In this document: piece by piece, positions 1-53,933 of the stretch
Layout: each line of letters begins with the position of its first letter
Numbering within the stretch: position 1 is the first letter of the stretch
NCBI GenBank assembly: GCA_913056175.1
Contig: CAJXLM010000016.1
Span: 1-53,933, forward strand
DNA length: 53,933 nt
DNA from: an uncultured Opitutia bacterium
GTDB taxonomy: Bacteria > Verrucomicrobiota > Verrucomicrobiia > Opitutales > Puniceicoccaceae
Reading direction: 5' to 3'
Notes under the pieces: model-generated
Database searches by the model: none
Told to the model about the DNA's origin: nothing
The model's input: only the letters and a program-made list of their open reading frames with translations
Program-made: the position numbers and the translations under genes

Positions 1-247
1 GGTACCGGGCCACCAGCTCCTCCGCCCCCACATCCCCCCGCTCCCGCGGATCGGCCACCACCACCAGCTGGATCCCCCTGGGCAACACCACGCACTCCAG
101 CACATCCACCCCCGAAAACTCCGTCGCCCGCACCGCCAGCCGCATCAAAAACTCCCGCTCCTCCGCCCCCAAACGAAACTCCCCGACCAACTCCCCCCGC
201 AAATAGTAGTACCCCTCTCCCCTCAACTTGTAGCGCCGCCGTCGCAT
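1..247 (-). CDS. Y1/REP-associated transposase-like protein, N-terminal part (runs off window)
   Basis: The minus strand from the ATG at 247 is open to the window edge (82 codons). It reads as the N-terminus of the IS200-like Y1 transposase family (RAYT type): a basic start MRRRRYKLRG, then YYYLRGELVGEF and FLMRLAVRATEFSGVDVLECVVLP. In this family the next residues normally form the HUH metal-binding motif (such as NHFHL). Here they read RGIQLVVV, so both histidines are gone. The protein is therefore probably catalytically dead or repurposed, unless it belongs to a divergent subfamily. The C-terminal tyrosine lies outside the window. Family assignment is from the overall pattern and is moderate; loss of HUH is read directly. 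Confidence 0.55.
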   Translation of the reverse strand, partial: MRRRRYKLRGEGYYYLRGELVGEFRLGAEEREFLMRLAVRATEFSGVDVLECVVLPRGIQLVVVADPRERGDVGAEELVARY

Positions 248-1067
248 GACACCACTCGAACACCACCCACCCTCAATGTCAAGTGTGTGTAAAGCCTGTC
301 ATTATATTCCGGCTGGCGGGTTTGGAAAAGGGTGCTGGGGGGATTTTCGGGGGAGTGGGGGCAAGGCTGTGGAGGGGATTGGGTGGGGAGTGCTCTGCTT
401 CTTTTGGGGGTGCGAAGGATGGCGGTGCTGCGGTGAGGACGGGGTGGGGTGCAGGTTCTTGGGCTTTCAGGCGGTGGGGACTTTGGCTTGGGGCGTGGGC
501 TCGGGATTTTCGGGGCGGTGGTGAGGGCTTGGGGCAGTGGTGGGGGCGCGTGCGGTGGTGTGAGCTCGGGGTCGGAGGTGGGGCTGTGGTTCGGGGTCAG
601 AGCTTTGGTTGGGGGTTGGGATGGGGGTGGCGGCTTGGGGTGTTTTTAGTCATGGAGTGTTCGTGTCGACCCTTCCGGGAATCGGGGTCCGGCCGGGTCG
701 ATGCTTGCCGGGAAAGCCGCGTGGAATCGATGCCTTTGGGGTAAGGTGGGACGGGTTGCCCGGGTGCCGGGGCGAGGCGATATCCGGGCTGGCGTGGATG
801 CGGGAGCGGCGGGGAGTTCCTTCGTGGGGGGTGGGTTGGGGCACGGTTCGGCGGAAGCCCTAGGGAAGAGCGAGGCAAGGTGCTTGCCACTGCCAAGCAC
901 GGGTAGGTCGGGGGAGGGTTCGGGGGAGGGCGGGTACGGGTACCCTTGGCTTTCCGGCGGTGGTGTCGGCGGTGAAAAAGCCGGGCTACTATTCCTTCCG
1001 GATTCGATTCGAGGGCCACGAATCTTTCCGGGGGATTCAGGTTGGGCCGCGGAGAAGGGGGAGGGGC
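248..1067. other. Gene-free, strongly G-rich intergenic stretch
   Basis: I see no credible gene. From about 310 to 640 the plus strand is dominated by G-runs (for example three runs of 5-6 G between 335 and 365) with few C, so G-quadruplex formation is possible. Open frames across it give low-complexity Gly/Trp or Pro/Arg translations and are chance products. A small palindrome (GGCAAG, 3-nt loop, CTTGCC) lies at 874-888, overlapping another (TGCTTG at 881 with CAAGCA at 894). Confidence 0.6.
301..306 (-). promoter_or_regulatory. Possible -10 box for the transposase-like gene
   Basis: A perfect TATAAT lies on the minus strand, about 54 nt upstream of the ATG at 247. No good -35 hexamer sits 16-18 nt upstream of it (the position reads TTTTCC). 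It is notable mainly because AT-rich hexamers are rare in this GC-rich DNA. Confidence 0.25.
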
Positions 1068-1144
1068 TGGCACGCGGCGAGGGAGTCGAACCCCCAACCT
1101 CCTGATCCGTAGTCAGGTGCTCTATCCAATTGAGCTAGCCGCGC
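1068..1144 (-). tRNA. tRNA-Arg (anticodon ACG), CCA encoded
   Basis: Read on the minus strand, the sequence folds as a class I tRNA. The acceptor strand GCGCGGC pairs with GCCGCGT (one G-U). There is a D arm with GCTC/GAGC, an anticodon stem CCTGA/TCAGG with loop CTACGGA (anticodon ACG), and a T arm with TTCGACT loop. Discriminator G is followed by an encoded CCA. It decodes CGN arginine codons after A34 is modified to inosine. Confidence 0.95.
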
Positions 1145-1200
1145 CCGGGGAAGAGACGAGCAGAGCAAGTTCCGGGGGGCGGGTCAACCCTGGAGGCGTC

Positions 1201-1881
1201 CTATTGGACGGCGGAGAGGGCACCCCGGATTTGCTCGTCGGACACGCTGTCGCTGTCGGTGGAGAGGGCGAGTTCGTAGAGCTGGGCGGACTGGTAGTCG
1301 TCCTCGCCCTCGTAGAACTGGCCGGCGTGGTAGTAGACGAAGCGGAGCAGGTCGGGGGTGAAGCGTTCCGGGTGGTCGCGGGTCCAGGCGAGGAGGGTGC
1401 CAAAGTCCTCGCGGGCGATCTCGCTCCGCCCAAAGAGGGCGGGCAGTTGGTAGCTGTTCACGGCCCGCACCGAGCGCACGTGGGGATCGTCGGGGGCGGC
1501 GGCCACGGCTTCGTCGAGGAGATCGACGCCCTGGCGGAGCCATTTCATCTTGCGGAAGAGGACCGCATCGCGGGCGCGAAGGACATAGGTGTTGCCGAGG
1601 AAGGCGCGTACGCGGGCGTCGTTGGGGTGGGCCCGCTGGAGTTCCTCGAGGAGGTTCTGGGCGCGGCGGACGGCGTCCTCATCCCCGCCGACGCCTTCCT
1701 GATGCGCCTCCAGGGCCTCCCGGAAGCGGGCCTGGTCCTGCGGGTTCTCGCTCATCAGCCCGGGGCGGGGTCCGGGTTCCACGGGCTCGGTAGCGGACGC
1801 CGCCGGGAGGGCGAGCAGGCAGAGGAGGAGGGCCCCACCTGTCGCGAGGGTCCATCGGTAGCACTGCCGGGCCGTCGCCAT
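1201..1881 (-). CDS. Exported TPR-repeat protein of unknown function
   Basis: The product is 226 residues from the ATG at 1881. An N-terminal hydrophobic segment (LLLCLLALPAASA, about residues 15-31) looks like a Sec signal with cleavage after ASA. The rest is helical with TPR-like spacing: repeated A/L/Y patterns such as LLEELQRAHPNDARVRAFLGN and YYHAGQFYEGEDDYQSAQLYELAL. TPR domains mediate protein-protein contacts; nothing points to a specific partner. The frame is open further upstream, but that part crosses the tRNA-Tyr gene, so the start at the signal peptide is preferred. It sits alone between two tRNA genes. Confidence 0.7.
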   Translation of the reverse strand: MATARQCYRWTLATGGALLLCLLALPAASATEPVEPGPRPGLMSENPQDQARFREALEAHQEGVGGDEDAVRRAQNLLEELQRAHPNDARVRAFLGNTYVLRARDAVLFRKMKWLRQGVDLLDEAVAAAPDDPHVRSVRAVNSYQLPALFGRSEIAREDFGTLLAWTRDHPERFTPDLLRFVYYHAGQFYEGEDDYQSAQLYELALSTDSDSVSDEQIRGALSAVQ

Positions 1882-1984
1882 GGAGAGAGGATTGGGGCGG
1901 GGACCCCGGGCAGGCAAGTGCCGACCACATCCAGAAAATTCTTGGCAGGGCGGATGGGAGCGGGCATTGTCTGGGGTTCCGGAT

Positions 1985-2070
1985 GGTGGGGTATCCAAGC
2001 GGCCAACGGATGCTGACTGTAAATCAGCCGAGGTAACTCTTCGGGGGTTCGAATCCCTCCCCCACCACCA
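1985..2070 (+). tRNA. tRNA-Tyr (anticodon GTA), CCA encoded
   Basis: This is a class II tRNA with a long variable arm. Acceptor GGTGGGG pairs with CCCCACC, followed by A and encoded CCA. The anticodon stem GCTGA/TCAGC encloses loop CTGTAAA (anticodon GTA), and the T loop is TTCGAAT. It lies between the TPR gene and the 3' end of the efflux permease, with no other tRNA in tandem. Confidence 0.95.
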
Positions 2071-2253
2071 TTCGCCGGGGGCCGGCGTGCGGAGAGGGTG
2101 ACCGAAGAAAAACCGGCTCCGCGTGAACATAAAGTGCGTTCCGGTCCTCCTCGTGCCGCGGGAGTAGGTGTCGCCACGGAGGTGGTGCCGGCTATTCCCG
2201 CGACCCTCCGAAGGCTCGTCCATGGAAGGACCCAGTTGCACCTTGCGGGCACC

Positions 2254-5200
2254 TCAGCTGGCCGTGGCCGGGCGATCGGCCTTCCGTTCCCGTCTCCAAG
2301 TGGAAAAATCCTCGAAGAGCTTGTAGGCGAGAGGGACGAAGATCAGGGCGAGGGAGCTGGCGAGGAGCATTCCGCCGACGACGACCGTACCGATTTCTTG
2401 GCGGGAGGCGGCCCCGGCCCCGCTGGAGAGGACCAGCGGGAGCGATCCGATGATGAAGGTGAAGGCCGTCATGAGGATGGCGCGGAATCGTTGCCGGGCG
2501 GCGGACTGGGCCGCCTCGAACGAGCTCATTCCCTCCCGTCGGTTCTGGGCGGCGAACTCCACGATGAGGATGGCGTTCTTGGCGGCGAGGCCGATGAGGA
2601 CGAGCAGTCCGACCTGGAAGTAGATGTCGTTGGGGAAGCCGCGAAGGAGGGCGGCGAGGGCGGCCCCGAGCACGCCAAAGGGGACGGCCGTGATCACCGC
2701 GAGCGGCAGCGTCCACCGCTCGTACTGGGCGGCGAGGATGAGGATGACCATGAGGAGGGCGAGGAGGAAGGCGACGTTCCCGGAGCCCTCGGTGGCCTCC
2801 AGCTGGTAAGCTTCCCCCGTCCACTCGAGGACGGCATCCTCCCCGGCGAGCACCCCGGCGGCGACCTCCTCGGCGGCCTGCTTGGCTTGGCCGGTGGTGA
2901 AGCCCGGCGCGGCGTCGGCGAGGAACTTCGCGGAGGGGAAGACGTTGAAGCGGTTGATAAGGTCCGGACCGGCCACCCGCTCGAGCTCGACCAGGGAACT
3001 GAGGGCGACCATCTCGCCGCGACGCGAGCGGACGAAGACCTGGTTGATGTCCTCCGGCTGGCTGCGGAATTCCCCCTCCGCCTGGAGGTTCACCTGCCAG
3101 TTGCGCCCGGCGAGGGTGAAATCATTGACGAAAAGCGACCCGAAGGTACTCCGCATGGTCTCGAAGACCGCGTTGATGGGGACATCGGCGGCCCGGGCCT
3201 TCTCGCGATCGACCTCGGCGAGGTAGCGGGGCACGCCTGTATCGAGCGTGGTGCGGGCATTGGCCAGCTCCGGGCGGGCGTTGGCGGCGGCGGCCAGTTG
3301 TTGGGCGAGGGCCCCGATCTTATCGGTGGTGGCTTCTCCGCGGAACTGCAGGTAGCCCTGGACCCCGCCGGTGAGGGAGAGACCCTGGATGGGGGGGAGC
3401 CCGAAGGCGAAGATGTTGGCCTCGGGGATGGTCGCTCCCACCCCGAAGATCTGGCCGATGACCGCCGAGGCGCTCTGGCCCGGCCCGGTTCGCTCGCTCC
3501 ACGGGGTGAGGTTGGCAAAGCCGATGCCCGCGTTGGTGCGCTGGGAGCCGGCCACGATGTCGAAGCCGGCGAAGGTCGTGAACTGCTCCACCTCGGGGAT
3601 CCCCCCGACCCGGGCGGAGAGTTCATCGCGGACGCCGATGGTCCGCTGGAGCGAGGCGGTCGGGGGGAGCCGATAGACCACGAGGGCGGCCCCCTGGTCC
3701 TCCGGGGGCACCAGGCCCGGGGCGAGCCGGGAGAGGGAGTAGCCCGTACCGGCGATGACGCCGAGGAAGAGAATCACCCCGATGACCGGGTGCCGGAGGA
3801 CCAGCCCGACCAGCCAGGCGAAGGCGCGGGTCTGCCGGTCGAAGAGAGCGTTGAACCAGCGGAAGGGCGCGGCGACCGTGTGCGACTGCTTGTCGAGGAG
3901 GAGGGCGCACATCGCCGGGGTGAGGGTAAGGGCGACCACCCCGGAGACGACCACGGAGGTGGCGATGGTCACGGCGAACTGCCGGTAGAGTTCGCCGGTG
4001 AGTCCCCCGAGGAAGGCGACCGGGGCGAAGACCGCGACGAGCACGAGGGTGGAGGAAACCACGGCTCCGGCCACCTGTTGCATCGTGCGCACGGTGGCCT
4101 CGCGTGCCTTCAGCCCTTTCTCCTCGATCAGCCGGTCGACGTTCTCGAGGACGATGATGGCGTTGTCCACGACGATGCCGATGGCGAGGACCAGCCCGAA
4201 GAGAGTGAGCAGGTTGATGGAGAAATCGAGGGCGAGCATCCCGGCGAGGGTGCCGACGAGGGAGACCGGGATGGCCACCACCGGAATGAGGGTGGCCCGG
4301 AGGTGCTGCAGGAAGACAAAGGTGACCAGTACGACCAGGCCGACCGCGATGAGGAGGGTGATGACGACCTCGCGGATGGAGATCTCCACGAAGTCCGTCG
4401 TATCGTAGGGGATCGTGTAGTCCAGTCCCGGCGGGAACCGTTCCCGCAGGCTCGCGAGGGTGTCGGCGACCTCCCGGGCAGTCTCGAGGGCGTTCGCTCC
4501 CGGCTGCAGGTAGACCCCGATGGGCACGGCGGCCTGTCCGTTGTAGGTGGCGGCGACGTCGTAGCTCTGCGAGCCCAGCTCGGCCCGGGCGACGTCGCCG
4601 AGGCGGAGGACCCCGCCCTCGTTGTCGGAGCGGAGGATGATGTCTTCGAAGGCCGCGGCATCCGGCAGCTGGCCGCTGGTCGTCACGTTGTAGGTAAAGG
4701 CCTGGCCGGGCGGGGCCGGCTCCGCCCCGATCCGGCCGGCGGCGAACTGCGCGTTCTGCTCGCGGACGGCCGCGGCGACATCGCCGGGGGTGAGGTCGTA
4801 CTGGGCGAGCTTGTCCGGCCGGAGCCAGATGCGCATGGAATAGTCCTGCGCGCCGAAGAGAGTGGCATCGCCCACCCCCGGGATCCGCACCAGCTCGTCG
4901 ATCACGTTGAGCAGCCCGTAGTTGCTCATGAAGAGGGTGTCCCGGGTGCCTTCCGGCGAGTAGAGGACGGGGACGAGAAGGAGGTTGGTGGTGCGCGCCT
5001 CCACCCGGACCCCCTGGTCCCGGACCGGCTGGGGCAGGCGGGCGAGGGCCGCCTGCACCTGGTTGTTCACATTAATGGTCGCCTGGTCGGGGTCGGTGCC
5101 GAGGGCAAAGGACACGGTGATCTCGAGCGTGCCGGAGTCGGTGGAGGTCGACTCCATGTAGATCATGTCGTCCACCCCGTTGATTTCCTGCTCGAGGGGG

Positions 5201-5388
5201 GCGGCCACCGTGTCGGCGATGACCGTGGAGCTGGCTCCCGGGTAGGCGGCGCTGACCACCACCTGGGGCGGCACCACATTCGGGTACTGCTCCACCGGCA
5301 GGACCTGGAGGGAGGCACCCCCGGCGATGAGGATGAGGATGGAGAGGACCGACGCGAAGATCGGCCGGTCGATGAAGAAGCGCAGCAT
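2254..5388 (-). CDS. RND multidrug efflux permease (HAE1/AcrB family)
   Basis: This 1044-residue inner-membrane proton antiporter matches the usual AcrB/MexB length. It begins MLRFFIDRPIFASVL, as HAE1 pumps do, then has a porter domain (NVNNQVQAALARLPQPVRDQGV region) and twelve expected membrane helices. In TM4 the relay motif reads VVDNAIIVLEN: the first Asp (AcrB D407) is kept and the second (D408) is Asn, a variant common in many RND permeases. The TM10 Lys (AAKNAILIVEFA) and TM11 Arg (RFRAILMTAFTF) are present. It starts 3 nt after the adaptor stop, so the two form an operon. No outer-membrane TolC-type gene or local repressor accompanies them; substrates cannot be predicted. Confidence 0.95.
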   Translation of the reverse strand: MLRFFIDRPIFASVLSILILIAGGASLQVLPVEQYPNVVPPQVVVSAAYPGASSTVIADTVAAPLEQEINGVDDMIYMESTSTDSGTLEITVSFALGTDPDQATINVNNQVQAALARLPQPVRDQGVRVEARTTNLLLVPVLYSPEGTRDTLFMSNYGLLNVIDELVRIPGVGDATLFGAQDYSMRIWLRPDKLAQYDLTPGDVAAAVREQNAQFAAGRIGAEPAPPGQAFTYNVTTSGQLPDAAAFEDIILRSDNEGGVLRLGDVARAELGSQSYDVAATYNGQAAVPIGVYLQPGANALETAREVADTLASLRERFPPGLDYTIPYDTTDFVEISIREVVITLLIAVGLVVLVTFVFLQHLRATLIPVVAIPVSLVGTLAGMLALDFSINLLTLFGLVLAIGIVVDNAIIVLENVDRLIEEKGLKAREATVRTMQQVAGAVVSSTLVLVAVFAPVAFLGGLTGELYRQFAVTIATSVVVSGVVALTLTPAMCALLLDKQSHTVAAPFRWFNALFDRQTRAFAWLVGLVLRHPVIGVILFLGVIAGTGYSLSRLAPGLVPPEDQGAALVVYRLPPTASLQRTIGVRDELSARVGGIPEVEQFTTFAGFDIVAGSQRTNAGIGFANLTPWSERTGPGQSASAVIGQIFGVGATIPEANIFAFGLPPIQGLSLTGGVQGYLQFRGEATTDKIGALAQQLAAAANARPELANARTTLDTGVPRYLAEVDREKARAADVPINAVFETMRSTFGSLFVNDFTLAGRNWQVNLQAEGEFRSQPEDINQVFVRSRRGEMVALSSLVELERVAGPDLINRFNVFPSAKFLADAAPGFTTGQAKQAAEEVAAGVLAGEDAVLEWTGEAYQLEATEGSGNVAFLLALLMVILILAAQYERWTLPLAVITAVPFGVLGAALAALLRGFPNDIYFQVGLLVLIGLAAKNAILIVEFAAQNRREGMSSFEAAQSAARQRFRAILMTAFTFIIGSLPLVLSSGAGAASRQEIGTVVVGGMLLASSLALIFVPLAYKLFEDFSTWRRERKADRPATAS

Positions 5389-5391
5389 GGC

Positions 5392-6552
5392 TCAGGAACC
5401 GTTCCCGTTCGAGGCGGGCAAAACCTGCACGGGCATGCCGTCGCGCAGGGCGACCTGTCCGCTCACCACGACCTCGTCCCCCGGCGTGATCCCGGAGAGG
5501 AGGACCTGGCCCTGGGCGAGGGCCGGGCCCAGCTCGACCGGCCGGGCGGTGGCGGTGCCGTCGGCCACGACGAAGACCACCGGGTTGGGTCCGGCCTGGG
5601 AGATGGCCTCCTCCGGCACGAGGAAGACATCCTCGAGGGTCTGCACACGCAGGCGGATGCGGACGAACTGTCCCGGGAGGAGAACGCCGTCGGGGTTCGG
5701 GAAGGTCGCCCGGGCCACCACGTTGCCCGTGCGGGGGTCGATGCTGCTGTCGGTGAAGTCGATCACCCCGGTTCGCCCGTAGAGTTGCCCGTCGGGCAAG
5801 CGGAGGCGGACCTTTGGTTCCGGGGCGACCTCCTCCCCGGCGAGGGCCTCCCGGGCCTTTCGCTGCAGGACCACGTCCTTTTCGGGGAGGGAGAAGCGCA
5901 CGCGGATGGGATCGTCCTGGGTCACCGTAGTGAGCAAGTCGCCCCGCTCGATGAGGCTCCCTTCCGGGAAGGACTCGAGCCCGGTCATGCCGGAGAGGGG
6001 GGCCCTCACCTCCGTGTAGGCGAGGTCCAGCTCGGCCCGGGCCACGCTGGCCTCGGCCAACCCGATCCGGGCCTCGGCGAGCTCGCGGGCGGAGAGGGCG
6101 GCGTCGCGCTCGCTCTCGCTGACGACCTCCCGCTCGTGCAGCTCGGAGACCCGTTCCCAGTCGCGGCGGGCCTGGCGCAGCTCGGCGCGGGCGTTGGCGA
6201 GCTCGGCCTCCGCCCTTTGCAGCTCGATGGCGTAGCGGTCGGGATCGATACGAAAGAGAGGGGTTCCCTCCTCGACAAACTGCCCCTCATCGTAGAGCCG
6301 CTCGAGGAGGATGCCCCGCACGCGGGCGCGGACCTCGACCTCGCGGGACCCCCGGGCGCGGCCGGCGTATTCCTCGTAGACCTCGACCGGGCCCGGGGAG
6401 AAGGACTGCACGACAACCCCGGGAGGAGGCCTCCCCCCCCCGGCGGCGGCCGGTTCCCCGGAGCCTCCCCCGCAGGCGGCGAGGGCGAGAAGGAGGGCCG
6501 GGCCGAGGAGGAGGGAGAGGCGCGGCCGAGAGGATCGGTTCGTCAGGTCCAC
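5392..6552 (-). CDS. RND efflux periplasmic adaptor (membrane fusion lipoprotein)
   Basis: This is the adaptor that links the downstream permease to an outer-membrane channel, 386 residues if the GTG at 6552 is used. That start has a good ribosome site (GGGAGG about 6 nt upstream) and places a lipoprotein signal at the N-terminus, with lipobox LAAC near residue 25. The upstream in-frame ATG at 6699 would put 49 Pro/Arg-rich residues before the signal and is unlikely. Domain order: beta-barrel/lipoyl halves around a coiled-coil hairpin (RAEAELANARAELRQARRD... AEARIGLAEASVARAELDL), then the barrel region with DFTDSSIDPRTGNVVARA and LPGQFVRIRL, typical of AcrA/MexA. It ends 3 nt before the permease ATG. 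Confidence 0.93.
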   Translation of the reverse strand: MDLTNRSSRPRLSLLLGPALLLALAACGGGSGEPAAAGGGRPPPGVVVQSFSPGPVEVYEEYAGRARGSREVEVRARVRGILLERLYDEGQFVEEGTPLFRIDPDRYAIELQRAEAELANARAELRQARRDWERVSELHEREVVSESERDAALSARELAEARIGLAEASVARAELDLAYTEVRAPLSGMTGLESFPEGSLIERGDLLTTVTQDDPIRVRFSLPEKDVVLQRKAREALAGEEVAPEPKVRLRLPDGQLYGRTGVIDFTDSSIDPRTGNVVARATFPNPDGVLLPGQFVRIRLRVQTLEDVFLVPEEAISQAGPNPVVFVVADGTATARPVELGPALAQGQVLLSGITPGDEVVVSGQVALRDGMPVQVLPASNGNGS

Positions 6553-6734
6553 AGGCACCTCCCTCCCCGGGACAGGAGCGGCGAGGTGCCGCCGGAAGGC
6601 GGCGATCCGGGGCCGCGAGGCCGTGAGGGAGGGCAGGGACGGAGGGGGACGGAATCCATGATCACGGGCAGACCATAACAGGCCCCCGGCCACACGCAAT
6701 GGAGAGAACGGGATCGGTGGCGGGGGAGGCCGGG

Positions 6735-7067
6735 TCAGTAGACTCGCTGTCCCGGCTCGGTATCATCCTCCGGCGCGAGCAGAGCGACCCGGCCCTCGGG
6801 ATCGTCCGCCCCGAGGACCAGCACCTCCGAGCGGAACCCGGCGATCCGGCGGGGTGGGAGGTTGGCCACCACGATCACCTTGCGCCCGGCGAGTTCCTCC
6901 GGCCGGTAGCGCTCGGTGAGTTGGGCGCTCGACTGGCGAACGCCCAGCTCCGGGCCGAGATCGATGCGGAGCTGGTAGGCGGGCCGACGGGCCTCCGGAA
7001 AGGGGCGGGCCTCGAGGATGCGGCCGACCCGGAGGTCGACTTGCTGGAAGGCTTCGAAGGGGTCCAC
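6735..7067 (-). CDS. csaA: CsaA-type tRNA-binding protein
   Basis: This is a 110-residue OB-fold protein with the signature of the tRNA-binding domain (CsaA; C-terminal domains of MetRS and Trbp111): DLRVGRILEARPFPEARRPAY, then LGVRQSSAQLTERY and KVIVVANLPPRRIAGFRSEVLVLGA. The length equals that of stand-alone CsaA (about 110). CsaA is reported as a protein-secretion chaperone and tRNA binder. The start is GTG at 7067 with no clear ribosome site. It is divergent from tatA, another export gene, which may be coincidental, and is co-directional with the efflux operon 182 bp downstream. Confidence 0.9.
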   Translation of the reverse strand: MDPFEAFQQVDLRVGRILEARPFPEARRPAYQLRIDLGPELGVRQSSAQLTERYRPEELAGRKVIVVANLPPRRIAGFRSEVLVLGADDPEGRVALLAPEDDTEPGQRVY

Positions 7068-7136
7068 AGGCGGAGGAGAAACCGAGTGGGAGAGCGGGGC
7101 AACGGCGCGACGGCGTTTCTTTACACCGGGGAAAAA

Positions 7137-7541
7137 GTGTGGTTGGGTGCAAGCGTGCTAGGAATCTTCCAGAACATTGGGGCGATGGAGATCTTCCTGA
7201 TCCTGCTCATCGTCCTGCTCCTCTTCGGCGCGAAGCGCTTGCCGGAACTCTCCCGCAGCATTGGCAAGTCCTTCAAGGAATTCAAGAAGGCGACCAGCGA
7301 GGCGGAGGAGCAGTTCAAGAGCGCGCTCGACGAGCCGGAGAAGAAGCCCGGCGGCGCGGAGGGAGCGAAGCCCGAGGCCAACACGGAAGCAGCGCAACCG
7401 ACCTCTTCGACCGGGGCCGGCGAGAACGGAACGGCCTCGGAACCCCCGACGAACCCGGCCGGGAGCGGCGAGACCGCCGCCACCGCGGGGGCACCGGCGG
7501 AGACGGAGGAAGCATCCCGTAAGCCGTCCAGTTCCGCCTGA
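7137..7541 (+). CDS. tatA: Twin-arginine translocase subunit TatA/TatE
   Basis: TatA forms the pore-like component of the Tat export system. The core MEIFLILLIVLLLFGAKRLP is a single N-terminal helix, followed by the amphipathic helix (PELSRSIGKSFKEFKKA) typical of TatA, and an acidic, Ala/Pro/Thr-rich cytoplasmic tail. The start is uncertain. GTG at 7137 has GGGGA 5 nt upstream and gives 134 residues; GTG at 7155 and ATG at 7185 are alternatives, and all keep the membrane helix. TatC is not in the window. The 3' end abuts or overlaps the DUF418 gene. Confidence 0.9.
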   Translation: MWLGASVLGIFQNIGAMEIFLILLIVLLLFGAKRLPELSRSIGKSFKEFKKATSEAEEQFKSALDEPEKKPGGAEGAKPEANTEAAQPTSSTGAGENGTASEPPTNPAGSGETAATAGAPAETEEASRKPSSSA

Positions 7542-7542
7542 G

Positions 7543-8781
7543 GGGGGCTCCTGCTCACCGGGCGGCGGACACCGCGGCACCGGGGAGGCGGACCGCGAGG
7601 CCCTTCCCGATCGACTCCGCGGCCTTGCCCTGCTGGGGATTGTGGTGGTCAACGCCGCCTTCCTCGGAATCAGCGCCAACGGCTTTACCGCCGGATCGTT
7701 GGAGGGGCCGGCGAACCGGTGGACGGCCCTGCTCGTGGTCACTTTCGCGCAGGGCAAGTTCTACCTGCTCTTTTCTTTCCTTTTCGGGTACAGCGCGTCG
7801 TTTCTCCTGCGGGATCATCAGCGGTCGCACCGGCGGCGTTACCTCCGCCGGATGCTTGCGCTTCTTGGATTCGGCCTCGCGCACGCCGTCGGTTTTTTCG
7901 TCGGCGACATCCTCCTCACCTATGCGATCCTCGGGGCGCTGTTGCTTTCCCTCTCCCGCTGTTCCGATCGAGCCCTGCGGCGTTGGACGCGTGTGGCGAT
8001 CGCCGTTGCGGTGTTCCTTCTCCTCGGGCTCTCCTCTCTCGCGGCGATTTTCCCCGCGGAGAGTACGGGAGCTCTGCCCGGCCTGAACCGGGCCCTGGCC
8101 ACCGGATCCTTTGTCGAGGCATCGCTGGCGCGGCTGGAGGCACTGCCCACCGTCTGGGTCTCGATGTTCCTCCTGCAGGGTCCGATGGCCTTTGCCGCCT
8201 TCGTGGTCGGGTTGCGCGCCTCGCGCCGCCGGCTGCTCGCCGACCCCGGGAGCGACCTCGAAGGATGGCGCAGCAGGGCGCGCTGGGGTTGGCGGATCGG
8301 ACTGCCCCTCCAGGCGATCGCCGCCTGGATGCAGGTGGAGGCGATCGCCGCGGGTACCCCGTTCTCCGTCGGGGGCGCTGCCGGCCTGGCGCTGGGATTC
8401 TCCACGGCACCCATTCTGACCGCCGGATATGTCGGATCGATCGCCACCGCGCTTTCCCGCCGGCCGAACTTTCTTGCCTGGGTGACCCCGGCCGGCCGGA
8501 TGTCCCTAACCGTCTACATCGGGGAGTCGACGCTGTTGTCGCTGGTCTTCGCGGCCTATGGACTCGGCAGTTTCGGCCAGTGGAAAGCGTTGCCGGTGGT
8601 GGCCACGGGCATCGCGTCGTGGGGGCTGCTCCTCTTCCTCGCCGGTTGGTGGAGGAAGCACTTCGCCCGTGGTCCCCTCGAATGGGTGCTCGCCGTCCTC
8701 GCCGGCACTCGAGGATCGGTCGACGAGGCCGGGGGCAAGTCTTCCCTTCCCGGCGAATTCCCCGGGACCGGATCGGGGTAG
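7543..8781 (+). CDS. DUF418 (YeiB-like) integral membrane protein, start codon not identified
   Basis: About 410 residues with many hydrophobic helices. The DUF418 hallmarks are visible: an N-terminal RLRGLALLGIVVVN and a C-terminal GRMSLTVYIGESTLLSLVF ... YGLGSFGQW ... WWRKHFARGPLEWVLAVL. The biochemical role of the family is unknown. The frame has no ATG, GTG or TTG between the tatA stop and the conserved N-terminus. The nearest upstream ATG (7261) would make a 93-residue Arg/Pro-rich leader read out of frame through tatA, which is implausible. The left coordinate is the first in-frame codon after the tatA stop and is provisional. A non-standard start (CTG at about 7630) or a small indel is possible. 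Confidence 0.75.
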   Translation, partial: GGSCSPGGGHRGTGEADREALPDRLRGLALLGIVVVNAAFLGISANGFTAGSLEGPANRWTALLVVTFAQGKFYLLFSFLFGYSASFLLRDHQRSHRRRYLRRMLALLGFGLAHAVGFFVGDILLTYAILGALLLSLSRCSDRALRRWTRVAIAVAVFLLLGLSSLAAIFPAESTGALPGLNRALATGSFVEASLARLEALPTVWVSMFLLQGPMAFAAFVVGLRASRRRLLADPGSDLEGWRSRARWGWRIGLPLQAIAAWMQVEAIAAGTPFSVGGAAGLALGFSTAPILTAGYVGSIATALSRRPNFLAWVTPAGRMSLTVYIGESTLLSLVFAAYGLGSFGQWKALPVVATGIASWGLLLFLAGWWRKHFARGPLEWVLAVLAGTRGSVDEAGGKSSLPGEFPGTGSG

Positions 8782-8867
8782 GCGAGGGCGCACCGGCGCG
8801 CCGCGGACCCCGGGGATCGCCGCCGAGCCCCGTCCATGGCGGGCACGCCTCGTTTCCGGTGGGCGTC

Positions 8868-8883
8868 GCCACTCTTCGGTGGC
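8868..8883. terminator. Small hairpin between convergent genes
   Basis: GCCAC and GTGGC form a 5-bp stem around TCTTCG, in the 159-bp gap between the 3' ends of the DUF418 and leuS genes. There is no T-tract on either side, so it is at best a weak terminator or processing structure. Nothing else is evident in this gap. Confidence 0.2.
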
Positions 8884-8940
8884 AAGGATCCGCGGCTTGG
8901 CGGAGTTCGGCCGGCGCCCGCTGCCCGGGTGGCCGAGGGC

Positions 8941-11538
8941 CTACCCCACCACGAAGTTGACGATCTTGCCCGGGACAAAGACCTCCTTGCGCAGGGTCTT
9001 CCCCTCGAGATTCGCGGCAACCTTCTCAAGGCCGCGGGCGGCGGCGAGGACCTCCTCGCGGCCGGTGGAGTCGGCCACCTCGAGTTCCCCGCGCAGTTTC
9101 CCGTTGACCTGGACCGCGTAGGTCACCCGGTCGGAGCCGAGCCAGTCGGGATCGGGCTCCGGCCAGACGGCCTCGCTTACGGAGGGTGCTTCGCCGAGGC
9201 GTTCCCAGAGTTCCTCGGCGAGGTGGGGGGCGAAGGGGGCGAGCAGCTGGAGGAAGCGCAGGGCGGTGCCCCTCCGGATCGCCTCGGCCCTCGCCGCGGT
9301 GTTCACGAAGATCATCATCTGGGAAATCGCCGTGTTGAAGCGGAGGTTCTCGATGTCGGCGGTGACCTTGGCGATGGTCGCGTGGAGGGCCCGGGTGGCG
9401 GCCTCGTCCTCGGCGGCCCCGTCGGCGACAAGGCGTTCGGCGGGCTGGCCGTCGGGGCCGAGGAGGGTGCGCCAGACCTTCTTGAGGAAGCGGGAGATGC
9501 CCTCGATGCCCTGCGGGTTCCACGGCTTGGAGTCCTCGAGGGGTCCGAGGAACATCTCGAAGAGGCGGAGGGCATCGGCCCCGTGGTCGGCGATGACGGT
9601 CTCCGGGTTGACCACATTCCCCCGGCTCTTCGACATCTTCTCGCCGTCCTCCCCGAGGATGATGCCCTGGTGGAAGAGGCGGCGGTAGGGCTCGGGGGTG
9701 CTGACGACGCCCTCGTCGTAGAGCACCTGGTGCCAGAAGCGGGCGTAGAGCAGGTGGAGCACGGCGTGCTCGCTTCCGCCGATGTAGAGATCGGGGGCCT
9801 GCCAGTAGCGCTCCCGCTCCGGGTCGACGATCCGCTCCTCGTTGTGGGGGTCGAGGTAACGGAGGTGGTACCAGCAGGAGCCGGCCCACTGGGGCATCGT
9901 GTTCGTCTCCCGGCGGGCGGGCACCCAGTCGCCTCCCGGGGCGGCGGCCGAGGCCGGGCGGGTCTCGCCGGTGCGCAGGTGGAAGTGGACGTGCAACCAC
10001 TCCTCCTCGTTGGCGAGCGGGCTCTCCCCGTCGCCGGAAGGCTGGAAGCTCTCCACCTCCGGGAGGGTGAGGGGCAGCTCCTCCGGGGGGACCGGCAGGG
10101 CGTAGCGGAGCTCCCCGTCCAACTCCGCGGTGACTGCTTCCCCGGGGAGGACCCGGCCGACGGGGGATGTCCGGTCCGCGGCGGCCCGTTCGTAGTCCTC
10201 CCGGCCCACCCAGACCAGCGGGACCGGTTCCCCCCAGTAGCGCTGCCGGGAGAAGACCCAGTCGCGCAGGCGGTAGTTGACCGCCGGCCGGCCCTCTTCC
10301 TGCTCCTCCAGGCGGAGGGTGATCTCGCGGCGGGCATCCTCGGAGGAGAGGCCGGAAAAGTCGCCGGAGTGCACGAGGAAGCCCTCGCCGGTGTAGGGGA
10401 GTTCCGGGCTGTGCCCGTTCGACCCCTTTCTCTCCGGGTCGATGACCCGCTGGATGGGGAGCTGGAAGGTCTCGGCGAACTCGTAGTCCCGCTCGTCGTG
10501 GGCGGGCACCGCCATGATCGCTCCCGTCCCGTAGCTGGCGAGGACGTAGTCGGCGACCCAGATGGGGAGGCGGGCCCCGTTGATCGGATTGATGGCGTGG
10601 GCCCCCGTGAAGACCCCGCTCTTCTCGCGGGCGAGGTCGGTGCGGTCGAGGTCGCTCTTGGCAGCGGCCTGGCGCCGGTAGTCCTCGATGGCCTCGCGGT
10701 GTTCCGCGGTCGTGATCTCGGCGACGAGCGGGTGCTCGGGGGCGAGCACCATGTAGGTGGCCCCGAAAAGGGTGTCCGGCCGTGTCGTGTAGACCCGCAG
10801 GACCGGGCGACGCTTGTTGTCGACCGGGAAGAGGATTTCCGTTCCCTCGCTGCGCCCGATCCAGGCCCGCTGCTGCCGCTTGGTGGAGTCCGGCCAGTCC
10901 AGATCCTCCAGGCCGGCGAGCAGGCGGTCGGCGTAGGCAGTGATGCGGAGGACCACCTGGCGGAGGGCCCGGCGCTCGACCGGGTGCCCGCCCACCTCGG
11001 AACGGCCGTCGACGACCTCTTCGTTGGCGAGGACGGCCCGCAGCTCCGGGCACCACCAGACCGGCTTCCGGTCGACGTAGACGAGCCCGCGGCGGAACAG
11101 TTTCAGGAAAATCCACTGCGTCCAGCGGTAGTAGCCCGGATCGGTGGTGTTGATCTCGCGGGTCCAATCGATGGCGAATCCGAACTGCTGGATCTGCCGC
11201 CGGAAGGTCTCGATGTTGGCCGCGGTGGTCCGGGCCGGGTGGGTGCCCGTCTTCACGGCGTACTGCTCGGCGGGCAGTCCGAAGGCGTCCCAGCCCATCG
11301 GGTGGAGGACGTGGTCTCCCCGGCTCTTCCGGTAGCGGCAGAGGATGTCGCTGGCCGTGTAGCCCTCGGGGTGGCCGATATGGAGGCCGGCGCCGGAGGG
11401 GTAGGGGAACATGTCCAGGCCGTAGTACTTGGGGCGGTCGTCGGGCGGACCGGCCACGAAGGTTCGGTGCTCGCTCCAGTAGCGCTGCCAGTGGGGCTCG
11501 ATGCGGGCGGGTTCGTAGTGGGTGCAGTCCGTGGGCAT
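8941..11538 (-). CDS. leuS: Leucyl-tRNA synthetase
   Basis: A class I synthetase of 865 residues, normal for bacterial LeuRS. The HIGH signature reads HIGHPEGYTA at residues 53-62, preceded by MFPYPSGAGL. The editing (CP1) domain follows (region with YTTRPDTLFGATYMVLAPEH), and the KMSKS loop reads KMSKSRGNVVNPE near residue 633. The C-terminus has the YAVQVNGKLRGELEV element and anticodon/C-terminal domains. It charges tRNA-Leu with leucine in the cytoplasm. The ATG lies 12 nt after the stop of the LysM gene, so it is probably the last gene of the minus-strand run that starts at murJ. No ribosome site is obvious before the ATG. Confidence 0.98.
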   Translation of the reverse strand: MPTDCTHYEPARIEPHWQRYWSEHRTFVAGPPDDRPKYYGLDMFPYPSGAGLHIGHPEGYTASDILCRYRKSRGDHVLHPMGWDAFGLPAEQYAVKTGTHPARTTAANIETFRRQIQQFGFAIDWTREINTTDPGYYRWTQWIFLKLFRRGLVYVDRKPVWWCPELRAVLANEEVVDGRSEVGGHPVERRALRQVVLRITAYADRLLAGLEDLDWPDSTKRQQRAWIGRSEGTEILFPVDNKRRPVLRVYTTRPDTLFGATYMVLAPEHPLVAEITTAEHREAIEDYRRQAAAKSDLDRTDLAREKSGVFTGAHAINPINGARLPIWVADYVLASYGTGAIMAVPAHDERDYEFAETFQLPIQRVIDPERKGSNGHSPELPYTGEGFLVHSGDFSGLSSEDARREITLRLEEQEEGRPAVNYRLRDWVFSRQRYWGEPVPLVWVGREDYERAAADRTSPVGRVLPGEAVTAELDGELRYALPVPPEELPLTLPEVESFQPSGDGESPLANEEEWLHVHFHLRTGETRPASAAAPGGDWVPARRETNTMPQWAGSCWYHLRYLDPHNEERIVDPERERYWQAPDLYIGGSEHAVLHLLYARFWHQVLYDEGVVSTPEPYRRLFHQGIILGEDGEKMSKSRGNVVNPETVIADHGADALRLFEMFLGPLEDSKPWNPQGIEGISRFLKKVWRTLLGPDGQPAERLVADGAAEDEAATRALHATIAKVTADIENLRFNTAISQMMIFVNTAARAEAIRRGTALRFLQLLAPFAPHLAEELWERLGEAPSVSEAVWPEPDPDWLGSDRVTYAVQVNGKLRGELEVADSTGREEVLAAARGLEKVAANLEGKTLRKEVFVPGKIVNFVVG

Positions 11539-11550
11539 GGAGGGAAAGGA

Positions 11551-12243
11551 TCAGGAGTCCCCGGGCGCGGGGAGTTTCAGTTCCTGGCCGACCTGGATGA
11601 GGTTCGGGTCGAGGCCGGGATTGGCTGCGAGGAGGGCCGGCAGGCTCACCCCGAAGCGGCGGGCGATGTCACTGAGGGTATCCCCGCGCTGGACGGTGTA
11701 GGATTCGGGCCGGTCGGTTTCGGCGGGGGCGGGCACCTCTCCGTCGGCCGGGGGATCCGGGTCCGGGGCGGGCTCGGCCGCCTCCGCCGGGGCGCCCGCC
11801 GACTCCCTTGGGTCGGGATCCTCCGGGGCAGGATCCCCCGGTTCGGGATCCTCCCTGTCGGTCGCGGGGGACGGGGAAGGGGGGGGCGCGGGCGGCCGCT
11901 CCTCGAGCCGGGCGAGCACTCGGTCGAGTTCCTCGCGGAGGGAGCGGGTGGTGTCGAGGAAAGTGCGGATCCGGTTGCGGTTGGCGGTGGCGGTCTGGGC
12001 GACCTCCTCCAGCCGCCGCTCCTCCACGCGGAGGCGTTCCTGCAGGTCCCGCTCCCGGACCGCCACTTCCTCCCGGCTCTGCTGCCAGTCGCCGGCGGTC
12101 CGCTCGAGGCGGCGGAGGGCGTCCTGGGCGGAATTGCGGGCCTCGATGGCGAAGTAGAGGCAGACCAGGGCGACCAGCAGGCCCCAGAGCCCCAGCCAGA
12201 AGCCCCAGCTCCCCCGTTTCGCTTTCCTCGTCGTGCCGTCGAT
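11551..12243 (-). CDS. Single-pass membrane protein with coiled coil and C-terminal LysM domain; probable ATC start
   Basis: The frame encodes a basic N-terminus (TTRKAKRG), one membrane helix (about residues 11-28, GFWLGLWGLLVALVCLYFA), a coiled coil (RDLQERLRVEERRLEEVAQ region), a Pro/Asp/Glu-rich linker and a LysM domain (YTVQRGDTLSDIARRFGVS ... NPNLIQVGQELKLP type) near the end. LysM binds peptidoglycan, so it likely tethers membrane and wall. The only standard start is GTG at 12066, which would delete the helix. Upstream the frame is open to a stop at 12297-12295 with no ATG/GTG/TTG, but ATC at 12243 lies 7 nt after a perfect GGAGG and fits the protein; I use it provisionally (230 residues). 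It lies between metY and leuS. Confidence 0.75.
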   Translation of the reverse strand: MDGTTRKAKRGSWGFWLGLWGLLVALVCLYFAIEARNSAQDALRRLERTAGDWQQSREEVAVRERDLQERLRVEERRLEEVAQTATANRNRIRTFLDTTRSLREELDRVLARLEERPPAPPPSPSPATDREDPEPGDPAPEDPDPRESAGAPAEAAEPAPDPDPPADGEVPAPAETDRPESYTVQRGDTLSDIARRFGVSLPALLAANPGLDPNLIQVGQELKLPAPGDS

Positions 12244-12304
12244 GGTTCCGCCTCCGTTGAAAACCGCGGAGACTTTCCGGTCGACGGCCCAATGTCAACG
12301 GACC

Positions 12305-13609
12305 TCAGCCCTCGAGGGCCTGCCCGATATCGGCGAGGATGTCCTCGATGTCCTCCAGGCCCACCGCGAGGCGCACGTAGTCCTCGGTGACCCCGGAGGA
12401 CTGCTGCTCCTCGGGGGTGAGCTGGCTGTGGGTCGTGCTGGCCGGGTGGATGGCGAGGGACTTGGCGTCCCCGATGTTCGCGAGGTGGCTGTGCAGGCGG
12501 AGCTTCTCGATGAAGGCGCGGCCGGCCTCGTGCCCGCCCTTGACGCCGAAGCCGACGAGGGCCCCGTAGTGGCCGGGGGTGAGGTACTTGCGGGCGGCCT
12601 CGTAGTAGGGGCTCGTCTTCAGGCCGGGGTAGTTCACCCAGGCCACCCGGTCGTGGGCCTCGAGGAACTCGGCCACCTTCTGCGCGTTCTGGCAGTGCCG
12701 CTCCATGCGGAGGTGGACGGTCTCCAGGCCCTGCAGGTGGAGCCAGGAGTTGAAGGGGGCCGGGCACATTCCCATGTCCCGCAGCAGTTGCAGGCGCATC
12801 TTCAGGATGAAGGCAACGTTGGCCCCGCCGAGGGGCGGGAAGCTTTGGAAGGCGTCCCAGTGGACGAGGCCATGGTAGCTCGGGTCGGGCTCGGTGAAGC
12901 CCGGGAAGCGGCCGTTGCCCCAGTCGAAGTTCCCCCCGTCGACCACGATGCCGCCGATGGAGGTGCCGTGGCCCCCGATGTACTTCGTGGTGCTGTGGAC
13001 CACGAGGTTGGCACCCCATTCGAGGGGCCGGTTGAGGATCGGGGTGACCGCGGTGTTGTCGATGGCGAGGGGCACCCCGACCTCCCGGGCGATCGCGGCG
13101 ACTTCCTCGAAGGGAAAGATGTTCAGGCGGGGGTTCCCCATGCCTTCCCCGTAGAAGAGCTTCGTGTTCGGGCGGACTGCCTTGCGGAAGGCGTCCGGGT
13201 CGTCGGCGTCCACGAAGGACACCTCGATCCCCAGCTTCGGCAGGGTATAGTGGAAGAGGTTGTAGGTGCCCCCGTAGAGCTGGGCCACGGAAACCATGTG
13301 GTCGCCGGCCCCCATGACATTGAGGATCGTGTCGGTGATCGCGGCCTGCCCGCTGGAGTGGGCGAGGGCCCCGCTCCCGCCCTCCATGGCGGCGACCCGT
13401 TGCTCGAGCACATCGTTCGTCGGATTGTTCAGCCGCGTGTAGATGTGGCCGAGCTCCTTAAGCCCGAAGAGATTGGCGGCGTGCTCGGTGTCGCGGAAGA
13501 CGAAGCTCGTCGTCTGGTGGATCGGGAGGGCACGGGAACCGAAATCGCTGTCGACCGGTTGTCCGGCGTGAAGGGCACGGGTGCCCAGGCCTGGGGATTC
13601 ACTGCTCAT
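12305..13609 (-). CDS. metY: O-acetylhomoserine aminocarboxypropyltransferase (sulfhydrylase)
   Basis: A PLP enzyme of the Cys/Met metabolism family, 434 residues, that makes homocysteine from O-acetyl-L-homoserine and sulfide. Visible features: [30 protein letters not shown] at the N-terminus (typical of MetY rather than MetB/MetC), the long-form insert expected for Met[18 protein letters not shown], and the PLP lysine in [18 protein letters not shown] near residue 211. The C-terminal motif [15 protein letters not shown] is also standard. ATG at 13609 is chosen; upstream in-frame sequence is low complexity. It lies 59 nt after the thiO-like gene on the same strand, leaving no room for a SAM riboswitch. 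Confidence 0.95.
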
Positions 13610-13668
13610 GGCAGGTGGGCTAGGCACGGTCCCGGTTTTCGGCAACGGAAAAGCGGAGGGCCCGTGTG

Positions 13669-14769
13669 TCATAGGCCGGCCGCAGCCCCGCTCCCGCGGC
13701 CCTCGGCCCGCCCCGGAAGGCACTCCGCGGGAAGGGCCTCGCCGCGGCGGAGGTGGGCGGCGAGGCGTTGGGCGAGGCGGGGACCGTGGAGGGCCCCGCG
13801 GGAGCCGAGGCCGTTCAGCACGAACGATCCCGGCTCCCCCGGCAGCGGGCCGCAGTAGGGTCGGTGGTCCGGGGAGGCCGGGCGGGTGCCGACCTCTTGG
13901 GCGAGGACTTCCGGTGAGGGCGCCGTCTCCCCCATCCACTCCCGCCAGGTGGCGAGGAGCTGCTTCCGTGCGGCTGGAGTGGGGGCGGGGGTGGTCCGCG
14001 GATCGTCTCCCTCGCGTCGCTCATAGGTTGCCCCGAACCGGAAAAGGCCGCCGCCCTCGGGGAGGAGCCATTTCCCGCCGAACTGGAGGACCTCCCCCGG
14101 ATCGGGGAGCTGCGGGCAGCGAAGCCGGAGGGTCTCCCCGCGGAGGGAGCGGAGGGGGAGGGGGCGCAGCCAGGGATTGGCCCGGCCGGCAATTCCCTCC
14201 GCAAAGACCACCACCGGGGCCTCCCAGCCCCCCGCCCGGAAGCCGACGCTGGTCCGCGCGCAGGTCGCCGGATCCACGGTTCGCTCCTCGAGGGAGTCGG
14301 CCAGTTCCCGGCGGAGCCGCGTGAGCAGCCGGGCCGTGTCCACCCGGGCGGCCCCGTGGATGCGGAAGCTGCCGTGGGGATCCCGCACCGGTGGGCCCGC
14401 ATCCCCGGGCGGGAAGGGGCCCTCGAGAAAGGGGGCGGCGGCCTCCTCCCGCAGGCGGCGCTCCAGCCGCCCGGCCTCCTCCCCTCCCCGCAGGTAGCGG
14501 CGGAGGGTGGTGTCGCGGAGCAGGGGGGCTTCGCCTGGCCGGTGGAGGTCGGCACAGACGCGGACAGCCCCCGCGCGGTAGGCGGCGAAGTCCGCGACCG
14601 GGGTCAGGCGGGGCCCGGTGATGGGGTTGAGAATGCCGGCGGCGACCGCCGAGGCTGGCGGTGGATGGTGCCCGGCGAAGACCCGGACCCGGGCGGGGCG
14701 CAACTCGCGGGCGAGGAGGAGGGCGGCGAGCCCGCCCCCCCAGACAAGGAAGTCGCAGGAGCGGCTCAT
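13669..14769 (-). CDS. FAD-dependent oxidoreductase of the DAO family (ThiO/MnmC-like)
   Basis: The product is 366 residues. The N-terminus [21 protein letters not shown] is a Rossmann dinucleotide-binding motif in the form [21 protein letters not shown] resembles the glycine oxidase/MnmC-C group, where G(M/I)xNP(x)G is conserved. The C-terminal [18 protein letters not shown] and [16 protein letters not shown] are typical of the DAO fold. It probably oxidises a small amine or amino acid; substrate is not predictable. The ATG overlaps the murJ stop (ATGA), so the two are translationally coupled. No thiamine genes are nearby, hence no gene symbol. Confidence 0.8.
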
Positions 14770-16316
14770 GGGGCATCCGCGGGCGGGGAGCCAGGGGCGG
14801 GCTTGGGCAGGTGAAGGAAGGGCCGGAAGCGGAGGATCCAGGGGAGGCCGAGACCGAGGACCACCCCGGCCGGGACCACCCAGGAAAGGTGGAGGAGGAG
14901 ATCGACGCGGCTGGCGGCCGCGCCCGGTTCCGGGACGAGGAGCAGGAGGGCGCCCACGGCGAGGGAGCCGGCCCCGACCTTCCAGAGGTCCACCGGCCAC
15001 CAGCTGCCTCCGCCGGGCTGGTGCCGGTGCAAGCGCCCGTGCAGGAGGAGGGTCTGGGCGACGGCGGCAAGGGAATTGGCGGCGGCGAGCCCGGTCGCGC
15101 CGAAAGGGATCATCAGGGCGAGGCTGAGGGCGAGGTTGATGAGAAGGGTCCACCCGGCCACGCGCATCGGTCCGCGGGCGTCGCGGCGGGCCTGCAGGGC
15201 CCTGGAGAGGAGGGTGGCCTGCGCGAAGAAGGGCAGGCCGGCCGCGAAGAAGGCGAGCACGGGGGCCGCCCGGGCCGCGTCCGCGGCGTCGAAAAGCCCC
15301 CACGCGAAGAGCACCCGCAGGACGGGGTCGCCGAGCAGGGCGAGTCCGAGGAAAGCGGGCACGGTGACCGCGGCGACGAGGGCCGATCCCTGCCGGAAGG
15401 CCTCCCGGAACTCCGTCTCCTCCCCGGATCCGGCGTGCCGGGCGAGCTGGGGAAAGAGGACGGTGGCGGTGGCGATGGCGAAGAGCCCGAGGGGCAGTTC
15501 CACGAGCCGGGCGGCAAGGTAGAGGAGGGCGACCGCGTCCTCCCCGATCCCGAAGGCAAGGGCACGGGAGACGAGGATGTTCAGCTGGAGGATGGCGGCA
15601 CCGGACAGGGCGGGGAGGAAGAGCCGGCGGACCTCGTCGACCGCCGGGTCGGGCGAGGGGTCCAGCCGGGGGCGCCAACCGAGGGAGCGCAACTGGAGGG
15701 CGGGCAGGGCCAGCTGGAGGAGCCCGCCGGCGAGGACGGCCCCGGAGAGGAGGAAGGCCTGCTGCCGGGGCGTGTCCGTCCACCAGGTAGCCGGCCCCAG
15801 GAGGACCGCGATCATGGCGAGGTTGAGGAGGACCGGGTTGAGTGCCGGCAGGAAGAAGCGGCCGAGGACCTGCAGGGTGGCCGCGAGGACAGCGGCCAGG
15901 CAGATGGGGAGCACGTAGGGAAACAGGACCAGGCTGAGGGCGGCCGCCTCCCGGAAGCGCCCGGCCGGCCACAGGTCGAGGAGGAGGGGCAGTCCGGCGA
16001 CGAGGAGCCCGGCGAGCCCGAGCAGGGCGAGCAGGGGTACGGCCCGCCGGAGGATCCGGTTGAGGAGGGCGAAGGCCCCCCGCCCCGGCCGGGCCTCCTC
16101 CTCGCTGGCGAGGAGTGGCACGAGGGCCGTGGTGAGGGCGCCCTCCCCGAAGAGGCGGCGAAAGAGGTTGGGCAGGGTGAAGGCGAGGAGGAAGGCCGAG
16201 GTGGTTGCGCTGAGCCCGAGGGTCGCGTAGAGAAGGATGTCCCGGAACAGTCCGAGAAACCGCGACCCCAGCGTGGAAACTGCCACCGTGGATACCGACC
16301 GGAGATTTTTTCGCAT
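14766..16316 (-). CDS. murJ: Lipid II flippase MurJ
   Basis: A multi-spanning membrane protein of 516 residues, the usual MurJ (MviN) length. It flips undecaprenyl-linked peptidoglycan precursor across the inner membrane. Recognisable parts are the N-terminus (STVAVSTLGSRFLGLFRDILL), LPNLFRRLFGEGALTTALVPL in the first bundle (the RRLFGEGA element is a MurJ hallmark), and the middle LPLGLFAIATATVLFPQLARHAG. It is the first gene of the minus-strand run and is divergent from pta across 93 bp. Its stop overlaps the start of the DAO-family gene. Confidence 0.95.
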   Translation of the reverse strand: MRKNLRSVSTVAVSTLGSRFLGLFRDILLYATLGLSATTSAFLLAFTLPNLFRRLFGEGALTTALVPLLASEEEARPGRGAFALLNRILRRAVPLLALLGLAGLLVAGLPLLLDLWPAGRFREAAALSLVLFPYVLPICLAAVLAATLQVLGRFFLPALNPVLLNLAMIAVLLGPATWWTDTPRQQAFLLSGAVLAGGLLQLALPALQLRSLGWRPRLDPSPDPAVDEVRRLFLPALSGAAILQLNILVSRALAFGIGEDAVALLYLAARLVELPLGLFAIATATVLFPQLARHAGSGEETEFREAFRQGSALVAAVTVPAFLGLALLGDPVLRVLFAWGLFDAADAARAAPVLAFFAAGLPFFAQATLLSRALQARRDARGPMRVAGWTLLINLALSLALMIPFGATGLAAANSLAAVAQTLLLHGRLHRHQPGGGSWWPVDLWKVGAGSLAVGALLLLVPEPGAAASRVDLLLHLSWVVPAGVVLGLGLPWILRFRPFLHLPKPAPGSPPADAP

Positions 16317-16409
16317 GACGAGGGGGGCGGCATTGCGGCATGTTCCCTGCTTGCGGGCAAGAGAGCTTCCCCCTTTGTCCCGCTGTCGATCCCCACTCTC
16401 TCCCCTGTC

Positions 16410-17453
16410 ATGACCCTGATCCCCGCACTCAGTGAAAAGCTGCGCCGCCACCCGAAGCGCATCGTGTTTCCGGAGGGGGAGGACCCGCGGATCATGCAGG
16501 CGGCCCGGCTCTTTGCCTCGCGCGAGCTGGGCGTGCCCGTGCTTCTCGGCGAGCGCACCCGCATGAAGAAGCTCGCGCAGGGACTGGGGATTTCCCTGGA
16601 CGGCATCCGGCTCGTCGAGCCCGAGCGCACCGAGGATTTCGCGCGCAAGGAGGAGCAGCTGCAGGCGCTCCCGCGCTTCGCGGCGTCCACACCCGCGGAG
16701 ATCCGGGCGCAGGTGGCCGACCGCAATGTCTTCGCCACCCTGATGCTGGCGGGGGCGGATGTGGACGCGGTGCTCGCGGGGGCGACCTCCTCGGCCTCGA
16801 GCGCCCTGCGCCCCCTCCTGCGGATCATTCCCCGGCAGGAAGGCGTCTCCACTGTCTCCTCCATGCAGATCCTCTCCTTCGACGAGGAGGACCACCGGCC
16901 CGATCTCTTCCTCGCGGACTGCGCGGTTGTTCCCGAGCCGACCGCCCGGCAGCTCGCGGAGATCGCCCTCACCGCGGGTTCGCTCCGCTGGCACCTCGTC
17001 GACGAGCGCCCGCGGGTGGCCCTTCTCAGTTACACCACCCACGACGCGTCCTCCCGGCAGCCCTCGGTCCTCCGGGTGCGGGAGGCCACCGCGCTCGCCC
17101 GGGAGTGGATCCTCCGGCAGGGGGTGGGCATGGAGGTGGACGGGGACCTGCAGGTCGATGCGGCCCTCGACCCCGCCATCGCCCGGGCCAAGGAGGTCAG
17201 CGGGCCGGTCGGGGGGGCCGCCAACGTCCTCGTCTTTCCCGACCTGCACAGTGGCAACATCGCCTCGAAGATGATCCAGGTCCTCGGCGGGGCTCATTGC
17301 TACGGTCACCTCCTCTGCGGACTTACCCGGCCGGCCGCGGAAATCAGCCGGGGGTTGAGCGCGCTGGAAATCTTTGGCACGGCCGTCCTCGTGGCCGCGG
17401 CGGCCCTCGAGCGCTCCCTGCTCTACCCGGGTCTCCTCGAGAAGGCGGGATGA
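16410..17453 (+). CDS. pta: Phosphate acetyltransferase, short catalytic form
   Basis: A PTA_PTB domain protein of 347 residues that interconverts acetyl-CoA and acetyl phosphate. Visible signatures: RRHPKRIVFPEGEDPRIMQAA at the N-terminus, DVDAVLAGATSSASSALRPLLRII, SYTTHDASSRQPSV, a DGDLQVDAALDP element, and the C-terminal FPDLHSGNIASKMIQ with CGLTRPAAEISRG. It corresponds to the C-terminal catalytic part of long Pta; the regulatory N-terminal part is encoded as a separate protein immediately downstream (ATGA overlap). No acetate kinase gene is in the window. Confidence 0.93.
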   Translation: MTLIPALSEKLRRHPKRIVFPEGEDPRIMQAARLFASRELGVPVLLGERTRMKKLAQGLGISLDGIRLVEPERTEDFARKEEQLQALPRFAASTPAEIRAQVADRNVFATLMLAGADVDAVLAGATSSASSALRPLLRIIPRQEGVSTVSSMQILSFDEEDHRPDLFLADCAVVPEPTARQLAEIALTAGSLRWHLVDERPRVALLSYTTHDASSRQPSVLRVREATALAREWILRQGVGMEVDGDLQVDAALDPAIARAKEVSGPVGGAANVLVFPDLHSGNIASKMIQVLGGAHCYGHLLCGLTRPAAEISRGLSALEIFGTAVLVAAAALERSLLYPGLLEKAG

Positions 17454-18682
17454 GCGGCGCTCCGGAAACCATCGCCGGGGCGGACGGCAACCACCTCGAC
17501 TCACCCTACTCGACCTCGAGTTTCGCCGGGCCCCGCGATCCCCTCATCGAGGGCCCGCGGAACGTCAGTACCCGGCGGATCTTCGTGGCGGCGACCCGGC
17601 AGAACCAGGGGAAGACGACCACCTCCCTCGGCCTGTTCGGCGCCATGCAGGCCTTCTCCTCGCGGGTCGGCTACATCAAGCCGATCGGGCAGCGTTTCGT
17701 CGATGTGGAGGGGCAGAGCATCGACGAGGACTCGGTCCTCCTCGACGCCGTCTACAACCTCGACGTGCCCATCGGGGCGATCAGTCCGGTGGCGATCCAC
17801 CCGAACATGACCCGCTGGTACCTCGAGAATCCCGGCCGCAAGCTCCGGCACCTCGTCGACCTCATTTCCCGGGCCTTCGACCGGGCCGCCTTCGAGAAGG
17901 ACTACATCATCATCGAGGGCAGCGGGCACGCCGGGGTGGGGGCGGTCTTCGACCTCTCCAACGCCGCCATCGCCCGCATCTTCGGGGCGAAGGCAGTCAT
18001 CGTGTCCGGGGGCGGGATCGGGTCGCCGGTGGACGAGATCGCCATGAACAAGGCCTTCTTCGACCAGTACGGGGTGGAGGTGATCGGGGCCGTCCTCAAC
18101 AAGGTCCTCCCGGAGAAGATCGAGCTCGTCCGCGAGTACGCCGGCCGGGCCCTCGCGCGGATGGGGATTCCCCTGCTCGGGGTGCTGCCCCTGCACAAGC
18201 GCCTCGAGGCCCCCTCCCTCGGCCAGATTGTCAGCGAGATCAAGGGGCGCTGGTTGAACGGGGAAAAAACCGGCCAGCGGGAACGGGTGCTCCGGGTGGT
18301 CATCGGGACGATGACCGCGAAGGGAGTGGTCGACTACCTGCAGCCGGGGGTCCTCCTCATCGTGGCCGGCGACCGCGAGGACATCCTCTTCGCGGCGATT
18401 GCCAGTGCCGGCATCTACCAGCGCCCGAACATTTCCGGGATCCTCCTGACCCGGAACCTCCTGCCCCACCCGAAGGTGATGGAGTTCCTCCAGAAGACGG
18501 AGATCCCCACCATCATCTGCAGCGAGGAGAGCTCCACGGTGGCCTCCCGCATTCACTCCATGATGGTGAAGACGCAGCCGGCGGACGCCGACAAGATCCC
18601 CATCATCCAGGAGCTCGTGGCCGGACACACCGACCTGAAGACGATCCGCAACGCCTTCGCTCCTCCCCCCCTGCGGGGATAG
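17450..18682 (+). CDS. P-loop (BioD/CobQ-like) protein with DRTGG-type domain, resembling the N-terminal half of long Pta
   Basis: The product is 410 residues. After an unstructured leader, RRIFVAATRQNQGKTTTSLGL gives a deviant Walker A of the dethiobiotin-synthetase type (residues about 42-58). YIKPIGQRFVD and YIIIEGSGHAGVGAV follow, and then a DRTGG-like region (VVIGTMTAKGVVDYLQPGVLLIVAGDREDIL). This architecture is known as the N-terminal regulatory part of long Pta enzymes. Here it stands as its own gene, coupled by an ATGA overlap to pta, which suggests a split two-subunit or regulator/enzyme arrangement. Its own catalytic activity is unknown. Confidence is high for the fold and moderate for the Pta link. 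Confidence 0.8.
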   Translation: MSGAPETIAGADGNHLDSPYSTSSFAGPRDPLIEGPRNVSTRRIFVAATRQNQGKTTTSLGLFGAMQAFSSRVGYIKPIGQRFVDVEGQSIDEDSVLLDAVYNLDVPIGAISPVAIHPNMTRWYLENPGRKLRHLVDLISRAFDRAAFEKDYIIIEGSGHAGVGAVFDLSNAAIARIFGAKAVIVSGGGIGSPVDEIAMNKAFFDQYGVEVIGAVLNKVLPEKIELVREYAGRALARMGIPLLGVLPLHKRLEAPSLGQIVSEIKGRWLNGEKTGQRERVLRVVIGTMTAKGVVDYLQPGVLLIVAGDREDILFAAIASAGIYQRPNISGILLTRNLLPHPKVMEFLQKTEIPTIICSEESSTVASRIHSMMVKTQPADADKIPIIQELVAGHTDLKTIRNAFAPPPLRG

Positions 18683-18746
18683 GGGCGAGTCGCCAATTGG
18701 CGCGACCGCTTGCAAGCGGGAGTGTTCCGGGCCTTGCTGGGGGTTG

Positions 18747-19262
18747 ATGAAGCGTTGGCTCCTTTTTCTCCTTGCCATGTTCTCCTTCCTTTCCTCCTCC
18801 CATGGCGGGCCCGTGGAAACCGGGACCGAAGCCCCCGTGGCCACCGCTCCCGACAGCGAGGGCCGCACCGTCGACCTGGCCACCCTCTACGAAGCGGGTC
18901 CGACCCTCGTCTACTTTTACCCCAAGGCGGGCACTCCCGGCTGCACCACCCAGGCCTGCAACCTCCGCGACGCCTTCGAGGATCTCACTGAGGCCGGGCT
19001 GCAGGTCGTCGGGGTGAGCCGGGACTCCGTGGAGGCGCAGGCGCGCTTCCGGGAGCGCAACCGGTTGCCGTTCCCGCTTCTCGCGGACAAGGACGGGCGG
19101 GTCGTGGAGGCCTTTGGAGTGCCCTCCGTGCTCGGCTTTGCCTCCCGCCAGAGCTTCCTGATCGTCGATGGGAAGGTCGTCTGGCGGGACCTATCGGCCT
19201 CTCCCCGCAAGCAGGCCGCGGAAGCCCTCGCCGCTCTCCGCGAGGCGCGATCCGCCTCCTGA
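18747..19262 (+). CDS. Exported Bcp-type peroxiredoxin
   Basis: A 171-residue thioredoxin-fold peroxidase. The conserved site YPKAGTPGCTTQACNLRD carries the peroxidatic Cys and, five residues later, the second Cys of atypical 2-Cys Bcp proteins. Unlike cytosolic Bcp it begins with a signal peptide (KRWLLFLLAMFSFLSSSHGG), so it should reduce peroxides in the periplasm. ATG at 18747 is preferred over the adjacent in-frame TTG at 18744; GGGGG just upstream could serve as the ribosome site. It lies 64 bp after the P-loop gene, on the same strand. Confidence 0.9.
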   Translation: MKRWLLFLLAMFSFLSSSHGGPVETGTEAPVATAPDSEGRTVDLATLYEAGPTLVYFYPKAGTPGCTTQACNLRDAFEDLTEAGLQVVGVSRDSVEAQARFRERNRLPFPLLADKDGRVVEAFGVPSVLGFASRQSFLIVDGKVVWRDLSASPRKQAAEALAALREARSAS

Positions 19263-19288
19263 GGGGCGGCAGCCGTTTCTGAGGGCCG

Positions 19289-19343
19289 CCACCCGTAGCA
19301 GGTGGGTGCCACCCCGGTTGGCACCGGCGGGCAAGTGCCCGCC
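19289..19343. repeat. Three consecutive short hairpins between convergent genes
   Basis: Back to back are CCACC/GGTGG (19289-19305), GGTGCCA/TGGCACC (19305-19325) and GGCGGGCA-AG-TGCCCGCC (19326-19343), all perfect. They fill the gap between the 3' ends of the peroxiredoxin and lgt genes, so a bidirectional terminator or REP-like function is plausible. No T-tract follows on either strand. The core GGCAAGTGCC-like palindrome also occurs at 1913-1922, and a related one at 874-888. Confidence 0.5.
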
Positions 19344-19356
19344 CCGGGCGAACCGT

Positions 19357-20193
19357 TCAAGAAGTCCCTCGGGCCCGCCGTCGCAGCCAGAGGAGGAGGG
19401 CAATCCCGGCGAAGACCAGGGGCAGGGAGAAGAACTGGCCCCGGGAGAGCCCGAGGATGAGGGGGGCGTCCGGGGCCCGGAAGACCTCGGTGAGGATTCG
19501 GAGGATCCCGTAGCCGAGAAGGAACTCCGCCCCGAGCTGGCCGGCCGGCAGCCGCGGGTTCCGCCAGAAGCGCCACTGCAGCCAGGCGAAGAGGAGGAGG
19601 CCCTCGGTGGCCGCCTGGTAGAGCTGGGAGGGATGCCGGGGTTCGGGCAACCCGGTGGTCGGATCGGGCGGGCTGCCCGGAAAGATCACCGCCCACGGCA
19701 CGGTGCTGGGACGCCCCCAGAGTTCCCCGTTGATGAAGTTCGCAATCCGCCCGAGGAACAGGCCGACCGGGGCCACGGTGGCCAGCCGGTCGGCGAGCGC
19801 GAGGAAGGAGATCCGGTGGCGGCGGGCGAAGAGGGCGGTGGCCACCACCACGCCGATCATGCCCCCGTGGCTGGCCATGCCTCCCTTCCAGATCTCGAAG
19901 AGGAGGAGGGGGTTCCGGAGGAAGGCCGCCGTGTCGTAGAAGAGGACGTAGCCGAGCCTCCCCCCGGCGATCACCCCGATGAGCAGGTAGGTAAAGAGGT
20001 CGAGCTCCCCGCCGGGACCGAGGGGTGAGCGCCCGCGCGCCCGGTAGAGGCGGAGGAGGAGGAAGGCCGCGAGGAAACCGAGCAGGTAGGCGAGGCCGTA
20101 GAAGCGGATGCCCTCCAAGGGAAAGCCCTCCGGGAAGCGGACGAGGAAGGGCGACCAGTCGTGCACCCAGTGGTCGGGCTCGCGCGGGTTCAT
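19357..20193 (-). CDS. lgt: Phosphatidylglycerol-prolipoprotein diacylglyceryl transferase
   Basis: A seven-helix inner-membrane enzyme, 278 residues, that attaches diacylglycerol to the lipobox Cys of prolipoproteins. Hallmarks: IRFYGLAYLLGF at the first helix, AGGRLGYVLFYD, the essential His in MASHGGMIG, the signature GRIANFINGELWGRP, and RHPSQLYQAATEG with a final GYGILRILTEVFR helix region. Its ATG overlaps the mnmA stop (ATGA), so it is co-translated with mnmA. Confidence 0.97.
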   Translation of the reverse strand: MNPREPDHWVHDWSPFLVRFPEGFPLEGIRFYGLAYLLGFLAAFLLLRLYRARGRSPLGPGGELDLFTYLLIGVIAGGRLGYVLFYDTAAFLRNPLLLFEIWKGGMASHGGMIGVVVATALFARRHRISFLALADRLATVAPVGLFLGRIANFINGELWGRPSTVPWAVIFPGSPPDPTTGLPEPRHPSQLYQAATEGLLLFAWLQWRFWRNPRLPAGQLGAEFLLGYGILRILTEVFRAPDAPLILGLSRGQFFSLPLVFAGIALLLWLRRRARGTS

Positions 20194-21296
20194 GCGGGCA
20201 GGGGAATCTCGCTGTGCAGTTCCTCGTAGACGGCGCCCCCGAGAAGCTCGTCTCCCCGGTAGAGAGCGAGGATCTGGCCGCGGGCGAGGGCCCGCTGCGG
20301 CTCCGCGAAGGAAACCTCTATCCCCTCCTCGCCGATCCCCTCGACCACCACCGGGGTGGGCGGGTCGCGGTAGCGGACGCGCGCGAGGAGGGTTTCGCCC
20401 TCGTGCGGGGGAGGGTCCCCGATCCAGTTCGCCCGGGCCACCCGGGCCCCGGTCTGGAAGAGGCCGGGGGTCTCCGGCTGGTCAAAGCCGACGACGAGTT
20501 CGTTCCGGTCGAGGTCCTTGGCCACCACCACGTAGGCCCGGTGGTCCGTGTTCGAGGGGATCCCGATGCCCCGCCGCTGGCCGAGGGTGAAGGTGTGCAG
20601 CCCCCGGTGCTCGCCGAGGACCCTCCGGTCGGTGTCCACGATCGGTCCGGGCCGGTCCGGGAGGTAGTGGGCGAGAAACTCGTCGATCTTCACCTTGCCG
20701 AGGAAACAGATGCCTTGGCTGTCCCTCTTCGCCGCGTTGGGCAGGCCGATCCGGCGGGCCAGCGCGCGGACCTCGGGCTTCCGGAGATGGCCGACCGGGA
20801 ACCGGGCCCACTCGAGATCCTCCCGCCGGGTCAGCGCGAGGAAGTAGGACTGGTCCTTCTCCGGGTCGACCCCGGCCCGCAAATGGTAGCGGCCGTCCGC
20901 CTCCCTCCCGCCGCGGCAGTAGTGGCCGGTGGCGATGCCGCCGAAGCCCTCCGCCCGGGCGTGGGTGAGAAAGGTGCCGAACTTGATTTCCCGGTTGCAG
21001 AAGATGTCCGGGTTCGGGGTGATCCCGCGCCGGTAGCCCTCCACGAGATAGGTGACGACCGCGCGGTGGTATTCCTCCACAAGGTTGACGATCCGGAAGG
21101 GCAGTCCGAGGTGGGCGGCTGCGGCCCGCGCATCCTCGATGTCCTCGGCCGCCGGGCAGTCCCCGAGCTCCTCCTCATTCTGCCAGGTGCGGATGTAGGC
21201 GGTCTCCACGGGATAGCCCTCCTCCCGGAGGAGGTAGGCGCTCACCGAGGAGTCCACCCCGCCGGAGAGTGCCACGAGAATGGGGGCTTCGCTCAT
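20190..21296 (-). CDS. mnmA: tRNA-specific 2-thiouridylase MnmA
   Basis: This 368-residue cytoplasmic enzyme makes the s2 modification of U34 in tRNA-Lys, -Glu and -Gln. The PP-loop reads ALSGGVDSSV at residues 9-18. The two catalytic cysteines are in NPDIFCNREIKF and KRDSQGICFLG. The C-terminal half has HTFTLGQRRGIGI and the beta-barrel domain ending AVYEELHSEIP. The ATG at 21296 is chosen because the PP-loop follows at the usual distance. It is divergent from coaE across 103 bp and coupled to lgt downstream. Confidence 0.97.
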   Translation of the reverse strand: MSEAPILVALSGGVDSSVSAYLLREEGYPVETAYIRTWQNEEELGDCPAAEDIEDARAAAAHLGLPFRIVNLVEEYHRAVVTYLVEGYRRGITPNPDIFCNREIKFGTFLTHARAEGFGGIATGHYCRGGREADGRYHLRAGVDPEKDQSYFLALTRREDLEWARFPVGHLRKPEVRALARRIGLPNAAKRDSQGICFLGKVKIDEFLAHYLPDRPGPIVDTDRRVLGEHRGLHTFTLGQRRGIGIPSNTDHRAYVVVAKDLDRNELVVGFDQPETPGLFQTGARVARANWIGDPPPHEGETLLARVRYRDPPTPVVVEGIGEEGIEVSFAEPQRALARGQILALYRGDELLGGAVYEELHSEIPLPA

Positions 21297-21399
21297 GGGG
21301 GCGATCAACCACAGGGCCTGCCGGGAGGCAATGACGGAGCCCGTTTTCTCCTTGGGTGGGAAGGGATCCCCGGAAAGGGTGGGGCAGCCCTCGCCCGCC

Positions 21400-22032
21400 A
21401 TGCCGCCTTCCTCCCCCGCCAATACCGCCAACCCCACCTCCCGTCCGCTCCGGCTCGGCCTCACCGGCACGATCGGCTCGGGCAAGTCGACCGCGCTGGC
21501 CGCCTTTGCGCGGCGGGGATGGCAGACCCTCTCCTCGGACGAGCTCGTCCGCCGGGAACTCGCCGAGCCGGAAGTGCGCGCGGCCCTCCGGGACCGGTGG
21601 GGGGAGGCCGTGCTTCGCCCGGGGGGCGAGGTGGACCGGGCGGCGGTGGCCCGGCGCGTTTTCGCCGACGAGGGCGAGCTCGCCTGGCTCGAGGAACGGC
21701 TCCACCCCCGGGTGGCCCGCGCCTGGCGCGCCGCCATGGCGGCGGAGCGGGATCGGCCCTCCGTCGTCGAGGTACCCCTGCTCTTCGAGAAAAGTCTTGC
21801 CAGCGATTTTGATTTCGTGGTCACTATCACTTGTCCGGAAGCGGTACGCTTCGCCCGCCTGGCACGAAAAGGCATCGAGAAGGCGGAGGCGAAGAGACGG
21901 CAGTCCTTCCAGCTTTCCACCGGGGAGAAGGAGGCCCGCGCCGACTTTGTCCTCTCCAATTCCGGCACACCCGAGTTCATCCACCGCCAAGTCTCCCTGC
22001 TCTGCGAACGGCTGTGTCCCGACCCCGACTGA
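21400..22032 (+). CDS. coaE: Dephospho-CoA kinase
   Basis: The product is 210 residues and catalyses the last step of coenzyme A synthesis. The P-loop is LGLTGTIGSGKSTALAAFA (residues about 19-37), followed by SSDELVRRELAEPEV. The characteristic VVEVPLLFEKSLASDFDFVVTI and RFARLARKGIEKAEAKRR elements are present. The start at ATG 21400 leaves a 17-residue leader. rho begins 12 nt downstream, so the two probably share a transcript. Confidence 0.95.
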   Translation: MPPSSPANTANPTSRPLRLGLTGTIGSGKSTALAAFARRGWQTLSSDELVRRELAEPEVRAALRDRWGEAVLRPGGEVDRAAVARRVFADEGELAWLEERLHPRVARAWRAAMAAERDRPSVVEVPLLFEKSLASDFDFVVTITCPEAVRFARLARKGIEKAEAKRRQSFQLSTGEKEARADFVLSNSGTPEFIHRQVSLLCERLCPDPD

Positions 22033-22044
22033 TTTCCAGATTCC

Positions 22045-23736
22045 ATGACTGATCCCACCAAGGTTTACTCCGCCGAGCCGGGCCCCTCCGACCTCCGCCG
22101 GGACTCGGAGGAGCCCACCGGCAACCCCGCCGAGGGCGGGGGCCCCTCCGGGAACTCCGGCAGCCCCACCCCGCGTGGGGAATCCGGGGGGAGCGCTTCC
22201 GGCAATCCCGGCAACGGGGGCAAGCCCGGCGGCCCGGCCCGCTCCGACCGCAGCAAGAAGCGGAAGAAGAAGCCGGGCGGTCGCGGGGGCGAATCCCGGC
22301 CGGGCGGCGCGTCGCCGGCTCCCGCGCGCCGCGGGCCCCTGCCCACTGCGGGAGGCACGCCCGTGGAGATGGACCCGCAGGTGCGCCTCGGGAGCCTCCC
22401 CTCCGATGAGCTGCTCCGCGATCCCGCCCTCCTCGAGGAATCCTTCCAGCGGCTCTACGACGAGTCCGGGGAGCCCGTCGACTTTAACGAGTTGTACGAG
22501 CTGCCGCTCCACGAGCTCCGCGAGCGCGCCCGGGCGGCCGGCTTTTTCGCCGACTCCGCCCCGCCCCGCCTGCAGGTGCTCGAGGCTCTCCTCCGACAGT
22601 GCGAGGAGGAGCGCCGGCCGGTGGTGGTGGAGGGCTGCCTTGAGCGCATGGACGACGGCTACGGCCTGCTCGTCTTCCCGGCGGACAGCTACCGCGTCCG
22701 CCCGCTCTCCGTCTTCGTGAGTGGCGGCCTCCTCGAGAAGTACGGGCTCCAGCGGGGTCATACGGTGCGGGCCTACCTCCAGGCGCCCCGCGAGAACGAG
22801 AGCTGCCCGGTCGCCCTGCGCATCGAATCCGTGATGGGGGCGGATCCGGCCGCGGTCAGCGAGGTGACCCCCTTTACGGAACTGGTTCCCTACTACCCCC
22901 TGGAGCGCCTGCTCCTCGAGAACAGCGAGGAGGAGCCGGAGAACAATCTCTCCATGCGGGTGGTCGACCTGATCACCCCGGTCGGCTTCGGGCAGCGCGG
23001 CCTGGTCGTGGCGCCCCCGCGCACTGGGAAGACCGTCCTCCTGCAGGGCTTCGCGGCCAGCGTGCAGCTGAACTATCCCGAGGCCCACCTCATCGTCCTC
23101 CTCATCGACGAGCGTCCGGAGGAGGTCACCGATTTCCGGCGCCGGATCCACGGCGAGGTGATCAGCTCCACCTTCGACGAATCGGCCGGCAGCCATGTCC
23201 ACGCCGCTGAGATGGTCATCGAGAAGGCCCGGCGCATGGTGGAGATGGGGCGGGACGTGGTCATCCTCCTCGACTCGATCACCCGGCTCGCCCGGGCCTA
23301 CAACACCCTCATGCCGAACAGCGGCAAGATCCTCTCCGGCGGGGTCGAGGCGAACGCCCTGCAGAAGCCGAAGCGCTTCTTCGGGTCCGCCCGCAACATC
23401 GAGGAGGGCGGCAGCCTCACCATCATGGGGACGGCCCTCGTGGAAACCGGCAGCAAGATGGACGAGGTGATCTTCGAGGAGTTCAAGGGGACCGGTAACA
23501 TGGAGCTCCACCTCGACCGCGGACTCGTCGACAAGCGCATCTTCCCGGCGATCGCCATGGACCGCAGTGGCACTCGGAAGGAGGAGCTGCTCTACCATCC
23601 CGACGAGATGCAGAAGGTCTATTCCCTCCGCCGGGCCACCAAGGGGGTTCCCCCGCTGGAGGCCATGGAGATGCTCATCCAGCGCGTGAAGAAGACCCGG
23701 TCGAACGCCGAGTTCCTCATGACCCTGAACCGCTAG
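22045..23736 (+). CDS. rho: Transcription termination factor Rho with long Gly/Pro-rich N-terminal extension
   Basis: A 563-residue hexameric RNA helicase that ends transcripts. About 110 N-terminal residues are low-complexity (Gly/Pro/Ser with a [12 protein letters not shown] basic patch), as in several GC-rich phyla. Next are the Rho N-terminal domain ([14 protein letters not shown]), the RNA-binding cold-shock-like domain, and the ATPase core with [16 protein letters not shown] (Walker A), [30 protein letters not shown] (Walker B) and [19 protein letters not shown] (R-loop region). Its normal core length and intact motifs indicate function. It follows coaE by 12 nt and is followed by two strong hairpins. 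Confidence 0.97.
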
Positions 23737-23753
23737 CCCCCGCCGAGGCGGGA

Positions 23754-23870
23754 CCCGGGCACCGCGCTGCCCGATTCGACCGACCGTCCCCGCCCGCGGT
23801 GCCCGGGGCCGGCTCTCCTCCGGGAGCCCGGGAACGAATCCCGGGCGAGCGGTTCCCGGTTGTTTTTCCT
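23754..23870 (+). terminator. Two inverted repeats and a T-rich tail after rho
   Basis: A perfect 13-bp inverted repeat (23754-23766 with 23795-23807, 28-nt loop) is followed by a second hairpin GCCCGGG-AACGAAT-CCCGGGC (23826-23846). A T-rich stretch (TTGTTTTTCCT) begins about 14 nt later. This is the best terminator candidate in the window, separating coaE-rho from the secretion ATPase genes. The T-tract is farther from the stem than in a textbook intrinsic terminator. Confidence 0.5.
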
Positions 23871-23890
23871 CTTTCCGTTGTTCCGATCCT

Positions 23891-25690
23891 TTGTTCCAAT
23901 TCGGGATTGTGGCAATCGCGGACAGCCAGTTGCTGGCATGGCTCCGGGAAAAAGCACTCGTTCCGGAAGAGCTCCTCCGTGCCTGCCTCGACCGGGCGGA
24001 GGCGGAGGGAGACCGGCGCGGGGCGGTGGAGGAGCGGGCCCTCACCCTCCTCCTCGAGGAGGGCGCCCTCCCGGAGGCGGACCTCGCCGCGCAGATCGCC
24101 GCCCACTTCGGGCTGGAGACCGTGGACCTCGCCGGAGGGGTGCCCGATCCGGAGGTCCTCTCCCTCCTTCCCGCGGACCTCGCCCGGTCCCACCAGCTCC
24201 TGCCCCTCGCGTCCACCGGGCGGGAGCTCCGGCTGGCCACCGCCAATCCCCTCGACACGGCCGGCACCGACCTCGTCGCCGAGCGGCTGCGGCGGCCGGT
24301 GACCCCCCGTGTGGCTCCCCGCTCAGCTCTTCGCGAGGCGATCGCGCGGGCGTACCCACTCCCGGGGGAGCCCGCGGGGTCCGCCGAGGCGCCGGGCCCT
24401 CCTCCCGGGGAAGACTCCCCCACGGGGGTACCCGGTCCTCCCGCCGTCGAGGTCGAGGGCCTCGCGCCCGACGCGACGCCCGGAGAGGCCCCGGTGGTCC
24501 GCTATGTGCAGCACTTGCTCGAGGAGGCCTTTCGCCGGCGCGCGTCCGACCTGCACCTCGAGCCCCTCGAGCACCGCTTCCGGGTGCGCTACCGGGTAGA
24601 CGGCGTGCTCCAGGAGGGCGAGAATCCCCCGAAGCGGCTGCAGGCCTCCCTCCTCTCGCGGGTCAAGCTGCTGGCGGGCCTTTCCCTCGCCGAACGCCGG
24701 CTCCCCCAGGACGGGAGGATCACCGCCCGCCTCGGGGGCCGTCCCGTGGACCTGCGGGTCTCCTCGCTGCCCACCGCCCATGGCGAGAGCCTCGTCCTCC
24801 GCATCCTCGACCGGGAGGGACTCCGGCGCGGGCTGGGGGAGCTGGGCCTCCTCGCCGACGACCGGGCCCGCTTCGGGGAACTCCTCGCCCGGCCGGACGG
24901 GGTGGTCCTGGTCACCGGACCGACCGGTTCGGGCAAGTCGACCACGCTCTATTCCGTGCTGCACGCCCTGAACCGGCCCGACCGCAAGCTCATCACCGTC
25001 GAGGATCCCGTCGAATACGAGCTGGCCGGGATCAACCAGGTGCAAGTGCGCCCGGAGGTGGGCATGACCTTTGCCTCGGCCCTGCGGGCCCTGCTCCGCC
25101 AGGCACCGAACGTGATCATGGTCGGGGAGATCCGCGACCGGGAGACCGCCGCCATCGTCGTGCAGGCCTCGCTCACCGGTCACCTCGTCTTCAGTACCCT
25201 CCATACCAACGACGCGCCGAGTGCCATTACCCGGCTCCTCGATCTGGGGATCCCGCCCTTCCTCGTGGCCGCCTCGCTCCGCGGGGTGGTCGCCCAGCGG
25301 CTGGTCCGCCGGGTCTGTCCTCACTGCGCGGAACCCGCGCTCCCGGAGGAGTGGGAGCGGCGGGCCCTCGCGCTGCCCCCCGGGACGCTCGCCGGGGCCG
25401 ATTGCCGCCGCGGGGCGGGCTGCGCCCGCTGTGCGGGCACCGGGTACCATGGCCGGATCGGCCTCTTCGAGCTCCTCCCCTTCGGCGAGGAGCTCTCCAC
25501 CCGGATCGACGGGGCGGTCACCCTCGGGGAACTGCGCCAGCGCGCCCGCGCCCTCGGCCTGCGCACCCTCCGCGAGGACGGGATCCGCAAGGTGCTGGCG
25601 GGCTCCACCACCGCTGCCGAAGTGCTCCACGCCACCCCGCCCGGGGAGGGGGACCGGGCGGCCGGGGCCGAGGTCCCCGCCGGCGCGTAG
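23891..25690 (+). CDS. GspE/PilB-type secretion ATPase, first of two paralogues
   Basis: A 599-residue hexameric ATPase of the type II secretion / type IV pilus superfamily. The T2SSE N-terminal domain (about residues 1-150) is followed by a Pro/Gly linker. The ATPase has ASDLHLEPLEHRFRVRYR, Walker A GPTGSGKSTT, the Asp-box VEDPVEYEL, Walker B NVIMVGEIRDRETA and the His-box STLHTNDAPSA. A four-cysteine zinc knuckle (CPHC ... CARC) is near the C-terminus. It drives pilin or pseudopilin assembly with the GspF-like protein two genes downstream. The start is TTG at 23891, or GTG at 23909; neither has a strong ribosome site. The 3' gap to the second ATPase is 21 nt. Confidence 0.92.
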   Translation: MFQFGIVAIADSQLLAWLREKALVPEELLRACLDRAEAEGDRRGAVEERALTLLLEEGALPEADLAAQIAAHFGLETVDLAGGVPDPEVLSLLPADLARSHQLLPLASTGRELRLATANPLDTAGTDLVAERLRRPVTPRVAPRSALREAIARAYPLPGEPAGSAEAPGPPPGEDSPTGVPGPPAVEVEGLAPDATPGEAPVVRYVQHLLEEAFRRRASDLHLEPLEHRFRVRYRVDGVLQEGENPPKRLQASLLSRVKLLAGLSLAERRLPQDGRITARLGGRPVDLRVSSLPTAHGESLVLRILDREGLRRGLGELGLLADDRARFGELLARPDGVVLVTGPTGSGKSTTLYSVLHALNRPDRKLITVEDPVEYELAGINQVQVRPEVGMTFASALRALLRQAPNVIMVGEIRDRETAAIVVQASLTGHLVFSTLHTNDAPSAITRLLDLGIPPFLVAASLRGVVAQRLVRRVCPHCAEPALPEEWERRALALPPGTLAGADCRRGAGCARCAGTGYHGRIGLFELLPFGEELSTRIDGAVTLGELRQRARALGLRTLREDGIRKVLAGSTTAAEVLHATPPGEGDRAAGAEVPAGA

Positions 25691-25711
25691 GCGGGCCGGG
25701 AGGCGACGATC

Positions 25712-27430
25712 GTGTGGGCCGAGCACAACGAAACCCTGCGCACCTTCCTCGGGGAGCGGGGCCTGGTGCCGGCGGAGACTCTCCGGGAAGCGGCGGTGGC
25801 CTGTGCGGAGGCGGGGGGGAGCCTTCTCGAGCGGCTCGGGGAGGCGGGATTCCTTTCCCGCGAGGAGGCGTTCGCGGAGCTCGCCGCCTGGCTGGGGCAG
25901 GAGTGGATTGCCCGGGTGCCCGCGGTGATTCCCCCGGAGCGGGCCGCCGAGATCCCCGCGGAGCTGGCCCACCGCCACGGAGTGCTTCCCTGGGAGTCCC
26001 GTGGCCCACTCTTGCGCGTCCTCGCGGTGGATCCCCTCCACGGGGAGCTGGCCGACCAGCTGGCCTTTGCCCTCGGGCGCGAGGTGGAGCTGCTCATGGC
26101 CGACCCGCGGGAGGTGGAGCGGCTCCTCCGGGCCACCTACAGGCCGGAGGAGCGGCCCCGCGGCTCCCTCCACCAGAAGGGCGGTCCTGCCAGCCCCCCG
26201 GTGGTCCGGGAAGGGGAGGACCCCGGGGAAGCCGCCCACTCGGCGCCGGTCATCCGCCTTGTCGACGCGGTCCTCGAGCAGGCGATCCACCAGCGGGCCT
26301 CCGACCTCCATTTCGAACCCAGCGGGGACGCGCTCCGGATCCGCTACCGGATCGACGGCCACCTCGAGGAGCGGGCCGCCCCGTCCCCGCGGCTGGCCGA
26401 ACCGGTGGTCGCCCGTCTCAAGGTTCTCGCCCACCTGGACATCGCGGAAAGGCGCGTGCCCCAGGACGGACGGATCCGGAGGACGGTGGCCGGCCGCCGC
26501 GTCGACCTGCGGGTTTCCACCCTGCCCACCCGGCAGGGGGAGAGTTGCGTGCTCCGCGTGCTCGACCGCTCGGCGATTCCCCTCGAACTCGAGGGGCTCG
26601 GCCTCTCCCCGGCGGTGCTCGCGGAACTGCGCGAGGTCGTCCGCCAGCCGCACGGGATCCTTCTCACCACCGGACCGACCGGCAGCGGAAAGACGACCAC
26701 CCTCTACAGCGTGCTTCGCGAGGAGAACGCGGTCGGCCGGAAACTTCTCACTGCGGAGGATCCGGTCGAGTACGGGATCGACGGGATCCTGCAGACGGCC
26801 GTGAACCACGCCATCGGTCTCGATTTCGCCCGCGTCCTGCGCACCTTTCTCCGCCAGGACCCGGACACGATCATGGTGGGGGAGATCCGGGATCCGGAGA
26901 CCGCCCGGATCGCCGTGCAGGCTGCCCTCACCGGGCATCTCGTCCTGAGCACCCTGCACACCAACGACGCCCCGGACACGGTCCTCCGGCTCGTCGACAT
27001 GGGCGTGGAGCCCTATCTCATCGCCGCCTCGCTCGAGGGGGTCCTCGCCCAGCGGCTCGTCCGGTGCGTGTGTCCCTCTTGCCGCCGTCTCTACCGGCCG
27101 GGCCCCGAACTCCTCGCCCAGCTCGGCCTGACCGCCGCGGACACCGGGGGCGGCCCCTTTGCCGAAGGGGGTGGCTGCGAGGAATGCGGCCATACCGGCT
27201 ATCGGGGACGGACCGGACTCTTCGAATGGATGAGGATGACCGACCGTCTTCGGGAGGCGATCAGCCGGGGGGCGGGGCGCCGGGAGCTCCGCGAGCGGGC
27301 CCGCGAGGGGGGCCTGCATACTCTCCGGGAGGCCGGAATCCGCGCCCTGCTGGCGGGCACCACCACCGCGGAGGAAGTCCTCCGGTCCAGGGGCATGGCC
27401 GCGCCGGCCTCCCCTTCCGGGCAACCATGA
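25712..27430 (+). CDS. GspE/PilB-type secretion ATPase, second paralogue
   Basis: A 572-residue ATPase with the same architecture as its upstream neighbour: an N-terminal T2SSE_N domain, ASDLHFEPSGDALRIRYR, Walker A GPTGSGKTTT, Asp-box AEDPVEYGI, Walker B DTIMVGEIRDPETA, STLHTNDAPDT, and a zinc knuckle (CPSC ... CEEC). All catalytic elements are intact, so this is not a decaying duplicate. GTG at 25712 has GGGAGG upstream. Its stop overlaps the GspF-like start (ATGA). The two ATPases differ clearly in the linker and C-terminal tail, so the duplication is old. Confidence 0.92.
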   Translation: MWAEHNETLRTFLGERGLVPAETLREAAVACAEAGGSLLERLGEAGFLSREEAFAELAAWLGQEWIARVPAVIPPERAAEIPAELAHRHGVLPWESRGPLLRVLAVDPLHGELADQLAFALGREVELLMADPREVERLLRATYRPEERPRGSLHQKGGPASPPVVREGEDPGEAAHSAPVIRLVDAVLEQAIHQRASDLHFEPSGDALRIRYRIDGHLEERAAPSPRLAEPVVARLKVLAHLDIAERRVPQDGRIRRTVAGRRVDLRVSTLPTRQGESCVLRVLDRSAIPLELEGLGLSPAVLAELREVVRQPHGILLTTGPTGSGKTTTLYSVLREENAVGRKLLTAEDPVEYGIDGILQTAVNHAIGLDFARVLRTFLRQDPDTIMVGEIRDPETARIAVQAALTGHLVLSTLHTNDAPDTVLRLVDMGVEPYLIAASLEGVLAQRLVRCVCPSCRRLYRPGPELLAQLGLTAADTGGGPFAEGGGCEECGHTGYRGRTGLFEWMRMTDRLREAISRGAGRRELRERAREGGLHTLREAGIRALLAGTTTAEEVLRSRGMAAPASPSGQP

Positions 27431-28698
27431 GCCGCTACCGCTACCGGGCCCTCGATGGGACCGGCGGGGAACGCCGGGGTCGGCTCCGCGCGCGGGACCG
27501 GGCGGAGGCGGAGGCGGTCCTGCGTTCCCGCGGGTGGATCCCCCGCGAGCTCAGCGCGGTCGAAGGGCGGCGCGGCCGGTCGCGGGCGGCGCGGGTCCCC
27601 GGAAGGGAGGGAGGGGAGGCGCGCCGCCGGGCCCGCCGATGGCCCGGGTCCGCCCGCATCCGCCCGCGCGAGGTCACCCTCTTCACGAGGCAACTGGCCA
27701 CTCTCCTGCGCTCCGGGGTGCCCCTCCTGCGCTCTCTGGAGGTGCTGCAGGCGCAGGAGGGCAACCGCGCCCTCGCCCGGGTCATCGGCCACCTCGCCGA
27801 CACCGTGCGGGCGGGCCACCCTCTCTCCGCGGGCCTCGCCGAGCACCCGCGGGTCTTCGACTCCCCCTTCGTGCCCATGGTGCGGGCCGGGGAGGCGGGC
27901 GGGGTGCTCGAGGGGGGACTCGCCCGCCTCGCCACCTACCGGGAGAATTCCGAGAGGCTGCGCGGACGCCTCCGCTCGGCCACGGCCTATCCGGCCGTCG
28001 TGGTCGCGGTCGCGCTGGTGGTCGTCGTCCTCCTCCTCGTCCAGGTCGTCCCCCAGTTCGAGCGGATCTTCGCGGACCTGCTCGGCGGGGCCGAACTGCC
28101 CGCTCTCACCCGCGGGGTCGTCGGGATCGGCCGGCTCCTCCGGGACCACTTCCCCCTCCTCGTCGGAGCCGTTCTCCCCGGGACGGTGCTCGCGGGCTGG
28201 TTCCTCCGGTCCGGGCCGGGACGGCGCTGGGCGGAGGGGCTGCTCCTGCGGCTGCCGCGGATCCGCGGACTGGTTACCAAGGCGACCGTCGCTCGCTGTG
28301 CCCGCTCCCTGGGCACCCTTCTCGCCAACGGCGTGCCCATCCTCGAGGCGCTCACCATTACCCGGGGGGTCGTCGGCCCCCACCGCTTTGCGGAGGCCCT
28401 GCGGCGGATCCACGACCGGGTGAGGGACGGGGAAACGCTCGCCGGGCCCATGGCGGGGGAGCGCCTCTTCCCGCCAATGGTGACGAGCATGGTCGAGGTC
28501 GGCGAGGAGACCGGCCAGCTCGAGGAGATGCTCGGCCGGGTGGCGGACGCCTATGAGGAGGAAGTGGACCGGGAGGTGAATACGGTCACCTCGCTGCTCG
28601 AGCCGGTCCTCATCGTCTTCCTCGCGGTGGTGGTCGGCGGGGTCGTCCTCGCCCTCTTCCTCCCGATCGTCCGGATCATCGAGACCCTCGGCGGGTAG
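27427..28698 (+). CDS. GspF/PilC-type inner-membrane platform protein
   Basis: The platform protein of a type II secretion or type IV pilus system, 423 residues. It begins YRYRALDGTGGERRGRL as GspF/PilC proteins do. An Arg-rich insertion (about residues 45-75) precedes the first T2SSF domain (LFTRQLATLLRSGVPLLRSLEVL). A membrane pair follows (PAVVVAVALVVVVLLLVQVV), then the second domain (ARSLGTLLANGVPILEALTI) and a final membrane helix. It is translationally coupled to the second ATPase. No pilin, pseudopilin, prepilin peptidase or secretin is encoded here. Its last 23 nt overlap the 3' end of the convergent STAS gene. Confidence 0.92.
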   Translation: MSRYRYRALDGTGGERRGRLRARDRAEAEAVLRSRGWIPRELSAVEGRRGRSRAARVPGREGGEARRRARRWPGSARIRPREVTLFTRQLATLLRSGVPLLRSLEVLQAQEGNRALARVIGHLADTVRAGHPLSAGLAEHPRVFDSPFVPMVRAGEAGGVLEGGLARLATYRENSERLRGRLRSATAYPAVVVAVALVVVVLLLVQVVPQFERIFADLLGGAELPALTRGVVGIGRLLRDHFPLLVGAVLPGTVLAGWFLRSGPGRRWAEGLLLRLPRIRGLVTKATVARCARSLGTLLANGVPILEALTITRGVVGPHRFAEALRRIHDRVRDGETLAGPMAGERLFPPMVTSMVEVGEETGQLEEMLGRVADAYEEEVDREVNTVTSLLEPVLIVFLAVVVGGVVLALFLPIVRIIETLGG

Positions 28699-29233
28699 GG
28701 CTCCCCTCGCCGGGCTCCGGCCCCTCGTCGCGGCCGTCGCCGTTGCGCTTCTTCTCGAGGAAGCGGATGACGTCCTCGAAGCGGGAGGCGTTGCGCTCGT
28801 CGGCCTCGAGGAGCCGACGGTGGGCCTCCAGCATGAGGGAGCGGTCGGCCTCTCTCCCGGGGAGGGGCCGGTCCCCCGCACCTCCGCGAGGGGGCGGGGA
28901 TTGTCCCTCGACCGAGACGAGCCGGTGCAGGCCGAGATTCTCCACGAGTTCCCGGTTGCGGGCGGAGAGCCGGGAGAGCCCGATCTCCCCCGGCGGGTCC
29001 TGCCGCCGCAGGCGGAGGGCCGCGCCGGCGAGGATGCCGAGGAAGGTGCTGTCCATGCCGGTGCACTCCCCGCAGTCCACGACGATGCGCGGACGCTCCT
29101 CCGCGGCCATCCGCCGGAAGAATTCGTCGACGGGTGCGCTGTTCAGGTAGCCCGCCCGGCCCTGGATGCGCAGGACCACTGGGTCCCCGGAGGGATCGAC
29201 CGCGAATCCCGAAGAATCCTCCGCGGCGGGCAT
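28676..29233 (-). CDS. STAS-domain (anti-sigma antagonist-like) protein
   Basis: The product is 185 residues. Residues 15-110 match a STAS domain: VVLRIQGRAGYLNSAPVDEFF, PRIVVDCGECTGMDSTFLGILAGAAL (with the conserved DCxxxTxxDSTFLG-type site, where Ser or Thr is phosphorylated in SpoIIAA-like proteins), and IGLSRLSARNRELVENLGLHRLV. The C-terminal 70 residues are charged and helical, ending Arg-rich. It likely acts in a partner-switching circuit, but no anti-sigma kinase or phosphatase is near. The gene starts 19 nt after acnA and ends overlapping gspF tail-to-tail. Confidence 0.8.
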   Translation of the reverse strand: MPAAEDSSGFAVDPSGDPVVLRIQGRAGYLNSAPVDEFFRRMAAEERPRIVVDCGECTGMDSTFLGILAGAALRLRRQDPPGEIGLSRLSARNRELVENLGLHRLVSVEGQSPPPRGGAGDRPLPGREADRSLMLEAHRRLLEADERNASRFEDVIRFLEKKRNGDGRDEGPEPGEGSPTRRGSR

Positions 29234-29252
29234 GGAAGGTGGGCGGCTCGCT

Positions 29253-32072
<2,820 letters not shown>

Positions 32073-32100
32073 GGTGGGCGCTGGGGTTCGGGGTCGGGGT

Positions 32101-32589
32101 TTACGGGGTGGGGGAGCCGCCGGAGAGGGCTCGCCGCAGCTCCTGGAAGTCGGGGATGTTCTTGGGGTCGTCGCTCGACCAGGCGTAGGCGATGCGACCG
32201 TCCGTGCCGACGACGAAGGCGGAGCGTTTGGCCACGCCCTTCAGGCCGAGGAGTTCGTCGTAGAGGACGCCGTAGCGGGGGGCCACCTCCCGGTTGAAGT
32301 CGCTCAGCAGCGGAAAGGGGATTTGCTCCTTGCGCGCCATTTCCTCGAGGGTGAACGGGCTGTCCACGCTGATCCCAAGAACCTGCGCGTCGAGGGCCTC
32401 GAAGTCATGGAAGCTGTCCCGCACCGAGCACATCTCCGACATGCAAACGCTGGTGAAGGCGAAGGGGAAGAAGAGCAGCACCGTTGGGCGGTGGCCGAAG
32501 GAGTCCGAGAGCGTGTGGGAGGCAAAGCCGTCGGAGGTCTTCTGGCGGAGGGTGAAATCGGGTGCTTCGCTGCCTACGGAAAGAGCCAT
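32101..32589 (-). CDS. AhpE-like peroxiredoxin
   Basis: A 162-residue cytosolic thioredoxin-fold peroxidase. The active site [18 protein letters not shown] has the peroxidatic Cys and a second Cys five residues on, as in AhpE/Prx groups with the FxPVCTxExC pattern. [11 protein letters not shown] opens the fold, and [20 protein letters not shown] is the C-terminal strand pair. It differs from the exported Bcp-type protein at 18747. It starts 145 nt after rsmB; a perfect CCCCCG/CGGGGG hairpin (32623-32636) lies between. acnA, an oxidant-sensitive iron-sulfur enzyme, is upstream-adjacent on the map and ends the same strand run. Confidence 0.9.
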
Positions 32590-32734
32590 AACGGAAAAGG
32601 GAACGGAAGCAGAAATTTGTTTCCCCCGCACGGGGGTGTCAACGGAGACCGCTCCCGAATCCCCGTTTGCGCCCAGCGGGGCTAATCGGTGGCAGTAGCG
32701 GGAGCGGGCGCCACGGCCCGGGTGCGCGCTCGCC

Positions 32735-34033
32735 CTAGCGGACCGGGGAGTCGTCCCGCAGCAGTCGGTAGACCCCGGCACCGTCGTGCCCGGTACGGGT
32801 CGGCCGGGCGAGCACGGCGGTTTCGAGGCGGAAGGCGCGGCCCTCCGCCCCCGCGAGGAAGGCATCGACCACCTCCCGGTTCTCCTCCACCTCGAGGCTG
32901 CAGGTGCTGTAGACGAGGATGCCGCCCGGGACCACCAGCCGGGCGGCCCGGCGGAGGTAGGCGAGCTGGCGGGGCGGGAGGGCGCGGAGGTCCTCCGGGC
33001 GCAGGCGCCACCGGGCGTCCGGACGGCGCCGGAGGACCCCGGTATTGCTGCAGGGCGCGTCGAGGAGGACGGCGTCGAAGGACCCGTGGTCCGCCGGGAG
33101 GGGGTCGTCCTCCCCGAGGTCCACGGGCCGCGCCACCGCCCGCACCGGCCAGGGGGCGAGGTTGGCCCGGAGGAGGCCGAGGCGGGGGGGAAGGTCGGCG
33201 GCCACCAGTTCCCGGGGACCGCGGGGATCGGCGAGCAGGCCCCGGCTCTTCCCGCCGGGGCTGGCACAAAGGTCGAGAACGCGTCCGGAGGGCCGGGCCA
33301 GGGTTGCCTCCACGGCGATGCGGGTGGCCGGGTCCCGGATCGTCCAGGTGCCCGCCCGGAGGCCTTCCTGTACTTCCGGCGGGATGCCGCGGGGAAGCCG
33401 ATGGAAGTGCGGCCAGCGGGTGGGCTGGAGGGGACTCTCCGGGTTGGCCACCTCCCCGGGCGGGGAGGCGGCCGGGCCGTGCGCGTACAGCTCGGGGGTG
33501 CGCTGGTTCCAATGGAGGAGGCGGGAGGTCTCCGCCGGTCCCCAGCGCTCCCGCCATCGCTCCACGAGCCAGTCCGGGTGGGAGGTGAAGACGGCCTCGG
33601 GGACGCTCGCCGGATCCCCGCGGATGCCTTCGAGGGTGGCGGTGGCCCGGCGGAGGACAGCGTTGACGAGCCGGACCGTTCCCGCGCGGAGCCCGGCCTC
33701 CCGCGCCTGGTCCACCCAGGAGTGGACGAGCCGGGGACGGACGGCCGCCGACTCCCCGGCGTGGTCGCTCTCGGCGAGGGCGAGGAGGAGGATGGCCTCG
33801 GCGGCCGGCGCCGGCCGCCGGCGCAGGTGCTGGTCGAGGACGTGCCGGTAGAGGCGGAGGTTGCGGATGGCCCCGGTCTGCAGGCGGATCGCCCGCCGGC
33901 GGTCCGCGCCCTTCCCCGGTCCCTCGGCCTCCCGGATGTCCCCGAGCTTGGCGGGCGCGCGCAGGTAGCGGGTCATCCAGCGGACGGCCCGTTGCTGGCT
34001 ACCCGCCGGAAAAGGATTGTCCTCGGCCGTCAT
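32735..34033 (-). CDS. rsmB: 16S rRNA m5C methyltransferase RsmB-like
   Basis: The product is 432 residues. An N-terminal NusB-like helical domain (about 1-150) is followed by a SAM-dependent RNA m5C methyltransferase domain with VLDLCASPGGKSRGLLAD (motif I), DAPCSNTGVLRRRPDARW (motif IV Cys) and VYSTCSLEVEENREVV (motif VI catalytic Cys). This layout is that of RsmB/Sun, which methylates C967 of 16S rRNA. The start is ATG at 34033, divergent from the GreA-like gene 56 bp away. The subgroup assignment rests on the NusB-like domain. Confidence 0.92.
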   Translation of the reverse strand: MTAEDNPFPAGSQQRAVRWMTRYLRAPAKLGDIREAEGPGKGADRRRAIRLQTGAIRNLRLYRHVLDQHLRRRPAPAAEAILLLALAESDHAGESAAVRPRLVHSWVDQAREAGLRAGTVRLVNAVLRRATATLEGIRGDPASVPEAVFTSHPDWLVERWRERWGPAETSRLLHWNQRTPELYAHGPAASPPGEVANPESPLQPTRWPHFHRLPRGIPPEVQEGLRAGTWTIRDPATRIAVEATLARPSGRVLDLCASPGGKSRGLLADPRGPRELVAADLPPRLGLLRANLAPWPVRAVARPVDLGEDDPLPADHGSFDAVLLDAPCSNTGVLRRRPDARWRLRPEDLRALPPRQLAYLRRAARLVVPGGILVYSTCSLEVEENREVVDAFLAGAEGRAFRLETAVLARPTRTGHDGAGVYRLLRDDSPVR

Positions 34034-34089
34034 TTCTTTTCGACTCGAGGTTTACCTTCTCGGGAACGCTCTTGTCTTCTCAAACCTTT

Positions 34090-36030
34090 ATGGATTCGGA
34101 AACCATCGACCAGCTGATCGCCGGAAACAATCGCCTGGAACCCTTTCGGGAAAAGCTGGAGGCCATGCAACTGGGGACGTATTGCATCCATCGCAGCTGG
34201 GGATTCGGCAGGATTCAGGGCTATGACGAAGGCTCCGGGAAGTTGCTCATCGATTTTGAGGGGGGCAAGGACGGGCACGGCATGGATCCGGCCTTCTGCG
34301 TGGACAAGCTGGAAATCCTGCCCGCCGAGAGCCTCCTCGTCCGCAGCCGGGAGGAGCCGGAGGCGGTCCGCGGGCTCCTCGAGTCGGACCGGGTCGCCGT
34401 GATCATTGGGATCCTCACCACCCGGCCGGAGGGGGCGGCCACCGCCGCCGAGATCGAGCGCCAGCTGGCTTTCCTCCTCCCGGAGGAGAAGAAGCGCAAG
34501 CGCTGGTGGACGGAGGCGAAGAAGGAGCTGGTCCGCGAGCCCCGCGTAGCCGTCCCGGCCAAGAAGACCGAGCCCTATGTGCTCCGGGAGGAGGAGGAGA
34601 AGCGCCATCCGGAAGAGGAAATCCTCGAGGAGTTCTACGAGACGAAGAAGGCCAAGCAGAAGGTGATCCTCGCCGAGAAGCTCTACGCGGTCGCCAAGGA
34701 CGGCAAGGGCCTCACCGGGGACAGCGGGACCGACGCGAAGGAACGCCAGCAGAGCCTTCAGGAGAAGTTGCCCGACATCCTCGACGAGCTCACCCAGCGG
34801 ATCCAGGACACCAAGCTGCTCGGCCAGGCGGACCGTCTCCACGGGGTCTGGGTGCGCAACAACCTCGCCCGCTACCTCGCCCAGGAAAAGGACTCGGATG
34901 TCGACGTGGACGCCCTCGAGCCGACCTCCGGCTCGATCGTCGAGGAATCGGTGGAGAATCTCGACAAGCTGGCCGCGGAGCTGCCCGCCAGCTATCAGGA
35001 GCGCTTTCTCGACTTGCTCAGCCGGACCTATCCGGACCGCTGGGAGGAGATGGTAGTGCGGCTCCTCCGGCACAGTGAGGGACGCTTCACCGGGGAATGC
35101 ATCGCCTTCCTTTACGACCGCGGCAAGGCGGACCGGGTCCAGGAGTGCTTCGAGCGCTGGCTGAACGAGCAGACCATGCGCGGCCCGATCCTCCTGTGGA
35201 TCATCCGCAATCGCGAGAAGCCGAAGTACAGCGAACTCATCGACGGGCTGCTCACCCCCCGCTTCCTCAACGCCGTCTTCTACGCGATCGACCAGGAGTC
35301 CCTCCAGAACGCCTCCTCCCGGCGGATCCCCCTTGCCGACGCCCTCAGTGAGGACTCCGAGCTGATCCCCATGCTCCTCAAGCGCGGCACGCCGGAGAAC
35401 GCCCGGGACCTCGCCCAGATGCTCCTGCTCAACCAGGGCTTCGAGGATCTCACCAAGAAGTCCCTGCTCGCCCGCTTCATCAAGCAGGACAAGAGCATCC
35501 AGAGCCTCCTCGAGCGGGAGGCCGCCGAGGAAACCGAGACCGAAAAAACCCTCACCGTTTCCGCGGAGAGTTTAGCCGAGGCCCGCGAGGAGTACGAGGA
35601 CCTCGTCCAGCGGAAGATCCCCGAGAACAAGCAGGCCATCGAGACCGCCAAGGAGCACGGCGACCTCCGTGAGAACGCCGAGTACAAGATGGCCCGGCAG
35701 GACCAGGACACGCTCCTCGCCCGCAAGGCCGAACTCGACAGGGACCTGAGCCGCGCCCGGGTCACCGATTTCTCCGAGGCCACCGTCGACACGGTGGGCA
35801 TCGGCAACGTGGTCGAGCTCCGCGAGGGCTCCACCGGCCAGCTGCACCGCTACGCGATCCTCGGCGCCTGGGACGGGAAACCCGAACGTAACATCCTCTC
35901 CTACCTCACCCCGGTCGGACAGGCCGTCCTCGGCCGGCGGCGGGGCGATCAGGTGGAGACGGAGATCGACGGGACCCGCGAGACCTGGACCATCGAGTCG
36001 ATCGGCCGCTGGGTCGACGAGACGAACTGA
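34090..36030 (+). CDS. Large GreA/GreB-type transcription factor with ~480-residue N-terminal extension
   Basis: The product is 646 residues. The last 150 residues are a GreA/GreB protein: the coiled coil (YEDLVQRKIPENKQAIETAKEHGDLRENAEY, with the acidic tip DLRENAEY that rescues backtracked RNA polymerase) and the C-terminal FKBP-like domain (VGIGNVVELREG ... YAILGAWDG ... ILSYLTPVGQAVLGRRRGDQVE). The N-terminal part begins with a small beta domain (GTYCIHRSWGFGRIQGYDE) and is then mostly helical, with charged segments. Standard GreA is about 158 residues, so this is an enlarged lineage-specific form. ATG at 34090 is used; TTG at 34072 is an alternative. Confidence 0.85.
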   Translation: MDSETIDQLIAGNNRLEPFREKLEAMQLGTYCIHRSWGFGRIQGYDEGSGKLLIDFEGGKDGHGMDPAFCVDKLEILPAESLLVRSREEPEAVRGLLESDRVAVIIGILTTRPEGAATAAEIERQLAFLLPEEKKRKRWWTEAKKELVREPRVAVPAKKTEPYVLREEEEKRHPEEEILEEFYETKKAKQKVILAEKLYAVAKDGKGLTGDSGTDAKERQQSLQEKLPDILDELTQRIQDTKLLGQADRLHGVWVRNNLARYLAQEKDSDVDVDALEPTSGSIVEESVENLDKLAAELPASYQERFLDLLSRTYPDRWEEMVVRLLRHSEGRFTGECIAFLYDRGKADRVQECFERWLNEQTMRGPILLWIIRNREKPKYSELIDGLLTPRFLNAVFYAIDQESLQNASSRRIPLADALSEDSELIPMLLKRGTPENARDLAQMLLLNQGFEDLTKKSLLARFIKQDKSIQSLLEREAAEETETEKTLTVSAESLAEAREEYEDLVQRKIPENKQAIETAKEHGDLRENAEYKMARQDQDTLLARKAELDRDLSRARVTDFSEATVDTVGIGNVVELREGSTGQLHRYAILGAWDGKPERNILSYLTPVGQAVLGRRRGDQVETEIDGTRETWTIESIGRWVDETN

Positions 36031-36058
36031 GCGCCCGCCGCGGGGCCGTCCCCACACC

Positions 36059-37027
36059 ATGACCGAGCGGGGCGAAGGCTGGGAGATCCTCCGCCTCCTC
36101 TCCGACCCCACGCGCGCCCGCATCCTCAATCTCGTCCGCCGGGAGGAGCTCAGCGTGGCCGAGCTGCAGGACATCCTCGGCATGGGGCAGTCCCGCATCT
36201 CCTCCCACCTCGCCCTCCTCCGCCAGGGGGGACTCGTCGCCGACCGCCGGGAGGGCAAGCGCGCCTTCTACGGGCTGCGCGCCGACCTCTCCCCCGCGGT
36301 CGACTCCCTCCTCCGCGAGGCCCTCGACCTCGTCGACCGGGACGCCGGCTTCGCCGAGGACCGGGCCAACCTCGAGCGGGTCCTCGCGAGCCGCAAGCAG
36401 GTCGCCGAGCGCTATTTCAACCTCGTGGCCGGCCGCCTCGGCCGCAGTTATTGCCCGGGCCGCTCCTGGGAGGCCATCGGCCACTTCCTCCTCCTGCTCG
36501 CCCCGCGGGTGCGGGTGGCCGATCTCGGGGCGGGGGAGGGCATGCTCGGGCAGTTGCTCGCCCGCAACGCCGAGCGGGTGATCTGCGTGGACCGCTCCCC
36601 GCGCATGGTCGAGGTGGGCCGGGAGCTGGCCGCCCGAAACGAGATCGAGAACCTCGAGTACCTCGAGGGGGACATCGAGGCGGTGCCCCTCCCGGACGAG
36701 TCCGTCGACCTCGCCTTCCTCAGCCAGGCCCTCCACCACGCCGAGCATCCCGGCCGGGCCGTTCGGGAGGCCTACCGCATCCTCGCCCCGGGCGGGCGTC
36801 TCGCCATCCTCGACCTCGCCGAGCACCGCTTCGAGAAGGCCCGCGAGCTCTACGCGGACACCTGGCTGGGCTTTTCCGAGAACGAGCTCTACCGCTTCCT
36901 CCGCGAGGCGGGCTTTCGCTCGGTGGAGGTGACCGCGGTGGCCCGCGAGGAGGAGGAGCCGGGCTTCGTCACCCTGCTCGCCACGGGGCTGCGCCCGGGC
37001 GGGGCCGGGCCGGCGGCCGGGAATTGA
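36059..37027 (+). CDS. ArsR-type HTH regulator fused to a class I SAM methyltransferase
   Basis: The product is 322 residues. Residues 1-90 form a winged helix (LRLLSDPTRARILNLVRREELSVAELQDILGMGQSRISSHLALLRQGGLV). Residues about 130-300 form a SAM methyltransferase: VADLGAGEGMLGQLLA (motif I), VICVDRSPRMVEVGRE, and SQALHHAEHPGRAVREAYRILAPGGRLAILD. No CxC metal site typical of ArsR/SmtB sensors is visible in the HTH. Such fusions are known in many bacteria; one idea is that they sense SAM or a methylated metabolite. It follows the GreA-like gene by 28 nt, so co-transcription is likely. Confidence 0.9.
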   Translation: MTERGEGWEILRLLSDPTRARILNLVRREELSVAELQDILGMGQSRISSHLALLRQGGLVADRREGKRAFYGLRADLSPAVDSLLREALDLVDRDAGFAEDRANLERVLASRKQVAERYFNLVAGRLGRSYCPGRSWEAIGHFLLLLAPRVRVADLGAGEGMLGQLLARNAERVICVDRSPRMVEVGRELAARNEIENLEYLEGDIEAVPLPDESVDLAFLSQALHHAEHPGRAVREAYRILAPGGRLAILDLAEHRFEKARELYADTWLGFSENELYRFLREAGFRSVEVTAVAREEEEPGFVTLLATGLRPGGAGPAAGN

Positions 37028-37074
37028 GGGTCAGGGTCGGGGCGGATGGGGAGTCTCGCCCGCCCCCCGGCCGA

Positions 37075-38556
37075 CTACCTCTTCTTCCGCCGGGCCTTCG
37101 GCTTGCGCTTGGTGCCCTTGCTCCCGCTCCGGCCGGGGAGGCCCCCGCCGCCGCCGAGCCCCCCGAGCCCCCCGAGCGAGGGCATCCCGCCGCCGCCCGC
37201 GCCGCCGGCGAGCGCCTCCCGGGGATCCCCGCCGGCCCCGTCGCCTCCGCCCATCGACCCGAGGAGCTCGGAGGGATCGCGGCCCTTCATCTTCCGCATC
37301 ATCTTCCGCATCTGCCCGTACTGCTTGAGGAGCTGGTTCACCTGGACGACCTTCGTCCCGGAACCGGCCGCGATCCGCATGCGGCGGCGCCCGTTCAGGA
37401 GGTTGGGCGACTGTCGTTCCTGCGGGGTCATCGACAGGAGGATGGCCTCGGTCTGGGCCATCCTGCGGTTTTCCTCCTCGCCGAGCTCCTTGTTGCCCAT
37501 GCCGGGCAGCATCTTCATGAGCGAGCCGAGCGAGCCCATCTTCTTCACCTGGCGCATCTGCTGGAGCATGTCGTCGAGGGTGAACTCGGCGGAGCGGACC
37601 TTCTCCGCCATCCGCTCGGCCTCCTTCTCGTCCATGGTCTCCTGGGCCCGCTCCACCAGGGAGACCACGTCGCCCATCCCGAGGATGCGGGAGGCCATCC
37701 GGTCCGGGTGGAAGACCTCGAGGGCCTCCGCCTTCTCCCCGGTTCCGGCAAACTTGATGGGCACGCCGGTGCGGCTCTTCATGGAGAGGGCGGCCCCGCC
37801 CCGGGCGTCGCCGTCCAGCTTGGTCAGGACGATCCCGCTGAGGTCGGTGGCCTCGTGGAAGGTGCGGGAGACCTCCACCGCCTCCTGGCCGAGGGCGCTG
37901 TCCGCCACGAGGAGGACCTCCTGCGGGTCGAGGTCCCGGCGGAGCTGGCGGACCTCCTCGATGAGATCCTCGTCGATCTGCAGCCGGCCGGCCGTGTCGA
38001 AGAGGAGGGCGTCGCAACCCTCCCCGCGGAGGGCCCGCTGCCCGGCTGCGGCCACCCCGCGCACGTCCTTGGTGCCCTTGTCGGCGTACACGGGGATCCC
38101 GTGCTCGCGCCCGAGGGTTTCCAGTTGGTCGATGGCCGCGGGGCGCTGCAGGTCGCAGGCGATCATCCCGGGCCGGTAGCCCTTCTTGCGGAGGTGGAGG
38201 GCCAGCTTGGCCGCGGTGGTCGTCTTCCCCGAGCCCTGCAGGCCGACGAGGAGCACGCGGAGGGGACGCTCCCCCGAGAGCTCCGCCGTGCCACTGCCGA
38301 GGAGCTCGACGAGCTCGTCCTGGATGATCTTCACCATCTGCTGCCCGGGAGTGACCTTCGGGGTCACCTCGAGGCCCTCGCTCTTCTCGCGGACGCTCTC
38401 CACGAACTGGCGGGCCACCCGGAAGTGCACATCCGCCTCGAGGAGCGCCGAGCGCACTTCCTGGAGGGCTTCCTCGGTATTCTCGCGGGTGAGCTTGCCC
38501 TGCCCGCGGAGGTTGCGCAGGGCGGAGCCGAGACGGTCGGTGAGGCTGTCGAACAT
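37075..38556 (-). CDS. ffh: Signal recognition particle protein Ffh
   Basis: The GTPase of the bacterial SRP, 493 residues. The N domain ([22 protein letters not shown]) is followed by the G domain with [43 protein letters not shown] and [15 protein letters not shown]. The M domain has the Met-rich RNA- and signal-binding helices ([18 protein letters not shown]). It ends with a Gly-rich stretch and a strongly basic tail ([14 protein letters not shown]). ATG at 38556 follows a good GGGAGGACC ribosome site and is preferred to the GTG four codons upstream. 4.5S RNA was not found nearby. Confidence 0.97.
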
Positions 38557-38714
38557 GGGTCCTCCCACTCAAGCCGCGCCGGGCCCTCTCCTCAACCGCA
38601 AAGCGGGATCAGTGCCCCGGGAGGAACGACGGCGGCGGGGAAGGTGGCCGGGAGGCGCCGGGAAAAGGGGCTTTTTCGTGGCACGGGCCCGTCGCCGCCG
38701 CTACGGTAGGATCC

Positions 38715-39566
38715 ATGTGGAATGAAACCCGCAGGGAGGCGCTCCTCCGCCTCCTCGACGACGAGAGCCCGTGCGTGCGCGAGGCCCTCCTCGCCGAGTG
38801 CCGGGAGAACGAGGAGGCCATCGCCTTTCTCCGCGAGGTCACGGGCCGCCGCGGGGATGCCGCCGCCACCCACGCCCGGCAGCTCCTCGCCGCCCTCGGC
38901 CTGGACGATCCCCGTGGGGACTTCCTCCGCTTCATCGACTCCTTTCACTACGAGCTGGAGACCGGCTGCTACCTCCTCGAGCGGACCGTCCATCCCCACC
39001 TCGAGTGGGCGACCGTGGCCCGCTTTCTCGACGGGGTGGCCGCCCGCTGCTGCGAGTTTCTCGATCCGGAGGCGCCCCTCTTCGAGAAGTGCAAGCACCT
39101 CAACCTCGTCCTCTTCCACGAGTACGGTTTCCGCGGGGATCTCGAGCACTTCCACGACCCGGAGAACAACTTCCTCGGCTCGGTCATCCAGCGCCGCCGG
39201 GGGATCCCCATCTCCCTGAGCGTGCTCTACCTCCTCGTGGCGGAGCGCTGCCACTTCCGCCTCGAGCCGATCGGGGCCCCCGGGCGCTTCCTCCTCGCCC
39301 ACCTCGACGACCGCGACCCCTTCTACCTCGATCCCTTCGACCGCGGCCGCTTCCGCACCGAGGAGGAGGTACGGCAGATGCTCCTGAGCCGGGATGTGGA
39401 GGACGGTTCCTGCTACCTGCTGCCGGCCCCGGTCGGGGAGGTGCTCTGCCGCTTTTGCCGCAACCTCGTCCACCAGTACACCATGCAGGGCCAGCGGGAC
39501 CGCGCCGACCTCTTCCGGGGCTTCATCTGTGCCTTCGAGAATGCCTATGAGCGGGAAAGTTCCTGA
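38715..39566 (+). CDS. SirB1-type transglutaminase-like protein
   Basis: The product is 283 residues. The middle matches the SirB1/Transglut_core2 family: HLNLVLFHEYGFRGD, NNFLGSVIQRRRGIPISLSVLYLLVAERC, and PIGAPGRFLLAHLDD ... FYLDPFDRGRFRTEEE. The family usually has PGHFL at this place; here His is Arg, so any transglutaminase-like catalysis is doubtful. The C-terminal helices (VGEVLCRFCRNLVHQYTMQGQRDRA) resemble the helical tail of the family. Function is unknown. Its last 20 nt overlap the start of aroE. Confidence 0.8.
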   Translation: MWNETRREALLRLLDDESPCVREALLAECRENEEAIAFLREVTGRRGDAAATHARQLLAALGLDDPRGDFLRFIDSFHYELETGCYLLERTVHPHLEWATVARFLDGVAARCCEFLDPEAPLFEKCKHLNLVLFHEYGFRGDLEHFHDPENNFLGSVIQRRRGIPISLSVLYLLVAERCHFRLEPIGAPGRFLLAHLDDRDPFYLDPFDRGRFRTEEEVRQMLLSRDVEDGSCYLLPAPVGEVLCRFCRNLVHQYTMQGQRDRADLFRGFICAFENAYERESS

Positions 39567-40464
39567 GCCTCCCCGCGACCTCGCCGCCCTCCGGGCCCTG
39601 CGGGCGGACGGAACCACGCGGCTGGGCGTGGTCGGCTGGCCGATCGACCACTCCGCCAGTCCAGCCCTGCACGGGGCGGCCCTTGCCACCCTCGCCGCTG
39701 CCGAGCCGTCCTTCGCCGCCTGGGAGTACCGCGCCTACGCCCTCCGCCCGGAGGAGCTCGCCGAGGCCCTCCCCCTCGCCGCGGAGCGGGGTTTCCGCGG
39801 GCTCAACCTCACGGTCCCCCACAAGGTGGAGGTCCTCCCGCTGGTCGACCGGCTGGCCCCCAGCGCCGAGCGGATCGGGGCGGTGAACACCCTCCTCTGG
39901 GAGGAGGATGGCCTGCACGGGCTGAACACGGACGGCTACGGCCTCGAGGAGGGTCTCCGCGAGGCCTTCGGGCTCGGCATGGCCGGGCAGTCGGTGCTGG
40001 TCCTCGGGGCCGGCGGGGCCGCCCGGGCGGCGGTCGCGGAGGCGGTGCACCAGGGTGCCGCCCGCGCGTTCGTGGCCAACCGCACGGAGGATCGCGCGGT
40101 GGAGTTGGCCCGGCGCTTCGCGGGCGGGGTCACCGAGGTTGCCGCCGTGCCCCTCGCCGATGCGGGGCACCGGGCGGAGCCCGGCACGCTGGTGGTCAAC
40201 GCCACCTCGCTCGGGCTCCGCCCGGGGGATCCCCAGCCCTTTCCGGCCGCCGAACTGCCGGAGCGCTGCCTCCTCTACGACATGGTCTACAACCCCCCGG
40301 AGACCCCGTGGCTGGCGGCTGGGCGGGCCCGCGGCTACCCGGTGGCGAACGGCCTGGGCATGCTCCTCCACCAGGGGGCCCGCGCCCTCGAGATCTGGAC
40401 GGACCGCCCGGCCCCGCTCGCGCCGATGCGGGAGGCCCTCGAGGGCTTCCTCGCGGGAGCCTGA
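39547..40464 (+). CDS. aroE: Shikimate dehydrogenase
   Basis: The product is 305 residues and reduces 3-dehydroshikimate with NADPH in aromatic amino-acid synthesis. Signatures: [19 protein letters not shown] (substrate Ser pair region), [15 protein letters not shown] (catalytic Lys), [21 protein letters not shown] (catalytic Asp), [13 protein letters not shown] and [14 protein letters not shown] (NADP site), and the C-terminal [16 protein letters not shown]. The ATG at 39547 lies inside the 3' end of the SirB1-like gene. 5-oxoprolinase begins 14 nt downstream, giving a three-gene run. Confidence 0.96.
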
Positions 40465-40478
40465 AAAAGGGAGCCGGC

Positions 40479-43400
40479 ATGCCGCGGGCAGGCACCGGCA
40501 ACGGGGAGGACGGGCGGACCGGCAACGGCCGCTGGCAGTTCTGGGTCGACCGCGGGGGTACCTTCACCGATATCGTGGCGCGTCGCCCGGACGGCTCCCT
40601 GGCGAGCCGCAAGCTCCTCTCGGAGGATCCGGAGCGCTACCGGGACGCCGCCGTCGCCGGCATCCGGGCCTTCCTCGGGCTCGCCGCGGGGGAGCCGGTC
40701 CCCGCGGACCGGATCGACTCGGTCCGCATGGGGACCACAGTGGCCACGAACGCCCTCCTCGAGCGCCGGGGAGAGCCCACGGCACTCCTCACGAACCGCG
40801 GCTTCCGCGACCAGCTCCGCCTCGGGTACCAGAACCGCCCGGACATCTTTGCCCGCGCCATCCGGCGGCCGGAGCAACTCTACGAGCGGGTGGTCGAGGT
40901 GGGCGGACGACTCACCGCGGGCGGGGAGGAGCGCGAGCCGCTCGACGAGGACGAGGTGCGGGCCGCCCTCGCCGGGCTGCGCGCGGAGGGCTTCCGGGCG
41001 ATCGCGGTGGTCCTGCTGCACGGCTACCGCTTCCCGGACCACGAGCGCCGCATCGGGGAGCTCGCCCGCGGGGCGGGCTTCCCCCAGGTCTCCCTCTCCC
41101 ACGAGGTCAGCCCGCTCCTCCGGCTGGTCAGCCGCGGCCAGACGACGGTGGTGGACGCCTACCTCTCCCCGATCCTCCGCCGCTATGTCGAGCAGGTCCG
41201 CGCGGAGCTGGGCGGGGTCCGCCTGCTCTTCATGCAGTCGAACGGGGGGCTGGTGGAGGCGGACTTCTTCCAGGGCAAGGATGCCATCCTCTCCGGGCCG
41301 GCGGGTGGACTGGTCGGGGCGGTCCGCAGCGCGGAGGCGGCCGGGGTGGACCGCCTGGTCACCTTCGACATGGGGGGGACCTCCACGGATGTCGCCCACT
41401 ACGCGGGCGAGCTGGAGCGTTCCTTCGAGAGCGAGGTGGCCGGGGTCCTCCTGCGCTCGCCGCTCCTGCGCATCCACACGGTGGCCGCCGGGGGCGGTTC
41501 CCTTCTCCACTTCGACGGGGAGCGCTTCCGGGTGGGACCGGACAGCGCCGGGGCGGTGCCCGGCCCGGCCTGCTACCGCCGGGGCGGCCCCCTCGCGGTC
41601 ACCGACGCCAACCTGCGGGTGGGGCGGATCCAGCCGGACTTCTTCCCGGCGGTCTTCGGGCCGGAGGGCACGGAACCGCTCGACGCTGCGGGGGTCCGCG
41701 CCCGTTTCGAGGAGCTCGCCGCGGAGGTGGAGGCCGCCACGGGGGAGCGGCGGGCCCCGGAGGAGATCGCCGAGGGCTTTCGCCGGATCGCCACGGAAAA
41801 CATGGCCCATGCGATCAAGAAGATCTCCATCGAGGAGGGCCGCGAGCTCGCCGGCTACACCCTGCAGTGCTTCGGGGGGGCCGGCGGACAGCACGCCTGC
41901 GCGATCGCCGATGTGCTCGGCATGGACCGCATCCTCCTGCATCCACTCGCCGGGGTGCTCTCCGCCTACGGGATGGGGCGGGCCGACCTGCGGGTGCTCC
42001 GCGAGCGGGCGGTCGAGGAAACCCTCGACGCGGAGTCTCTCGTCCGGGCGGAGTCCCTCGCCGGGGAGCTGGCGGCGGCCGCCGCCACGGAGCTCCGCGC
42101 GCAGGGCCAGCCGCCGGAAACCATCGCTTGCCACTCGCGGCTGCACCTGCGCTACGCGGGCACGAACACTCCCCTGGAAATCCCGGCCGGTCCCCTGCCG
42201 GAGGTCATCGGGGCCTTCGAGGAGGAACACCGTCGCCGCTTCGGCTTCGTCAGCCCGGAGAAACCCCGCGTCCTCGAGGCGGTCGTGGTGGAGGCGGTCG
42301 GCGCGGCGGCCGGGCCGGGCCCGTCCGGCGGTGGGGAGGCGCTCGCGGGGAACGCGGGGGACGCGGCGGGGGAGGCGCCGGAAGAAGTGGGCGAGTCGTC
42401 CCCCCGCGCCCGGGTTCCCCTCTACACGGAGGGCCGCTGGTGGGAGGTGCCGGTCTTCGCGCGGGACGACCTGTGCCCGGGCCAGCGGGTGCCCGGACCG
42501 GCCCTGGTCATCGAGCCGCAGTCGACGACGGTGGTCGATCCGGGCTGGACGGCCGCCCGGGAGCCGGACGGGCACCTCCTCCTCGTGCGCACGGCCCCGC
42601 GCCGGGCCGAGCGGGCCGCGGCCACCGCGGTCGATCCGGTCCTCCTCGAGGTCTTCCACAACCTCTTCCGGGCGGTGGCCGAGCAGATGGGATCGGCTCT
42701 CGAGAATACGGCGCACTCGGTCAACATGAAGGAGCGGCTGGACTTTTCCTGCGCGCTCTTCGACCCGCGGGGAGGACTGGTCGCCAACGCTCCCCACATC
42801 CCGGTGCACCTCGGCTCGATGGGGGAGAGTGTCCGCGCGGTGCTCGCCGCCCGGGAGGGGGACCTTCGGCCGGGGGACGTGCTCGTGCTCAACGATCCCT
42901 ACCACGGGGGAACCCACCTGCCCGATGTCACCGTGGTCTCGCCGGTCTTCGACGGGCGGGGGGAGGACCTGCTCTTTCTCGTCGCCAGCCGGGGCCACCA
43001 CGCGGATGTGGGAGGGGCCACGCCGGGCTCCATGCCCCCGGATTCCCGCTCCCTCGCGGAAGAGGGCATTCTCTTCCGCGACTTCCTCCTCGTCCGCGAC
43101 GGGCACTTCCGCGAGGAGGAGGTGCGCGCCCACCTCGCGGGGGGACGCTGGCCGGCCCGCAACCCGGAACAGAACCTCGGCGACCTCCGCGCCCAGGTCG
43201 CCGCCAACGAGCGCGGGATCCGCGAGATCCGCCGGATGATCGACCACTTCGGGCTCCGGGTGGTCCACGCCTACATGGGCCATGTGCAGGACCACGCCGC
43301 CCGGGCGGTCGGGGAGGTCATCGCCCATCTCGAAGAGGGATCGTTTGCCTACGCGATGGACAACGGCGCGGAGGTACGGGTGGCGGTGACCGTGGACCGC

Positions 43401-44165
43401 GCGGAGGGGCGGGCCCGCATCGATTTCTCGGGGACTTCCCCCCAGCGGGAGGACAACTTCAACGCCCCGCCGGCGGTGACCCGGGCCGCGGTCCTCTATG
43501 TGTTTCGCACCCTGGTCCGCGAGCCGATCCCGCTGAACGAGGGTTGCCTGCGGCCGCTGGAGATCGTCCTCCCCGAGGGCTGCCTGCTCCGGCCCTCCTT
43601 CCCCCATGCGGTGGTCGCGGGGAATGTGGAGACCTCCCAAGTGGTCACGGACGCGCTCTACGGGGCGCTCGGGGTGCAGGCGGCCGCCCAGGGGACCATG
43701 AACAACCTCACCTTCGGGAACGGGGAGTACCAGTACTACGAGACGGTTTGCGGGGGTGCCGGGGCCGGGTCGGGCTACCACGGGGCTGGCGGGGTCCATA
43801 CCCACATGACGAATTCGCGCCTCACCGATCCGGAGGTGCTCGAGCTGCGCTACCCGGTCCTCGTGGAGGAGTTTTCCCTGCGCGGGGGCTCGGGGGGCGA
43901 GGGCCGCTGGAGGGGAGGGGAGGGTGTCGTCCGGCGTCTGCGCTTCCTCGAGTCCCTCACCCTCGGCCTGCTCGCCAACCGGCGCCGGATCCCCCCCTTC
44001 GGCCTCGCCGGCGGGGGCCCGGGCGGGCGGGGGGAGACGATTCTCGATTACCCGGATGGCTCCCGGGAGATTCTGCCGTCCACCGCCCAGCGAGCCCTTC
44101 CCGCCGGTACCCGCCTCACCCTCCGTACCCCGGGCGGGGGGGGGTACGGGCGGGAAGGGCGCTAA
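40479..44165 (+). CDS. 5-oxoprolinase / hydantoinase A+B fusion
   Basis: A 1228-residue ATP-dependent amidohydrolase, the length of single-chain 5-oxoprolinase (OplaH type). The HyuA half: [53 protein letters not shown] and [17 protein letters not shown] (ATPase motifs). The HyuB half starts near residue 720 with [20 protein letters not shown] and continues [38 protein letters not shown] and [19 protein letters not shown]. It probably converts 5-oxoproline to glutamate, although hydantoin substrates cannot be excluded. ATG at 40479 has GGGAG upstream. It is the last gene of the SirB1-aroE run and the last core gene before the accessory region. Confidence 0.9.
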
Positions 44166-44286
44166 GAGGGGAGTGGCGGTTCGGCGCGGACCGAGGGGCC
44201 CGTCTTTTCGCTCCCTTACTCCCTACTTTCGCGGTCCGCACCACCGTGGTCAGCGGGGCGCGAGAACACGGGTGCAGCGTTTTTCC

Positions 44287-44550
44287 TCAAACATTCCCCT
44301 GGTAGCAATTATCATCCCCACTGGGGAGAATGCTACCCCATTGACATCCGCCCGCGGCACTCTCCAGCTCCTCATCGCTCAAGTCTTCGGCGCGGCTGGC
44401 CTGCGCGCGGAGGAATTCGGCTTGGGTGATCGCAAATCCCGCCTCCCCGGCGATGGCCACGGGGTCCGCGCCCTCGGCGCGGAGCTTTTCCTGGAGGGAG
44501 GAGTCCTGACGGACGGCTTCAACGAATCGGGTGAGGTCTTCCTGGCTCAT
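44287..44550 (-). CDS. Nif11-type RiPP precursor peptide 1 (intact)
   Basis: The product is 87 residues. The leader (1-68) is a Nif11-like domain: MSQEDLTRFVEAVRQDSSLQ, AIAGEAGFAITQAEFL, and an end LSDEELESAAGG, the double-glycine cleavage site of C39 peptidase/transporters. The 19-residue core CQWGSILPSGDDNCYQGNV has two Cys and two Ser, compatible with thioether or disulfide formation. Nif11 leaders are known on lanthipeptides and other RiPPs. No modifying enzyme or exporter is in the window. The ATG at 44550 fixes the leader by comparison with two paralogues at 47872 and 48428. It has no Shine-Dalgarno but shares an upstream element with the 47872 gene. Confidence 0.88.
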   Translation of the reverse strand: MSQEDLTRFVEAVRQDSSLQEKLRAEGADPVAIAGEAGFAITQAEFLRAQASRAEDLSDEELESAAGGCQWGSILPSGDDNCYQGNV

Positions 44551-44608
44551 GGGGGAGGAGGATCGGGTTGGTTTTGGAGAACGATTCACGAGGGGCGGAA
44601 AAGGTAGC

Positions 44609-44642
44609 CGCAAGGTAAGAGAACCGGCCGCCAACTTTATTC
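44609..44642 (-). promoter_or_regulatory. Shared upstream element of the Nif11 genes (copy 1)
   Basis: On the minus strand GAATAAA is followed after 14 nt by CTCTTACCTTGCG, which ends 58 nt before the ATG of precursor 1. The same bipartite element with the same 14-nt gap lies 57 nt before precursor 2. The flanks differ, so this looks like a conserved promoter or operator, not a recent duplication. Confidence 0.5.
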
Positions 44643-44764
44643 GCAGATCTCGATAAAAACCGACCCGTCTGCCGCGAGCCGATCGGAGAAGCCTCCGCGC
44701 CCCGGGGCGATCCGCGTCCGGGTGGGCGAAGAAGCCATGGGCATCCCCCTTCCCGTTTGATCTT

Positions 44765-45413
44765 CACCACAGAGGGCACAGAGAGCACAGAGGGTTGGGA
44801 GAGGAGACCGTCTGCCGATCGCCTTCCTCCTTGCTATCCCTTCCCCGAGGCCCTCCGCGGACCCCGCTCTCTCGATCGAGCCCGAGACCGCCCGGCAAAC
44901 CCAAAACCCAGTCCCCGTTTCCCCCCTCTGTGCCCCCTGTGCCCTCTGTGGTGATCCGGAAAAACCCCGTGGGAGCCCGCCGCTTCCCGATCGCCAATCC
45001 GCCCCTTTCCCTCCCGTTTGATCTTCACCACAGAGGGCACAGAGAGCACAGAGGGATGGGAGAGGATACCGTCCGCCGTTCGCCTTCCTCCTTGTTTCCC
45101 TCTCCCGAGGTCCCGTGCCCGAACACCAGAGTTCCCGGAAGTACGAAACCGTGTTTTTCTTTCCTGTCCCCGTGTATCCCCGGAGCCCTCTGTGGTGAGT
45201 CGGAAGCTTGGTCCACCACAGAGGGCACCGAGAGCATAGAGGGGAGGGGAGAGGAAATTTTCGCCGGCCACTTCCCCTCCTTCCCGTTCCCCACGATCCT
45301 CCATGGTTCTCCTCCCGGTGAACCCCGCTCCCTCGATCGACTCTCCAGGACCCCCAGCAAACACAAAACCTCGCCCGCCTTCCCCCCTCTGTGTCCCCTG
45401 TGCCCTCTGTGGT
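44765..45413. repeat. Inverted-repeat element array, cluster 1 (three units)
   Basis: Left arms (beginning CACCACAGAGGGCACAGAG) lie at 44765-44794, 45026-45055 and 45213-45243. Inverted right arms (ending TGCCCTCTGTGGTG) lie at 44924-44953, 45185-45197 (partial) and 45385-45413. They define three units of 189, 172 and 201 bp with different interiors (types 1, 2, 3), separated by linkers of 72 and 15 bp. The 72-bp linker contains GCCCGCCGCTTCCCGATCGCC, which recurs after other units. Short frames through the repeats (HHRGHREHRG or TTEGTESTEG) are by-products. The rest of 44551-45625 holds no gene. Confidence 0.9.
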
Positions 45414-45625
45414 GATCCGGGAAAACCCGCGGTAGCCCGCCGCTTCCCGATCGCCGCAGAAATCAACCGGCCCCGGCCCGTCCGCCTGCCCGTTGCCTAA
45501 CCCGTCGCCTGGCCTCCGCGGTTCGGTGCGGCGGACCTCGGTTGGCAGCGCCGGAAGGGAAGGGCTGGTCGGTCGGGTGGTCCTTTTCTGTTGAGCTCCC
45601 GCACGATCTGTAAGGAAAGGGTAGG

Positions 45626-47350
45626 ATCGACACCCTGCTCCATTCCCCGTTCGCCGAGGTCGCCGTCCTGCTAGTGATGGCGGCCGGGATTGGCTTGCTC
45701 GGCCTCCTCCTGCGCCAACCGCTGATTGTCAGTTTCATCGCCGTCGGGCTTCTCGCCGGGCCCTCCGTCCTCGATGTGGTCCGGTCCGATGCGGAGATCG
45801 AACTGCTTTCAAATCTCGGGATCGCCGTCCTTCTGTTCCTGGTTGGCATCAAGCTCGATGTGAAGCTCATCCGCTCGTTGGGCCGGATTGCCCTCCTGAC
45901 TGGGCTGGGTCAGGTGCTGTTCACTTCGGTGTTCGGCTACCTCATTGGGCTGGCCCTCGGGCTGGGGCAGGTCACCAGCCTCTATGTCGCGGTTGCGCTG
46001 ACATTTTCGTCGACGATCATCATCGTGAAGTTGCTGTCGGACAAACGGGAGATCGACAGCCTGCACGGCCAGATCGCGTTGGGATTTCTGATCGTGCAGG
46101 ACCTCGTCGTCGTGCTGGCGATGATCGTGCTCTCGGCCATCGGCATCGGTGCGGCGGAGGAGGGCGGTCACGGCAGCGGAAGGCTTCCGCTGGTGCTTTT
46201 TTCCGGCCTCGCGATGGTGGCGTTCGTCGTCCTGTTCGTTCGCTACCTCGCCAACCCGCTGACGGCTCGGCTGGCCCGCGCGCCCGAGCTCCTTGTCCTC
46301 TTCGCCATCGCCATGGCAGCCATGTTTGCGGCGGCCGGAGAACTCGTCGGCCTCGGGAAGGAGGTAGGCGGGCTGCTGGCGGGCGTATCCCTGGCCTCGA
46401 GCCCCTACCGCGAGACCATCGCGGCCCGCCTGGCACCCCTGCGCGATTTCCTGTTACTGTTCTTTTTCATTTCCTTGGGGTCGACGCTCGACCTCTCGCT
46501 GCTCGGCGCGCACATCGGTGGCGCCGTTGTGTTCTCGGTTTTCGTCCTGGTTGGCAATCCGCTGATTGTCCTCGCGATTATGGGGGCGATGGGCTACCGC
46601 AAGCGCACCGGTTTTCTCGCGGGGCTAACCGTCGCGCAGATCAGTGAGTTTTCGCTGATCTTTGTCGCCATGGGCGTATCCCTGGGCCACCTCGGAGAGG
46701 AAACTCTCGGGTTGGTCACCATGGTCGGGCTGGTGACGATTGCCGCCTCGACCTACATGATTACCTACTCCCACCAGCTCTACGCCCTCTTTGAACCGGC
46801 GCTCCGTCTTTTCGAGCGCTGGCGCGATCGGCGTGAGCCCCCCGACCCGGAGGTCCGGGGGAAGGGTGGCTACAAGGTGATCATTTTTGGTTTGGGCCGC
46901 TTCGGTACCGCGATTGGCTTGCGCCTGCAAAAGCGCGGCTTCCGGGTTCTGGGGGTGGACTTCAACCCTCTGGCCATTCGCCGCTGGCGGGAGGCCGGAC
47001 TCAACGCCCGCTTCGGCGACGCGACCGACGCGGAATTCATTGAGGAGCTGCCCCTTGACCAAGCCGAGTGGATGGTCGCCACCGTGCCTTCCCTCCCCAC
47101 CGGGCTCAGCCATGAGGATACGCGGACCACGCTGATCCAGCTAGCGCGGGCCGCGGGCTTCCGTGGCCGGATCGCGATCGCCTCTCACCAACCCCCAGAG
47201 ACGGAGGAACTCCGCGGGGCGGGCGCCGACCTCGTGCTGGAGCCGTTCCACGATGCGGCCGACCGCGCTGTCGAGCTGCTCTGCGGGGCGGCCGCGGAGG
47301 AGCGCACCGATATTCCGACGATCGCCACGGAAGACAAGCAGGCTCCTTGA
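45626..47350 (+). CDS. Kef-type cation:proton antiporter with C-terminal TrkA-N domain; probable ATC start
   Basis: A CPA2-family monovalent cation/H+ antiporter, 574 residues with the start used here. About twelve helices cover residues 5-385 (LRQPLIVSFIAVGLLAGPSVL, FLVGIKLDVKLIRSLG, STIIIVKLLSDKREID, ISLGSTLDLSLLG, AQISEFSLIFVAMG). A Rossmann TrkA-N domain (VIIFGLGRFGTAIGLRLQKRG ... VDFNPLA) follows. The first standard start is GTG at 45674, but 16 codons upstream of it continue the family N-terminus (DTLLHSPFAEVAVLL). The frame there has only ATC (45626) or CTG after a stop at 45611-45613. AAAGG lies 5 nt before ATC. It lies alone between precursor 1 and precursor 2. Confidence 0.88.
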   Translation: MDTLLHSPFAEVAVLLVMAAGIGLLGLLLRQPLIVSFIAVGLLAGPSVLDVVRSDAEIELLSNLGIAVLLFLVGIKLDVKLIRSLGRIALLTGLGQVLFTSVFGYLIGLALGLGQVTSLYVAVALTFSSTIIIVKLLSDKREIDSLHGQIALGFLIVQDLVVVLAMIVLSAIGIGAAEEGGHGSGRLPLVLFSGLAMVAFVVLFVRYLANPLTARLARAPELLVLFAIAMAAMFAAAGELVGLGKEVGGLLAGVSLASSPYRETIAARLAPLRDFLLLFFFISLGSTLDLSLLGAHIGGAVVFSVFVLVGNPLIVLAIMGAMGYRKRTGFLAGLTVAQISEFSLIFVAMGVSLGHLGEETLGLVTMVGLVTIAASTYMITYSHQLYALFEPALRLFERWRDRREPPDPEVRGKGGYKVIIFGLGRFGTAIGLRLQKRGFRVLGVDFNPLAIRRWREAGLNARFGDATDAEFIEELPLDQAEWMVATVPSLPTGLSHEDTRTTLIQLARAAGFRGRIAIASHQPPETEELRGAGADLVLEPFHDAADRAVELLCGAAAEERTDIPTIATEDKQAP

Positions 47351-47780
47351 GCGCGAGGGGCGAGGGGCGTGGTTCAAGGCTGGGGGCCCGGGGAATTGGC
47401 CTCGGGATCAGCTTCCTTTGTCTCGGACACGGAATGCCCTTACCCGGAGAGGGGGGCATGGGAGCGAAGCGATCGATCAGGGGGCGGATCGGTCGGTCCT
47501 CGCGTGGGTTTCTTCTTCCGCGGACCCATCCGTAGCTACGACTCGCTCCCCGACCCCCGGAATCATGCGGTGATTCGACCTCATTTTGCTCCACTCTCGA
47601 CTCGATCCACACGAGTCTCTCCCGCCCCTCCCAGGATCCCGCGACCCGCGATCACTGCACTTCCCCATCAACAATCCGGTCGGGGTGCCGCTGCCAATCT
47701 CCTCCGACCTCCTGCCTCGGCTCATTCGACCCTCCAACTGAGCCGACTCTCATTTTCTTCTCTCCAAGCCCGGGTTTTGA
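47351..47780. other. Intergenic stretch without recognised gene
   Basis: No supported gene. Short frames are of unbiased composition and lack family features. The sequence is less GC-rich and more pyrimidine-rich on the plus strand from about 47560 to 47770 than in the core. No CACAGAGG-type arms are present here. Confidence 0.6.
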
Positions 47781-47814
47781 GAATTTATCCGCGTGAGGCG
47801 GCTCTTACCTTACG
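47781..47814 (+). promoter_or_regulatory. Shared upstream element of the Nif11 genes (copy 2)
   Basis: GAATTTA at 47781 is followed after 14 nt by CTCTTACCTTACG (47802-47814), ending 57 nt before the ATG of precursor 2. It matches the element before precursor 1 at 12 of 13 positions in the second box with identical internal spacing. The pseudogene at 48428 does not have it at this distance. Confidence 0.5.
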
Positions 47815-47871
47815 AGCGAAGGCATTCGGCCTTTGCCCCCAACAATAGAACCTATAGCATCCAGAAACCCG

Positions 47872-48195
47872 ATGTCCCAGCAAGAGTACGAACGATTTTT
47901 GGAAGCCGTGAAGGCGAACCCGGCCCTCCAGGAGAAACTCAAGGCCGCCAGCGACAACGATGCGATTGTCACCATCGCCCGGGCGGCGGGCTTCATGATT
48001 TCGCTGGACGATCTGGAAAAGGATCGGGCCGAACTCTCCGAAAGGGACCTGGAAGAGGTTGCCGGGGGCTCGCGGGCCCACCGGATCGCTTCCCACAATC
48101 ATTGCCATCACTCCCCGGCTCCGGAAGTGGTCGTGAACAGCAGCAAGGGGTACTACTTGAAGAGGCTCTACCACGGTCAGTGCGACGAGTCGTAA
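47872..48195 (+). CDS. Nif11-type RiPP precursor peptide 2 (intact)
   Basis: The product is 107 residues. Leader 1-66: MSQQEYERFLEAVKANPALQ, TIARAAGFMISLDDLEKD and the end LSERDLEEVAGG. The core is 41 residues, begins SRAHRIASHNHCHHS and ends LYHGQCDES. It has two Cys, seven Ser and a His-rich start, and is unrelated to the cores of the other copies. A conserved leader with a changing core is the typical pattern of Nif11 families. There is no Shine-Dalgarno before the ATG; an upstream in-frame TTG at 47833 is an alternative but would lengthen the conserved N-terminus. No tailoring enzyme is adjacent. A shared upstream element lies 57 nt before the start. Confidence 0.88.
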   Translation: MSQQEYERFLEAVKANPALQEKLKAASDNDAIVTIARAAGFMISLDDLEKDRAELSERDLEEVAGGSRAHRIASHNHCHHSPAPEVVVNSSKGYYLKRLYHGQCDES

Positions 48196-48315
48196 GGCGT
48201 TGCGCGGGATAGGCTTCCGATACGCCCCGGCCGCGGTCGCTCCTCCTCGCCGCGAGCCTGCTGACCCATCCTCGGGTCGTTTCCGGTCCCTCTTCGGTTT
48301 CCGTGTCGAATCCGG

Positions 48316-48354
48316 GGAAAGGGGTGTCAATCCTTGGGAATCAGGCCCCTTTCC
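48316..48354. repeat. 9-bp perfect inverted repeat upstream of the third Nif11 locus
   Basis: GGAAAGGGG (48316-48324) and CCCCTTTCC (48346-48354) are perfect complements with a 21-nt loop, ending 73 nt before the ATG of the amber-interrupted precursor. It could be a terminator after precursor 2, though no T-tract follows, or part of the promoter region of the next locus. Confidence 0.35.
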
Positions 48355-48427
48355 TTGACCGTCGGATTCCCCGCCCAGCCAAGCCAGTTTTCCTCACAAT
48401 CCCAACCATCCCCCCATCCAACGACCC

Positions 48428-48700
48428 ATGTCCCAGGAAGATCTCACCAAGTTTCTCGAAGCCGTCCGCTAGGACTCCTCCCTCCAGGAGAAGCTTTGCG
48501 CGGAGAAGTCCGACCCCTTGGCCATTGCCAAGGAGGCAGGATTTTCCGTCACGCAAGCCGAGCTCATGCGTGTCCACGCCAACCATATCCAGAATCTCAG
48601 TGACGAAGAACTGGAAAGTGTCAGTGGAGGGAGTCTGGTGGGTGCGGCGGTGATCCTTGGGGCCGGTATCGGCCTCAACGTTTCGCTCGTGGAGTGCTGA
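48428..48700 (+). pseudogene. Nif11-type RiPP precursor 3, interrupted by an in-frame TAG
   Basis: The leader reads MSQEDLTKFLEAVR, then TAG at 48470-48472, then DSSLQEKLCAEKSDPLAIAKEAGFS and so on to LSDEELESVSGG. Precursor 1 has Gln (CAG) at the same place, so a single C-to-T change explains the stop. The rest of the frame is intact to TGA at 48698-48700. The core has 22 residues, begins SLVGAAVILGAG and ends in Cys; it is hydrophobic and unlike the other cores. Nothing else has decayed, so the mutation is recent, a readthrough codon, or a sequencing error. Leader similarity to precursor 1 is high. Confidence 0.85.
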
Positions 48701-48777
48701 TCGGTGGACCAGTGAATTTTCTGCCCACCAGTTGCAAGCCAACTCTTTCTCAACGAAACGAACTTGGATGCGACTGA

Positions 48778-48970
48778 TCCGGCATTGGTCTCCATCGCTT
48801 TTTCGGTGCCGTCCGCGAAACCTCCTCTTTGCGGGAGAAGCCGAGGTCCTCAGCAGACGCTGACGCCGTGAGGGCCGTTGCCAACGCTGCAGGGATCTCG
48901 ATTGCTGCCAAGGAGCGGAAGGACGCCAAGGCCATCTCTCAGAAGAGAAAGGGAAAGTGGGGCCGGGGGA
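48778..48970 (+). pseudogene. Nif11-type precursor 4, degenerate leader remnant ending at a repeat
   Basis: In the frame of 48808 the translation AVRETSSLREK, then DADAVRAVANAAGISIAAKE, matches the Nif11 leaders (AVRQDSSLQEK and DPVAIAGEAGFAITQAE). The match extends upstream to about 48778, but no start codon remains. After about 48925 a frameshift is needed. In the next frame SLRRERESGAGG corresponds to the leader end LSDEELESAAGG. Directly after this GG (about 48970) the sequence becomes the interior and right arm of the CACAGAGG-type repeat, so no core remains. This is a pattern-based call; the alignment is short but collinear over some 55 residues. Confidence 0.65.
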
Positions 48971-49300
48971 CGCCCGGCAAACACAAAACCTCGCCCCCCT
49001 TCCCCCCTCTGTGTCCCCTGTGTCCTCTGTGGTGATCCGGAAAAATCTGGCGGTAGCCCGCCGCTTCCCGATCGCCAACCCGCCCCCCTCCCTCGCGTTC
49101 TTGCTTCACCACAGAGGGCACAGAGAGCACAGAGGGGAGAGAAAAGGAGACCGCCCTCCGATCGTTTTTCTCCCGGTTTTTCGTTCTCCGCGATTCTCCT
49201 TGGTGTTGAACCCACGAACCAGGCCGCGCGTTGGACCTCAAGGCCCCTTGGAAAGACCAACTTTTTTCCTCCCCCTGTCGGTGTCCTCTGGGGTGATTCC
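48971..49300. repeat. Inverted-repeat element array, cluster 2
   Basis: A solitary right half-unit (CCCGGCAAACACAAAACC from 48972, right arm 49005-49033) is followed by the standard linker (73 bp, with GCCCGCCGCTTCCCGATCGCC). Next is a full-length unit with left arm 49107-49136 and a decayed right arm at about 49272-49300. The unit is about 194 bp, as in the other clusters. The half-unit lacks its left arm; its place is taken by the Nif11 remnant. Confidence 0.85.
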
Positions 49301-49318
49301 ATTCCCTCCTTCTCAATC

Positions 49319-49795
49319 TTACGGCAGGCGGTAGGTCAGAGTCTTGACCGTCTGGCCCTCCTCAATGGTCAACTGGTAGGAGCCCCGGATTCCGGAGTAT
49401 TTCCCGGTACCTCCCACGATCGCTCCTTCGTGCACGTGGGAGTCGAGGGGACCCTCGTTGTGGTCCATCTCGACGAGGTCCATCATGTAGATGGAGCCCT
49501 CCTCGAAGATGGTCTCGATGAAGTAGGAGCGGACACTCCGTTGCGACTCGGGGTCGTAGAGGGTGATGATGGCTTGGGAAAAATAATCGGCGATAACCTC
49601 GCCGCCGGGAGAGGACTGCTTCGTCCCACGGCGCGAGATGATATCGCCGACGGAGAGACCCTTGGGCTCGACGTCGAGTCGCGTGGGTTCTCCGAGCTCT
49701 GAATAAAGGACAAGCGTTTCTTCTTCAGCCTCGGTGGCGGCGGAGAAAAGGGAGCTGGCGAGAAATACTCCAAAAAGAGCGGTGAGAATTTTCAT
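49319..49795 (-). CDS. Exported allene-oxide-cyclase/dirigent-like beta-barrel protein
   Basis: A 158-residue protein with an N-terminal signal peptide (KILTALFGVFLASSLFSA). The mature part has the small-barrel pattern of the AOC/dirigent-like superfamily: GDIISRRGTKQSS, a long run of beta strands, and the C-terminal DSHVHEGAIVGGTGKYSGIRGSY with QLTIEEGQTVKTLTYRL. The GGTGxYxGxRG element is characteristic. Bacterial members have no known enzymatic role. It is transcribed toward repeat cluster 2, with repeats on both sides, as a single gene. There is no Shine-Dalgarno before the ATG. Confidence 0.75.
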   Translation of the reverse strand: MKILTALFGVFLASSLFSAATEAEEETLVLYSELGEPTRLDVEPKGLSVGDIISRRGTKQSSPGGEVIADYFSQAIITLYDPESQRSVRSYFIETIFEEGSIYMMDLVEMDHNEGPLDSHVHEGAIVGGTGKYSGIRGSYQLTIEEGQTVKTLTYRLP

Positions 49796-50060
49796 AAGGA
49801 GGAAGTGACCGACCCGCTTGCCACCCGCAATCCTTCAAATCTTCCAGTCCGCTTTTCGGGCTCCCCGGAGGGAAAAAGGCGGGCCAAACCGAAGGAAAGC
49901 GACGGTTGGGGTAGGGTATCCTGCAATTCCCGGTGGCCCCTACAATTCCCTTTATGCGTCCTCTCCGGTTCGCGCCCTTTGGCGATCTGAATTTGCCGGG
50001 GATCCGGTTTTCCTCATCGATCCTGCCTGGATTGGCCCCCGGGTTCGGGGAGCTTCCTGT

Positions 50061-51170
50061 TCCCCACAGAGGGCACGACGAGTACCGGGGGCGGGGAAGG
50101 AGGAAAATTTCGCCGATCGTTTTACCCCTCCTTTCCCTTCTCCCCAATCCTCCATGGTGCCCATCCCGGTGAAGCCCGCTCCCTCGATCAACCCTCCAGG
50201 ACCCCCAGCAAACACAAAACTTAGCCCGCCTTTCCCCCCTCTGTGTCCCCTGTGCCCTCTGTGGTGATCCGGGAAAACCCCGTGGCAGCCCGCCGCTTCC
50301 CGATCGCCGCGGAAATCCGCCGGCCCCGGCCCGCCAACCCGCCCCCCTCCCGCGCGTCCTTGCTTCACCACAGAGGACACAGAGGGCACAGAGGGGTGGG
50401 AGAGGAGACCGTCCGCGGTTCGCTTTTCTCGCTGTTCCCGTTCCCCGAGGCTCTCCGTGGTATCCACCCCGTGGACCCTGCTTCCTCGATCGAGCCCGAG
50501 ACCGCCCGGCAAACCCAAAACCCAGTCTCCTTTCCCCCCTCTGTGTCCCCTGTGCCCTCTGTGGTGATCCGGGAAAACCCCGTGGTAGCCTGCCGCTTCC
50601 CGATCGCCAACCCGCCCCCCTCCCTCGCGTTCTTGCTTCACCACAGAGGACACCGAGGGCACGGAGGCGAGGGGAGAGGAGACCGTCCGCAGTTTGCCTT
50701 CCTCCTTGTTTCCCTCTCCCGAGGTCCCCCGCGTTGCCCGCTCGATGGGCCCGGGGTCGTGTGCCCGAACCCCAGAGCTCCTTGCAAACACGAAACCGGT
50801 TTTTTTCCTGTCCCCCTATATCCCCGGAGTCCCTTGTGGTGAGTCGGAGGCTTGGTCCACCACAGAGGGCACCGAGAGCACAGAGGGGAGGGGTGAGGGT
50901 GATGACCGTCCGCCACTCTTTTTTCTCCCTGTCTCCCTTCGCCAAGGTCCCCCGTGGTGCCTACCCCATGGCCCCGGGTCGCGCGGCCGAGCCCCGGAGC
51001 TCCCGGAAAACAAGAAACCTCGTTTTCCTTTCCTGTCCCCCCGATTCCCCATGGTGCCCACCCCTTGGGTCCTGCACCCGCGGTCGCCTCCCGGGATTCC
51101 CGGGACCGAGTGCCCTACTTACCACCCGCCTTTCTCGCTGTGCTCCCGATGCCCCCTGTGGTGTTCCTTC
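50061..51170. repeat. Inverted-repeat element array, cluster 3 (four units)
   Basis: Units: 50061-50266 (decayed left arm, type 3 interior), 50366-50567 (type 1), 50639-50842 (type 2, partial right arm) and 50857 to about 51060 (type-2-like, right arm decayed). Linkers are 99, 71 and 14 bp; the 71 and 14 match the 72 and 15 of cluster 1. The 99-bp linker has a 27-bp insertion around the palindrome GCGGAAATCCGC. A further arm remnant (CCCCCTGTGGTGTTCC) is near 51150. The flanking 49796-50060 holds no recognised gene. Confidence 0.88.
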
Positions 51171-51212
51171 GATGCCCCCGGTGGACCCACCGTGCCGACT
51201 TGGCCGAGAGGA

Positions 51213-51782
51213 TCAATCGGTCTGCGGCCGGACGGGAATGTGCACCTCGAACCGCTTCAGGAACCAGGGAGTGAAGGGGCCATCCCAGAAGGCGGCCCGG
51301 GCCTCGCCGTCCGCCTGCCAACCCTCCTGCTTCGCCAGCCATTGCTCCAGCCGCGCCCGGGCCTCCTCGAAGTTCGAGGCGCTGTAGCCGCCGCGGACCC
51401 CCCGGCTGGCGACGGTTCTCGCGGGAAGCTCCCGCACCGTCACCTCCTCGGTGCCGGCCAGCTCCTCCTTCGCCTCGTCCTCGCCGATGTAGAAGAACAT
51501 TCGACCCGGATCCATTTCCGCCTCCACCGGGGTGGTCATCGGAATGCCGTTCTCCTGGATGTAGCGAAAGAGGGGACCGAACAGCTGGCTGTTCTCGCTG
51601 AAATAGGCCTCGTCCGACCCGGCCATGATCAGGGTGGCGGCTGGGAGGGTCTTGATCTCCTGCTCCCCCGCCGGCGTCTTCGGATAAGCCTGTTCAGCGG
51701 CGGACACGGATTGCAGGGTGAGGAGCGGGACGAGGAGGAAAAGGGGAGGGAAAATCCGGGAACGGGGGCCCTTGTGGTTCAT
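51213..51782 (-). CDS. Exported SOUL-family haem-binding protein
   Basis: The product is 189 residues. A signal peptide (PPLFLLVPLLTLQSVSAAE) is followed by a SOUL/HBP domain. Visible family motifs are FGPLFRYIQENGIPMTTPVEAEM, VASRGVRGGYSASNFEEARARL, and the C-terminal AFWDGPFTPWFLKRFEVHIPV. SOUL proteins bind haem or other tetrapyrroles with modest specificity; in bacteria the role is not settled. It is isolated, divergent from the alpha/beta hydrolase, and its 3' end faces repeat cluster 3. A second haem-related protein is encoded 1.5 kb away at 53318. Confidence 0.88.
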   Translation of the reverse strand: MNHKGPRSRIFPPLFLLVPLLTLQSVSAAEQAYPKTPAGEQEIKTLPAATLIMAGSDEAYFSENSQLFGPLFRYIQENGIPMTTPVEAEMDPGRMFFYIGEDEAKEELAGTEEVTVRELPARTVASRGVRGGYSASNFEEARARLEQWLAKQEGWQADGEARAAFWDGPFTPWFLKRFEVHIPVRPQTD

Positions 51783-52099
51783 GGATAATGGTACCGCCCG
51801 CCGTCGTGGGGGTCAACAAGGCTCGCTTTCCCACCGACCGGCAGGGACCCACCTACTCCGAGGTCACCGGCGCGGTGTGCCTGCGCACCGCCCAGCGAAC
51901 GCGCGGGCCCTCTGCACGCGGGTGGGTTCGGCGGATTGCGCTTGAATCCGGTGACGGCGGGGGTTCGCTCGCGGGCGGGATGCGCACTTCCAGCGCGTGC
52001 GAGCGACCCCGGAAAGTTCCAGACGCCAACCCGCGAGGAAGCTCGACGGGGCCCCCTTCCTGTCTCCCACCACCCAGAACCACCGAAAGTCGTCCTTCG
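51783..52099. other. Divergent intergenic region without recognised gene
   Basis: Between the divergent SOUL and hydrolase genes. It is GC-rich with no repeat arms. The hydrolase frame is open through it, but the translation lacks family resemblance. I see no clear promoter. Confidence 0.5.
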
Positions 52100-52978
52100 A
52101 TGAAACAAACCATTCGGCTCCCCAACCAGGAAACCTATGCGTACCGGACGGAAGGCCGTCCCGGGAACCCGGTCCTGTGCCTCGTCCACGGCAACATGTC
52201 GAGTTCGTTCCATTTTCAGCCCATCATGAGCGAGCTCGCGCGCGACTTTTACGTGGTCGCCCCCGATCTGAGGGGGTTGGGCGATTCCACCTACCACACC
52301 CCGATCGACTCGCTCCACGATCTCGCCGGGGATTTGAAACGTTTTCTGGACGCGCTGGGCCTTGCCAAAGCCTCCTTCGTGGGATGGTCGACAGGGGGCG
52401 GCGTGGTTCTGAGTTTTGCGGCGCGCTACCCCGAGGCCACGGATGCTATCGTCCTTATGGAAAGTGCGTCCGTGCGGGGCTATCCGGTCTATCGCAAGGA
52501 TGCCCGTCTCCAGCCGATTCCGACGGAGCTTTACCAGGATAAAGCCTCCATGGCCGCCGACCCCGTCCAAGTCGCCCCTGTGGTCAGGGCGATGGAAACC
52601 AAGGATCATGAAGCGCTGAAAAGGATCTGGCTGGCCACCGTGTACAACGTGCATGTGCCCAAGGCGGTCGATGCGTTCGTGGAGGAAAGTCTCAAGCAAC
52701 GCAACTTGGTGGACATTGACTGGGCGTTGATGACTTTCAACATGAGTGATTCCCACAACGGCGTCGTCCCCGGCGATGGCACGGCCCGCGCCGTTCAAGC
52801 CCCCATCCTGATCACTTGGGGGCGCAAGGACTTGGTCCTCCCGGAATTCATGTTCCAGCAAAATGGGGAGGCCTTCCCGGAGGCGGAACGGCTCATTCTC
52901 GACCACGGCTCGCATTCCCCGCTCACGGATGAACCAGACACGATCATTCACGCCATCCGCGACTTCCTCCGGGCGTAG
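52100..52978 (+). CDS. Alpha/beta hydrolase
   Basis: A 292-residue cytosolic alpha/beta-fold hydrolase. The oxyanion region is CLVHGNMSSSFHF. VVAPDLRGLGDSTYH is typical of the epoxide hydrolase/haloperoxidase-like branch. The nucleophile elbow is VGWSTGGGVVLSF (Ser near residue 100), the acid is in WGRKDLVLP, and the His is in LDHGSHSPL. A helical cap lies between about residues 130 and 220. The catalytic triad is complete; the substrate is not predictable. ATG at 52100 is chosen because upstream sequence lacks homology. No signal peptide. Confidence 0.9.
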   Translation: MKQTIRLPNQETYAYRTEGRPGNPVLCLVHGNMSSSFHFQPIMSELARDFYVVAPDLRGLGDSTYHTPIDSLHDLAGDLKRFLDALGLAKASFVGWSTGGGVVLSFAARYPEATDAIVLMESASVRGYPVYRKDARLQPIPTELYQDKASMAADPVQVAPVVRAMETKDHEALKRIWLATVYNVHVPKAVDAFVEESLKQRNLVDIDWALMTFNMSDSHNGVVPGDGTARAVQAPILITWGRKDLVLPEFMFQQNGEAFPEAERLILDHGSHSPLTDEPDTIIHAIRDFLRA

Positions 52979-53035
52979 CCCCGGGCCAGCGGGCAATTGA
53001 CCCCGCGGTGCACCCGCCAGCCCCCGTTGCTGCTT

Positions 53036-53143
53036 CACCACAGAGAACACAGAGAGAAGAGGAGGGTGGAAATCTTTGGCCGGTCGCTTCCCTCTGTTTT
53101 TCCATTTCCCACCCCCTCCGTGTCCTCTGTGCCCTCTGTGGTA
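53036..53143. repeat. Inverted-repeat element, short unit
   Basis: A left arm (CACCACAGAGAACACAGAG, 53036-53066) and a right arm (53114-53143, ending TGCCCTCTGTGGT) are separated by only about 47 bp, so the unit is 108 bp instead of about 200. The standard linker motif follows in altered form (GTAGCCCGCCGGTTCC near 53163). The remaining sequence to 53317 holds no gene. Confidence 0.8.
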
Positions 53144-53317
53144 CCCCGGAACCGACCCCGCCGTAGCCCGCCGGTTCCGGTCTGCCCATGGAACCAGCGG
53201 AACACCGCCAGCCACCCCTCTCTCCATTCCCGGCGAGTGGAGCCCGAACTATCCGTGGACCAAGGCGTGACCCCGCGGGAGAGGGTCCGCACGTGGATCC
53301 GCGGACAGTCTGGAGTG

Positions 53318-53761
53318 TTAGAGCCCTTCGGTCGGTGCGTCGGCCCATTGGCGCAGGACGGCCAAATCCTCCGACGACAATCGCGCCTTCCGGTGAATCA
53401 AGAGGTAGGAGGGCATGGGCATTTCTCCCTCCGTGGTTTCTTCCACGATCTCCTCGCGCATCGATGAGTCATCGTAAGCTGGCCAGTTCGAGAAGTTGAG
53501 CTCTTCCCGGCCCTCTTCAACGTGATCGGCCACAAGCCACGAGGCGGGTGCGACATAACTGTACCAGGGCCATTGGGTCTGGTTGGAATGGCAATCGTAG
53601 CAGCTGCGCTGAAAAATTTCGCGAACGGCGATCGGTCCCTCAAACGAGGCTTTCACGGGCGGGTTGGTCCGGGAGACGGGGACCAGTTGGGCGAGACCCA
53701 ATGCCAGCAGGACGGCGGGGATGATCCATTTCTTCCAGCTTCGACGGCGCGTTCGATTCAT
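53318..53761 (-). CDS. Haem-binding (Haem_bd) single-haem protein
   Basis: The product is 147 residues. A basic N-terminus (RRRSWKKW) and one hydrophobic helix (IIPAVLLALGLAQLV) act as signal or anchor. Next comes the Haem_bd domain: SCYDCHSNQTQWPWYSYVAPASWLVADHV, with CxxCH for covalent haem c, and EGREELNFSNWPAYDD. The C-terminus MPMPSYLLIHRKARLSSED supplies a possible axial Met. Such proteins are periplasmic cytochrome-like; partners are unknown. It is isolated between repeat elements. Confidence 0.9.
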   Translation of the reverse strand: MNRTRRRSWKKWIIPAVLLALGLAQLVPVSRTNPPVKASFEGPIAVREIFQRSCYDCHSNQTQWPWYSYVAPASWLVADHVEEGREELNFSNWPAYDDSSMREEIVEETTEGEMPMPSYLLIHRKARLSSEDLAVLRQWADAPTEGL

Positions 53762-53858
53762 AGAAGCTGGGTGGTATTCCGCCCCCTGAGGAAGGGCAAG
53801 GAGTTTCCCGTGCTGATTTTCGGGACCGCTCTCATTCCCTCGGCCCCCGTTGTTGGTT

Positions 53859-53933
53859 CACCACAGGGGACACAGAGAGCACGGAGGGAAGGGGGGAGGA
53901 AGCCAGCGCCGGTCGCTTTCCCCTTGGTTTCCG
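53859..53933. repeat. Inverted-repeat element, left part (cut by window end)
   Basis: A left arm (CACCACAGGGGACACAGAG, 53859-53888) followed by a unit interior (GCCAGCGCCGGTCGCTTTCC) that runs off the window. The sequence before it (53762-53858) has no recognised gene. Confidence 0.75.

What the first reader, a model, noticed from the sequence alone, without database searches (positions are those of the whole stretch)
44287..48970. Orphan family of Nif11-type RiPP precursors with shared leaders and unrelated cores
Seen: four loci within 4.7 kb (44287-44550 minus; 47872-48195, 48428-48700 and about 48778-48970 plus) share a Nif11-like leader with a double-glycine end (ESAAGG, EEVAGG, ESVSGG, ESGAGG). 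The three cores that survive have 19, 41 and 22 residues and no similarity: one Cys/Ser core, one His-rich, one hydrophobic with a terminal Cys. Known: Nif11 leaders serve promiscuous modification enzymes and C39-type transporters, with precursors often far from the enzymes. Inferred: this is a dispersed precursor set served in trans; no LanM, radical SAM, YcaO or ABC-C39 gene is in the window.
Basis: partly seen in the sequence, partly recalled or inferred. Interest (0 to 1): 0.8.

Follow-up and report, generated by a model that had tools for sequence, protein, structure and literature searches.

The report
Scattered prochlorosin-like lanthipeptide precursor genes
The window holds two working and two decayed genes of a family of about two dozen small-peptide genes scattered over an Opitutales (Verrucomicrobiota) genome, all probably cross-linked by a single enzyme made elsewhere in that genome, as in the prochlorosins of marine cyanobacteria.

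Summary
Precursors A (44287-44550 minus, 87 aa) and B (47872-48195 plus, 107 aa) are intact Nif11-leader RiPP precursors (TIGR03798, 70 and 72 bits; cut-off 32). C carries an in-frame TAG in its leader; D is a frameshifted remnant.

The trans-acting interpretation is supported. The 2.61 Mb genome has 23 leader matches on 9 contigs (17 intact), but only one C39 transporter and one LanM. Both lie on contig C43, with NHLM HlyD, a second ABC subunit, an outer-membrane efflux protein and six intact precursors. No YcaO or SPASM domain is present.

The LanM has the CCG zinc motif of ProcM-type enzymes and groups with picocyanobacterial LanMs (100/99), not with the only other LanM found in its order. 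Cores are enriched in Cys (6.3% against 0.8%; leaders 0 of 1130). Paralogue DNA identity falls to chance at the first core base. One paralogue pair keeps flanks and leader but has unrelated cores.

No other genome in a sample of 388 from the phylum has such a set. I read this as a prochlorosin-like system outside Cyanobacteria: a known kind in a new host lineage. One Nif11 leader is fused to a protein encoded behind a sigma factor. No modified product was shown.

The parts
44287..44550 (-). Precursor A, intact, 87 aa: Nif11 leader 44347-44550, GG end, core of 19 aa (CQWGSILPSGDDNCYQGNV) at 44290-44346, TGA stop
   Evidence: TIGR03798 70.0 bits; leader profile 114.2 bits; translation
47872..48195 (+). 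Precursor B, intact, 107 aa: Nif11 leader 47872-48069, GG end, His-rich core of 41 aa with two Cys at 48070-48192, TAA stop; its leader is closer to Synechococcus UW105 leaders (58%) than to A (44%)
   Evidence: TIGR03798 72.5 bits; translation; identities
48428..48700 (+). Precursor C, pseudogene: in-frame TAG at 48470-48472 (codon 15, Gln in close paralogues); leader to 48631, core of 22 aa at 48632-48697
   Evidence: translation; leader profile 103.1 bits with one TAG inside
48790..48936 (+). Precursor D, degraded remnant of a leader (profile positions 6-52), no start codon, frameshifted before the GG-like end; followed directly by a dispersed repeat
   Evidence: 25.7 bits, E 3.8e-5; frames; repeat copy from 48962

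Best explanation
The window genes are members of a prochlorosin-like class II lanthipeptide precursor family. Each intact gene makes a 61-70 residue Nif11 leader ending in GG, followed by a short hypervariable core, in most cases with both Cys and Ser/Thr. The only LanM of the genome (contig C43, CCG zinc site) is proposed to recognise the common leader in trans, dehydrate Ser/Thr and close (methyl)lanthionine rings in many different cores. The only C39 peptidase-transporter (same locus, with NHLM HlyD, a second ABC subunit and an outer-membrane protein) is proposed to cut after GG and export the products. Shown here: gene family, leader conservation, core hypervariability and Cys enrichment, dispersal, single LanM and single PCAT, CCG motif, placement in the ProcM-type clade, absence of YcaO and SPASM. 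Inferred from the known biochemistry of ProcM/SyncM and PCAT: leader binding, ring formation, cleavage, export. The family evolves by duplication and scattering of the gene, purifying selection on the leader, wholesale replacement of the core, and decay of some copies (C and D in the window). The role of the products is unknown; secreted peptides acting on other cells is the default guess.
For: Leader family and GG end; one LanM and one PCAT in one locus with the whole NHLM exporter and six intact precursors; no YcaO, no SPASM; CHG...CCG zinc motif and placement with Synechococcus, Prochlorococcus and Roseovarius LanMs at 100/99; leaders 42-58% identical to leaders from Synechococcus UW105 and Prochlorococcus AG-412-I05, two genomes that themselves hold 29 and 12 Nif11 matches; Cys 6.3% in cores against 0.76% background, P about 1e-17, and 0 of 1130 in leaders; leader dN/dS mostly 0.12-0.5; identity falls to chance at the leader-core border; pair C1/C33 with only the core replaced; C43 shares the window's tetranucleotide signature.
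Against: Three intact cores have no Cys and cannot form lanthionine. The genome is a draft (96.5% complete), so a second synthetase cannot be excluded. No expression or product data. Radical SAM enzymes without a SPASM domain, and other tailoring enzymes, were not searched for. The CCG motif alone is not specific to promiscuous enzymes.
Confidence: 0.85

Rival explanations
1. The dispersed genes are mostly decaying, unexpressed copies. The working system is confined to the C43 locus and its own precursors, and the window copies are evolutionary debris.
For: Six of 23 matches are damaged, two of them in the window; the working machinery sits only on C43.
Against: A and B are full length with intact GG and Cys-bearing cores. 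Leaders of dispersed copies keep low dN/dS (73b/33 0.16, 54c/33 0.16, 16a/33 0.20). Dispersed cores carry Cys and Ser/Thr far above background.
Confidence: 0.08
2. The precursors are Nif11-leader RiPPs, but a different, unrecognised enzyme modifies the dispersed ones, and the LanM serves only its neighbours.
For: Three cores lack Cys; the genome is a draft; not every RiPP enzyme class was searched for.
Against: No YcaO and no SPASM domain. The dispersed and C43 leaders are one family: 43a matches A at 77% over 118 bp. Genes annotated near the dispersed precursors include no evident RiPP enzyme.
Confidence: 0.05
3. These are small cellular Nif11-domain proteins with no RiPP function.
For: Nif11 proteins as a family were described as having no known function (PMC2887384).
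Against: Full-length match to the RiPP-precursor model TIGR03798 with GG end, LanM and PCAT in the same genome, hypervariable Cys-rich C-termini.
Confidence: 0.02

Closest known systems
Prochlorosin/synechococsin systems (ProcM/ProcA, SyncM/SyncA) of Prochlorococcus and Synechococcus
   Same: One CCG-type LanM, many Nif11-leader precursors with a DEELExxxGG-like leader end and unrelated cores, precursor genes scattered over the genome (PMC10783134); LanM in the same clade; leaders up to 58% identical
   Different: Host is Opitutales (Verrucomicrobiota), about 68% GC. The PCAT is closer to Opitutales, Bacteroidales and Planctomycetota transporters (47-53%) than to those beside the cyanobacterial LanMs (35%). 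A Nif11 leader is fused to a protein encoded behind a sigma factor. Products not shown.
lah cluster of Lachnospiraceae bacterium C6A11 (LahA1-9, LahT)
   Same: Several Nif11-leader precursors with diverse cores and a C39 transporter that cuts at double Gly (PMC6363468); leader positions -4, -7, -12 hydrophobic here too
   Different: Nine precursors in one cluster there; here scattered over nine contigs
Nif11-derived peptides with the NHLM transporter set (TIGR03798 with TIGR03794/03796/03797; Haft et al. 2010, PMC2887384)
   Same: Complete exporter set and a large paralogous precursor family
   Different: That paper found TIGR03798 only in nitrogen-fixing bacteria of its time, partly with thiazole/oxazole machinery; here there is no YcaO and the synthetase is a LanM

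Membership tests
Nif11-like leader RiPP precursor (TIGR03798 / PF07862) | Leader matches the curated profile above its cut-off | tested here: met
   A 70.0 and B 72.5 bits, cut-off 32.3
Nif11-like leader RiPP precursor (TIGR03798 / PF07862) | Double-glycine leader end with hydrophobic -4, -7, -12 | tested here: met
   17 of 17 leaders; rule from PMC6363468
Nif11-like leader RiPP precursor (TIGR03798 / PF07862) | Family-wide similarity ends at the GG motif | tested here: met
   identity 0.74 before, 0.23 after the border, chance 0.27
Prochlorosin-like (ProcM-type) class II lanthipeptide system | LanM with dehydratase and LanC-like domains | tested here: met
   TIGR03897 699 bits; PF13575 and PF05147
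Prochlorosin-like (ProcM-type) class II lanthipeptide system | CCG zinc motif in the cyclase domain | tested here: met
   WCHG...HLCCGRMG; motif from PMC10783134
Prochlorosin-like (ProcM-type) class II lanthipeptide system | LanM falls in the clade of picocyanobacterial LanMs | tested here: met
   100/99 in two trees; single-precursor LanMs of Roseovarius and Mycetohabitans fall there too. ProcM of MIT9313 itself was not in the tree; Synechococcus UW105, named in PMC10783134 among strains with prochlorosin precursors, was
Prochlorosin-like (ProcM-type) class II lanthipeptide system | One synthetase, many precursors scattered over the genome | tested here: met
   one LanC-like match, 23 leader matches on nine contigs; draft genome
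Prochlorosin-like (ProcM-type) class II lanthipeptide system | Cores carry Cys and Ser/Thr | tested here: met
   14 of 17 cores have both; three lack Cys
Prochlorosin-like (ProcM-type) class II lanthipeptide system | (Methyl)lanthionine rings installed by one enzyme in many cores | not testable with these tools
   needs co-expression and mass spectrometry
Prochlorosin-like (ProcM-type) class II lanthipeptide system | Host is a picocyanobacterium (where the name has been applied) | tested here: not met
   order Opitutales inferred from G030 = L082; hence 'prochlorosin-like', not a prochlorosin
NHLM export system | HlyD, peptidase-ABC and second ABC subunit (TIGR03794, 03796, 03797) | tested here: met
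   264, 1073 and 874 bits, all above cut-off
TOMM (thiazole/oxazole) system | YcaO cyclodehydratase in the genome | tested here: not met
   no PF02624 match
Radical SAM/SPASM RiPP system | SPASM-domain enzyme in the genome | tested here: not met
   no PF13186 match; radical SAM without SPASM not searched

The most novel reading that the evidence does not exclude
The system senses its own substrate load. The 203-aa protein encoded directly behind the sigma-70-type factor on C43 is an anti-sigma factor whose C-terminal Nif11 leader domain docks on the LanM or PCAT (or is cut at its own GG). Occupancy of the maturation machinery by dispersed precursors would then change the release of the sigma factor and set their expression. 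This would come with a radiation of core peptides parallel to that of the picocyanobacteria.
Probability: 0.12. Interest if true: 0.8.

Novelty: new member of a known kind. Interest (0 to 1): 0.55.

Why it matters
Scattered prochlorosin-like precursor sets served by one promiscuous ProcM-type synthetase are described for picocyanobacteria. A comparable set in an Opitutales genome, not found in the other sampled genomes of its phylum, gives a second lineage in which to study how one enzyme tolerates many substrates and how cores are renewed while leaders stay fixed. It also offers a distant ProcM relative for peptide engineering.

Tried and rejected
Recoding of TAG as Gln (both internal TAGs sit at Gln codons): rejected, because three intact paralogues end with TAG and the C1 copy also lost its start codon. 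Dispersal by the CACAGAG-type repeat: rejected as a general cause, because no such repeat clusters occur in the fetched stretches of the other eight precursor contigs. The 3' flank shared by C1 and C33 as a genomic repeat: rejected, only these two copies exist. Phage or plasmid carriage: leader and LanM scans of viral contigs found no relative; the leader was not found in plasmids. TOMM and SPASM-type modification: enzymes absent. Contamination of the LanM contig: unlikely from its tetranucleotide signature. The leader alignment was too variable for a collection scan. Rfam: nothing at gathering score in 43.5-53.9 kb. A single-sequence fold of the Nif11 fusion was too weak overall (pTM 0.30) for a fold search.

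Full report
Observation. The window is contig C16 of a 2.61 Mb, 84-contig genome (96.5% complete, 0.07% contamination). Precursors A (44287-44550 minus) and B (47872-48195 plus) translate to 87 and 107 residues, as reported. Both match the Nif11 leader family TIGR03798 at more than twice the cut-off. C (48428-48700) has an in-frame TAG at codon 15. D is a relic (48790-48936, E 3.8e-5) without a start codon, its 'ESGAGG' lying in another frame. The window therefore holds two intact genes, one pseudogene and one relic.

The rest of the family. A profile of the leaders finds 23 matches in the genome on nine contigs. I count 17 intact genes, including one on C43 where the leader is the C-terminal part of a larger protein and one whose first two codons lie beyond a contig end. 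The damaged ones are C, D, C1 (start ATC plus an internal TAG), two matches at one decayed place on C73, and one relic on C43. Genes lie singly (C1, C5, C33, C50, C51), in small groups (C16, C54, C73) and in the C43 locus.

The machinery. The genome has one peptidase C39 match and one LanC-like match, both on C43. The C43 locus reads: precursor 2270; NHLM HlyD 2967-4223 (TIGR03794); PCAT 4284-6446 (TIGR03796, 1073 bits); ABC2 6443-9151 (TIGR03797); precursor 9383; LanM to 13753 (TIGR03897, 699 bits); precursors 13874, 14694 and 15807; outer-membrane efflux protein 17044-18873; sigma-70-type factor 19692-20579; Nif11 fusion 20576-21187. No YcaO and no SPASM domain was found in the genome. C43 shares the window's tetranucleotide signature (correlation 0.87 with window 1-36 kb; four control loci at most 0.52).

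Type of LanM. The cyclase zinc site reads CHG...CCG. This CCG motif is described as characteristic of ProcM-like enzymes (PMC10783134), but it also occurs in other cyanobacterial LanMs, so the tree matters more. In 38- and 20-row trees the enzyme groups with Synechococcus UW105, Prochlorococcus AG-412-I05, a Synechococcaceae MAG and Roseovarius at 100/99; Mycetohabitans and Streptomyces NBC_00829, added in the second tree, join the same clade. The other LanM of the same order (G030, the same record as the Opitutales MAG L082, by identical BLAST values) falls far away. This is how the order Opitutales is inferred. LanM over the cut-off is found in 2 of 52 relatives and 2 of 388 sampled genomes of the phylum (own genome included). 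The leader profile hits only one other genome of the 388, with one copy. Acquisition by horizontal transfer followed by expansion is the likely history (inference). The PCAT is closer to Opitutales, Bacteroidales and Planctomycetota transporters beside LanM genes (47-53%) than to the cyanobacterial ones (35%), so the locus may be a mosaic.

Substrates. Cys makes up 6.3% of the residues of the 17 intact cores against 0.76% in called proteins of the fetched contigs (P about 1e-17). The leaders have none in 1130 residues. Ser/Thr is 15.4% against 10.0%. Fourteen cores have both Cys and Ser/Thr; three have no Cys. All 17 leaders have GG and hydrophobic residues at -4, -7 and -12, the positions that dock in the LahT protease (PMC6363468). 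Leader dN/dS is below 1 in all pairs that could be computed and mostly below 0.5; many dS values are near saturation.

How cores change. Mean pairwise DNA identity is 0.74 in the last six leader bases and 0.23 in the first six core bases, chance being 0.27. Most pairwise DNA matches run from a few bases before the start codon to, at most, the leader end. One pair, C1 and C33, shares 5' flank, leader and 3' flank, but its cores do not align. The shared 3' flank occurs nowhere else in the genome and contains, out of frame in both, GEEGY(V/L)CLVGC-stop, which may be an older core put out of frame by an indel. This is an inference from one pair; the phase of substitutions (5 synonymous and 8 non-synonymous codons over 105 bases in that frame) does not prove it. 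From memory, not retrieved here, an indel-driven mode of core renewal was proposed for prochlorosins (Cubillos-Ruiz et al. 2017).

Dispersal. C54 also carries a tyrosine recombinase and C73 a transposase-like gene, but the neighbours annotated at the other sites show no mobile element. The CACAGAG-type repeats of the window are absent from the fetched stretches of the other precursor contigs.

Function. The likely mechanism is leader-guided modification in trans by one LanM and cleavage plus export by one PCAT. Ring formation and export are inferred from characterised relatives. The target of the peptides is unknown; prochlorosins also lack an assigned function (PMC11251773).

Novelty. Literature searches in the open-access library found no description of such a set in Verrucomicrobiota, which is weak evidence because most subscription papers are not held. 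Multi-precursor Nif11 sets outside Cyanobacteria are known (lah, PMC6363468; Pelotomaculum, PMC2887384). I therefore file this as a new member of a known kind. The Nif11 fusion behind the sigma factor is the least expected part. Its N-terminal part has no Pfam match; calling it anti-sigma rests on its position and helical look only. A single-sequence model gives its best confidence in the Nif11 part (pLDDT 86-91) with a mean of 69.

Noticed in passing
L024 (G000:C43), C43:19692-20579 and 20576-21187: A sigma-70-type factor gene is followed, overlapping by four bases, by a gene for a 203-aa protein with an unassigned helical N-terminus and a C-terminal Nif11 leader (residues about 114-181, ending in GG) plus a 23-residue tail. 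Possible anti-sigma factor carrying a RiPP leader.
   Followed up: partly
window 44706-45456, 48962-49191, 50051-50898, 53025-53151: Dispersed repeat with TTCACCACAGAGGGCACAGAGAGCACAGAGG and its reverse complement; direct copies 4081 bases apart (44881 and 48962) bracket the antiporter gene and precursors B-D. No such clusters in about 128 kb of the other precursor contigs.
   Followed up: partly
L029 (G000:C33) 6163-7605: A nitric-oxide synthase oxygenase-domain protein (PF02898, E 1.1e-130) is encoded about 120 bases upstream of the C33 precursor.
   Followed up: no
L025 (G000:C54) 3544-4725 and 11-2320; L026 (G000:C73) 4211-5434: Tyrosine recombinase and DUF5906 protein on the contig with three precursors, and an ISL3-type transposase match on the contig with two; both contigs have a weaker tetranucleotide match to the rest, as expected for mobile DNA.
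   Followed up: partly
L029:7920-8110 and G000:C1:120201-120360: Paralogues C33 and C1 share flanks and leader but not cores; both keep an out-of-frame GEEGY(V/L)CLVGC-stop downstream, possibly an older core.
   Followed up: yes
L185 11539-15195 (Streptomyces sp. NBC_00829 plasmid): A LanM 41% identical to the C43 enzyme, with a 107-aa hypothetical protein upstream ending in Cys-rich CCWVFTSVCTV, a likely precursor annotated only as hypothetical; tyrosine recombinase genes lie on both sides.
   Followed up: partly
window 40308-44165: Hydantoinase A and B (oxoprolinase type) fused in one 1285-aa reading frame, just beside precursor A.
   Followed up: no
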